DNA of 64,000 nucleotides. Origin: Membranipora membranacea. Taxonomy: Eukaryota; Bryozoa; Gymnolaemata; Cheilostomatida; Membraniporidae. Below, piece by piece: positions 1 through 64,000 of the stretch (positions are counted from its first letter, which is position 1; each line of letters begins with the position of its first letter). The DNA lies in NCBI GenBank assembly GCA_914767715.1, contig OU612065.1, positions 9,238,001 through 9,302,000 of the forward strand. The letters run 5' to 3'. Under the pieces are notes generated by a model that worked only from the letters and a program-made list of their open reading frames with translations, was not told the origin of the DNA and did not search any database. The translations under genes were made by a program, and so were the position numbers.

Positions 1-415
1 CCCTCCCCAATCGTTATGCATACTAGTAATAACCTCCATCAATGAACTAAACCTAGTTCATTGTCTCCACGCTATCATGCTCAGCCCTGATGCTGAAGTA
101 CGACTAGCTGTCATGTGTGGAGTTGTGGTAACTTGTAATTATGTCAAAATCGACCCCTCAATATGAACATTTAATAAATTAGGATCTGAGGCTTCCCTAC
201 CCATTGATTTGTTTACATGACGTCACATTAATATATCAATTCTGAGCCCTGTACATGGAGTATATGGTGTGACCAAGGAGTGTGACAATGTGAACAAGTG
301 ATTGTTTTCTACTCAGCCTACTGTGAAGAATAGTGAGTGCTCCCCTAGCTGGATATGGGAGCATACATCTGTTAGACGCCGAGGAGCCAACACCTTTTCT
401 GTCTACACATTCTGA
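1..415 (+). CDS. Probable 3'-terminal exons of an unidentified upstream gene (partial)
   Basis: Two exon-like segments join in frame. The first ends at 127 before a GT donor; its reading frame is open back to base 2, but the exon may begin at the AG at 83-84. The second starts at 317 after a pyrimidine-rich acceptor (ttctactcag) and reads 32 codons to a TGA at 413-415, followed by a good donor-like gtaagt at 420. The joined tail reads PDAEVRLAVMCGVV, then PTVKNSECSPSWIWEHTS, then RRRGANTFSVYTF and stop. It looks like real coding sequence (no stops across the join, matching phase 0, a compact aromatic and basic tail). I do not recognise the family. An alternative reading is non-coding 5' exons of unc13 downstream, which the open frame argues against. 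Confidence 0.4.
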
Positions 416-419
416 ACTT

Positions 420-2229
420 GTAAGTACATAGTTATTTTGAAGACAGAGTGGACTTGTTAAAGCAAGGTTAAAGTGAAACTAAACCACCACCATGACCAGG
501 CATCCCTACTATTTGATCATTGAACTCATTGATCTGGATTGGTATTGACCATGTAAGCATGTTGCAATTAAGGACTAGGAGTAAAGGGGACTCCTTGTCA
601 CTCCTCACCTCTGTTCAGTCAGTGGGCCCATTTCCACTTTAATTAAGATTGTTGTGTGCTTGGGCCACCAACCCACAGAGATCAGAGTTGAGGAAGTTTT
701 CATGGGGTTGGGCCCACACTGTGCCACCATGTGGGGGGGGGACTTGAACTAGATAGAGTTCATGAAGTGTAGGGGAAGGACGACCCCATAGGCATCTGGA
801 GTTACAAGCATGTCCAGTTGATACTGGACATGCTTGTAACTCCAGATGCCTATGGATGACCCCCCCAAAGGCAAGTGAAATGCGTGCTTTCCATAATGAA
901 GCGGATAAGTTAGGCCAATTAATGTAGGTCTTGTTGTAACATAGTCCCAGGCAGGAGAGTCTCTCAATAAGAATCTGCTGAAATTTTTCCATGAAGTTCC
1001 TTGCTGTGATGAGCAAGACCTGCCACAGTCTTGTTTCCAATACCACTGCTTTTTTGACTGAACATCTTGTCTTTGGAATAGGCCAAACCTTATTGAGAAG
1101 AAATTTGCTTATTCGACAGACCATAACAGAGAGGTATTTGACTACCAGTACTACGAACATACCAAGAAATTAGTTCAAAAATTCCAATTTAAAGGATCCT
1201 CCGTCCTCCCAAGCAATCAACTCCCATTACCCCAAGTAATATATTATAGTATTATCTATTTGCAAGCGCATATGGGCCTCACTTGGCCACAGAGATAAAT
1301 GAAAGTATGAAGCAGTGAGATGTCCTGTCTTGATCACTTACCCCTTTACGCTGAGTACGGCTTCAATATATCTATGACCATCCTTATTATCATCCATATT
1401 GTGCCGATGGTTAGATTCTTGACTAGTTATAACCCTACACTAAAATTCGGTTCAAGCTGTATTTTTGTTGGGACTGACATGTAGTTCAGTCTGAGCGGTA
1501 GATTCCTCACCGATGGTGCACTATTTACTTATTTGGCTCCTACTTTGACCAATGAACTCCCTCTGAGATAGAGTTCATTGTTTTGACTGAGTCAGGCACA
1601 GGTGCAAATTTATCGAGGTCGTCCCACTTAGTCGCTACTAGTGTGATTTGGAGATATGAAATATAAGAACACAATAATTGGCAGGGCAAGTTCAGTGTTG
1701 TTTGATGTCCCCTTTGTGTCTGCTGAGAGGCTAATCTATCGGTTGAGAGGCTCACATCGTGATGAGTTACAAACCAATCCAGATGGGTTCATTACATTTC
1801 TTATAGGCCTCTGTATTTGCCATAAAGAATTAGTATAGGCAAAATATCAGCCCCTGGAAATGGCAAAGTGGATTCTTGGCAACCTTCTGTTGATTTCATT
1901 TTCCACAAATATGAGAATGAGTCCAGATCCTGTTCCTCTTTTAATTTGACTACTGGGCCCTGTTGATGACCCAGGTCTCCACAACCTACCTGCAAATTGA
2001 GAACAATTTGGCGTCGAATATGCTGGGCGTGCCTTTATTTATCTGTTTTCAGACTGAGACAGACCTAATGCTTGAAAACACCATTCAATATTTACCTGAA
2101 TGAAATGGGTGATAAATTCCTTCTATGTTTTGTAGTATGCACAGTATTGATGAAGAATTTGTAATGGTTTGATGAGACCACAAAATTTCCTCATAATATA
2201 AATAAACTAACTGAAGTTTTGAAGGCAAC
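420..2229. other. Spacer upstream of unc13
   Basis: I see no convincing exon here. It holds the perfect hairpin at 786-855, a second copy of the short palindrome caatgaact/agttcattg at 1550-1580, and a G-run near 730. Several ORFs of 60-170 codons exist on both strands but show no family resemblance or splice-site support. The bases just before the unc13 ATG (an aataaa at 2201-2206) are more likely part of its leader than a working poly(A) signal. A promoter for the long unc13 form should lie here or farther left. Confidence 0.5.
786..855. repeat. Perfect 33-bp inverted repeat with 4-base loop
   Basis: The arm 786-818 (ccataggcatctggagttac and on) is the exact reverse complement of 823-855, separated by four bases. 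A perfect arm of this length with so short a loop suggests a recent foldback insertion or palindromic duplication, or a young hairpin that could be transcribed. It also explains the long ORFs read through this area on the minus strand. No neighbouring gene exon includes it. Confidence 0.95.
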
Positions 2230-5165
2230 ATGTCCCTTCTATGCATAAAAGGTGAGTAGGATCTGACAGATATCCGTGCTTTATTGAATAAAGATGGTTA
2301 TCTCATTGCCATTAGACAATCTGGCAAGGATGTCCATGTCCTCATTTGATGACATTTTTTTCCAAATGGCTTTCTATCTCAAGTGTCCCATTAGAACAGG
2401 TTCAGAGTCTGTGTGGCTACACTATAAGCAAGCTACAGTAAAAAACATGGCAGTAATCATAGTGAATTCACCTTACCTCACTTCAGAAAAATATGGCATA
2501 TTAATTTATTCTCGACTTGAATTCAATTTTGAATTATTAGATATTTTATTTATTCTGAAATTTCTCGTTATTTTTTTGTAGTTAAATCTGCCAAGGTGTC
2601 TGGACCCATTGGTAAGTAGATTGTGAAACCTTGTAAAGATTTTCAAGTTTTCATCACTTCGTTAAAAACGTTTTCACAAATGGTGTTGATGCCTATCAAG
2701 AAAATGTATGTTTGCTTGTTTAATTGGTAACTTTTAATCGGAAATGTTTAGCTATATAATCTGCATTGATTATGGGTTGTAAATAGTCAGTACCTGACAA
2801 GTCTGTCCACCCGCCTTGAAAATTAGGTATTTGTTATACGTCAGCAGTTAATCATCACTACTTTATCATGTGGAGTGTGGGCGCTGGGCATTCTCCTGTT
2901 CCGAGACTCGAAAAGAAGGGAAGCACTGCTTGCGTACACTTAGTTGAGATCCTTCTCGTTCTCATACAACCTGATAATATATATCTTATAATAATTAACC
3001 TGTAATCTTATTTTCTTTTCGTCTTTAATGTTGTCGTGGTATGAAGCAGCTTTTGATTTGTGTTCCGCAGCTATAGTTGAGCTACGGGACAGTGTTCACC
3101 GTTTATTACATTATGTTAATGTCATTAATGCCTGACTGGGAATGGCAATGTGACCGATCTGTATCAGTACCCAGCGTCAGCTCACAAGTGAAAGTGCTGC
3201 CTCATTCTCATATTTTACTTTTGTAGATAAGTTCAACAGTTACGTTTCTCTGAAACTGCAGAACGTTAAATCTTCTACAATAGCTGTTCGAGGAAATTCT
3301 CCTTCATGGAATCAAGACTTTATGTTGTAAGTAATGTAAGCATGACATAAGAGGGACCCTCATCACTGTCCTGACATAATTATGATCTGCGACATGTCAG
3401 TATATGATGGCTGTTCTTGTGCAGGTACAGTCAGTCAGTCACCCTGTTTGTTATCTAGACATCAGTACCTTTGTACGAACGGCTGTCTGATACTCTGAAT
3501 CTTTGGAGTTTGTTTTTATGAAGCGTCATATAGATAGCTGGTGTATTCAAAATGTGAAAATTGGGTGGATGGAAAGCAAAACGCTTAGGTTTTTGATGCT
3601 ATAAAACAGGATGCCCGATGGTGATGTTGTTATTGGCTGCGATTGATGCAATATTATCCACCATCGTTACGTCTGACAAGAAGACTAATAATAGCAGCTA
3701 AGAAATGTTGTTAACTCCTCCTGTGTATCTCAAAGCACAAGTACATTTTGTTTAATCGCAAGCTTCAACATGTGATCAAAACAGCTGGATATAAGGGCTG
3801 ACTATTTACTGCTTGAAATCGCCGAGTATTGATCACTATTGATAACGCTTGGATGAATCATTATCATATAACAAGGGGGGTCATCAACAAGCTCTCTATT
3901 GTTATGATGAGTTGAGAATCATTCTTAAATGTTTTGTGGAAGAAATCTCCAGGGGATTTCTGGACATGACATGGTGATGGTATTGTTGTGAAAGGTCACT
4001 TATCTCTATTTGAAGACCTGCACTTTGCATCATATATATTCCATGTGCTAAATAGATGTCAAAATCAATTACTCATCATTGCTTGTAGTAAATAGATAAT
4101 TATCGATGTCTGAAGAAAGTGGGGAAAGTGAATAATGGTCAACATCTTCGCTCTATAGGTTGACATGGGTCCCTGGGGATGGAAAATTTAATTTCTCATC
4201 TAGGCTCTTTAATTCATAACTTGACACTCATTAAGCTTTCTTTATTCATTTTTCCTGCAGTCAGCAGGGTATGCTATGCTGATGTCCCAGTTCATGATGA
4301 ATAATTTCCTTCGTTTGTCACGACTTTATATCATATGTGAAGTACTGATTGCTGTTTTGATAGTGAAACTGTCAAGTTTGATACAAGCTTACTAGTCGAA
4401 GTATGGGACAAAGGAATGCTATGGGACACTAAGCTTGGAGCAAAACTTATACCACTAAGGACAATACGACATTCAAACGAGGTAGGTTCTAAAGGTGAAG
4501 ATGATACTAGCACACGGAGTCATATACATATGGTTGGACTATAACAAGATTCAGTAGCAGGTCATGCCTTTAATAAAATTTGGTACTTCCTATTACACAT
4601 TGCCTCATTTATATCATCTGTTGACAAAATATTATGACGTTGACATTTTTATATGGTGATATATCTCATACAAATCTTATAGTATGTGTTGAATATGTGT
4701 TTTCCTCTAAGAAGTACTGAGCACTCTTCATCATTAGTAGTAGTATCTAATAGAGTACATATTTGTTTCAGATATATAAATCAGATCCTTCCAAAATGAC
4801 TGGTAATTGCAAAGTTGACATTTCTTTTTTTTTCACCAAGTAGGCCTATATGGATGGATAACTATGTGACAATAATTTGCCGGTCATTGAGCTACGTTAA
4901 AATCTCGTTCCCAAGCCAGTTGCTGCTGTGATGCTGTTACAGTTGGTCCACATAGTATGATAGTAGAAGAGTATTAGCTTTGAAAGAATCACTGAGCATA
5001 GTGTCAATCAGATTGAATTGATTAAACTGATATTTTAACAGGATGGAAAGGGAGATTGGGTCACGCTGGATAGTGAGGTGGTTATGCAGGGAGATCAGGT
5101 GGTGAGAACTGAAGGTGTATCCGGACATAGCCTCTTACTGGATACTAGATTTGAACTACCAATAG
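2230..5165 (+). CDS. unc13: unc13 exons 1-5: C2A domain
   Basis: Exons 2230-2251, 2582-2611, 3227-3326, 4364-4481 and 5042-5165, joined in phase, encode about 131 residues: [17 protein letters not shown], then [17 protein letters not shown] and on to [11 protein letters not shown]. This is the N-terminal C2A domain of the Munc13-1/ubMunc13-2/UNC-13L class. In that class C2A does not bind calcium but forms a homodimer or binds the zinc finger of RIM, which places the protein at the active zone. As expected, the loops here lack the aspartate clusters of a Ca2+-binding C2. Its presence shows this gene makes a long, RIM-recruitable form. Introns interrupt the domain four times, as in vertebrates. 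Confidence 0.95.
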
Positions 5166-8100
5166 GTAAGCAAAAGTATTACTGGTAATACCAAGTCATG
5201 ATACCAGTATACAAGAGGCTGCCATTGCTGGTCAGGTGAATGTTGGAGTTTGTTAATTTCCTAAGTGAAACTGAGGAAAACAAACCTCTCATAGCACACA
5301 TCTCAGCAAACAGTTACCAATCATGTCACTAAATTTTCCAATTAAAACTTATATCAAAACTTTATCTCTTGGAGACCTCCAACCTAGCCAATGTCTTGGC
5401 TCATAGCCATCACATTAGCTACCTCCAACCCTTATAAATACAAATATACTGCGATCTTTATTATTAATATATTATACATAAGAGACGTATACTTGGTAGT
5501 TTTGGATCATTGGGTCATGTCCAAAGAAGATGGACTAGTGTCTTTATCATCACACAATATATCTGACTCATACTATCTTGCAAACACTTGACTAGAAATA
5601 CGACATTATCGTGAACACAGAATTTTTTAACGTAAAAATGTAGCTTGGTTGTACCCTGGTAGGCATTCCGTAACAGTTCAGACCTTTCCATGTCCAACTC
5701 TTTGATATGATTTTAATCCTGTAAGTATGGATTGTATATAAAGCTGGAGAGCAGGTCATGCTGAGTCGGTGGGGCCTGGCAATCACTTGCAACAAAACAT
5801 CCTGCGCTGTGGTGACCGTATGATGAAAAGTCCCCATGAAAAGGTCACACACAGACATGCTGTAAATAGAGTTTGAAATTGCAGAAGGCGACGTGTAAAA
5901 TCTACGCTGTAAAACCATATAGTCTTGCATGTGTGGTTTCATATTTATCCACATGTTTTGACATCTGGGTTCAGCAGGCCATGCAAGCTGAGTCATATTT
6001 GGCTCTTCAGAGACAAAGGCTCTGGTTCTGATCTCTATCATATGAACCGATGTGATACACTTTGGCAAAATTGTATCTAAGTGAGGCACTATGGTATGAG
6101 TAGTTGAACCTTTAAATGGTATAGTGCAAATTCAATATTGGTAAAAATTGATCTGTTATCATAAAATTAACCCATCCTACATTGGCTTAGCTGTAAAACT
6201 CGAAATCTCTATTCTGAAAAAGATGTTTCTAACATTGTGCTCTCAAGGGCACTAAGCTTGTGAACATTCTGCTATTATCACTCTTGTTCATTTAGACCGG
6301 CGAGTGAACAAATTTACATTGATGGAACTAAATATAAAAGATTCGCTGCTGTGGGACATTTTTTTGTTGGAAGGAGGAAACATTTTCAAAACTTGAATAT
6401 ATCATAATATAGGCCCGTCTTTCTCAGCTCTTACTGTGAAATGAGTCTAGATAATAAGGTTCAATTCTAATGGAAGACTCTTTCTGTGAGACACATCAAG
6501 GAGTTAAAGACTCTAACTCCTTGGACACATGTGCTTCACTTCACCTGGTCTTAAAGTGCTTCCTATGATCGCAGACAAAAAGGATGTCTGTGACATAAGT
6601 TTAACCATAACACCCTGATGGAACTTCAAGATGTGTCTGACTTGTTGGGACTTATAGTGAAGCGGACTTATAGTGACGGGACTTATAGTGAAGGGACTTA
6701 TAGTGAAGGGACTTATAGTGAAGCGGTTGCTCTCATTTTGTAATATTTGCGTTATATAAAACAGTAACTATTGTAAAATATTTTTAATGGTTCAATTCAG
6801 TTGGTCACTATTGGATGGTCTGTAATGTTACACTAAATCAATGGTTCATGTAAACCAAACTTGAGTCAAATATAGATCCAGGTCTAGTTAGTATGTATAC
6901 AATATGTAGGTTCCTCTCCTCACATTCAACTATTGGTTGACAACATACTCTATTGGAACGGTATAATAAAACCTAAAAAAGCCCTTGATTAGCATTAACT
7001 ATCTGAAAACTTACAATTTCATCTGCATCCAATTAAGGAAGGGAAACTAAGAATAACTTAGCAGAGTTTCTAAGGCTGTCCATGGCAATGCAAATTACCA
7101 AACATTGAAACATGTAATTACCGCTGGCATAAAACTCGACTTGTCCTATGAGGACTTCCCATTCTTGATCTGTGAGTTCAAGTTTTCTGGTGTTCTGAAA
7201 GCAAAATGCTTCAGTGCTCTACATATGTTTGCCCTATGCTTCTGCACTTCCTCCCCCAATGATAGCCGTGTCATTGATAGTGTTATCCATAAGTGTTTAA
7301 GTGCTTCTGTGCCTCATCTCATCATCTCTTGATGCATCAAGGCATCGAGTCTCAAACTTACTGATAAGTTCCTACTCACTTAGGTCCATCAATGTCACTC
7401 ATAAAATACATCCTAGTAGGTTGTATTTCAAGCAGTCAAGAGGAATATAGCCTAAACCATACGCATTTACAGTGTATTATCACTAGTTCATAGACAATAC
7501 ACATGATCTACTGACTCAGGTCTAGATATTAGACAATGCTCTGATAATTATAACAACTTCTCGCCTGAATCTTTTTAGTCTTATACTTCCTTACTGACCA
7601 CACATGTATAGCAAGCTGGAAGCACTTTCTATTTGGTCTGTTTGTGATGTTTAATGAATTGGTGTTCTTGATGGTAATGTTGTTTTTTGTTTATCCAGAT
7701 ATTCCAGAAGATGAGGCACGGCTTTTCACAGAAAATCTTGACAAATGGAATGATATGTCAGAAGATGAGGTAAGGATTTTTTCCAAATAATTGTTTTGAA
7801 TTCCTCAACCGTAGCAAGGCCTAATATTTATATACAGGAACATCTGCTCGTAGAGCAAAAATAGATAAATATAGGCCATCCAAGTGTAGAACAACCAAAA
7901 GACAAATACCTTTTTTGAATTTTATATGCGATTTTTTAACTAATGCAGCTCAGACTCGTTTTATTTTTCCATGTATGTGCTGTACATTCGATGCTATCAA
8001 CCTGTCACATGATGGATATTAGAATTTAGGCAATAAACAAACTTCAAACTTCAAACTCACCAGACCCCCATTATATGCACCTTAGCATGTCAAAGTCCAG

Positions 8101-11100
8101 ATATGGAAGTCAATATTAACTTTTGAAGAGTAGTTTCGCAATATTTAGCTGATACGATTAATATGCTTCTAGGCTACTTCACCAATCCCAAGTATCAGCT
8201 ATGAATATTAGATTTCCATGTTTTTTATTGATGAATTCCAAGAGGCATATCAGCAATGCATGGTAATTTGAAGAAAGCGTTCTTACTTCATGCCAAAGTC
8301 AAGCATGAACCTAATCCTGCCATTATATTGGCGATTATTGACTTTTCTGAGGCTTTTCAGATAGACTTTTGTTGAATATATCTATTTATATTTTGAGTGA
8401 TGTTTCCATTTGAATAACAATCCGAACCAATCTTTTAACGCTGTTGTTAATACTCTTTTAATGCTGGTGATAATAATGCTATGTTAATAGGTTTTTGCTC
8501 CTTCTTGTCTGTTTGAATTGTTTCCTAGTGGAAGGGGAAGCGCAATCATACACTGACATGACATATCCTCTTTTTATTTAGGGTTCAAGGAGAAGAAACT
8601 CCCAACCTGCCTGTAAGTTTTATATGTTATATAAGTCCGTAACGGCATATCCCAAAACTACGCTCAATATTACACAGGTTGTTTACTCAATGCGAGCGGT
8701 TTTCTTTCAATTCCATTTACTGATTACTCCTGTTCAATCCATTCAGCTTGACGTCTAGTGTGCGTAAAGATCGCATGTCTTTACATTCTTGGTTGTCCGC
8801 CATTGCTGAATTATTGTGAGCAAGAAATGTGACATAACACTGATGCATGGGCAGGACCAGATAGTAACAGCATTGAGAAAGTCGCTAACCAATACAATTA
8901 AGCTATAAACAGAGTGTAATGAAATTTCGAGCCCTGTGGGTGTTTAAGACTGGTGATGGGGAAAGTCTCGTTAACGCAAATCAAATACCATTATCGATGT
9001 CCCATAATTTAATATTTTCTTGTAATTATTGAGACGTAGTTATCAGTATGTGCAAGTAGTTTGAAAGTGCAAAACACTCTCAGTCCCAGACCAGATGTAA
9101 ATTGAACTCTTTGCGTAACACCGTTCACATAAAATAGATTTTTCAGGTTTTTCTGTCTTTCTCATGCACCATGTCAGTCCTTAAATGCTTGTATGTGCGT
9201 GTCCAGAAAGTTTGAATGCTCAAACTAGGATGTTATGAATGAAGTGCAGCAGCCTACCTTACCTATTGCACCTTTGAGAAATATTTAATTGCCTGCTCAG
9301 TGGTTAGGCTATCCTGTATACTGCTACAACAGCCATGGGAGCAGCTATTAATGTGTTTCCCTCTTGCATCGCTACACAAACCTAACCCTTAACAATCCCA
9401 AGCTTTAACTTTGTTTAAATATGGTGGTGGTTTTTTCTTATTTCAGCTATAGTATCCGACATCGATTCGGACTACACCAGTGATATTAACTATCCAGTAT
9501 GTCATAACAACCACCACAATAACATTTCTATACATCAGATTGGTGCAGGGAATTTGACTAAGCCTCACTCTTTGCCTCCCTCTACACCTAACAGACATGA
9601 CATTGTACCAAACAGAAACGGAGATGTAAGAACACATAACTCCCGAGATGATAGCTTAGATTACAGCAGTCAACCAGACGACTACTTTATGTCTGATGGT
9701 GACTACGATCCAAGTAACGAATATAGAGATGAATATAGTGCTGGAGTAAAATATTATGACGACAGAAGGAATCACCAGCACCACACAAATAATAACAATG
9801 ATTGTTACATGGACTATGAAAACAACCACAGAAATCTCCAGAATCCTTCACATAGTGTTGTGAGGGGAGGAGCTCGCTTCATAGAAGACAACAGTGAGCA
9901 CAATATTAGTCATAATCACTGGGAGATGAACGGCTATCACTATCACGAGTATGACGATGTCGAATCTGAATTTAGCACCAATACCTCATCAAGAGACTTC
10001 CCTGTGAACAGACCCGTACCCAGAGCTCGTGGCTCTCCGGTTAGGGCTGACCTCCCTCCGACTCCTGCTGCCAGAAGTCCTGGTAGAAGCCCTGGTCCTG
10101 TGCCTCTACCTCGTAAAACAGCTATGTGTGAAAACAGCGATAATACTTCCAGCCCGTATTATGAGAGAAGAAGTGATACATCTGATCCGCTGTTTTATAA
10201 CAGCAGACCTGCAGAAGAAGGGTGAGTTTTATCTGGGTATTAAAGCTTTGGGGAGTCTAGGCTTAGCAGTGAATAAGATGTCATGTATAAGACACTAAAT
10301 CAATTTAGATTCTTCTCTACTGGAGTAAAACATAGGAGTAAAAAATAAACTATCACCTATCAGTCGCCAACAGCATTTGACTGTCCAGTATCTCACTGCA
10401 AACACACCATTTACACGCCCTAAAAATGAGTAAAAGGCAGATATTTATCGAATTAGGTTCAGAATTAGGTTAGGTGATAGGGCTGCTCCTTGCTAAGTAT
10501 TTCGATTCTGAAGGTGTGAGTAAGAACAATCATGATTCTGTCAGTGGGCTTTTCAGATCTTTATCCTATTTGTTTGGCACTGCAAGGACACCATTTCCAT
10601 AAGACATTCCCTCAAAATAATAAAAACAAGTACTTTATTAATGTGTTAATCTAATAATTAGTTCTGGGACAGAACCAACCTTGGAATCCAATGGGTAGGC
10701 TTGATCCTCCATCAAAGTTCTGCAGCCGTGGAAACCAGTACAATACAGTAAACATGTACCTATGCTACAGCATCTGTTTCTCATCTGGAAATGGAACCAT
10801 CATGCCTACAATCTACCACAACTACACGGGATTCTTCAACGCAAGGATAAAGACCTATTAGCAGCTAGCATGCACACGACAAAGTTTCAGGTCAAGGCAA
10901 CCCATCCTGCAACATGAATTCGTCATTTGGTGGATTACGTGAAGCTCTTCTTCTCAACAACAGTACTTTCTACAGTTCTCAGAAGTTACATCATCTTGAC
11001 AGGAATTTCATCAGCAGTTGTTGGAGCGCTAGAGATCGCTGGCAAGATCAAGTCTGTCAAACAGAAGACTCGCACTACAGTGCTTTACATTAGCTCAATG

Positions 11101-14100
11101 CCTCTTATGGTGTCCTAGCTTGCTTACTGATACATGTGATGCATGTTGGCTCTTCTTCATTCCACCGGATCACTTTTCATAGTCATTTCTTTACTGGTAG
11201 TGGTAACCATATTACAACTTTTAACAATGGTGATAGTTGCACTTGACTAATACAGGCCTCTCATGATCTCGGGACGTCCATGTAGATGTACGGTTTGTGC
11301 TGGGCAAATATTGAATAATGTTGAATATGTTTCCTTTCGACAGCCGATGTGCTTGATTCAGGTCACTCATCAGCACAATCTCATTTAGTTGTTCCCGATG
11401 TAAATGCCACCAGCGCTCCTGTTGAGGATATCACTGATGGGGCACACATGACTAACCCATCATCCATAGAAGTGGAATTTCATAATGAATACACATGCAC
11501 CAATTCTCAGGACTCGGAATCCTTACACAGTGAGCCCGGAAATGCTGTGGATGATGCCGATTCTGGGGTTTCTAGCAATGACATTGAGGAGGTCTTCAAT
11601 GAGGAAACAAACGCCACTGTGATGGCTGAACACATTGTTCCAAAGCGGCGAACTGAGGGAATAAAGAGAACAAGACTTAAATCTCAGTGGCTCAAAAATG
11701 GCTTTCCTGGATGGCTTCAGAGAATGGAGGAGAAGCGATCAAAGCATAACCAGAAGCAAGCACTGAACGTAGAACCAGCTGCTCCTCTCTCACCCAAAAT
11801 TGACAGGTTTTTTATCCCCACTCTATGACATACCAAGAGAGGGTATTTCGTTTACAGAATTATGACTGCTAGTGTCCTAACAGAGTGCGATAGTTTTTCC
11901 ATGACATAATTGAAACATATTAATATATCTCATGGGATATGAGTACAAACAAATAAAGGGATGCAGCAACCTTTTAATGGGGCAAATATTGCGGAGTTTG
12001 AGAATTAAGGCACACAGCGCTAAAGTACTTGCCTTGGTGTAGCAGATGTCTGTAATGATTTATTTTTCATAGTTGTTATTAGGAAAACTAGACACTCTGG
12101 CGCCATCTTGGGCTTTGAGTGCTGTCAAACTCAATGTGCGATGCCCTGCGTCCTAGTGAGAGAAAGCATAACACAAACTTGAGAGCTATCAACATGATTA
12201 CATGCGGTTTAATGTTAAAAAAGTTGTTGATTATTCTTTGTGAGGTTGAGGCTGTGTTCCGCATTCATCTTGAAGCCTTCTCCACAACTATTCTGAATTT
12301 TCTTTTCAGATTTGTGCAGGCAGAGTGTAGGCCAAGATTTAGACATGAACATGACCTGGAACGCTACCCTGATGACTCACAAAGGTAAGCCTACCAATAA
12401 TAAGTCTGTAGAAGAAGAATCGGTAACCAGTCTTCACAAACATGATACATAGCAAGGGTTTTCTAAAAGGGCACTGTTGACAGACGACAGTAGCGTTATT
12501 ATATGTAACCTAATGCAGGGATTCAAACATTGTAGTCACATGCCCATGAAATGCCATACCATTATTCTTCCACTTATGATCAAATGTATCAAGAGTTCAC
12601 AACACCTCACAAGTGCATTGTTATGCCTATGCGAAGTGAACCATCATTAACTGCATGTGAAACCAAATCTTTAAACACTACTGTTCTCCACAACACTCCT
12701 GCAAGTTGAATGTGTTCTTTTCTACACCTTGTTCAGTGGGTCTGGTGTTAAATGCATACCATATAGTACCAAAGTAATCCATGCGTCAATGCTGACCAAC
12801 AATGCACATGCCTCACACACATGGATGTTGGTGTTAATTAGCAGAGAGTTGTCTGATTCGACACAAAATGAAAGTTGGGAGAAAAGGGACCAGACATTTG
12901 TCGATGATTTCAATGTGGAGATGAATCCATACTTCTGTGAAGACAGGTTACTTCGATGTTGTAATGCACTTGAGTCTGTGTTTATAAACCAACTTTATAG
13001 AGCATGTGTTCCGCTATCTCTTTGATGATAACATTTATCCCTACTATGACTCTAAAATATCGTTTCATATCTATCATCCACGCCTAGCATTAATTGAAAA
13101 GCCCAGGCTGTTGTAATATGAATATCCCTTATCATTCGCCTTCTGAGATCTTTCTCATGCACATGAATCTTTATTCCAACTAATTTTTAAGTTCAGAAAA
13201 CTGGGAAAAATTCGGCGCTTAGTGTACACAGGTGTACATACATTTTAAATAAGTTCCTTTGCTTGGAGTTGTCCACTTTGTGTCAGTGAATAGATAACTC
13301 CTTGTTGTCATTGGTGACCTTTACTGATATCCAAAGTTTTCATGACATCTAGATATGATCATCAATTGTCACATTGCTTAGATTGCCTAAAATGAAAATG
13401 GCACACAGTTCACCTGAACATCTATCTGTCTAAGTTTTTGAATACGATATAAATGTCCATCTCGATTCTTGTCGTTAAACGACACTGATATGTTCGCTTG
13501 GCTGTCCTTGCATGACCTGACTATCCTAGACCAAGTTTCATCCATTTTGCCTGCATTTGCAGTTACTCCCCCTTTACTGCTCAGCGGCTGACCATCTGAG
13601 GGGTAGTGTCTCTAGATGCCTTGATATGATTTAACTCTACCTTTGTGGCGTCACTGTATATTCCTGTGTTTTCTCTGTGTTCACAGCTTGATATTCCTGT
13701 GACACATACATACTGCACTATACTATTTCATTCGTAATTCTATCAACCAGAGATCCTTGTCATGGCCTTCTAGTTCTGTCAGTGTGTTGAGTGTAGGACA
13801 CTCGGATATGTACATGTATGTCTGTGCCTTTATGCTAGTGCTTTTGGAATGTGGGCACCTGCAGAAAATTGGTGTATATTTTCATGAATAATCTATTTCA
13901 CCTTGTCTAACCTACTCACCCTTCTCTGTAATCATTCTATCCTTGCGCCAATTTACTGAAGGTCTAACATCTACATACTACAACAGCCCAGCGTCGTGCA
14001 GTGGTGATAATTTACCAATGTGCTGGTAGAACTGAGCGTCCCTTTTCACAGCACACTTAAGAAGTTTTGCTTGGTGTTACCAGTTGACTACTGTCAGTCA

Positions 14101-17100
14101 ATGAAGGCATTGAGGAACCTATTATCATGTGCAATTGCTGTCAACTTATCATGAATTTTTTAAAATCTTGCCACAGCTGGGTTTCGTTTTCATGTTCTAG
14201 CGCTAGTATGGGATCAGATGCCCACAGCCAGGCAAGTTGTACGACGGAGTATGAAGGAGATATGGATCATGTGCCTTTTGACTATATAAAGCCGTCTTTT
14301 GAAAGATCAATAACTCCAAGCGAACAGGAGGAAAGAAATGAGATATCTGGGTTCCCATCAGATATGGAGTTGAGAGATCCGAGACTTCCCACACCAGCGA
14401 AAGTCAGATGGCTGAAAGCTTACCACAAAGTGAAGCAAATTATTCGGCGGGTATGTGTTCTACATTCTACATTCCTAAATGTCTCGTTGCCCATAATTCT
14501 GTCTGTATTTCATCAAATAATGTACCTAGTATATAGGCATACCAAGTACCTACAGGTAGTTACATTCGCAAACTTCAACACAGCAGGCGGCTGACTGAAG
14601 GTTCAGAATATCCTTGAAATGGGTGATTTTATCATCACAAAGGTGAGGCTTCCGTAAGGTATAGGGACTCGAGCATCCCGAAGTCACAGTCTTGTAAAAA
14701 ATTGACCTGCACTTGCTATGATATGTGAAAGTACGGGATCTATCATCTTGTTGTCTCACACATTAGCAGCAGCTGTTGACCTGTTTCAACCCTTACTATA
14801 TTTTCTGATAAGAATATTGAACTGTGAAATATGCATGCGCCATATGGCACCAGCTGTGACTAAACCAATTCAATTCCTCACAATCGTGGTCAATACTCCT
14901 CCCTTCTGTGCATGACAAATAAAGTTCATGTCGAGTACGCTTTTCTCTGAATTTTCTAGCTCATACATTTATTGGCAAATGTAAAACTCACGGACCATGG
15001 TCAAATGTTTGCCACAGTGATTTAAGAATGGGTTCCTCTAAATATTCGGTCAAATCACGGTTTTCTTTTTATCTTGTCATTGATTTTTTACTCAAATCCA
15101 ATTATTCAACGGAAAGTGACTGGAGGATTATTACTCAGTACACAATATGTTCATGTCTGGTAATAATATAGAATGATGGCATCTAACAGTACCAATGAAA
15201 ACATTTCGTATCAAAGCTCATGTTTAGTAAATATAACTATAACCAGATAACAGACTAATTCCTGCACCAAATGTAGGTTAGAGCAAACTCAGCGTATTAT
15301 AATAATGACGTGAATCAAACTGCAAGCAGCCCTCAGTTGTGACTATTAATTAGCTTAGGGAAAGAGGATTCAGAAAGTCAACCAGTCAATAATACACTGA
15401 TGACTTACAATGCTAACATGTTGAATATTATAAATTCTTAATCGGCAGAATGGTGTCTAAGCTCAATATTCCTTAATGTATTTTATTGATTGGATGGTAT
15501 AATTATCTTATTTTACCATTTTGTCAACACTCTAACTGTATTTAAATAGTAATCACTAAAGCAGTTTCAGGAGCTCTTAAACTGTTTGTCTCTAGCAAAT
15601 TATAACCCACTTTCCCTGTGCTCAGTGCAAAATGACAAAATTCAGATGACTTTTTCGAGTCTATTCCAAACAAAATGGCACACTTTCTGAGTAATGATAA
15701 CGAAAACGGGGATAATTTTTTAAGCAGAAATTGGTGCAAAAACCGGCGTCTCAATATTAATCCTGCACTAAAATGGTGGCACCTACAACATAGATTAATT
15801 TATACACTCATTTATTTACAAAATCGGATATAATTCTGGTTATTGGATTTAGAATAGGAGAGCAAGGGCACAGAGACAGTGTCAATCGTTTTTTTATCAT
15901 TTGGCTCATTACCCCTCAATCAATGTCCCAGAAGATCTGAAGAGTTATGATAATTTCAGCATATAATGAGTATTCATTATTGATTATATTACACACTATT
16001 TTATTATAGTATATTATTGAACATAGCTCATACTCTCTCATGTTGCTTTCACACTGGGACACACCATTTGCACGGAGGGCAGGCATTTTAACAATCATCA
16101 GTGGTATATTGATAATGTCGTGAACAGTAAAGCAAGCAAACATAACATTCAGCTCACAAATGTCAACATCGTCATGTATGGCTCAAGCAGCGGGCTTAGT
16201 CTCAGAGCACTACTGTGTTTTATACCTGGTCTAGATAGACGCAAAGCTTGGCATCCAAAAGGTGAGCTGAGAACTCTGGTAAAGTCTCTATCTAAAGAAG
16301 AAATAAACACACGCCGACTGACGCGTAAGAATGTACAGTATTATGGCAGCTCATCATCCGAGGCAGAGGATGAGGATAGTGACTATCACAGCTCAAAGCA
16401 CCGATTCAGTGTTGACGATGAGGACAGCTGTCGTCCTGCATTTCTCCTCCTTCCACCCCGGCCAGAGGAGTCAGCTACAGATGATACTTTAGATAGCGGA
16501 GTCAACTCTAAGAGCTACAAGAGTCACTACTCACCACCAGAGATAGTCCTTCATCTACCTTCAGACTCAGAGAGTAATCCAGATAAACATAATGGTGGAC
16601 TCATCACTGATGAATCTATGGATGATTTTGCTGAGATTCGTGTAAACATGGATAGTCCTGCTCATTCTGAGTCTACATGGCGTTCTCCAATGATAGGCGA
16701 TTCTGGCAGTGAATCTACACACCATTATGTCACCTGCTCCGATATCACAGGTCCTGGGGTGTCCTACCATAGTGACACAGAAACCCATAGTGACTCATGC
16801 TCAACTTGTGTTACTCCTGAGTCATCACTCACCTCTAGTCTTTCAGAAGACAGCAAACAACCATCTCATAATGGTTGGAACTGCAGTGAGCATTCAAGCT
16901 CTGTTTCTGCTGAGGTGCACATAGAACCAACAGCTTGTCAGGACACTGGGATATATATAGAAGCTCATTTTGACCTGATTAAACCACTGAAGGCAAAAGA
17001 GTCCAATGCACACGAAATCTGCAAGTCTGAAGAACCTCGAAATAATACGAAGCAAGTAACAGACATAGCCAATGAGCCTACGAAAATAACAAGTACATTA

Positions 17101-20100
17101 GAGAATTACTGCCCGCCTGCCGTGCACCAAATGGGGGCTGATCTGAATAATGGCTACCGTCCTCAGTCTCAGTCTACTGAGTCGCTACAGACTGTACACA
17201 CCATACACAGCGAAAAGCTGGAGGCACCAAGTAGTATAAACTCAACTCCAAAACTTTCTATGCGTGGGTTAATGTGTAGGGAGGTGGATGATCTTAGCTC
17301 ATCAAATGACAGTCGTTCATTCTCTTACGTCTCTGTACCAAAGAAAACATTTGTCCCCAACCCAGATCCTCCAGACTGCACCAGCATCACAAGCGAGCAA
17401 AGTGATATTAGTGACACAACATTCTGGTCTAGCAGTTCAAACATTGCAGAAGATGAAATTGCAAACATCATATCAAGAGACCCTTCTACACACCATTTTA
17501 AATCTACGTATGAAACAGCGAAAACAGTCAGCAATGATACTATAACTGAGGTTAACGACAAAGGTGCTGGAAATGAAACTCCAAGTAAACGAAGGTTTGG
17601 ATTAGATCTTGTAGTGAATGCTTTGGTAGGGAAATCACCATCTTCATCATCACGGTTCAATCCTTTCAATACTGCAGAGCCAGAAATTGACAACAAACAA
17701 CTCCATGGCTCACATCACAGGAAAGGAAAGGATGTAAGTTTAGCGTAATTCAATAAACTGTCTGTTTAGTTTAGTGAATGCCCTGCATGCACTTCAGTTG
17801 GAACAAGGAGTCTTTGGTTGGAGAACTTGCATAAATATTTTATCAAAACACTCTCCTTTAATGCAGTTTTACAGACAACCAATTTAGATTCTTCAGGTCT
17901 TTAGTTACTTTTATAATAACATTATTGAGTTATCTGAGACAGCGTTTACATTAAATGATGACCCGATAAAGCTCATACCTACAGTTACGTCCTACATGTG
18001 ATGCATAATTAAACAAAAAACAATGCACTTAGGAAAGCTGTGTCAGATCCCTCCGAGATGTTTGAAAAAAAAAAAAATTTCACTAGCTGCAAGAAATCGG
18101 TCACAGCCTATATCTTTTATCTTTTTATCAAACATGTCTTGAATGTTTTTAACTTCAGGATTATATATCATGATTCTAAGATAATTGCTCATGATAATAA
18201 TATGAGCTAACTCATGCTCAGACATCAATGTAGAAAAGCTGTATAAATGGATGAACAACAAAACCTTGACATCCTTGTCATATGCCTTAATACTCAGTCA
18301 ATTTTGTCAATAGTCCAATCTTCTCCCAGCACTCACACCATTGGCCAATGGATCCAAAGGCGCCGCTCCCCGATACTAATGCGCTATCTAGCGATAAAAA
18401 TCTTAATATCAGGGTTTTATTCCTGTTTAATTCAAATTCATGTTTCCCCACCCATCAGTAGCGATCAGCGATCAGTAGCGATCAGTCTAGAATTATGATT
18501 ATTGGTAACCTTTTTGGTGTGTTCATGCCAACACCTCACACCCAATGGAGTATCAAAAAATTATCACAGAAACTCACCTAACTTGAAAACCTAATTTTGT
18601 ATCATAAAGGTACAAGGTGTCAGAATCAACTTGGAGGTTTTCTCTGATACCGATAACCGATACAACCTAGTATTCTCATGCCAAGATTAGATAGATAAGT
18701 AACTTCCGTCACGTTAAGCTGCCATCACTTGCTTGTTGGCAGCTACCTGGTAATGTTGTTTTTCATACAATCTTAAACCTTATTTATTAAGTATGGGCGG
18801 AATGCTGTTTTACCTCTGCAGGATTTATTCTCATTCACAGGAACATGACCTGGAGGAAGGAGATAGTATCAGTGCCTTACCAGACCGCAAGAACGCGTGG
18901 AAAAGTAAAATGTGAGTGAAAGCAGCGCAAGTCAACATCAAGTTGTTAAATTGTTAAATAGATGAAGACGTGGCAGCTAGTACTCCTGGGGGGACCAGAT
19001 GCTTAAAGCACACAATATTTATGTGCTTTGAACTCCCATGAGCAGCGAATTAAAATACTGCTGAATCTACATTGCGGGACGATACAATAATACCAGTATA
19101 TTTTGTATCAGTAATGCACAAGTTAAAAAAGATCTTGACAACAACAAAATGGTAATATTGACCCCAGTGCAGAACCTGTAGTATTTTAAATAATTGCTTG
19201 GGGCATTCCAAATGCATGAATAATAGTGTGCAGTATGCTAAAGTATCCAGTGTTTCAAGCTGCCGCATGTTTCATCCATATGAAAGGCCAGCATAATATG
19301 GATCCTTTAGAGCTTTCAAATGTTTAGGTCTGTTGGCCCTTCAAACATGTCAGTTCCACTCATGTCAAGTCCGACAGAATTTACACATAAAGCGTTTAGA
19401 CTTGCATCCTATTTCCGCCTTTGTAACTTGTCTTTTCCTGCAGCACATATGATATGAAGTGCTGACAATGAGATTGTTAGTTGTCCCAATGCCAATCATA
19501 TTTACTTCAAATACCGCTCTCATGCTAGTTCTTCTTTGTTTAATCAACATCCATAATTGTTTTACAGTGCTGATAGTTTTTACACGAGTATTGACATGAA
19601 ACCTAAAATCGAGCTGCCTAGCCGACGTAAATCAATACCCTTCGTCAGTGATCTGGTATGTCAAACCATCTAATCTATAACAAATAATAATGAGATACTC
19701 TGCATAATATTGACATTAAACAGTGTCACACAGTATTGTGTTTTTTGCTGGCATTGTCCCTCAGGCATTCTCTTATTGTCTTAAAATGCAATGTCCTGCT
19801 TGAGAGTCTTTGCCATGTTGTGGTGGTGGTCCACGGCAGTTTTGTTCACACTCTTATCTTTGGGTTTCCATTCGATTTGCTTCATGTAGCAATGGTAGTG
19901 ACACCAGACATATTGTGATATTGTCAATTTGTGATAACCCTGTTGGCTTACCACTCCCTCTAGACTTTATCGGTTCACTAGACGAGTGTTAAGCGGCGCT
20001 TTCTATCAGTTCTCCTGCGTCATAAGATGTTTTATAGTTCTCCCAGACATGTTTATTTGTAACATTTGAATTTATGCCATTGCATTTAGACAAAGAAGCC

Positions 20101-23100
20101 TTTATCTGGAGCAGCTAGGTTTTCCCTCTTGGTAAGAACGCACTAAAGCCAATGTGCGATGACAATTGATTTTTGGCTTCAGATATTTTCTATCTGATTA
20201 CCCATTGTCATTTTATTTATTGGATTCAAATCTTGGTTGAGATTGACCACTAAGTTGGTGCTGCTATTTCATTGATTTACTTGTTTATGAGTTCAGTGCC
20301 AAGTTTCATGAGAATTTTTCTACGCATAGCCATTTGCGTAGACGATTGGGACATCTCTGTCTGTTTACTGTAGATCACACTCTCATTATCGAAAAGATTT
20401 GAGCCGATTCACAAGCATGCCTATTGAGGGAGGGGTGTTTAAATATTTAGGGATTACAATGCGTTAGATGGTTTAACTATGTACTGTAAAATTTCAGTCC
20501 GCAATGAACTAAAATTAGGGCCTCTGACAGTGGTTGACATCGTAAACAATTAAATAACATAAGATTGGTTTAGTTCGAGTCATCGGTGGCTTTGGCTGGA
20601 TGGTCAGAAGCTGATTTCTCACACCATGAATCCATTATCTAGCATGCGGTATAATGTATATGATTCCGTTTTATTTTTGCTTTAAGGACTAGTTTTACCA
20701 AAAACTTTTTGCCACATACGCTTTTCACCATTGGTTTCCTTCTCCTATTACCATTTCCGATCGCTATAATTTCTTTTACGTTGCTGGGTTGATTTACAGA
20801 ATCGCCGGAGATGCGCTGTTATCCATGATTTGCAGTATGTAAGTGATAGTCCCACCAGACAGCTGTAGGAGATTAATGTTTCCATGCCTTACCTGGTATT
20901 TAGATTATAATGATCTCTGTACTGAGCTGGGGTCCTTTCATTTTCCTGCATGTGATAACCTTCTGCTTTCAGCCAAGACCTCTCCACCACCATTGAATAC
21001 CAGCATTCAACCCTTAGATTGTGTTAGTGAATAACGTAGTTAGTGGATCAATTTATTATAATAGTATGACGCGGCCACATTGTGGATCTTTTATTGAAAA
21101 CTGATCAGGGCCGCCACTGGTTACCATCACACAAGTTGCTGTCTTATGTTCGATGGCTACTGAAAAACTCTCCCGTATATTCCTTGTACTGTGGAGATAA
21201 TCTGCTATCACAAATCAGCTTCGTAATCGCTGAATAAAGAAATTAGCGTACACTATAACTCTCTGGATAAAAGCTTGATAGATGCTGTAGATGCAAAGAT
21301 TTCAGGAACCATATTGCACAAGTTTTTATACATATATTCTGTTCTCAGGCATAAACATCTACCACTCATTATGTTCCTTATTCTCTAAGATTTTCTGTAT
21401 CAATTGTAAGGTGTCTGTGTCTAATAACGGTTATAGCCTACTTCATTGTAACTTCTGGTTGCGGATACATTCCTCTCACAACGCTTGTCATGGTGTTCAC
21501 CAATGTCTGTCTGTGCGAAATGCCCCTTCACTAAATCCTCTTCTGTGTTCGAATGGTGTTATTGCCACTGCTTTAAGCTTGTTCAGCTGGGTTCCTTTCA
21601 AAACACAAACAGCAGCTTCACAGATGAACCCTCATATTGTCCCTCCTGACGTGTCACACCCATCTCTCTAAGCTCTAATGGCTGTACATTACCGAGTAGT
21701 CAGACCTGATCATATATCCAATATCTAGGTAACACCCTGGTACCGTCAGTTTTATATAACATGGTTTCATGTATCTCTGGTTACTTCTTGCCACATAGGT
21801 GATGCAGGTAACAATAACTTTTCAATTTCTATTAATGTTGTGTTTCATTTTTTATCTGCAATTATCACTCATTATTATTGATCACTAGCGATTCTTCTTA
21901 TTAATAGATCAGATAGGACCTAACATCAACCTTTCAGTTTGCATCACCTCTCTTAAAGATTTGCCGCAAGACAGCAATTTTTGTTTCAGGCACCTAATCT
22001 TGCCTTGCTTGCTGTTCATAGTTCTAGTCCTCTTTCAGTTCCCAATCTCTGACGCCCCAAATGAACATAGTGTCAGCCCTGTTTCCACAGAAACCTACTA
22101 TGAAAATGCAGACCAGCAGGTGCTGCTTATGTGAAATTATGACGCATCAAAGAATTCTACGCAACATCAACAGTGTGGGGACCACACAGTGAAAAATCTT
22201 TCTATTGGCTATCTTTCACTTTAGTTCAGGATAATAATTTAAATACAGTATCATTAATATTTTCTGTAGTATAACTAATGGACTTTAAAATTTGATTACA
22301 TATACTAAAGTTCCTCAACCTGTGTGCTAACCATGAATATGGTTTTCCGTAGACTTAATAACATTAAGTTTACTAATCTTAAATCTATAGGTTTTTTTTT
22401 CCACATCTGTTAAAAAATCCATTTCTATACATTTTAGACTATTGCTGCAAACAAGAAGGGTGGGATGCAATCATCGTTCGCAGTCAGACAATCTCTCAAT
22501 GATGAAGATCTGGTGAGAACTTTGCTATGTAGCCAGCCCTGTGTGACCCCAATTCATCCTTTTCCAATCAAGCATTCCAATGGTTCTTATTCTCTGGCGG
22601 AAATGACTATGTTAACATATAAGATATAAAGCTTCCTTTACTCTAGTGTTAGTCCATCCTTGGAATAATGATTTTACAGCTTAGAAAGATACTTCCACTA
22701 TAATGGCCACCAGCAATAATTTTAGATCACAATTATTTTCCCTGTAGGTGTTAGAGGATAATTTTAATTTATTTGAAATCTTTGATTCAACAGGTAGTAG
22801 AGGTACTGCAAATGTTCTATTATTATCATATTATGTATTACCTTACTAAAAATGGAATCGTCTTAGTATTATCATCGATGTCCCTAGTGTTACTGTTATA
22901 AGTTTGCAGATGTTATAAGGTGTATTATTTTATACCTATGTGACCTAGAGCGGACTTGGATCAATCCTTGGCATGGCATGTGAGACCCTTAATGTGATGA
23001 CAACCTAGCCCTGTTCACACGGCCACGCCTTTTGGTTTTTTTGGTTTTGTACAAAACCAAAAACCAATACCAAAAAAGAACAAAACCCGTGGCCGTGTGA

Positions 23101-26100
23101 ACAGTGCTTATGACAACCCTAGCAATGGTCAAAAGTTGTAAACAAGCCATAGATTTAATATAATATGATACATATTAGGTCTATGGAAAAACCAACAATA
23201 TTTTACAAAATATTTTTAATCGATTGGGCACATTGATATGCATAATATAATGACCAGTGGTAAAACACAGTGTATGGCTTATAGTGAAGAAACTTTGTGT
23301 AGTAAATCGGATCTAGGTTTAAAAAATTTCATAAGGTTTTTGGAAATAACAAATGATTTTAAGAACAAAGTTTACGGACCATTGGAGATGTTTCATGCAT
23401 CAGAACCCAGAGTATTTTCAAAATATTTTCAGACCTTGTACGTAGTAGTCTTTTGTGCAGCAATGCTGCGGTTGTCATCACCCCAAACCCACCTCATACC
23501 AGTGCCATATGTCTGTTATATCCTTAACCTATATAACGCATGGCTTGTATAACTGAGCTCCTGACCTCAGGGGTTATGGATGTTATTGGGATTAAGATGA
23601 GGCAGCGGTATATGTGAATTTTCAACTCTCTATGACAAACCAGTGATGTTAATATAGCCCATATATATTTTTAGTATAATCATTAGTTATTGGCATCGGT
23701 GATACCATGTGATATAATACTGAACACATTCAACAATCATGATTCGTGAAAACATGAAAGAGCCAGTTCAAACCTATTGATCTATCTTTACTTTGTTGCA
23801 AATCCCAAAAACCTACCCACCAGTTAATTAAATTTTTTTATGAAACTTGCTCATTTTTGATTTGATCATTTGGCTCAGGGCTAGATCAGTTTCATGTTTC
23901 TCTCATAACATCCAGTTTAAAACACCAGAAGACCCGCATGTGTCTAAGGTCTTTCCTCCTTGCATAGCATGTCAGTCATAGAGAGATGAAAGTGGGTCTA
24001 ACTATAGAAACAGATGTGGGATATAATTGAAATGAATATAAAGTCAGATATGCTCTCAATTCAATTTCTCAGCTAAAGCATTTTTTTAGATGGTGTAAAT
24101 ATATTGCCATGTGAAATGTCATGTCATAGCAACACATATCTGTTGTCAATGTTATTGTTTATTTTGAAAAAGCCAATTCATTCATATATTAATATATTTT
24201 TTAAATATGTATCTCACAGCATTATATCTGGATAGTTTGGTAAACTTGTCTGGTTCAAATTGATCATTCCATGGGACTTTCCGAATTATCAAAATTACAT
24301 TTTCATAGTAAAAACTTGTTTATGTAACTTTGAAAACAACTGTTTCAATTGTTTTTGCGCACTGTCTGCCTTTAAGAAATGCTGAATTCTTTATGTGAAT
24401 AGTGGATAAGTGCTTACCTTCTGTTCCTCTTTCAGAAAATGCATGTGTACAAGAAGGCCCTGCAGGCTACAATCTATCCTATCTCAAGTACAACCCCACA
24501 CAACTTTCAAATGTGGTCTGCCAGTCGGCCAACATACTGTTTCGAGTGTGAGGGTTTGTTATGGGGATTAGTAAGACAAGGACTCAAGTGTTCAGAGTGT
24601 GGAGTTAAATGCCATGAGAAATGTAAAGACCTCCTCAACGCTGACTGTTTACAACGTGAGTTTGTATAATTTTATCCTATCCATTCTATCTAGCTCATTA
24701 AGTTGTGACTGTATATTGAGGTATATGTGATGTATAATCTAGAGCACAGCACAGCTGGTCGGCTGTCGGACGGTGGGCAAGCGTCTGGGGGGCTCAGACT
24801 AGGTTTCAGGATGTGCTATATCCCTTATGAGCACTAAATGAATGAAAAATGAGAAATGTGATTTTAACTCATATTTGGTTGGGATATTGGAAATCCCATA
24901 TCAGACAAAACACAATCTTGGGCAGGATTCATTGAAATAAACTCTTCATGAGTAGTTCAGTGGCAGGATTGTTTAGTCCTCGTCAATAATTCCAGAATAC
25001 AGAGCTTCATTTTGCTAGTCCTTCTACATATACCTTGTATTATGTATTCTTGCTTGTCTAGCATTTGTGCTATTTTACCTCTGTAGGACAATGTGAAAAA
25101 GCAAACAGGCCTAAAGGTAAAGCTAAGTTTACATAAAAAAGCTGCACTGATTCTTATTTCAGACTAACACTTATCTAACATCATTTTATTCTGATCTCAG
25201 TTTATTATTCATACTCACTGGACATAGACAGATTTACAGAGCCTTGAAATATGTGGCTGTCTTTTCTTTGCATTGAGTTTCATTGCTGCACGCTTGCTTT
25301 CAAAGATTGCAGAAATTCTCTATTTTTTTGTTTTTACACTTGTATCATCCTCTCTGACAGGGTTGCCCTAGCCAATCTTTATTTATGAGATTTAATCAAG
25401 ACCATGAAGTGGAGTGAATTTTCCTGAAGCGAGTATGATGTCATGATGATATTTTACTAATGAGATTCCTGACGATCTTGCTAATTGTTTGGTTTGCTGA
25501 CACTACGTTGTTATTCATATGGGTCGCATAGTCATAAGTCTTATAGGATCACCCAGACTTGTACTGTAGCGTGATTGGCATTTGAAATTTTTACTGTTCA
25601 AGTCTTAAAGGTTTTATGGGCATCACCATGAGTAAATCGACAAACCTTCATAGAGGTCTACGATTTTTGAAAAAATGGTTGGAAAGGCAGTAATAGCACT
25701 TCTGGCCCCATACTTCCCTTATAAGATGGATTTTTAAGCCATCCTTTGACCCAATGTTCCATCTTATCAGCCTGGACTTCATTTGAGGGTCGTCCCACTT
25801 TTGGTGCCTTTCTCCAACCTCCCATTTTCAATTGAATGCGCCAAGTTCCTACATTACTTGATGAGTATTATCTAGTTAAAACTGTGCACTTGGGTATACC
25901 AGAAACAGGCATAGTTTTCAACAAGTATAGCTGTTTAATTCTGTGCAATTAATTGAATGGAATAGTAGTCCTAGATCATCGAAATACATCTACAGGAATA
26001 GTAAGATGTTAAACCATCACCTTGTAAAGTGTCAACTTACATCACTGAAACTATCCATTGTTTGTGATTGTCTTCCTGTGTCACAAAACACTGTCAACAC

Positions 26101-29100
26101 GATTGTAGTATCTAGATCCGTTACCAACATCTCAAAAAGGTGAATTTGATTTAATGACATAAATTTTAACTATAACTATTCTAGGGTCGGCTGAGCAAAA
26201 TGCGAAACATGGTGCTGATGACAAAGTTCACGCGAAGATGAATGCCATGCGAGACCGAATGAAGACAAGGGAAAAGAACAAGCCTGAAATATTTGATTTG
26301 GTCAGGTAAGTATCGTCAAACATGATTGCGTACATTGTCCCTGGAATTGACTTATGCAGTCAAAGATTAGATCAGCAAATACAATAACTCATAACATGAA
26401 CTAAGGAGTTATGCAAGACATTATTATGATATTTTTTTGATTTGTGAATGTGTGAATTGCCACTCTCTGACTTCATTGCAGCTCCTTGCTTGCATTAGTA
26501 TTGAGTGGTGGTTCTAGCGCTCAGCAAACCATTACCTCTATAATTATGCCTCTTTGTGTTCCAGAAACGTATTCAAAGTTGAAACAAATGTTCATGGGTC
26601 CGCCATGGAGCAAGTAAAACAAAGTGTACTGGAGGGTACATCCAACTGGTCTGCCAAACTTGCCATCACAGGTAATTCGCTGCTTAACAAATACCCATTA
26701 AGTTCTCAGATTGAGTTTGAACATGTCACCGAGGCTTTACATCCCAAATTTCGGTTGGGTAGCTACTCTAGATGCCTTAACACAACCTAACAGCGGTCTG
26801 TTTCCTATGGTTGCTCTTCAAAGTAAGGAGATGTATGGATCACAATATGTCTTAGTTGTAGAGCATGACCTTAACAAATATGTATGGTTATTACCCGGTC
26901 AGAGTAGAATTAACTGTGTAGTGCTTTGATGCTGGATGTATAGAAATGTATATCGATGACAATTTGGAAGAAACAGGTAGTCATGTGGTCTGTAAATCCC
27001 TATAGACATCGCTTATAGTACACGAAAAAAATTAGCTGAATAGCTACTTGAATATTTATTTAATGAATAATGCTGATTATAAACAGTCCGACAAGCATGG
27101 ATTCCCTCAAGAAAACGCAGCCGAATCAGTGAGTATGGTAAATGCTCCCTGTAGGGTTTAAGGTTTGTGTTCTTCTGATTAATGATTAAACTGTTTATGT
27201 GTCATCTCCTAAGATGATATATTGGATGACAAAAACAGTTGGAGGTGTAGATAGTTGGAACTGAAGCTCATATCTTACCCGAAAAGTGATTGCAGAATGT
27301 AGCATGCAAGGGTCATTAGATACTCACAACTCATTTCTACCATAGCCCTTGAACTTTTCCATCCCGATTATCAAGAGAGCACACATGCGTTGAAATTTCG
27401 GTTGAACTGAATTGTGTGAATGTGCGATAGAAAAATATTGTTAGTCTTCTTTTTTGATAACTCACTGCAATGGTCGGAGCTGTTCTATGAAAGCAAAATG
27501 TTTCCGGCAACTGTCAATTGACTGTCAATCTATGCACCTTGACCAAAGTGGGGAAACCACAATCGAACTGAAATGTTGAGACTGGGAATCCACACTCCAG
27601 TACTCAGTATCTCATTAATAATCTCACTGTTTGTATGAACGTTCATATCACCCTCTCCCATCCAGAATTACTGATCACTGTATGTTGAAAATTATGTTTT
27701 TGTCAATAATAATATTTTTGCACTATATTGGCTTCTGGTTGCACTCAAACTATGTGAAGATCAGATTTTGTTAGTCAGGGAAGATTTTCAGTGTTTCTGG
27801 TATTGCCAAATCAAGGGGATGCTTTGTTCAAAAAGTTAGAAGTTCTTACTTCCAATAATCACCCTCACACTCAAGGTTAAGATGTCACACACCGAGCAGT
27901 CATCAAGTTATTGTTTAATCCATAGCTAGTAACATCTGGTGTGGATTTCTTGCCCGACCGTTTATTGATTGTCGCAAAGCTTTGATGTTAAAGGTGTGCT
28001 GGGTTTCTGATTTCCAGTGAAAAGTGCTCAGGGGCTCATTGGCAAGGATAAAACAGGAACCAGCGACCCTTATGTCACAGTGCAAGTTGGACGCACAAAG
28101 AAGCGGACAAAGACTGTGCCTAAAGAGCTCAATCCAACATGGGAGGAGAAATTTTTCTTGTAAGTAGGCTATTTGTAATATTATATAGTCTCACCTAAAA
28201 GAAAATATTTTAGAAACCTGGAAATGTGTGAAAATATCGGGCTGGGCATAGTCAAGCTAACAGTCTTAGCACACAAGCAGAATGTTTGACCCGAATCTAG
28301 AGGATTTTCTCTAGCTCAGTCTCTGTAGTTTCGTTAAAATTGATTCGTCGTTGGTTGGTTGTGGAATGCTCCTTTCAGTGACACATCCACATAGTTTTTG
28401 TGAAAATCAGCATGGATCCTCCGTAGTTCATGAGTAACAATTAACTGATATGGTTTCCCTTTTTTCTTTCTGCGCTCAGCTGGTTTACAGTGTCTTTCTG
28501 ATTTAGAGTATACATTAAGTGACACATTTCTTTTTTTTCAGTGAGTGCCACAATTCATCAGACAGAATAAAAGTCAGAGTTTGGTAAGTACTGTTGTTCC
28601 AATGCTAGGTGAAGTTTATACACTAGTTTCTCTGTCACCAATATACACTGACCTATTCATAGACCTACAGTAAACCCAGTTAACAACAGTTAAGGCAGTC
28701 CCTCTACATCACATACATATAGATTTGGCAGCTTTTTTGATCAATGATTGTGGACCATGGTCAGCATCTTTGTAGTTAGTTAGTAGTTAGTAGCTTTTGA
28801 TTACTTGACTAAAACATATAATGATGTGAATTGTGAACAGTTTTATGTATATTACCGTTGCATTTGTTCTTGGATTAACAAGCTCTCTGCTACAGGGATG
28901 AGGATGATGATTTGAAATCAAAACTGCGTAAAAATTTTACACCAGAATCTGATGACTTTCTGGGTCAGACTATCATCGAAGTCAGGACCCTGTCTGGTGA
29001 GATGGATGTATGGTATAATCTAGGTATGTTCTGAACCATAAAATGTGTAACCAGTCATCTACCCTGAACTTTGATAATGATGGGGACATGAAGCAGTGTA

Positions 29101-32100
29101 TGCCACCATATACCTGTGGTGTCATATACAACCATCATGTTCCCTGATCTATTTTGGCTTCAGGAAGATGGACTGAGCACTGTTGTATGTGCATGTACTG
29201 ATGCCTAATATTACATTGTTCTCATATACAGGGATGAAGACAATGATCTCCAATCAAAGCTACGTTCGACTTTCACCTCACATGAGAGTGACGACTTCTT
29301 AGGTCAAACGATCATTGAAGTTCGAACTCTCAACGGTGAAATGGATGTGTGGTATAATCTAGGTATACTCAACGTGTACTGCCTTTGTTGTATTTAAAAG
29401 TTTAGCTAAAACCAAATAGACATGTGTTCAATAACCAAGGAACCCTCAAGGGGACCTCGCTTGATCAATTCATGATTTCTCTAACCACAGCTCCGTTGGG
29501 GTGATCAGATCATGAATTAAGCTATTAAAATGGTTCCCTTCCTATAGCTGCTTTATCCCCTCCCCTCGATACTATGATGAATTTGGCATTTGGTGATTTA
29601 TGCATTTTCCTAGAAAAACCCTTTAACCCGAACTGTGATGTGCTTGTAATTTGGACTAGCAGTCTTGCCACCCTATTGGTGATCAAAATGTGGCATGATG
29701 ACCACCCTACGATTATGTTTGGTAATTGTACTAGTGCATGAACTGGATTTATGATCACCGTAACTGAATACGAGCATGTGTCATCATCAAATGAAACAAC
29801 GAATCTATTAACACGATCGAATGCCAGTCCTATCACAACCACAGAGGTTTTGAGCCAGTGTTACGGTGTGCTAACAGCATCTTCTGTTTCGTTAATTACA
29901 GTTATTCATTCACTCAGTTGTCTCGTGGTTATTGACCAATCCTGAGTTTGACTTTGGTTAATCTAATTGCTCTGGTGCTGCTTTTACTGCTTCCTCAACA
30001 TCTCATACCATATGAGAGGTGATTGGCGACTCTCTGTCAGCATGGAGATGCTCAGATGTTTGGAATTGGAATATTGCTTAGATTTGTTCATAGAATGTGA
30101 GATGCGGAGTGGATAATTCTGTAGAAAGTGAACCTAATTATTCAACAAGTGTTTGTTTGCTGTTATTAGAGGTGTATCCTAGGTCCTCTTGCTTGTTTGA
30201 ACGCTTGGTAGCAGCATTTACTTCTCCACCATCAATACTTTTCATTATAGAGAAGAGGACAGACAGGTCAGCTGTTTCAGGTGCTATAAGGTTACACATC
30301 AGTGTTGAAATAAAAGGAGAAGAGAAGGTCGCTCCTTATCACGTTCAGTACACAGCCTTGCACGAGGTAGGAAGAATGTACAAACATATCTGGTCATGGC
30401 AGTTGTTCAACAGACTTGACAATCAAACCGAAAATTATGAATTTGTGATCAGCCTTTAAAGACTATATCTACCACATCACAGTCTATCTTAGAGTACTGC
30501 ACACATGCGATTATTTACAGCTTCGCGAGGGAAAACTGTTTGTTTAGTGGTCTAAGTTCCGCCCCTTTTATAGTAAGCGGCTTATAACTACACGCTACAA
30601 CGCTTCTCGCAGCAGACTATGGACAATCTTTGCCCAGCGAGAGAATAGTCTCATTGGTTAATAGACAGTTTTCTGAGCTCTTATTTATGCCTCATTTCGG
30701 AGTTGTCATCTCTCCAGTTTGGTACTTTTAACCCACGCCGTATAGGATTAAACCTGCTGAAAGAGGGTTATCTTGAAAACCACTTATGTTAGGGTAAAAA
30801 TGAGTTTTGATTCAGAGTCTGCACCATTGAAAACCTTGTGAGAAAGGGTTTCCAAATCATTGGAGGCTTGAATGTTGATGTATTTTATTTTTAGTGATGA
30901 AACTCATGAAAAATTCTGCCAAATTGTCCGCAAAATAGGCAGAAAATGCTATAATTGACAATCCAAATACTAAAACTATTTTCCAAACTATTAACTGCTG
31001 CAGATTCTGAATCAAAAATAATTTTTATCCTGCTATAAACGGTTATCAAGATAACCCTCTTTTCAGCACGTTTTTCCTATGCAGCGTGGGTTAAAAGTAC
31101 CAAACTGGAGAGAGGACAACTCCGAATTGAGTCCTAAATAAGAGCTCAGAAAACTGTCTATTAACAGTTACCAGTTGTATTTTTCATGACGTTTATGACG
31201 GGTATCATTAAAAGGCTTTGTTTATGGAATATCATTGGCTGATAGCTAACCTTATGATTATATCGCAGCTTGTAAACACGCTTTGTGTCTGCAGTGAAGA
31301 ATGAGGAGATAATAAGCAAAGCTAGAATTTCAAGCTCTATTTTATTTTTACTAGCTCAGGTTTTCTAGCTGGTGTGTGGACCGCTTTATACAATAACTTT
31401 CATTGTGCCAAGCTACAAATAGACATTAATAGTATAACCTTCTGCACACTCAGTTGAAAGAATATCAGCCAATGGTATAGCTGCCGGAACTGTTAGCCAT
31501 AGTCATCTGAGGATTATCATTTTTATTTTATGTTCTTTTCAGAACATCTTCCATTACCTATGTGAATCATCTGGAGACGAAGTAAAGTTACCGGACGCCA
31601 AAGGGGTGAGATTTTAATCAATCACAGTTTAAGAATACACATTATTATTTTATGGCTTGGTGAGCTTTTTTTCAGCTGTGTTTAGGTTGCCCTTCTCATT
31701 ATCCTCCTACATTTACAGTGTGATCACAGGTCCAATACATCACATCCACTATCCTTTATTGTTCTAGTAAGCCCATTAATCCATACCACGCCGCCAAAGC
31801 CAACTTTTACATTCAATTTAGTTTGTAACAGTAATGCTAAACTATTTTTCGTTGCTGAATCAGAGTTCACAATCTCACTCAAAAGCCTTGAATTGAAGTG
31901 TTATTTTGTTTGCTACTATGATTTAATGCGGTAGTACCATTATAATTTGTTTTCTCTTGTTATAAGCTCTTTTGATTATTTTCACCACAACATAGGCGCT
32001 GATTTGTCCGTGGGTAGGTATTGCACTCTGAGAGCTGTTTAGTGTTGTGCTTTATGTATTTCTACTGTAGATCCTTTTAACATTTGAAATCTGTAAAAAA

Positions 32101-35100
32101 TGACTATGTCAATAATTCGCAATGAAATTCAGCGATTCTATAGACTCTCGTGATCGATAGCCATAGCAGTAGATATGTTTACAATGTACATGAGCAAGCT
32201 GTCGCTGGTTAGCTGTTGAGCAGATGTATGTAGTGATCAAAAACAAAAAATTAGCGTGCTTGGTTAGTCTGAACTTTTACCTGATTTTGTCTAGAACTAA
32301 TAGTACTCTTCTTGCACTAGCTGATCCACATTTTGACGCATGCACAATCTTTTCATCTCACTATCAGTCATATTTAAGGATATGTGTTTAGGACTATCTT
32401 TCTGTCTAACGCACAAAATTGCAGGATATTGCGCGAAATCTCAAAAATCTTCAAAAACCTTCGGTCTCACTGGCCACCATGGTATACTCTTTGTTGTGAA
32501 AATTCTCAAACAGATGAATGCGATTCATTTCCAATGACAGCAGCATCCTCATTATACATCTTATTTGAATCCCTTTGTTGCTGGGCTTGAATTTTTCATG
32601 TCTTAAATGAATAACTGAAGCTGTCTGGGCTTTGTACAAAGGTATAAAGGGGCATTGACCAAAGAGAATCAATTCCTCTTTTCCACAACCTAATATTGTT
32701 ATCAAAATTTAATTATTTTATTATTATACTTTGTTCTATGATATATAGGATGAAGCATGGAAGGTATATTTTGATGAACCTGCACAAGAAGTCGTCGATG
32801 AGTTTGCTATGAGATATGGTATCGAGTCTATATACCAGGCCATGACGTAAGTTGCGTTCATATTTTGAGCTCAAACATTCTGCTTATCCACCAGTTGGCT
32901 CCTGTTAAAGCTCAAATCCAAACAGCGGTCATAATACTGTGATTTGTGGCCCTTTCACATGTCTGTTATCAGCTTTGAAACCCTGTTCTTTTATTTTCAG
33001 CCATTTCTCATGCCTGTCCAGTAAATACCTTTCACCTGGTGTACCGGCTGTAATGAGCACATTACTAGCTAACATTAATGCTTTCTATGCACACACGGCA
33101 GCCACCACTCATGTCTCAGCTAGTGACAGATTTGCTGCCTCAAACTTTGGTAAAGAAAAATTCATCAAACTATTAGATCAACTTCACAATCACCTCAAGC
33201 TTGATTTGGGCAACTACAGGGTATGTTCTAATATAACTTATATCATTGATAATGATTAGTTATCTAACATTGTGTGGGACACTGTTTTATACGCCGCAGG
33301 GAGTTGGTCCCAAACTCCATCTACACAGGTAATGAATATGTTACCATTTATGGATTGTCTCCATCTGAACAACACGACAAGACAAGATGCAATGCACACT
33401 AAAAGTTGAGTTTGAGTGAATAAAACCAATCTTAATAGCTTGTGTGTGTGCTTTGTTGTGGCCTTAAAAATTGACCCTTTTATTTTACAGAAATACTTTC
33501 CAGCTTCTGATTCAAACCGATTGCAGGATCTGAAATCAACGATAGACCTCCTTACAAGTATAACTTTCTTCAGAATGAAGGTAATAAGTGTATCATGTTT
33601 GGATTTTATTTCTTATCCCTAGCACAGTGCAGGTGCTCTAGTCGGAGCGCATGGTTTTATATGAGTATTATGTGAATGTAGAACATAAACCTGTAAATAT
33701 TTTATTTATACGTTTATGGATGAGAATATCTTCCCTTTGCCATAACCACCTATATGGCATAATTTTCATAGATATGTAATTTAAGTACAGTTTTGCTATA
33801 ACCTTTATACCCAGTCACATATGCTTTCCTCATTATTTCCTCCATCATTTACAAAACTGTTATTATACTGTGAAACATAGATAAAAGCAGGGATAGTGGT
33901 AAGTTGGCTCAGCTTCCTTTACAGTTCTTTTTCCCCCTTCTCTACTGTTAACAAGGTGTATGATTCTCATGTATGGTACGACCCATCTCAATAGAGCAAC
34001 AAATCGCATCGTTATTCATAGATGAAGTAGTTTGTTGCTCTATTTTACCTGTTGGCTTTGTTTTAGGATAGGATGTGTCATTATTTTTATACGACTGGCT
34101 CAATTAGAGTTGGACCCATTTGGTTCCTGCCAGAAGTCATTTGTTCCATGTTTGCTCTATTCTTTGGTCTAATAGGGGGAACCCGCTAGGCTTATGGATG
34201 CCTGGTTATCATTGCCTGGTGTACGTACCTATCTAGTGATAAGCTATGCATAATGCATGCGACTACAATACCTACCGCATCAGTTTGTGATAGACAGTGT
34301 GTAACTTAGAGAAAAGAATAGTAAGCGAAACTTTCGAAAAGCTAAAATGCGCAGTATCTATATCTGTTTAATACAATTTATGACAAAACTGAAAGAGGAC
34401 TCCAGACCAGCCAATCAAAAACAATATTAACTTGTATTTTGTAGGTTCAGGAGTTATCAAGTCCACCGCGGGCGTGTCATGTGGTGACCGAGTGTATACG
34501 AGTGTGTATGAACACAACATACTCTTTCCTGTTTGATCACTGCCATGAGTTGTTTGTGAGAGAATATTCTAGTGAGACTCTACCAGGGGGCTCTCTTGAG
34601 GGCGATGGGGTAAGTTTGCTATGTCCTGTGTATCTGAAAATAAATATTACTGTTGAAACTCCATTACCATACTGATATATATATGTATATATTTATATGT
34701 TTACCTGGACATCATACACGGAATCTGTGTAAACCTGGTGTAAGAAAGTACTAATGAATTTTTCAATTGCATTGAATGCTGAACAAAAATGAAGAGCTGT
34801 ACACTGCATTATTTTTCAACCATAAATATTGCATGGACCAGTGTGTTTTTATTTACAGGGAGATGAAGGCCCCTCTACTCAGAATCTGACCTTCTGGTAT
34901 AAGCTGATAGTTCTCATTATATCTGTGATAGAAGAAGATAGAAATAACTATGCCCTTGTCATTACTCAGTAAGTTTATTTTATAAGATGATCAAGAATAA
35001 CACACATGCCGACTCTTTTTTTGGAAATTGCCAAATATTGCGACATCATACTGATTTGATTGGAAAAGCATGTATCGATATTGTGGAGCTTTTCAAAAGA

Positions 35101-38100
35101 TGACAAGATTCGGGTCGATGACGAAAATATCACAATGTACCTCTCCCAGAATGAGTTAGTCGGATTTCAATGACATCAAGCTGCCATCTTCTGTGCCATT
35201 TTGACTTATTGCCTTGTTGACTTTAGATTTCCACATGAGCTGAATGTCGGAGACTTGAGTGCTGAATGTTTGTGGAAGTTGTTCTCAGAAGACTTTGAAG
35301 TTGGTCTCAAAGGTAATGATTTCCTGTTGTACCTGACAATTATCAAATACAAGGTCACTAAAGGAGTGGAATATACTACCTCCAACCTGCCCACTGTTGA
35401 TGCCCTAGTCCTTACATAGCTGTTCAAATTAATTTACGGTGTTGACCCGGACCGAACAACGGACAATGACTAAATAGGTTCCTTCAAGTCACAGCTGGTG
35501 AGGCTGGAGTTTGGAACCTGCACACATGCAGGTAAACATGCAGGTAAAGATGATTTGAGAAGATTATATGACCTGTTCAATGTAGTTGTTCTGTGATCAA
35601 GAATTTATGTTTCAAAATAGTTTATTTTTGTTTATAGAACATGCCAACCTACAGGATAGAAAGATGTCCAGTAATGATTACATGAGTATGCACTTCAAAG
35701 TGAAAGGATTTTACAGTCGATACGTGGAAACTGTTCCAGCTATGCAAGGAGTGATACCACAATATCCACAGTAAGTACACAATTATATTCCTTTGAAATA
35801 TAAGAAATATTTACAAATCTGGTCAAAAACTTGTCAGCACTTCTCATAATCATCATGTCAGTGTCTCAAATCAGCATATTCTTATAATATTTCTGCAGAT
35901 GGTTCGAACCGTTTGTGATGCAGTGGCTGAATGAGAATGATATTGTCTGTATGGACTTCCTCAATGGTGCTTTTGAACGTGACAAGAAAGATGGGGTAAG
36001 TATCCTAATGTTATTATAAAATATATACATATACATAAATATGGTGTTTTTTGATTCTGTGTGTTATTTTCTTACTGCATCATCTTTTTATGCCCATCAC
36101 AGATTGGCAACACTTGCACTTTGATGTCTTTGAATTCTTATCAATAAAAGAGTTATGACAACCATCTTTGTCAACAGTGGCAGCAAAGCATCTGCTTGAC
36201 TGTAGGAGATCAGATTACTCGTAAACTTCTATTGACATTTGAATCTCTGTTTACAGTTTCAGAAAGTTGCAGAGCACGCGCAGGTATCCTTCTCCTGTTC
36301 AGTCACCGATGTTTTCGCAACTGTCAACCAATGTCTGGATGTCATCAAGAAGTTAGAGTGTCCTGATCCGGTTATTCTTCGCAAATACATGAAGCGTTTT
36401 GCTGTTGTGAGTATTGTTATGATTATTTTGGTCATCCTTCTCAGTGTTTTACCGGCACGTAAGTCAAGATTGAGATTGAACACCATTTTGTCATAATAAT
36501 CTCCCCTAGTGTGGCAAGTGGCTCAGTGATTACTTTTGGTTCTGATAGAGAAGTTCTTAAAGTTTACCAGTTGCAATTCATTAAATTTATTTCCACCCAG
36601 TTTCATGGCGTGAGAGCTAGGGGTTCAAATATTATCCTGGTAATTTAAAGCCTCATATGGGTACACTGCATTCCATGCAAGGTAGACAATTCTTTAATTT
36701 GTTTCACCAATGTTTTTCAGACTGTAAACAAAGTGCTGCTATCCTACTCAGACCTGTTGATAGCAGAGTTTCCACGCCACATGGCAAAACACCAGGTGGC
36801 CTGCATTCTACTAAATAACATACAGCAGCTCAGGGTACAGCTAGATAAGGTGTACAGAGCTATGGGTGGGGATGACCTTGACCCTGATGCTGCTGACATA
36901 CTCAAAGAGCTGCAGCAGAAACTGAATGGTGTGCTCGATGAGCTGGCTAGTCACTTTGCAATGAGGTGAGCAATTAACTAACACAAAAGAGTGTCAAATA
37001 TGTTAAATTAGAATTTCCTGCTTTGCCCCATCTCATCCCATCTTATCCCATCTCATTCCATCTTATCCCATCCCAATCACAGATAAAAATTTCATATTAA
37101 CAGATCCTTGTAGCCATAATTTACAGATGTGGACAGGCACTGGTTATCGAATTTTGTCAATACTGATATAGAAGACCCTATGATAACATCATGTGATGCC
37201 TCTGTTTACTCTTTGTTTCATGTATAACAGCAAAATCATTGTGCATGCTTTGGCAAAAAAATAAGGAGAAAAAAACAACCATAGATTGGAAAGTCGTGAT
37301 ATGAATATTTGTCCAGTTGAACTGAAACACCTAATTCCAATTTCAATTGCTAATTCCATCGTTCTGCATATTGCAGTATTGCCGTTGACATCAAAAAGGC
37401 AATGGATGAGTTGGCCAAGCTGATGTACACCAAGGTGAAAGGTGCAGGACAAGTATCGTTAGCTCAGACAAGCCAGCGTAATGATATCCAGCAGCTTTCT
37501 GATATCATACTCACCCCACTCATGAATCTTCTCAATGGCAGGTAAGTGAGAAGTGTACCAGGACACATCCATGTTAAATCTTATTTGTGTCATGATTTTT
37601 AAAAGCATTTGCGCAAATGGAATAAGCTAGGATACTTTTCTCATTTTCCCACTATTGAATTTCAAAACCTGAGTAAATGGGTTACTTTCTTGCCACATAA
37701 TATGCATAACATAATTTTGTATTTTGCAGCCTTATGACATTTTCTGACTTGTGTGAGAAGACAGTACTGAAGCGCCTGCTCAAAGAGTTGTGGAAGATTA
37801 CACTGCAGTGTATGGAGAAAACCGTGGTGTTACCTCCAATCACAGACCCTAGACAGGTACACAAGCTCAGCTAGGTTATGCTTCATCTCATGTTGCTTAT
37901 ATGATTGCTGATAGTTCCATCTTGATCTAATCTAAGGCTTCGTTGCTTGTAATAAAAGGATGCATGTGTGCAAGGCATGAAAACCCATTATGCAGGGACG
38001 AATGTAAGCATATTTTTCATGACCACGCTTAATCTTGCATGGTAATAGACTCTTACTATTGAGATGATACATTTACATTCAGAACGGTTACATTATGCTT

Positions 38101-41100
38101 ATTTCAAATAATACAGTGGCCATTGCCCTTATGTCAATGCTGCCTTTGTGAATTATTATTCCGAGAAAAAGTGAGTCAGGCCGTAGGCTTGCAAAGCTAA
38201 TAGCAAAACAATCAAAATCAAAATGTCCAAACATCATTCGTATGGCTAGGAACAAATAATCTGATGTATTGCTAGGCTGCTATACCAAATCTGTGTGGAA
38301 CCCTCCTCCCCTTACAATCATGATCACTGCCTTTCTTGTATCTATGATACAAAAGTTCTGATGCTGTCTGTCATCCTGGTGCAGGTTGTTTGATTTAAAT
38401 GTCTGCTGCACCTCTATACTATGTGGTTATGGTGGTAATGGGCCATGTGCTTAAATTATTCGTGTTTCAGCTACCAGGGCTTGGAGTTGCTGGCGCTACA
38501 GCTAAACTTGAGGGTGTATCCAAACAAATGCTGAACAAAATACCGGTGGCTACCTTCCAGGTGACGGTCCCATGAGTGATTTAAATTCTCCACATTAATT
38601 ATCAGTGGTGCTGATTATCATTCAAAAACTTCCGCAGCACCTAATTTATATACTTATTACACCAAGGACCTAGCCAATACTTTGGCTCTGATATGAATGG
38701 CTGTTGGGTGTGAATGAGCCCATCCACCAACCAATCAGAGGCGGCACATTGGCTACTAAGGACCTATCTGTATAATGAAGTTTTCATTGGTAAAATATTG
38801 CTAATTCCACTTCTCTTGTGTTGCACCCCTGGTATATGTAGATGATGCTATAGCAACGGAGGCGTCATTCAACTTAAATGTAAAATCAGTTTAGTGTTTG
38901 GCATTCCAGCTGTAATGCAAGTACTTTCAAGGTATCAATTTATAATTTTCTGGTTTTTCTGTTTCACACTTGTCTTTTTCTTGTTGTATATTAGTTTTAT
39001 ATATTCTAAAGACATCTTCAATTTTTTTAGGATATGTCCAAAGAGGCAGAGAAAAATTTGACACCAAAACAGTGTGCCGTACTGGATATGGCACTTGGCA
39101 CTGTCAAAGATTACTTCTTTGCATCAGGTAATGGCAATTGACATCATTTGTAACGATTTTAATATCTTCTGAGAATGACGTAGAGCGCCCCAAGTAGTTC
39201 TGCAATCAAGCGCCCAGGCACGTAGAGATTGACTTTGATTATCTGAAGAATAGATACCACTTGCTTTGCATTGTGCCAATAGACAAAAATCTCACCAACA
39301 TAAACAAGACAGTTTGAATATTGAACAGTTTAGCCAACCATATGATTTAAGAGAAGCTATGATCAAGCAATGAAACTTGATTTAGAGATATATAACACCA
39401 ATCCACGTTGAGAATTCTTCTACAAATTGTGCTAAAATGCTGTTTCAGATCAGCTAAGCATATCATGACCCATCATGAGCAAATAGTTTGCTGGCAATTA
39501 CGTGAAGACAAAACAATTTAAGAAAGAGTGAAAATCAGTGATTGTCCTAGATTCCCCCAATGAGTTTGGGACAAAACTCCCAAACTCCCTGGTTTCTCAT
39601 TCACAACAGATTAATCTAAAGAAGAGTTGTTTGCACCTGAAACATAACTCCTTAACACATTGATTTTATTACCGATTTCCATTATTATTGGTGTCTTTTT
39701 TGTTCAAGGCTTGCAGACAGCATGAATTCAGATGATATCAGAAATTTGTGTCAGTTCATTATCATCAATTGCTTATTACTTTCCAGGTCAAGGCTTGAAG
39801 AAGCAGTTCTTAGATAAGAGCCCTGAACTACAATCTCTGAGATATGCGCTATCCCTATACACCCAGACCACTGATACGCTCATCAAAACTTTCATCAACA
39901 CCCAGTCACAGCAAGGTGGGTGTACCAGCTATAACAATGTGATGTGTCTGACTTGTCTTGCTCTCTAATGTGTGGTTTTGTGTTTATATATATTCATTGC
40001 CGTAATAATTTATCATCATGTCTCTGTGATTGACAGATAAGCCAAGTGTGTCAGACCCAGTTGGCGAGGTTTCAGTCCAAGTCGATCTATTTACACATCC
40101 TGGTACAGGTGAACACAGAGTCACTGTCAAAGGTAACGTACTCTCAAAAAACAATAGTTGTCACACATAAGCTCCAGTACATAACTGGCAATAACCTGCG
40201 CCAAGAAATTCTAGGTCAAAATCTCTATTGCTCCATTGTGCAGTTTTCTTATTATATCGTTGTTCCCCGCCACTTTTTACCAACCCAAATCTTCCAATTC
40301 AACCTGTAAACTAGAATAACAAGCAATTATTGTACAAACAATACCTATAATAGTTCTACTCTACATTTTTATGTGCAGTTGTGGCGTGTAACGATCTACA
40401 CTGGCATACTACTGGCGTCTTCAGACCGTTTGTAGAAGTCAATCTCATTGGTCCACATCTAGCATCGAAGAAGAGAAAATACTCCACAAATTCAGAGACA
40501 AACTCCTGGTCTCCAAAGTACAACAAAAGCTTCACATTGTAAGAATAAACTTTAATTGCTTGCATAACTTTGATATGCGTGTTATTTGATAGTATCCAAA
40601 GAAGATCTTATCTTGAAAAAAATTTGAACTCAAGGGAGATAATGTAAAAAAAATACCAACCCTATCCCAGCTGAAATCCCCGCAGCTCTTTGCTCAAAAG
40701 AATATTACCAAACATTATTTTAAGTGCCCAAACCCCAAACCCCGCTCTGGTTGTGGTAGTGGTATTCCATTATCAACCTCATCACAATCAGATGCGATAG
40801 GGTGTGGATGTGGGTGTGGAGGATAATGGCAGTTAACTACCAGCAACCTGGGCATAGTTTGAGCATGTAAACGGATATTTAGTTCACATTACTATAGTTG
40901 AAAAGCTGTTTTATTCAGTAAAGTAAACCATAGTGGACAATATTAAAACTTGTTTAACATGTAGCAGGGTGTTGTACATCATCATTTTGATATTGAAGTG
41001 TACTGGGAAATGAAGAGGAGCCAGATGTCTATGAGCTGCATTTCTGTGTAAAGGATTATAACTTGGTCAGAGCTGACAGTCTCATTGGCGTTGCAATCAT

Positions 41101-41813
41101 GCAGATCAGAGATATCGGGGAGCAGGTAAGAACTCACAATACATAATACCACACCTTGCTGCATATTTATGTCGACTCTTCCATAGCGAACACATTTTAA
41201 CTGTTTTTTTAATTTTTCTACTTTGCTAAAATTGCGTATTCAGATAATCATGTTTTTCTGCAGAACTCTAAATATCAAAAATCAAAGTTTCAACCATACT
41301 TTGCCGGATAGTCAACTGTTATCTGCTCTGGGAAACAGTACTTGATTGATATGGGCTTGTTTTTCCGCTCAAAACATATGTAGTATCCAAATACTTCTAA
41401 GTACCATGGAGCTCTTGGAATTACGGTGCACTTCATTCAAGTCTCTTTTGACCACCAAATTTGGTCTTAATTGAGCAAATTCAGGTTTAGGTGAAGGTTT
41501 AGGTTTAGAATGCACATGTAGAAACAAACTGGCTGAGCTAAGTGCTATTTTGGATTTGGGACCTGTGACTCTGTATCTTATTTCTGTCAGGCGTTCATCC
41601 CCTTCTTTGATTTATACTTATGATTTACGTCTTGTGTTTCAGCGTGGTTGTGCATGTTGGTGCTCGCTTGGCAGAGGTGTGCACATGAATGAAACTGGCT
41701 GGACGATATTACGAATCTTATCTCAGCGTAACACAGACGAGGTAGCTAAGCAGTTTGTCCAACTGAAGTCTGCTGTGAGAAATGAGGAGAATCAACCACA
41801 GCATCACAGATAA
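2230..41813 (+). CDS. unc13: Unc-13 / Munc13 synaptic vesicle priming protein, complete gene
   Basis: Unc-13 proteins open syntaxin and template SNARE assembly at release sites, making vesicles fusion-competent; they act at the plasma membrane with RIM, Munc18 and calmodulin. I assembled 42 coding exons whose phases all agree, giving 1823 codons plus stop for the long form using exons 8a and 21a (human UNC13A, from recall, is about 1700). Domain order: C2A about residues 1-131, acidic and serine-rich linker, basic Trp-containing segment about 550-567, C1 about 679-730, C2B about 800-935, MUN about 960-1640, C2C about 1650-1790. With exon 8b the form is 1719 aa; from the alternative start exon it is about 1776 aa. 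The start ATG gives MSLLCIKVKSAKV, matching the vertebrate N-terminus. Exon coordinates are in the block entries below. Close similarity throughout makes the family call secure; which paralogue or isoform is expressed where cannot be seen. Confidence 0.97.
5166..7698. other. unc13 intron 5 (2.5 kb) with tandem repeat
   Basis: I see no supported exon here. It contains a short tandem repeat at 6647-6726 and a copy of a small palindromic motif at 5376-5415 (ctagccaatgtcttggctca...) related to one at 38668-38760. ORFs at 5391-6089 and 7105-7332 have no splice support or family resemblance. Confidence 0.55.
6647..6726. repeat. Minisatellite, five copies of a 15-16 bp unit
   Basis: The unit is gggacttatagtgaa, repeated about five times with small changes (agcgg or gacgg at the junctions). 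It lies in unc13 intron 5 and is likely length-variable between individuals. There are no unique spacers, so it is not a CRISPR-type array. Confidence 0.95.
7699..8612 (+). CDS. unc13: unc13 exons 6-7: linker after C2A
   Basis: Exon 6 (7699-7769) encodes [20 protein letters not shown] followed by SEDE, matching the conserved segment after vertebrate C2A (IPEEEARYWAKKLEQLN). Exon 7 (8582-8612) encodes [10 protein letters not shown] plus one base. The basic RRRNS at the end of exon 7 resembles a basophilic-kinase phosphorylation site (inference). Exon 7 leaves one carried base, which sets the phase that both alternative exons 8a and 8b accept. Confidence 0.9.
9447..10221 (+). CDS. unc13: unc13 exon 8a: alternative Asp/Asn/His-rich linker exon
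   Basis: This 775-base exon (tttcag acceptor, ggtgagttt donor) encodes about 258 low-complexity residues. It opens with [13 protein letters not shown], which recalls the DSDYRSE stretch of Munc13-1, and is rich in Asp, Asn, His, Ser and Tyr. Its second half has proline-rich runs ([19 protein letters not shown]), possible SH3- or RIM-BP-type ligands by inference. It enters in phase 1 and leaves in phase 2, the same as exon 8b, and joins exon 9 at 12310. Joining it to 8b instead would meet a stop after a few codons. Most of it would be disordered. Confidence 0.85.
10222..11343. other. unc13 intron between alternative exons 8a and 8b
   Basis: I searched this 1.1 kb for a small exon that would fix the phase between 8a and 8b and saw none with convincing splice sites and coding character. 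An ORF at 10927-11118 has no support. If such a micro-exon existed, 8a and 8b could be joined, so this gap matters for the mutual-exclusion claim. Confidence 0.5.
11344..11806 (+). CDS. unc13: unc13 exon 8b: alternative acidic linker exon with degron-like motifs
   Basis: This 463-base exon (tttcgacag acceptor, donor cag/gttttt) encodes about 154 residues: an acidic, serine-rich first part and a basic end ([20 protein letters not shown], then [10 protein letters not shown]) with Trp residues on a basic background, resembling a calmodulin- or membrane-binding helix. Two DSGxxS motifs occur: DSGHSS (11355-11372) and DSGVSS (11559-11576), the latter a good match to the beta-TrCP phosphodegron. 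It takes over one base from exon 7 and passes two to exon 9, exactly as 8a does. It is not a duplicate of 8a; the sequences are unrelated. No transcript evidence is available here. Confidence 0.8.
12310..14450 (+). CDS. unc13: unc13 exons 9-11: linker with probable calmodulin-binding helix
   Basis: Exon 9 (12310-12384) encodes [20 protein letters not shown] and a short tail. Exon 10 (12842-12946) encodes [19 protein letters not shown] and on; its donor (gttact) is weak, so it may be skipped, and skipping keeps the frame because it is 105 bases. Exon 11 (14201-14450) ends in [19 protein letters not shown], which aligns with AKANWLRAFNKVRMQLQE of Munc13-1, the calmodulin-binding segment in that family. 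A Trp followed by hydrophobics at spaced positions on a strongly basic helix fits. Exon 11 ends in phase 0 and joins exon 12 at 18841. Confidence 0.88.
12947..14200. other. unc13 intron 10
   Basis: I see no exon or repeat worth naming in this 1.25 kb. It is AT-rich with scattered short ORFs only. Confidence 0.5.
14451..16173. other. unc13 intron 11; likely promoter region of the short form
   Basis: No coding exon is evident. If the exon at 16174 is a first exon, its promoter and leader lie in this 1.7 kb. The reading frame stays open upstream of that ATG to about 16050 without an ATG. A weak acceptor-like site (acattcag, ending at 16152) is in phase with exon 11 and would instead make the exon an internal cassette. 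Confidence 0.4.
16174..17733 (+). CDS. unc13: unc13 alternative N-terminal exon (short form without C2A)
   Basis: One long exon of 520 codons begins [20 protein letters not shown] and ends at a perfect donor (gat/gtaagt) in phase 0, the phase that exon 12 needs. It has a basic amphipathic start ([20 protein letters not shown]) followed by acidic, Ser-rich disordered sequence. A DSGVNS phosphodegron-like motif sits at 16492-16509. Known animal unc13 genes use alternative promoters to make C2A-less forms (bMunc13-2, UNC-13S, fly Unc13B), some recruited by other active-zone scaffolds; this exon has the place and phase for that role. I do not see clear residue similarity to those N-termini. It could also be a large in-frame cassette exon starting at 16153. 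Confidence 0.75.
18841..22512 (+). CDS. unc13: unc13 exons 12-15: linker before C1
   Basis: Exons 18841-18911, 19568-19655, 20090-20131 and 22438-22512 are used by both long and short forms. They encode [20 protein letters not shown], then a segment ending [17 protein letters not shown] (compare DIRKRKPIPLVSDL in Munc13-1), then a 14-codon piece [14 protein letters not shown], then [20 protein letters not shown] followed by NDEDL. The 42-base exon at 20090 and the 75-base exon at 22438 are phase 0 on both sides, so each could be skipped without losing frame. The small exon 14 is the least certain of the four. Confidence 0.85.
20132..24435. other. unc13 introns around exon 15
   Basis: Apart from exon 15 (22438-22512) I see no coding exon in these 4.3 kb. 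The stretch holds the flanked hairpin at 22998-23123. ORFs at 20843-21034, 21291-21671 and 23238-23552 lack splice support and family resemblance. Confidence 0.5.
22998..23123. mobile_element. Hairpin insertion with direct-repeat flanks
   Basis: Arms ctgttcacacggccacg (23011-23027) and its exact reverse complement (23088-23104) enclose an A/T-biased palindromic core rich in ggttt/aaacc, including ttggttttgtacaaaaccaa. The whole is bracketed by near-identical direct repeats, tgacaacctagc (22998-23009) and tgacaaccctagc (23111-23123), which look like a target-site duplication. This is the layout of a small non-autonomous foldback or MITE-type element. No transposase is present. Confidence 0.75.
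24436..24655 (+). CDS. unc13: unc13 exon 16: C1 (diacylglycerol/phorbol ester) domain
   Basis: A single exon carries the full C1 domain: H-x12-C-x2-C, then C-x2-C, H-x2-C and a final C, with [18 protein letters not shown] and [20 protein letters not shown] visible. It is preceded by [17 protein letters not shown], nearly the vertebrate sequence. The zinc-binding His equivalent to the H567 mutated in mouse studies is present, as is the Trp in LLWG that in Munc13-1 partly shields the lipid site. The domain should bind diacylglycerol and enhance priming during activity. Confidence 0.97.
26185..28583 (+). CDS. unc13: unc13 exons 17-20: C1-C2B linker and first half of C2B
   Basis: Exons 26185-26305, 26565-26671, 28018-28159 and 28542-28583. 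They encode the conserved linker ([20 protein letters not shown], then [19 protein letters not shown]) and the first C2B strands, with loop 1 reading [17 protein letters not shown]. The two aspartates in that loop correspond to Ca2+ ligands of Munc13-1 C2B. Exon 20 ends within the codon for the Trp of VRVWDED, so its last two bases must be completed by exon 21a or 21b. Confidence 0.95.
28896..29023 (+). CDS. unc13: unc13 exon 21a: C2B Ca2+-loop exon, basic version
   Basis: This 128-base exon encodes [20 protein letters not shown], then [18 protein letters not shown] and VWYNL. It supplies Ca2+-binding loop 3 (DED) and the adjacent basic segment that in Munc13s contacts acidic phospholipids. 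It accepts two bases and hands on one. It is nearer than 21b to vertebrate UNC13A ([20 protein letters not shown]) in having DDD followed by a lysine. Exon 21b, 208 bases downstream, is a paralogous replacement with the same phases. Confidence 0.95.
29232..29362 (+). CDS. unc13: unc13 exon 21b: duplicated C2B Ca2+-loop exon, less basic version
   Basis: This 131-base exon encodes [20 protein letters not shown], then [18 protein letters not shown] and DVWYNL. It keeps the DED calcium ligands but changes the third Asp to Asn, Lys to Gln and RKN to RST, and adds one residue (TSHES for TPES). It therefore carries fewer positive charges beside the Ca2+ loop than 21a. Its phases equal those of 21a; using both would shift the frame and reach a stop within about 25 codons. 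Many third-codon positions differ between the two, so the duplication is old and both copies look maintained by selection. Confidence 0.93.
30251..30366 (+). CDS. unc13: unc13 exon 22: end of C2B
   Basis: This exon encodes [20 protein letters not shown], then [19 protein letters not shown], almost identical to the vertebrate sequence that closes C2B and leads to MUN. It follows either version of exon 21 with one carried base and ends in phase 0. Confidence 0.97.
30657..31165. mobile_element. Foldback element of about 510 bp in unc13 intron 22
   Basis: The segment from 30657 (gttaatagacagttttctga) to about 30830 is closely complementary to about 30995-31165, with a middle of roughly 165 bases. 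Matching stretches include gagctcttattta, cggagttgtc, ctccagtttggtacttttaa, agagggttatctt and the inner ttgattcagagtctgca. It has no ORF of note. This is the form of a foldback or MITE-class DNA transposon relic. If transcribed with the unc13 pre-mRNA it would form a long hairpin between exons 22 and 23. Edges are approximate; I could not define a target duplication. Confidence 0.85.
31543..39915 (+). CDS. unc13: unc13 exons 23-38: MUN domain
   Basis: Sixteen exons: 31543-31605, 32749-32846, 33001-33220, 33491-33580, 34445-34609, 34859-34968, 35227-35312, 35638-35770, 35899-35995, 36257-36406, 36721-36965, 37377-37541, 37730-37856, 38471-38560, 39031-39127 and 39787-39915, all in phase. They encode the all-helical MUN domain that opens syntaxin-1 and promotes SNARE assembly. 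Recognisable blocks include [78 protein letters not shown] and [14 protein letters not shown]. Exon 36 (38471-38560, [20 protein letters not shown] and on) lies where family members vary most. No gaps, frameshifts or missing blocks were seen. Confidence 0.95.
33298..33320. repeat. Dispersed short palindrome (cccaaactcc family), copies at four sites
   Basis: A motif around gtcccaaactccc, often paired with its reverse complement gagtttggga, recurs at 33298-33320, 39562-39587, 51968-51980 and 62285-62327. The last is the fullest: 14-bp perfect arms with a 15-base spacer. Copies sit in introns of unc13 and COPS2 and in the right-hand spacer. This looks like a genome-dispersed hairpin repeat; its wider abundance cannot be judged here. 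Confidence 0.6.
33990..34044. repeat. 14-bp inverted repeat in unc13 intron 26
   Basis: The arm aatagagcaacaaa (33990-34003) pairs exactly with tttgttgctctatt (34031-34044) across 27 bases. It has no coding role and could be a small decayed element. Confidence 0.7.
37027..37074. repeat. Ten-base tandem repeat (catctcatcc / catcttatcc)
   Basis: About five imperfect units of catctcatcc and catcttatcc lie in unc13 intron 33, soon after the donor at 36966. It is a simple minisatellite without other meaning visible. Confidence 0.85.
40037..41813 (+). CDS. unc13: unc13 exons 39-42: C2C domain and stop
   Basis: Exons 40037-40132, 40379-40538, 40999-41125 and 41643-41813 encode the C-terminal C2[21 protein letters not shown], then [20 protein letters not shown] and [21 protein letters not shown]2C does not bind Ca2+ in the family but anchors the vesicle side of the bridging molecule. 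The stop is TAA at 41811-41813. The acceptor of exon 41 (gatattgaag at 40998) is weak in pyrimidines but keeps both frame and alignment. Confidence 0.95.
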
Positions 41814-41939
41814 TGTTGTAGTTATCAAATAGAATAATATAATATACATTATCAGCTACATTTTGACAGGAGGGTTGTGTTTAGGTATTATGCCATTATG
41901 CCATTAAAAGTATCACAAACGCAGCTTACGTCTTTTCAT

Positions 41940-41945
41940 AATAAA
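41940..41945 (+). terminator. unc13 poly(A) signal
   Basis: A canonical AATAAA lies 127 bases after the unc13 stop codon and is the first one downstream, which makes it the likely 3' end signal. Confidence 0.7.
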
Positions 41946-43377
41946 CAGCCTCAATAGGAGGTCGACATTTTATAGAATATATATCGATCAAGTCCCAGGC
42001 CTCAGATGTGTTCAAAACGGACAAAGGGACAAAGGGACAAAACGATCTACCATTGTTTAATCTCTATTTATAAATTTTCTTATTACTTGTACCACTAAAT
42101 TTTTAATGATTCTAGTCAGACAATTGGGTATTATACAAAGCAATATTATCCTGGTTGTCATTTTATGCATTTCGGTTTTTTTGCATTTTATTTCATATTT
42201 CTAACCTTATAGAGGTCATGTAGGTTCTAATCAATATGGTTATGGCTATGAGGCCAAAATCGAGCAAAATATCATCGCTGCTGTTCCCTAAAGTGATCTT
42301 TTGTCATATTAGGCATTCCAATTTCCAAAACTCTTTTATTTTTTACTCCAAAATCTCTGTTGTATTTGGACAGAACAGTTTATTTATTTACATCATAATT
42401 GGTTCATTTGTCAATCTCTAATTATTCTCTATTGCATTCTTTTTGTTTCGATATGTTATGAATTTAGCCTTAGGAGTGTTATTGCACTGTACAAGAATCG
42501 CTTACCAACAGCTATTCTAGTATTTCTTATTATTTAATGATTTGAGGATACAAGAGTTGATCATGGGTTCAACACATGGGTTATGTCATGTATAGATGAT
42601 GACTATCTGTCCAATTTATTATCACTTTCCGATTATTTTTGTCAGAATGGTATATTTTAATAATATATGGGAGGATGTATAACATTCGCACTAAATACTT
42701 GATAAACTGATAAACCTCATACTCGTCCATGAGCTTAATACACTTTGCATTGGCTTTCCATACAGTAACAAGAAGTCCCTTGAAAAGCCGCCATTTCGAC
42801 GCCATTCAGATTTTGTTAGACAATGTTGCATTATCAAGTTGGAGCTCTCTTTTTCCTACATAAGTTCAGGCTAACATTTCTCTCATGTTAGGGAGTGTTT
42901 TCAAGATGCTGAGCAAAGCAACAAAAATAACCTAGCCGGCGTAGGTCAAACATATTCTTAGATTTTTGAATTAACATGATATCTCAAACTACACCACATA
43001 AATAAATACTATGATATTACATTTCGTGTAGTCAAGGTCCTCGGTGTGGTCACTCACCACAGAAAAGGCTGGGAAGTTTGATCAATTCAAATTAAGAAGT
43101 CATTACTATTTGGCTAACCTGTTTTATGGAGACCAAAGCTGCCAGAGCATTGTAACACTTTCTAAACAGACCTCAGTGAATTCAGTATTAATCATTTTAA
43201 TGCCATTTTTTGAGAGGAAAGACCACAAACAGGACAAAGTTCCACTGAGGGACTTTGCAAAACAATATAAGACTCGATCAGTCAAAATAGAGATTGGAAA
43301 CTCTTAAACCGAAGCAGAAATAAATAAATACCCGTTCTAAGTTCTAAGTTCATTTTATGTCGTTTTTGATGAACCAG
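41946..43377. other. Spacer between unc13 and DDA1 3' ends
   Basis: The two genes converge here. The only item of note is a small minus-strand ORF described separately (42581-42805). A plus-strand ORF at 43044-43307 has no recognisable similarity. I see nothing else. Confidence 0.5.
42581..42805 (-). CDS. Candidate small gene, 74 codons, unidentified
   Basis: This minus-strand ORF starts ATGGCGTCGAAATGGCGGC and encodes MASKWRLFKGLLVTVWKANA, then KCIKLMDEYEVYQFIKYLV and a weaker tail. The start region is unusually CpG-bearing for this window and contains aaatggcggc, a YY1-like/short-leader initiator-like motif common at the 5' ends of housekeeping genes. The basic, hydrophobic N-terminus would suit a mitochondrial protein. 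TTTATT stretches near 42380 could give minus-strand poly(A) signals. I do not recognise the protein; it may be the first exon of a split gene or a chance ORF. Confidence 0.3.
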   Translation of the reverse strand: MASKWRLFKGLLVTVWKANAKCIKLMDEYEVYQFIKYLVRMLYILPYIIKIYHSDKNNRKVIINWTDSHHLYMT

Positions 43378-43383
43378 TTTATT
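43378..43383 (-). terminator. Possible DDA1 poly(A) signal
   Basis: TTTATT on the plus strand is AATAAA on the minus strand. It lies about 580 bases beyond the DDA1 stop; I saw no canonical signal nearer. Confidence 0.4.
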
Positions 43384-43445
43384 CTTATAGTTTCTTTTGC
43401 GTTTTCCATTCGAACACATATAGACTTATAAATTAAAGGAGAAAA

Positions 43446-44082
43446 ACAGACATCAACAGATCATTTTCATAATACATAGTGAAAAAAACCATAAATTGTT
43501 ATCAATTGCTGTGGAAGTAAAAAAACCTTGACTGGTGATATTAGGGTATTTACTGCAGTGGAGCGCTGTATGATGAAATGATGAAACCTACAGATACTTG
43601 CCGTATCCTATGAATACATTGTGACCAGGGAATGAGCGCTCACTATAGTTGATCATCTGATCTGACAAATAACCATGGCACATCTTTGTGTCAAAATAGT
43701 AGGTTGTAAGAGTATTATCTATCACGAAAAAAATCAACTTGGCTAACATGAACATATAATATCATTGGATACCATGGATATATTGTAAGTACCACAAATT
43801 CTCTTCAACACCTAAGAAAGGCATACACATTTTGCTATTGTGTATGACACATTTACAAACACCGAGCAGTGTGCTTTGTATTACATGTTTGGTGCCGATG
43901 TAAAGTTGCTTCCTTTTTGTGTGATTTATAAACACCATCTCTGTAATTATGTTGTGGTCTATGGTTACGAAGTCATTTTCATACGCTTTTGTGGACTTTC
44001 ACTTTGCACATCTTCAGCACCCTCTCGTTTGTTTTTCTGCAAGAAATACAGACATCAACACATAAAATTCATAATACATATA
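43446..44082. repeat. Direct repeat around the last DDA1 exon boundary
   Basis: The stretch acagacatcaaca...ttcataatacata occurs at about 43446-43480 and again at about 44050-44082. The second copy overlaps the polypyrimidine tract before the last DDA1 exon. The first copy looks like a decayed duplicate of that intron end without a usable acceptor. The similarity covers only about 35 bases, so this is weak. Confidence 0.35.
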
Positions 44083-47000
44083 ATCAAGTAACTGCCAGCT
44101 GCAGGCATTTCTTCACTAACAACCATAAGCTTACTGGAGATAATAAGGAAGATCTAGAAGAACCCAGATTATGAGACTACTCATGATCGAAACAGGACTT
44201 TGAGAAAATATTTTTTTCACATATTCTATGGCTTTCTCACTGGTATATCCATGCTTAGGGATGTTATAACCTGTCTGTGCTCTCACCGCCGTGTCCACTT
44301 TGGTGGCGAAATACCATTTATAAGAAATATAGTATTCCAGTGCTACAGGAACCGATCTTGACACAATGTCGCAGAATGGGGACTTACCACCTCTAACATA
44401 AAATATGTTATACCATTGCGAGATTCAGCCTCAAACTTTTAGCGTTCATCAGCTGGCGCTTTTGTGAAAATCAGTGCAATGATGCCTCTGTCATAGAAAT
44501 CCATAAATTTTATTTCCCGTCATTTGCTACATCAGTTGGGGTTGACTGTTTGCTTAGCATTCAACTAGGGTAACACCTCACATCATCACTCCAAATTCTC
44601 AGGCATTAGCCCCTAACAATTTTAAAAGTTGGCCCATCAACTTCTCTTAAGCGTTTGACAGCAGTGTGTAAAAATGAGGCATCTAACCATAGGATTACTT
44701 CCATTTAGGCCCTGATCTTAGATTTGACTTGCACGTCCATTATATTATTGAAGGACAAAGCATCCGCCCATGCTATAGTGCAGCATAAAATATCAGGTGT
44801 TACTTTGTCATTTGTTTTATAGAGCTTGGAGGTGGTATCTGCATGTGGTGGTATTGCATTTGACTGAGATAGGTAAAAAGACACTTGAAAGTTATCAAAA
44901 ATTCTGTCAGGACCTTAACTTCAGGATATGGGATGGTCATGAATCAGGATTATCTGTCAGAAAACGAGTATCCCTCCAGTCATAAAATTTCCGCTTTGTT
45001 TCCAAGGTATCATAAAATGACAATCACTCATATCACCAGTACCTTGACAGAGAGACGCCTTATCATTAATTCAATAGAATGACGCTTCCAAATAATTACA
45101 TTTTTTACAACCTCACATGAATATTTCTATTTTACTTGGTTTTGTATGTCTTCATGACTTTGACAAGCAAACAAAGTTGATCTGTATATATCTTTAGGTT
45201 GTTGAAAAGGCAATGCTGAGATTACAGGCCATTACATTTTATTAATGAGCAATCGCAATTATTTTGCAATGCTATCCCGGAACACTGTGAGTTTGAAATA
45301 TTTTTTATCCTAGTGCAGAACGGAGGAGTGACGCATACCATCGATCATATGAATACTGAGAATACCTGATGCACAGGGTTGTGTGTTACCTACGTCACTT
45401 ATTCTTTAATTAGGTCAAGACATCCTAGCATTGAGATCTTCATATACCCCATTGATACTCCTACACTACTCCAATGCAATGTTTAGATCCTGCAAATTCA
45501 GTGTATTACCTAGGCTTTGTTACTATGTTACTATATTTCTTATTATGCTTCTTGCACCTCTCTCATGTGCCAACTTTTAAGTGATATTGTTTATCAGTTA
45601 GACAATGAAATTCACAGCAGTGCCTAACATTTCAGTAGAAACAGTGATCAAACATGTATTATATAAAACCACTGTTGGAAGAACCAGCTTTCCGGAATTC
45701 AATGATCACTAATTTGCCTGAGTAGCAGCAGTAGGTTAAAATCCTTTTTTTCCCACAATGTTTTAAATACAAGTAACCAGCTTCGTCTCTATGTAACTTT
45801 GAATCTTGTAAAAAACATACCTTATTGATTTGTTGCAGATATCTCAGGAGTATATTCGTTTTTTCTGTAGTTATTACGACTAAAAATAGATGTGATAACC
45901 TATATATCATAAACTGCAGAGGCAAGCAACAAACTACAAGACGGTTGGATGGTATTTGCGTCTATTTTTGCAGCAAAGTAGCAACAATGATCTGACTATG
46001 AGCACTTTTGACATATTGAATCTTGTCCTAGTTAATCAAACATGGGAGTAGAGCGACAAACTCACAAATTGACAAACCAATCATTTTTAACAACAGAAGC
46101 AATGGAAAACCCCACCACGAGTGCCCGGAGTGATTTTCTAAATAATTAGTGGCGTACACATGTCTTGTTGTAATGAAACACACTCTACAAAATATTGATA
46201 AAAGTACTTCTCAGATAGTTTTAAAAGAGCAAAATATTTGTTTGTATCAGTGCAATCATTGAGCTTGTCTCTGATGCAATAAACAAAGTGGATCATGATT
46301 ATAGATAGGCTATTACAAATCAGGATGTCATGTTTTCATGATTGCTACAGACTGGCTATCATTCTAATTCTAATCAATAGAGGACATTACTACCTTGCTC
46401 TGAAGGGTAATCTTTCGTTTGGATGAAGACTGGTGGCCTCTTGACCTGAAACAAGAATAATCTCATGGCACCAATTACATATAAAGGAGTTCATGAACGT
46501 ATCACAGCAACCAGCAATTTATCTGCACTTATAACAATATCCTATTTGAGGCATGCTGAAACCCTCAGTAAATCGGAACGCAGCCCTAGAGAATAGTCAA
46601 CAAGGATGTAGAGCATCAATATTCAGTACTCAATCAAATTCTGGACAAGGATCCTAATGTATAATATAGTCAACTAAGTTCACCAGGTAAACAATCAGCA
46701 ACAACTTTGAACCAGAATGAAAGAGGAAAAATTCTGTAACATCAGTGTGGAGTTTCAACAGGAATTCCAAACTCAGGACTGATTAATCATCATTCCAGAG
46801 AGGGACCGATTGAGCAAACCCACACGAAATGTTAAACTCATAATCATTTGTGGGCAAATGGATCAGTTTAAAGGCACCTCACTTGAAGAGTCTACAATAT
46901 ACACATAAGCACATGGAACTCACTGAGCTTGATGTTTGTCGCCCCATGCTTGATTGTGAATCTGTACTTGGTTCTATCTTTTGGAAATTCTGACTATTGT

Positions 47001-47991
47001 AGCATGGCAAGTCCTTCAGGAAATCACCCTGTAAAAGACATCAAATCAAGGATAAAACTATATGCCACAAAACATAGTCACACTCGCGCAGGCGAAGACA
47101 GGGTTATTCTCCAATACTGTTCAACACATATTATCAAAGATTCTGAACTGTGTCTTACAAATCTTTGAGGATAGTTATTCTGAGGAAAAGCAGCATTTAA
47201 ATTTGTGGGGCTATGTATAAATTTGTGGGCTATGGATCAATTTCAGTTTATCATAATTGAGAAGATTGCTGTGGATTACCAAGCCAATTATAAAATGAAC
47301 CAACATCACACTTTACTTTAATACCACACTTTGAATAATCCAACACAGAGGTATGCAACAGAACTATCTCACTGCAGGAGCCAACATAACATAGATAATA
47401 CTCCACTATGAGAGGAGAGATTAAGGTAGGCCTAGCCTATGTGTTTTTGTACCAAATATCCCCACACCAGTCAGGATACACTAACTTTTCCTAAATTGAG
47501 GTTGGTATATCTCGTGTAAGACGAGGTCTCAATCCAACAGTTCTACTAGGTCCATAATGTTAGGATTGAAAACTATTCGAGTTACACAAATATGGGATTT
47601 ATATTTTTAATTTGGAAAACTTTAGTAACTTCGCCTATTAAAAGGTTCCGAACTCAAGATTTCAGAGATTTAACACATAACAAGTTGTTTTGTTTACATG
47701 TCCACTATTTCTTAACAAACAAGTTTGTACCATACTATGAATTCTCCCATAAGGAGGCTCTCAATTATCTGAGCAAGATTAGATCATTTGTTGCATGATG
47801 GGAGGGCCTACAGTTACAGAAAAATCAAAATTTCTCCACTCCTCTATGCATTCTCCTTGATCTAATCATCCCTTAGTATAACCAAGTAACCACTCCTTGG
47901 TGTAACCAAGACACTACCGATTTCATAAAACAATAGCACTCATGAGCATTTAGTACAAACAACAAATCTCAAACTTGACAGCACTTACCAT
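43965..47991 (-). CDS. DDA1: DDA1, DET1- and DDB1-associated protein 1
   Basis: DDA1 is a small core partner of DDB1 in CUL4-RING (CRL4) ubiquitin ligases and of the DET1 complex. Five minus-strand coding exons join in phase: 47989-47991 (ATG only), 46924-47028, 46394-46445, 45821-45879 and 43965-44036, giving 96 residues (human, from recall, 102). The protein begins MGDFLKDLPCYNSQNFQKIE (human MADFLKGLPVYNKSNFSRF), continues VKRPPVFIQTKDYPSEQ and [20 protein letters not shown] (human [20 protein letters not shown]), and ends in a basic tail, SESPQKRMKMTS, like the human PPRKVARTDSP. The first block is the part that inserts into DDB1. The start codon is the last three bases of exon 1. None of the exons is long enough to stand out as an ORF. 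The gene is divergent from COPS2. Confidence 0.93.
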
Positions 47992-48984
47992 TATTTCCGC
48001 TTTGAGAGTTGATCAAACTACTATTTATTATGGCAAGTTGAGCTCAGATGAGAGATGTGCAGCTAAAATCCTACCAGTTGGATGGTTATATATATATGTA
48101 TGTTATGGTAGTTGAATACACTACTGTTGTTCTTGTGACTGTTTGTATTTGTGTTGACTAGACAAACTTGCTCCCTCCTAGGACTGGGTTCTAAGTTCTC
48201 TCCTGAATATACAATATATATATAGTAAGTTGACCTGTCTATAGTATAGTACAGCTGTTGGTGACTGTAGGTAGCACTGTGAGCAGCTGTCACTGCCAGT
48301 AAGTAGTATTCATTCAAGTCATTGGATGGTTGCAGTTCATCAAGTAAAGAGAAGAGGTGAAATCACATTCAATATTAAAGTAATAAACAGTTACAATTAC
48401 ATTAGTAATGAGTGAGGTAGCCTGGTAATATTAAGGTGACAATTTGCTATTATACCTATCTATTGTATTTGGTGTGTGATAATATCAGTCACAGAGAGTA
48501 CAGTCCACCTTGTATGAGAGGCTGACTTCTCCAATTCAACCAAATCTGAATAATTAAATGAGAAACCACTGAACTCAATCCAAAATAAATTCAATGTCAA
48601 AGTCAAGTATTAGCTCTGAGTTCAATGTGAGAAATGTCTTATCAATGAACTAAACCTTTAGTTCATCGGTCTTATACAATCTATAGACCGATTATCAATA
48701 AATTATTTGTCTATTTAAGTGTTGGGGCACAACTCAAAGCCCAGCATTTATTGGTAAACCAGTCTAAAGATTTATTGCTAAAATCTGAGGTGCATTGTGG
48801 GTTTTCTTTACTTTTCCGGTTGAAAAATTTGAGAAAAACCAATCCAATGGACTAAACTTAAGGGATCTCTAAGTGCTCCACAAAACCAAAGTGTGGATAA
48901 TTTGACCATTTGTTACATGTCTGAAGTTATCCTGCGGTAACACTCTCCTCTTGCAAACCTTAATATATACCTGGCATAGATAAT
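47992..48984. promoter_or_regulatory. Shared spacer between DDA1 and COPS2, candidate bidirectional promoter
   Basis: The two start codons face away from each other across about 1 kb that contains no coding exon I can support. It must hold both leaders and promoters. Near 48643-48668 lies a copy of the caatgaact/agttcat palindrome also seen at 40-63 and 1550-1580. No TATA box at a convincing distance was seen. Confidence 0.55.
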
Positions 48985-53459
<4,475 letters not shown>

Positions 53460-54459
53460 ACCAGGCACTAAATGTGTTAGGGCTGCTGAACAGTTGGTAG
53501 GCTTGCGAATGGTGTTTTCCTCCTTATTGTATGCACTGCGTTCGACTGTGCTTCTATAGCTTCCAAGCAAAGAAAAGTTTCAAGATATATTCTTTTTTTT
53601 TACCTGTTGTTGTTGTCTGTTGTTGGCATACTAAGTGAATTCTTTCTCCTAATGGTTATGCCTTTACATGAAAAGACTGTTGAATATATATGACGTATTT
53701 CATCAATTTTCTCCTCTATTTGAGCACGTAACAGGTCTGCAAGCTCTGTTGCAGTTTAATATATATTTCAATCAAGGAGAAATATTACTCTTTGCTCTTT
53801 GTCTTTTGCATTCTAAGATCAGCATGAATAAACATCTATTCACTATGTTGCTGCCTGTGATTGCAGTCCTGAGGTGCTGTATAGAAAGAGTTTTTCACTG
53901 GCAGATGATTTTTCTAGTCAATGGCATCATCTACTATCAACGGTAATGTAGCCAGTAGCCTAGCGCTACAACAATATGGTTACTTTATAAAAGGACCAAT
54001 CATAAGGTTTTTTCACTCTCCATCATTTCGAGTCCTGATCCAATGGTACTGTGTGTACAGTGAAACCACAACCCATGACAATTCTGATCTACATGCAGAA
54101 AACCTACTATCCAATTGGCCAAATTAAAAAAATTCCCACCCAGTACAGAAGACCTGATCTGAGACTTGTCTTCATCAGTAATCCACCTGAGAGTAAGTTG
54201 CTGCAAGGAGGGTGCTGCTTACTGTTTACTGTGAGTTTTTGCTCATTATTGGAGTTGTGCTACCATGGATATGTGCTCATTGGCCAAGAACAGCACACCA
54301 ATAAAAACCAAAGAGTGTTACATCCATCTCTATTGGCCAATATCCATCTCCCTCATCCGGTTTCAGCAACCCTAGAAAGAAGAAAGTTGCTCCATACTGA
54401 CAGAAAACTTAGCAATCAATATTAATTGCAGCTTAAAAGATAAAAAAAAAAAAGGTTCA
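53460..54459. promoter_or_regulatory. COPS2-MRPS12 spacer with poly(A) signal and CCAAT cluster
   Basis: A canonical AATAAA at 53827-53832 is the first after the COPS2 stop. Closer to MRPS12 there are four CCAAT-type boxes within 95 bases: ATTGG at 54248-54252, 54279-54283 and 54332-54336, and CCAAT at 54337-54341, the last two forming attggccaat. They lie 120-210 bases before the MRPS12 start, the usual range for NF-Y sites in housekeeping promoters. ORFs at 53668-53946 and 54051-54425 show no recognisable protein. Confidence 0.5.
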
Positions 54460-55356
54460 ATGCAGGGGCAATCAGTCAGGCTTTCCATGTTGGGAAGGAG
54501 CTGTGGTGAATTGTTTCAAACATTGCTACAAAGACACTGCCAACCTCATAGAAGAACCTCATCATTTCTGCTCTCATCTTCATCATCACACCACAAATCT
54601 CAAGGTTCATTGCTGTTGTCATCAACATTGACACATCATAACATTCTTCAGACACAGAAAAATGAACCAGCTATCAGCAATATTTATCCTACTTCAAGAG
54701 TTCTAGGTGAGTAACTTTTGATAGCGATACCAAGCAAGGAGATCTACTCATTCACAACATCTCCCAGTCCCACCCTTCTCAGTCCATCCAATCCAAGCCA
54801 TGTAGAGTAGGCCTACTCTACTGCAGGTACCTTAGTTGGTTTTATAAGGGGTAAGCCTGTCTTGACAATGAAGCTGGGCAATGAGGTGATCAGTGACCAC
54901 TGGATACTTTTGCCAAATCCTCATTCAAGTATAATATTATTGCCTTGTTACAGTAATTTGTCACTCTTCATTATTATGTGTTTTTCAGGCTTAAGAGCAA
55001 ATACTCAATTAACTCCAGTGAGAACAATGGCAACCCTATGGCAGATGCACATGACAGGTCCACATTTTAGAAAAAGTAAAAAACCCAAGCCTACAGATGG
55101 AAATCCACAGATGAAGGGTGTAGTACTAAAAGTATTTGCAAAGAAACCTAAGAAACCAAACTCTGCCAATAGAAAGTGTGTGCGAGTGCGACTCTCAAAT
55201 GGAAGAGAGGCTATAGCGTATATACCAGGTGAAGGACACAATCTGCAGGAGCACAGTATAGTGCTGGTGAGACCAGGGAACGTTCAAGATGTACCTGGTG
55301 TTAACCTCAAATGTATTAGGGGAAAATATGACTTGGGTCATGTCATTAAGCGGTAG
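54460..55356 (+). CDS. MRPS12: Mitochondrial small-subunit ribosomal protein uS12m
   Basis: uS12m lines the decoding site of the mitochondrial ribosome. Exon 1 (54460-54706) and exon 2 (54989-55356) join in phase to 204 residues. The core begins near residue 96 ([19 protein letters not shown]) and contains the universal uS12 loops [20 protein letters not shown] and [15 protein letters not shown], then [19 protein letters not shown]. Upstream is a presequence of about 90 residues, poor in acids and rich in Arg, His and Ser ([20 protein letters not shown] from the second Met at 54487), clearly longer than the human one. Start choice among Met1 and Met10 is uncertain; an internal ATG at 55027 marks the core. 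The GTGAGT donor follows residue 82. Confidence 0.92.
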
Positions 55357-55483
55357 CGGAATTTCACCTCACAAATGGGCACCTGATAAGAAAGACGCAG
55401 CTGTTATGGTTAGTTTTCTTCCTTTATCTAATCTGCGCTTCTCTTTAGTAAATTTATGTGGCTTGTAATATGTTTGTGTTTAA

Positions 55484-55541
55484 AATAAAAGGAAGTAGAA
55501 TTAGCTCCATATGATGCACTGCATTGAACAACTCTTTTATT
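55484..55541. terminator. Facing poly(A) signals of MRPS12 and the temptin-monooxygenase gene
   Basis: AATAAA on the plus strand at 55484-55489 serves MRPS12. TTTATT at 55536-55541 is AATAAA on the minus strand and serves the gene coming from the right. Cleavage normally falls 10-30 bases beyond each signal, so the two transcripts would end within a few bases of each other or overlap slightly. Confidence 0.7.
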
Positions 55542-55907
55542 GTAAGTGACACTATCGAGAAAAATGCGATCTACATTAAATTGATTCAATGGAGCATATA
55601 GTGCTATGTAGCTTACACATCAGATCACAGCCTTTGATAAAAAAGTCCAAAAATAAGAAAAATAATCTTGTAAGAGTATCAGCCCTTCTATGCACAAAAT
55701 CGTTACCATGTATATCATGTATTCATCATGTATAAATATGTCAAAATGAAGGAAACAAGTTTTAAAGATTTGTGTCCCCCAACTTCTTCATTAGTCTTGC
55801 ACTGTTATAGACGCGCCAACAACAACACTAAATACGCTAAAAGCAGTGAGTTTTTCACTGTATACGGTAGAGAATCAACAAGCAAGCAACAAGAAATAAA
55901 CTTTAGA

Positions 55908-58900
55908 TTAAAACAGAGCAAGCATAGTGGCTAGGATGAGACCAGCAGTGAACTTTAGCTGCAGAGCAGAGTTGGTCTGCACAGGGCGTTCGCTCCAATC
56001 TGTCACCTCACAGGCATCCATATTCTTGTATGAGATGCAGTACTTAATGTCTGCTTCCTTTGGATAATAGTTCATGAGTCCAAAGCACATCTCATCCTAC
56101 ATGAGAAACAAAGTCAAAGTTTGAATAAAACTTGATCTAATGCAAAAGACTGGAAGAGGAAGAATGGTGTTTGGTTTCCCCTGAAAATGAATGAGAACCT
56201 GCTGTAAGTAGTATTTTCCTCAAGGACCAGATTTTCTTTACTACTTGACTTACATTTGTTGCCAGTCCGGTGTATGTGATCTGACTCCTGCTCATAGTGT
56301 TGTAGTTACAGAGTGTCTCAATTCTATCACCAGCTTTGAGCTCAAGTGGAGGGTCAAACCTGACAGAAAATTATTTTGATATAGATTAGGCTACTGGTAG
56401 TAAATCGACAATGCATGAGTAGAAAACTTACTATACAGCTGACATGAAGTCCAGAGAACATATCATGACTGACTGACATGACTGACTGATTCATTCGGAG
56501 TTTGTAATGCTAGTTATTGTTCAAAATGACTGACCTGTGAAACACAGGTGTATCATAGCTATATGTCTCTTCATCCGCCCAGGTTTCAACAAGGTTACCA
56601 TCTCTCCACTGTTTTATACTTCCGTGTGATCCTGTAGGTGAAAAATTTAATGCTGGTATTGGTAATTTAACTTTGATTTAATTGATTTTTTATTGCATCC
56701 AGTATCATTACAGATAGAATCGAACGCTCACACGCTCGCATAAAAAAATTATTGCTATTAGCAGTACTGCAGCGACTGTAATCTCAGAACTAGTAGCCCT
56801 TTTCTTACCCAGGTAATGCATGTGCAGATATGCGCTAGTGATGAATACAGACTGGTCTCCCATCTTCTTCTTAGTACAAGACTCTGTGCATTCACCAGCC
56901 ACAGTCCATGATACTCTGCCAGGCGGTAACTCCAGGTGAGACTGACCAGTCAGGAAGATTCCCAAACTCTGCTCCCTAATATGAGGTGTAAGGTAAATGG
57001 TTGCTCCAGACTCATCACTTGAAATGAAATATAATATTATACCATAATAACATAATGTCATGATACTGCATGGAAAGACTAATTGAGTAACAGCAGGGAG
57101 GGTAACAATGAGCACATCATACAGTTCAGCTTTCAACCGGGAGTTGCCTTCTGATTTAGCCGTGGAGGGACAACTATGCAACACATACAGATCAAGCGTG
57201 ACCTGTTATTCATTCTGATTTACATACATACATACATACAAGTTCAACAGCGGCATCAAAACATTTTACTTACTAGTAGTTAACTTCATTGGTTGGATTA
57301 TTCCAGTGGTGTTCCATCAGTATCTTCTCGTAGTGGCCTTTACCAACAAGAATACCATGGTCCTCATGTTGGCATTCACCGTTTGAGCCTAGAGTCCATA
57401 CACCTATTATATCACATTCTCCTGTGTTCATTCCGCACTCTTTTGGTGAATCAAACTGATCTATGGTGGGTAAAAATTTTGAATAAATAAACAAATCAAA
57501 TGTAGAAAAACACCTCAACAACATTGTTTTTAGGGTGCTTTCATCAGGGTGAGTCATCGGTGAGGCTTAGGAGTTTTGATTATTTAAAGATATTATTATT
57601 TTCTGCAAAATGTAAATTATAAATATAATTAATTACATTGAATTTCAGTGGTCCATCATTTTCTTAAATCACAGGTTGTATTTTGGGGGGGGGGGGGTTG
57701 CTTTTATGTAAGCTATCATTGGAACCCACCAAAAATATGTGGAAAGCTTATACAAAAGCAAGACTGATGGGAAAATCTGACATAAAAATCTGCAGCTTGA
57801 CACCTGTCACCATTCATATGGACATAACAATTATATAATATACATACCAATGTCTACATCAGCAGGGCAGCCATATAAGAGAGTGTGATGCATGACATAT
57901 GCATTGTCAATAAGTGGTTTTGTAGCGAACATGTGATATTCTTTGTCATTTGGAATATCAAAGGTCTGGCACAAGTATGAGGTCTCTTGAGTTGGAACAA
58001 GGGTGCGATCAAACTTCATTTCAATCTCTATTGTGTCTAGAAAAAACAATGCATAGTTTTATTTGAAAGAAACACAATTCCTACCAATTGTTTGCATGCA
58101 ATTTGTCCAATGATGGGGGTTGTATGCTAAAAGTTTGGAGCGTTATCGTTCACACTTCTGTCACCAGAATATTTGTGAGTACTAATATCTAAATGCTCCT
58201 GGTAAGTGTTGTAATGATTGCATTCTTACCTGGGTCATCGATGCCTGCGCAGGTAAAATCAGCTCCCTCTGAGCAGTCAATGGTCCATCCATTCTTGTTG
58301 AGGCAGTCAGCTGAATCTGTTGGTTCACAGATTCCTGGATGAGATATATTGGCTGTTCTTTGAGGAATCTCTCCTGCAGGAAACAAATTATTTTTAATGA
58401 GAATCAAACTTGAACTGTACTTTTTGATTATTACTCCATACATCAACAGGTAACTAACTGACGTCAGTATACTGTAGCCAACCGATGATGTTGTAATGGG
58501 AAAACTATCCAACTTAATTTGCATGTTATAGTTTCTTACATGGTATCTGAGTACACAGTGTAGTCTAGCCTAGTCACAGTCAAATGTACGGTGAGAAACC
58601 CGACACAAGATTGTCAGTGTCGTTCAACATTGATCAGAAATCAGAGGATAAAAGTTTCCAAGCATGTGAGAAAGGTTGCAATAGGCTCAGTAATATAATT
58701 TCATATTACTTCAGACGACACAGGCAATTAATGACAGGTGAAGAAATGACAGAGATTATTTTCTCTACCACTGAGAGGATGACTGTAAAGTGAAATTTTA
58801 TACTCTGCATCCAATCACCTTTGCTCATCATTTGATAAAAATATACACTAGAACTCAAATATTACCCAAGATTACAGTTACGGTTGTAGCAGCAAAGCTT

Positions 58901-60346
58901 TATGATTTGCTATTAGAACACCAATACCATGTAAAGACCAAACATCCAGAAATAAGATTCTCACCAGCAGACCACTCGCAGTTAGGATCCCCAAGTTCTT
59001 GGCCATTAGTCAGTCCATCGTCATCAGAGTCAGCATTGCAGAGTTCAGAGTTCCAAGACTGTGAACAAATAGATATCAAATTTAAATCCAAAATTGTTAT
59101 AAGACACCTGGCGTGTGTATGAAGTGTATGACACAGGATCAATTGTGATAGTCAAAACTAAACAGAACTTTGTAGAATAAAATACTACACATCACCATTA
59201 GTAAACTAAATTTATTTACTATTGCTAACTTGTATATTTTCAAATCTCATATAATGACCTACTTTGTTTTCTCTCAAATGTTGCTTTACACCCAAACGTT
59301 TGCCTGATGTGGGCGGAATCCGGGTAATAAATTAAAAATGAGAGTGTTGTGTACAAATAAATCATGGAATTTTAATGTGGAATGTGGCTGAGAGTATAGG
59401 AATGGATCAAAGAAGCAATACAGAGCAGGTAAAACCATACAATCGTATGCAACGTCAAGCTTGCACCATTTTCGCCAGGCATCGACTAGACTTGCTCTGG
59501 ATTTTTGTTAAGTCATGACGTTTTATATTTATTGTTGGATATCAAGTTCAATACTAGTTCGTGTATTTATTTATTCAAGCAAATTCAATACCTGCTAACT
59601 TTCCCAGCTAATGCATGAGTGAAAACAAATAGAGTTTCATGGATTTTCTTATTCAAACAAGAAACCTTTTACAGGATTTTATGCTCAGTGAAGTCAATGA
59701 CTGAAGTGATGGGAGTTAGTTGGCGAAGGATTAGCTGTTCCCCCACAGAGTACACCCCAAGGACATGTGCACCAGTGTTTATACTATTATCATGATTTTA
59801 ATCTGTGTTACATGTTTGCATAACACTAGGCAACTGGCCAACTGCGGATGATGTCCAAAGGGACATTTTTTGCAAATTATGGACATGACATTCACATGCA
59901 CAAATATAGATCTGTAACCATGATTGCTTATAGATAATAATATGATTGATACCTGGTCAAAATGAGACAGTTTCGGTCCAGTTTTTTCCACAGAATTCTG
60001 TGGGAACTCCCTCTATATTTCTTTGCGGGTACTTAGCTCCCACTAGTTCCCACTCACTTCAAACCCTACCATTACTTATGACTATTGAATAGAGTACCGA
60101 TAATCCAAACATTGGTAGACGACGAAAGAGAAGACTTACCAGTCCCGCTGCCTTGAATGCAGTTCCAAATGGATTCCTATCTCCACCTCCTTGAGCGTTT
60201 TGATGGCCCACCCCTTGCCAGATAAAGTTTGGTTTGCAGGGATGAGGTATGTTGGCTCCATTTGGAATTTGGTTCTGATAACTCTTGAATCCAGCTACTC
60301 CACACACCAACAGGGCTGCTAGGATAATTCTGAAAAAGTGAGCCAT
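55908..60346 (-). CDS. Secreted/surface temptin-copper type II monooxygenase fusion (PHM/DBH-like)
   Basis: Nine minus-strand exons join in phase to 473 residues: 60140-60346, 58965-59058, 58230-58373, 57848-58036, 57274-57460, 56809-57017, 56535-56631, 56254-56359 and 55908-56096. Residues 1-19 are a signal peptide (MAHFFRIILAALLVCGVAG). Residues 20 to about 115 match temptin, the mollusc pheromone protein: FKSYQNQIPNGANIPHPCKP, GVGHQNAQGGGDRNPFG, and an EF-hand-like loop DSDDDGLTNGQE (79-90). From about 150 the protein is a two-domain copper monooxygenase of the PHM/DBH/MOXD type, with all expected ligands: His198-His199 (MHHTLLYGC), His263 (EHHWNNP), His339 and His341 (LHMHYLG) and Met414 (NDEMC). 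The C-terminus is hydrophobic with no tail after it (LKFTAGLILATMLALF), as in GPI-anchored proteins. The substrate cannot be read from sequence. Confidence 0.9.
57223..57240. repeat. tacatacatacataca microsatellite
   Basis: A short TACA run lies in an intron of the temptin-monooxygenase gene. A 13-base G run lies nearby at 57685-57697. Both are simple sequence. Confidence 0.85.
59059..60139. other. Intron 1 of the temptin-monooxygenase gene
   Basis: I see no exon, hairpin or named repeat in this 1.1 kb. Small ORFs lack support. Confidence 0.5.
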
Positions 60347-61483
60347 AACAAATTTGATGTTACATAATCGAATATTCTCCACTTCACTAGAACTGGTACC
60401 AAAAACCAACCACAAAGTTTTGCAGCTTTTAATTATAAAACAGTAAATGACCCAAACCATGATATATGTATATAATCCCCTAAACAGATACAAACTCATA
60501 CAAATGACTGCTTTGTTTAAATTTATGCCCAAAATATTTTTACCTTAGAGACATGTTTAGCAGCTGCATTTCTAAACGTAACAGCCTGTAAATGAAATTT
60601 GAAGCTAGGCTCGGGAGTGTTTTAGGACGTTCCATATGATGTCCAATAGAATCAGAGAAATGATTGTCAACATCACATGGTAATGGAAACTTCAATATGG
60701 TGTGATGTCTCGCCTGAAAACTTGAGTAATAGCATGATGCTGAGTGAGATGATTTATCATGATGAAATTTGAAAATAAATTTGATACTGGGCCAATATGA
60801 ATCATGTTATCATCTATACCAGCGCTTGTTTGTTCCTAGTCCTTACTTTTCTCACAGTACATAATATCCCCATAACCAAACTGAAGACCGTCAATGTATG
60901 CTGAACTGATATGAACATTTACTGTATGTTGCCCCTAATTTCACTTTTATCCTCAAAGGGGACCATTTTTGGCCATGCCTTCATTTGCTGGCATGGTTCC
61001 TTTGTAACTTGAGGAACAAGATCCTCTCTGCGCAATCCACTTTCCCGCCTATTTTCCCGTGTTGTTGTCATGTTTCCAATAAATTAAATCCCTAATAGTA
61101 TTTTCATTCCATGTATTTAGCCCACTGAAAATGCCTTAGGAAAACCAAATGAACAAGGATAAAATACATTGTACTTGTAGGCAGGGAGAATTCTATCCTC
61201 CCTGTTGTAGGGCATAAATAGCAACAAATAGTCTGTGGTTTGCAAGAGTTCAAGCAATACTGAAGATTTGTTAATGATTTTAATGGAGACATACCTCAGC
61301 ATTTTGAGATAGAATATCCTTCAAGCTGGACAAAAAAAAACCGCAGCCTTGTTATCGAGTTTGAAACTGAGATTGATCCTTTTATAACTCAGGTGTACTG
61401 CAGTATTGTATAACCTTAGAAGGATTGTGCTTTTGCTCTATAGGACAGCATATAATCACAGAGTAAGGATATAATTACAATGC
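60347..61483. other. Upstream region of the temptin-monooxygenase gene
   Basis: No coding exon is visible. The leader and promoter of the minus-strand gene should lie here. Overlapping minus-strand ORFs at 61104-61302 carry no recognisable domain. Confidence 0.45.
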
Positions 61484-61738
61484 TTATTCATGTGGCTCAT
61501 ATAGTTTGCATTCAAAATAAATATCTCTATTGTTAGTTGATGTGCCCAGTCCGCTGAATGTGGCACCTAGTCCTGCAGCTGTGAACACAATCACCTTCTC
61601 AAATGGCTTTCTGTATCCATCGACTTTCTGATGGCCGTCAGTTAGCCAAACCAAAATTTCGGTTTGCACAGTTCCTCCATTAGGTGTTTTTTTTTCAAAA
61701 CTTGTTTCCCAAGCTACTACTCTACACACCATCAAAGC
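61484..61738 (-). pseudogene. Decayed copy of temptin exon 1
   Basis: About 1.1 kb upstream of the temptin-monooxygenase start, a minus-strand frame resembles its first exon: ALMVCRVVAWETSFEKKTPN against ALLVCGVAGFKSYQNQIPN, DGHQKVDGYRKPF against VGHQNAQGGGDRNPF, and FTAAGL against FKAAGL. The copy has no ATG at the matching place, has lost the PHPC cysteine block, and its splice donor position (ctggtaag in the parent) reads ctaggtgcc, so the frame runs on to a TGA/TAA-type end at 61484. No downstream exons of this copy were found. It is best read as a tandem duplicate of exon 1 that has decayed; a short divergent protein from the ATG at 61732 is possible but unlikely. Confidence 0.6.
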
Positions 61739-61810
61739 TGCTTGACAAAAAAAAAGAGTTGTAGTTGTAGTCTGTAATTGAACAGATAAGACGTTATTTA
61801 CATACGTTGC

Positions 61811-61904
61811 CCAGGTTGATGGTGTAGTATTTTTTTATAATCAACCACATTCGGATCAACCATTGACCATATTGTTGATAATGAAATGCTACCATCAACC
61901 CAGG
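61811..61904. repeat. 94-bp imperfect hairpin (ccaggttgatggt / accatcaaccc)
   Basis: Arms of about 21 bases, ccaggttgatggtgtagtatt and aaatgctaccatcaacccagg, are near-perfect reverse complements and bracket an A/T-rich middle that also contains ttgat/atcaa repeats. It looks like a short MITE-type relic just upstream of the temptin pseudo-exon. Confidence 0.65.
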
Positions 61905-62284
61905 ATACTTTCCAACACGGGGTCTGTCTTATTACCAGTGCCATGGCTGGAAAAATAAAATTTGTCGAGAATCAAATATTATAATGAGAGAGAAGCATAG
62001 ACCAGACTTAGTTTTAGTTTGTAAATGACCACTTAGCCCACTGCGGCTTGCCTGAAGCTGAGGTGTGTGACTTGATACCAGAATAATTATAGACCTAGCA
62101 CCAGTAAGAGAAAGAAGCTGTGCGATGCAGCACCGATGGCGGGTTATGGAATAAAAACAGTTGTCTGCCGTGCCATATGCAATAAGTGATCAAGATTTTT
62201 TCCCCTCTCTGCCTTCCCATTTGCGCCATTGTGCGAACAAAAGTATTTTCTGTTGTCCACAAAAATGTTAAAGGGTTATGTGCG

Positions 62285-62327
62285 CAGGGAGTTTGGGAGT
62301 TTTGAGAGTTTGGTCCCAAACTCCCTG
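62285..62327. repeat. 14-bp perfect inverted repeat (cagggagtttggga)
   Basis: Perfect arms 62285-62298 and 62314-62327 around gttttgagagtttgg. This is the fullest copy of the dispersed cccaaactccc palindrome listed above. The surrounding spacer 61905-62640 holds no exon I can support. Confidence 0.85.
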
Positions 62328-62859
62328 ATGTGATAGTGACACAAAACTTCAAATATAGTTTATAAAGTCATTTATGAGCTTGATTATGAGATTTGGTGTG
62401 TATATCATATGGAAAATCCCATAACATTTCCCTGAAAGACTTTTTTCACCAATTTTTGCCTATTTTCACCAATGCACACAAATCTTACAAATTTTGTCGT
62501 GAGGGAAGGCCACAATGATTAGCCTACCCGTATAAATTTCCAAACTCGATCTGTAAGAATGCATTTCCCTTCCCAAGAAATTACGGAAACAGTGATTTTA
62601 CTCCTTTTTACACTAACAAGACACATTATTATGCAATCAAGTTTTATTCAGTTTTTTTCAATCAGTAGCTTGACATCAAATAAATTTTCGTCTAGCTACA
62701 AGATACAATACTTTATTTAAAAATTAATGAGAACTTTATAATTTCTCTCTCTTAAAGAAGACGGAATTTGAAAACTGCACACATTGTGCTGTGAAACATT
62801 GTCACGTAACATTTTACCTTCGTGTAAAACAGTATGGGTGAAGAGTCTGCTGCATACAT

Positions 62860-62978
62860 TCAAAGGAAACGGTTATGGTTATGAGTATGATACACTAACA
62901 GTGATGGGATTTGACAGTCAGCTAAAAAGCTAGAGGCTGGTATAACACCATCAGTGGAGCTTAAATATGTGTCCATAT
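62860..62978 (-). CDS. Candidate terminal exon (distal), unidentified gene
   Basis: After a good minus-strand acceptor (tttatgtttttag) a phase-1 frame encodes DMDTYLSSTDGVIPASSFLA, then DCQIPSLLVYHTHNHNRFL and stop at 62860. AATAAA on the minus strand lies at 62643-62648. It may be an alternative last exon to the one at 63505-63665, which enters in the same phase. I do not recognise it and the call is weak. Confidence 0.3.
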
Positions 62979-63504
62979 CTAAAAACATAAATGAGAGATC
63001 AATGAGTTCATTGGATAGATACAAACAACTTTGATAACAGCATAATCTAATAAATTGGTTAGAACATAACAAGAGAGGACAACTTCATAATAAACAGGTA
63101 CGAGATTTTTTGCACGCTTGTGGTCAATAATTGTACTTAGATATACAAAACGTTTCTACCCACTCAACTACAATGCTGTTAATAACCAGAGGATCACGAG
63201 CACGGCTGTCTCCATGTAAGTAAATAGGAGTTATTTAGTAGATGAACTTTTTTTCTTGTATTTCATTTTTAATTAAAACTAAAGAAATTAAACATAACAC
63301 TGTCTAACAACGAACAACGAAGGCTGTGGCAATTCTGTACCACCACAAATACAATCAAACCCTTAAATTGTGAACTCTATAAGCTATAATAACACATAAG
63401 GATCCACGACTCAATACTAAAGAGACAATGGTCAACAATTCACATTCTCTCTTTCAGTTTTGAAGATTGTCAGCTGAGTAAAGCTTTGCTTGGGCTTTAT
63501 TCTA

Positions 63505-63665
63505 TTAGCTCAGTTGGTAAAAGTTAATTATACTATAGTAGCCGCTGTCAACTTCAGTACATTTGTGAGTTGTGGCAGCAATCAGCTCATCATGATCGGT
63601 CACAGCTATGTCTTCTATCACACCATTATTAATAGTTGGCAGTGTGAGCCTTCTGAGCATGCTTC
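63505..63665 (-). CDS. Candidate terminal exon of a gene entering from the right
   Basis: A minus-strand acceptor (tgttcatgtttatag) leads to a phase-1 frame: SMLRRLTLPTINNGVIEDIA, then VTDHDELIAATTHKCTEVD and a short end FYQLS before TAA at 63505-63507. The poly(A) signal AATAAA at 63496-63501 follows almost at once, so the 3' UTR would be very short. The pattern GVIEDIAVTDHDELIAATTH resembles a WD-type beta-propeller blade, but this is only an impression. The rest of the gene would be beyond the right edge. Confidence 0.45.
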
Positions 63666-64000
63666 CTATAAACATGAACAAGAAACTGCATGTAAAGGTT
63701 TGTGTCATGAAGTTAATTTAATATGTCATACCTGCTTTAACAGGTAGGTAGCAGATAACTTTATTTGGTGCCAGAAAACCTATATATTAGATCTTTGTCA
63801 CCCTAAATCCAAACAGGCATCAGGGAGGAATGAATTTCACTTCATAATTTGAGATGAAATGCTGCCTGCAGGATAACGAGCAGGTTTTCTCAAGAATTTA
63901 TTCATTAGACGAGGGAGGAGTTTTAGATTTAGGACATTCTATAAGCAGTTAAATCTGGTTTTTTTATCAAACGCAAAAACATGTTCATAGCTTCAGAACT
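63666..64000. other. Right edge, no exon seen
   Basis: The last 335 bases show no supported exon. If the minus-strand gene at 63505-63665 is real, this is its last intron. Confidence 0.4.

Follow-up and report, generated by a model that had tools for sequence, protein, structure and literature searches.

Alternative tandem exons for calcium-binding loop 3 of the C2B domain, predicted to be mutually exclusive, in a bryozoan unc-13 gene

Introduction

Munc13 is essential for vesicle priming. In the unc-13 gene of the bryozoan Membranipora membranacea, two similar exons stand side by side, each encoding the part of the C2B domain that contains its third loop, and the question is whether this gene can supply its C2B domain in two versions, one per mRNA, and what such a choice would change. 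The reading we favor, with a probability of about 0.7, is that the exon for C2B loop 3 was duplicated in tandem and that the copies, here called 21a and 21b, would serve as mutually exclusive alternatives tuning lipid binding. Because the membrane-binding Ca2+ loop of 21b is less positive than that of 21a, splicing could in this way tune transmitter release.

The gene and its exon pair

The gene in the window (the whole 64-kb stretch of DNA analyzed here) is unc-13/Munc13, with C1, C2B, MUN and C2C in the order of Munc13-1. The domains run from C2A, beginning at ~3.16 kb, through C1 at 24.4 kb, C2B and MUN, to C2C, which extends to ~41.8 kb. A crude concatenated peptide of 706 residues matches rat Munc13-1 in the PDB from C1 as far as the beginning of C2C (E 3.1e-251), and PDB alignment of C2B to the rat protein gives E 2.8e-76 for the 21a form and 3.1e-73 for the 21b form. 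An unc-13 tree places the gene among molluscs, Lingula and annelids, with support of 88/90, below the level that the program stars. The features around the pair are as follows.

3157..41815, plus strand: unc-13 coding span, approximate at both ends (tblastn with Lingula and Mizuhopecten unc-13 proteins)
28018..28159, plus strand: exon 19, first part of C2B including loop 1 with rat D705 and D711 (tblastn, PDB alignment)
28542..28583, plus strand: exon 20, ending in the TG of a split Trp codon, with the common donor at 28583 (tblastn)
28896..29023, plus strand: exon 21a, 128 nt (splice sites, reading frame, alignment of the copies)
29024..29231, plus strand: intron between 21a and 21b, 208 nt (exon borders)
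29232..29362, plus strand: exon 21b, 131 nt, with the weak donor TAG|GTATAC (splice sites, frame, donor scoring)
30251..30366, plus strand: exon 22, the next exon common to both paths, with its acceptor at 30251 (tblastn, splice sites)

A preliminary description of this DNA had proposed two alternative C2B exons 208 nt apart, encoding 43- and 44-residue versions of the same segment. The coordinates, AG/GT borders and phases all hold, as do the lengths (43 for 21a and 44 for 21b, counting the split Trp codon). Both exons follow the shared donor at 28583, which leaves TG|, and each finishes with CTA G| ahead of the 30251 acceptor. The reading frame stays open along either path, 20-21a-22 or 20-21b-22. 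The further claim that the frame breaks with both exons or with neither is also correct: joining 21a to 21b produces a frameshift and a stop, and skipping both leads immediately to TGA. The sole frame exception for 21a joined to 21b is an internal donor, 29012|29013, inside 21a. Through the usual splice sites, one exon at a time keeps the frame, and the pair has the marks of tandem alternative exons: adjacent homologues of near-equal length and the same phase, with selection at the level of the protein. When 36 approximate exons were compared with the window by plus-strand tblastx, a second copy appeared only for the 21a/21b pair (E about 1e-17); the other 34 gave no copy (E 0.083 or worse), very short exons being unable to score.

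Divergence and selection

The two exons share 37 of 43 aligned residues (Trp counted) and 91 of 126 aligned nucleotides. The alignment pairs 42 codons, of which 15 match exactly, 21 carry silent changes and 6 change the residue, with one extra codon in 21b; 22/42 third positions differ, as against 13/84 at positions one and two (Fisher p = 3.6e-5). The resulting pS of 0.90 and dN of 0.12 describe saturated synonymous sites and a conserved protein, in agreement with the earlier suggestion, drawn from the many silent differences, that both copies have long been retained. Saturation at synonymous sites, together with only 6 changes in 42 codons and an in-frame codon insertion, implies selection on the encoded protein.

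These same features argue against reading 21b as a decoy or poison exon that, spliced with 21a or inefficiently alone, lowers unc-13 mRNA through nonsense-mediated decay, its protein being unimportant. Such a role would suit the frameshift and stop that follow from joining 21a to 21b, a 208-nt intron that looks spliceable and the weak donor of 21b, but versions like 21b also occur in frame in flatworm proteins (see below), and we consider it quite improbable.

Splice elements and the enforcement of choice

Three further elements lie in or between the copies.

29013..29018, plus strand: internal donor-like GTATAA in 21a (ATG|GTATAA), score 3.0, the lowest scored
29082..29144, plus strand: hairpin core in the 21a-21b intron, arms 29082-29091 and 29135-29144 (folding)
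29190..29195, plus strand: TGCATG, just upstream of the branch-point-like sequences of 21b (motif)

The donor of 21b scores 3.5 as against 4.0-7.2 for 24 other script-placed donors, a comparison biased upwards since placement relied on the same score. Use of the donor 29012|29013 would join 21a and 21b in frame, so that both exons might enter one protein whose loop 3 gains ~40 residues. This donor is present and restores the frame, and the corresponding junction, GEMDVW|DED, is found in gene models P0126 and P0128, the Dimorphilus and Mytilus coruscus models showing it. However, those two models drop or cut the preceding exon, as forced predictions would, and we take the junction to be an annotation artefact; the models of Macrostomum, Mya and Didymodactylos bridge the exons otherwise, the Mya model apparently taking the intron as coding. 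The internal donor also scores lower than that of 21b or any of the 24 placed donors, and if it were used, a single C2 fold would have to accommodate an extra Ca2+ loop and a duplicate strand. We regard such in-frame double inclusion as highly improbable.

As for structure, the fold of the whole 208-nt intron has a z of -4.67, the lowest among 18 introns tested, and the hairpin core is retained in the MFE structure of 28896-29362. A fold in which the 21a donor pairs with the 21b acceptor was rejected as a candidate, the probability of 0.8-0.97 in the intron alone falling to 0 once flanks are added. In intron-to-intron pairing, two of three pairs did no better than 60 simple shuffles and the third was matched by 5%; in 200 shuffles, the likeness of the introns flanking the copies was equalled in 11.5% of cases for the upstream and 33% for the downstream comparison. 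Rfam gave no match over the whole window at the gathering score, and none in 28500-30400 up to E 1. The TGCATG at 29190, which we take to be an Rbfox-like motif, may be there by chance, as there are 30 plus-strand occurrences in the window, another lying at 29735.

Branch-like sequences, recognized by motif alone, occur at 29198 (CTGAT) and 29205 (CTAAT), ~178-185 nt from the 21a donor; crowding of donor and branch point becomes an obstacle below a distance of ~50 nt (PMC7969005). With the branch-like sites judged by motif, such crowding is probably not the cause of exclusivity. The 208-nt intron is, by its length, long enough for splicing, and this counts against strict exclusivity. Ordinary splicing regulators may instead enforce the choice, aided by the weak 21b donor and possibly by the intron hairpin.

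Calcium ligands and charge of loop 3

Loop 3 positions are given in rat numbering, counted from D705, and the ligand positions in this loop are D757 and D759 (PMC3888931; PMC4927299 was also used for the Asp ligands of Munc13). The comparison uses 292 parsed loops, and the proteins retrieved number 284, taken from the best 120 hits per list, in which clusters at 90% hide isoforms. Aligned to the rat PDB chains, the gene has Asp at D705, D711, D757 and D759 with either exon, and both versions keep this candidate set of C2B Ca2+ ligands. The preliminary description had likewise seen the DED ligands of 21b as kept, which stands, and had read its following Asn as a weakened Ca2+ site, which does not. 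We reject Asn 760 as a lost ligand: the position adjoins D757/D759 and is Asn in 268/292 loops and Asp in 24/292 among the matches listed, so that the DEDDD of 21a, as opposed to the DEDND of 21b, is the rarer state in the set.

The copies differ more clearly in charge. Net loop charge is +2 for 21b and +4 for 21a, as compared with +4 to +6 for the 292 loops among the matches listed; 21a thus lies at the low end of the range, and the loop of 21b, one residue longer than that of 21a, is the least basic among those compared. At the position of rat R769, 21a has Asn and 21b Thr, in place of the basic residue found in 290/292 loops among the matches listed; this residue is a usual rather than a defining feature of unc-13, and the gene stays unc-13. 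Positions 768, 769 and 772 read Lys, Asn, Pro in 21a and Ser, Thr, Ser in 21b, and standard residues occupy 768 and 772 in nearly all retrieved loops from the best 120 hits per list. The proposed switch between strong and weak lipid binding is thus borne out as regards the loss of charge in 21b but not as one of normal against weak, as both versions lack the basic R769 and 21a is itself low in charge.

What such charges do can be judged from engineered mutants. In mouse Munc13-1, R769E compromises priming as well as Ca2+-independent binding to liposomes, and the C2B loop helix meets the membrane in both simulated orientations (PMC8648301). On the other hand, R769E alone leaves Ca2+-dependent liposome fusion unimpaired, K720E, another loss of C2B charge, raises evoked release (PMC8648301), and neutralizing a polybasic motif of worm C2B does harm in reduced constructs though not in full UNC-13L (PMC11991699). 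Given these results, charge alone may mispredict function. One could suppose that 21b differs mainly in its protein partners or regulation, for example through phosphorylation of its extra Ser/Thr residues, rather than in lipid binding. The Ser, Thr and Ser that replace Lys, Asn and Pro at 768, 769 and 772 lend themselves to this, but all three sites belong to, or adjoin, the helix of Munc13-1 that faces the membrane (PMC8648301), and we regard it as rather unlikely.

Copies in other species

The duplicate was sought in relatives, as had been proposed at the outset, and five further spiralian species have gene models with tandem copies. Two copies within one model occur in 7/284 proteins among the matches listed: three in Macrostomum and others in Didymodactylos, Dimorphilus, Mytilus coruscus and Mya. 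This evidence consists of gene models, some apparently forced, that of Mya reading an intron and that of Dimorphilus lacking exon 20. Proteins of Echinococcus, Mesocestoides and Paragonimus have a 21b-like Ser 768 with Ser/Ala 772, in frame with normal neighbors.

Other apparent duplications were set aside: Bulinus P0121, with hits ~1000 residues apart, is a model in which two nearly complete copies have been fused; Acipenser P0122 was judged by spacing alone, its hits lying ~900 residues apart; and Lemur P0130 is a jumbled model that contains part of a second copy. Separately, Megaselia has two differing unc-13 proteins, of which P0143 is standard and P0206 has a 21b-like Ser 768; we take P0206 to be a paralogue with apparent convergence.

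Whether the duplication arose independently in the bryozoan lineage and in others, so that only the tendency recurs, is a serious possibility to which we give somewhat less than even odds. An exon-peptide tree, with too few columns to settle one versus several origins, does not reject a sister relation between 21a and 21b (p-AU 0.31), and the downstream copies of Mytilus, Mya and Didymodactylos lack Ser 768, as independent origins would allow. Yet a single clade of eight b forms is equally unrejected (p-AU 0.36), in the models of Macrostomum, Dimorphilus, Mytilus and Mya the less standard copy is the downstream one, Ser 768 is common to 21b, the b copies of Macrostomum and Dimorphilus and the single copies of the cestodes and Paragonimus, and synonymous saturation fits great age.

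Proposed mechanism

On the favored reading, that of mutually exclusive alternatives tuning lipid binding, each mRNA would carry one of the two exons, and transcripts with both or neither would undergo nonsense-mediated decay. The difference between the exons would sit in the amphipathic basic loop helix that touches lipid head groups. The more basic 21a (+4) would be the default-like form, and 21b (+2, one residue longer) would bind PS/PIP2 more weakly in the Ca2+-independent mode; one form would have stronger basal priming and the other would lean more on Ca2+ and DAG, such that each cell type could adjust its release probability and its facilitation through isoform choice. A broader proposal, which we offer tentatively, is of an ancient spiralian splice switch in Munc13 C2B between a lipid-gripping form and a weakly charged form that keeps Ca2+ binding and loses much Ca2+-independent tethering, release probability being set cell by cell with the help of the structured intron.

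Two naturally occurring exons with the Ca2+ ligands intact and most of their differences in the basic helix would let the two functions be separated without engineered mutants. With tandem copies in models of two molluscs, an annelid, a flatworm and a rotifer, other invertebrates possibly tune their synapses likewise.

Comparison with known systems

We found no report of the unc-13 exon pair in the literature, which is weak evidence of absence, subscription papers being mostly outside the search. Mutually exclusive exons that alter C2 domains are described for invertebrate Syt1, Syt34 and Esyt2, with several origins (PMC2823689); by its title and abstract, this collection does not cover unc-13. 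There, as here, alternative exons alter part of a C2 domain in a synaptic or trafficking protein, but the unc-13 swap concerns loop 3 and the basic helix of Munc13 C2B. Exons 4a and 4b of OGDH, also an ancient exon duplication, yield Ca2+-sensitive and insensitive forms, and there it is the closeness of the human branch points to the donor, 25-41 nt, that enforces the choice (PMC7969005); in unc-13 the branch-like sites stand at ~178-185 nt, and the pair keeps the Ca2+ ligands in both versions. The bryozoan C2B resembles that of Munc13-1/UNC-13 (PDB 7t7c, 5ue8, 6nyc) in D705, D711, D757, D759 and loop architecture, and differs from Munc13-1 in that both exon versions lack the basic R769 and the 21b loop is longer by one and the least basic compared. 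Finally, long and short UNC-13 of the worm and Unc13A/B of the fly differ in their N-terminal region (PMC11991699). Like these, the bryozoan gene may draw several release modes from one locus, with the variation placed inside C2B rather than at the N-terminus.

A Probable Mutually Exclusive Exon Pair for Loop 3 of the unc-13 C2B Domain

The tandem exon copies lie on the plus strand within the C2B-coding region of an unc-13/Munc13 gene, whose exon borders beyond C2B are approximate.

28542-28583, plus strand: exon 20; donor at 28583, with the TG of a split Trp codon left over
28896-29023, plus strand: exon 21a; 128 nt; its first G completes the Trp codon; ends in CTA G
29232-29362, plus strand: exon 21b; 131 nt; its first G completes the Trp codon; ends in CTA G
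30251-30366, plus strand: exon 22; its acceptor, 30251, is the next for either copy

The either-or reading frame of the preliminary description is borne out: the C2B frame is open with 21a alone or with 21b alone, inclusion of both shifts the frame and leads to a stop, and skipping of both gives an immediate TGA. Of 43 aligned residues, split Trp included, 37 are the same in both copies, and 21b carries one extra codon. The 42 aligned codons comprise 15 that are identical, 21 with silent differences, and 6 with residue changes. With synonymous sites saturated (pS 0.90) and little nonsynonymous divergence (dN 0.12), the pair is hardly a recent or neutral duplicate, in keeping with the earlier view, drawn from the many silent differences, that both copies have long been kept. 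A plus-strand tblastx search with 36 exons, the shortest of them too short to score, found no second copy of the 34 other approximate unc-13 exons (E 0.083 or worse).

Residues and Charge of Loop 3

Rat Munc13-1, loop 3: [24 protein letters not shown]
Exon 21a, loop 3: [24 protein letters not shown]
Exon 21b, loop 3: [26 protein letters not shown]

Numbering follows rat Munc13-1 by count from D705, placing W756, D757, E758, and D759 at the loop start. D705 and D711 are named Ca2+ ligands in the available text of PMC4927299, and D757 and D759 correspond to probable ligands of a different C2 domain (PMC3888931, in part). The survey set, 284 retrieved proteins clustered at 90% identity (which hides isoforms), is biased, coming from the best 120 of 922, 120 of 3553, and 120 of 2949 matches; 292 standard-length loops of 293 instances were used. 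The one left out, P0074, is a residue longer, like 21b, with a charge of +3 (letters counted by hand) and only 51% identity over C2B.

It had been pointed out that 21b has Asn in place of the third Asp. As a sign of a lost Asp the point fails, since residue 760 is Asn in 268 of 292 loops among the matches listed and Asp in 24. The reported loss of basic residues does hold. At residue 769, where 290 of the 292 loops among the matches listed have Lys or Arg, 21a has Asn and 21b has Thr; Cichlidogyrus (P0032) and the downstream Mya copy (P0129) have Thr there too. Because net charge over 762-772 (His uncounted) is +2 in 21b, as opposed to +4 in 21a and +4 to +6 in the 292 loops among the matches listed, 21b is the least basic of the loops compared.

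In the portion of PMC8648301 available, mouse Munc13-1 R769E, in loop 3, strongly impairs Ca2+-independent liposome binding, bridging, and vesicle priming; R769E alone leaves Ca2+-dependent liposome fusion unimpaired, and simulations place the amphipathic helix of loop 3 at the membrane whether or not Ca2+ is present. In the worm, neutralizing the C2B polybasic motif, on another strand, hurts release in reduced constructs, not in full UNC-13L (PMC11991699, in part). By analogy with these mutants, a loop that keeps its Asp ligands and loses basic residues should be weaker in Ca2+-independent lipid binding. The direction of a 21b effect on release in the animal we infer, and it could have the opposite sign, because K720E, in another part of mouse C2B, raised evoked release (PMC8648301, in part).

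Tandem Copies in Relatives and Origin of the Pair

A search of related proteins for the duplicate gave, among the matches listed, seven gene models with two tandem loop-3 copies from five species, which we take to be spiralians: Macrostomum (P0123, P0125, P0127), Didymodactylos (P0124), Dimorphilus (P0126), Mytilus coruscus (P0128), and Mya (P0129). In all but Didymodactylos, where both copies deviate, the upstream copy is near standard and the downstream one deviant; in the window both deviate, 21b more so in charge. Ten of the 292 loops among the matches listed carry Ser 768, namely the downstream copies of the three Macrostomum models and of Dimorphilus, and single loops of Echinococcus, Mesocestoides, Paragonimus, Lamellibrachia, a JGI fragment (P0071), and Megaselia (P0206). 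Megaselia abdita has two different named unc-13 proteins (P0143, P0206), one with this 21b-like loop.

In these models the two exons appear to be connected through forced junctions, as expected of a predictor facing exons that lack a normal in-frame joining: 68 residues separate the copies in Mya, as if the intron were translated, the Dimorphilus model lacks exon 20, and the Dimorphilus and Mytilus models both splice GEMDVW onto DED. Real in-frame joining of both exons is nonetheless conceivable, if improbable, because 21a carries the same internal donor (29012|29013).

In a tree of 27 short exon peptides, neither a single origin of the b forms (p-AU 0.36) nor 21a and 21b as within-species sisters (p-AU 0.31) is rejected. 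A protein tree with 30 relatives sets the window's unc-13 beside those of molluscs, Lingula, and annelids (support 88/90, unstarred); its branch is fairly long.

Possible Mechanisms of Exclusion

A donor too close to the branch point, as described for OGDH in the available text of PMC7969005, seems an unlikely cause of exclusion here, because branch-like CTGAT and CTAAT, identified solely by motif, lie ~178-185 nt from the 21a donor. The 21b donor, TAG|GTATAC, has a simple consensus score of 3.5, below the 24 other donors (4.0 to 7.2), which were placed using that same score. The 208-nt intervening intron folds at -67.7 kcal/mol (z -4.67, 0 of 200 shuffles as good) and in a second control has the lowest z, -3.88, of 18 introns under 600 nt; such folds are uncommon yet not unique in the window, as 2 of 222 equal-length windows have a lower z. 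Pairing between the splice sites is lost once flanks are added, and an inner hairpin (arms 29082-29091 and 29135-29144) persists in the MFE fold of 21a, 21b, and the intron between them. TGCATG stands at 29190, directly upstream of the 21b branch-like sites, and again at 29735; Rbfox might act on the motif near 21b, which may be a chance occurrence.

Other Features of the Window

6647-6723: tandem array, 15-nt unit, 5.1 copies
30657-31165: long inverted repeat in the intron after exon 22, arms 30657-30747 and 31075-31165 (91 nt, 93% complementary), inner arms 30760-30838 and 30984-31062; resembles a MITE-type element
49275-50667, plus strand: open frames, to our eye resembling COP9 signalosome subunit 2; three pieces tried gave no Pfam match above cut-off
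57834-58058, minus strand: fragment of a copper type II ascorbate-dependent monooxygenase (Pfam Cu2_monooxygen, E 1.7e-10); two adjoining pieces gave no Pfam match
60062-60544, minus strand: open frame containing a Temptin-like gene (Pfam Temptin_C, E 6.7e-16, 53-residue piece); temptin is known as a mollusc pheromone protein

Comparison With Known Exon Pairs

In the literature searched, parts of which were available, no such C2 exons were found for unc-13/Munc13; in the available text of the papers inspected, one has the name only in its references and another only among differentially spliced genes. For invertebrate Syt1, Syt34, and Esyt2, mutually exclusive exons altering C2 domains are reported to have originated repeatedly (PMC2823689, in part). 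The unc-13 pair is probably of this type and differs in the gene concerned; unc-13 would thus be a new gene joining the known cases, and one in which such an exon pair holds particular interest.
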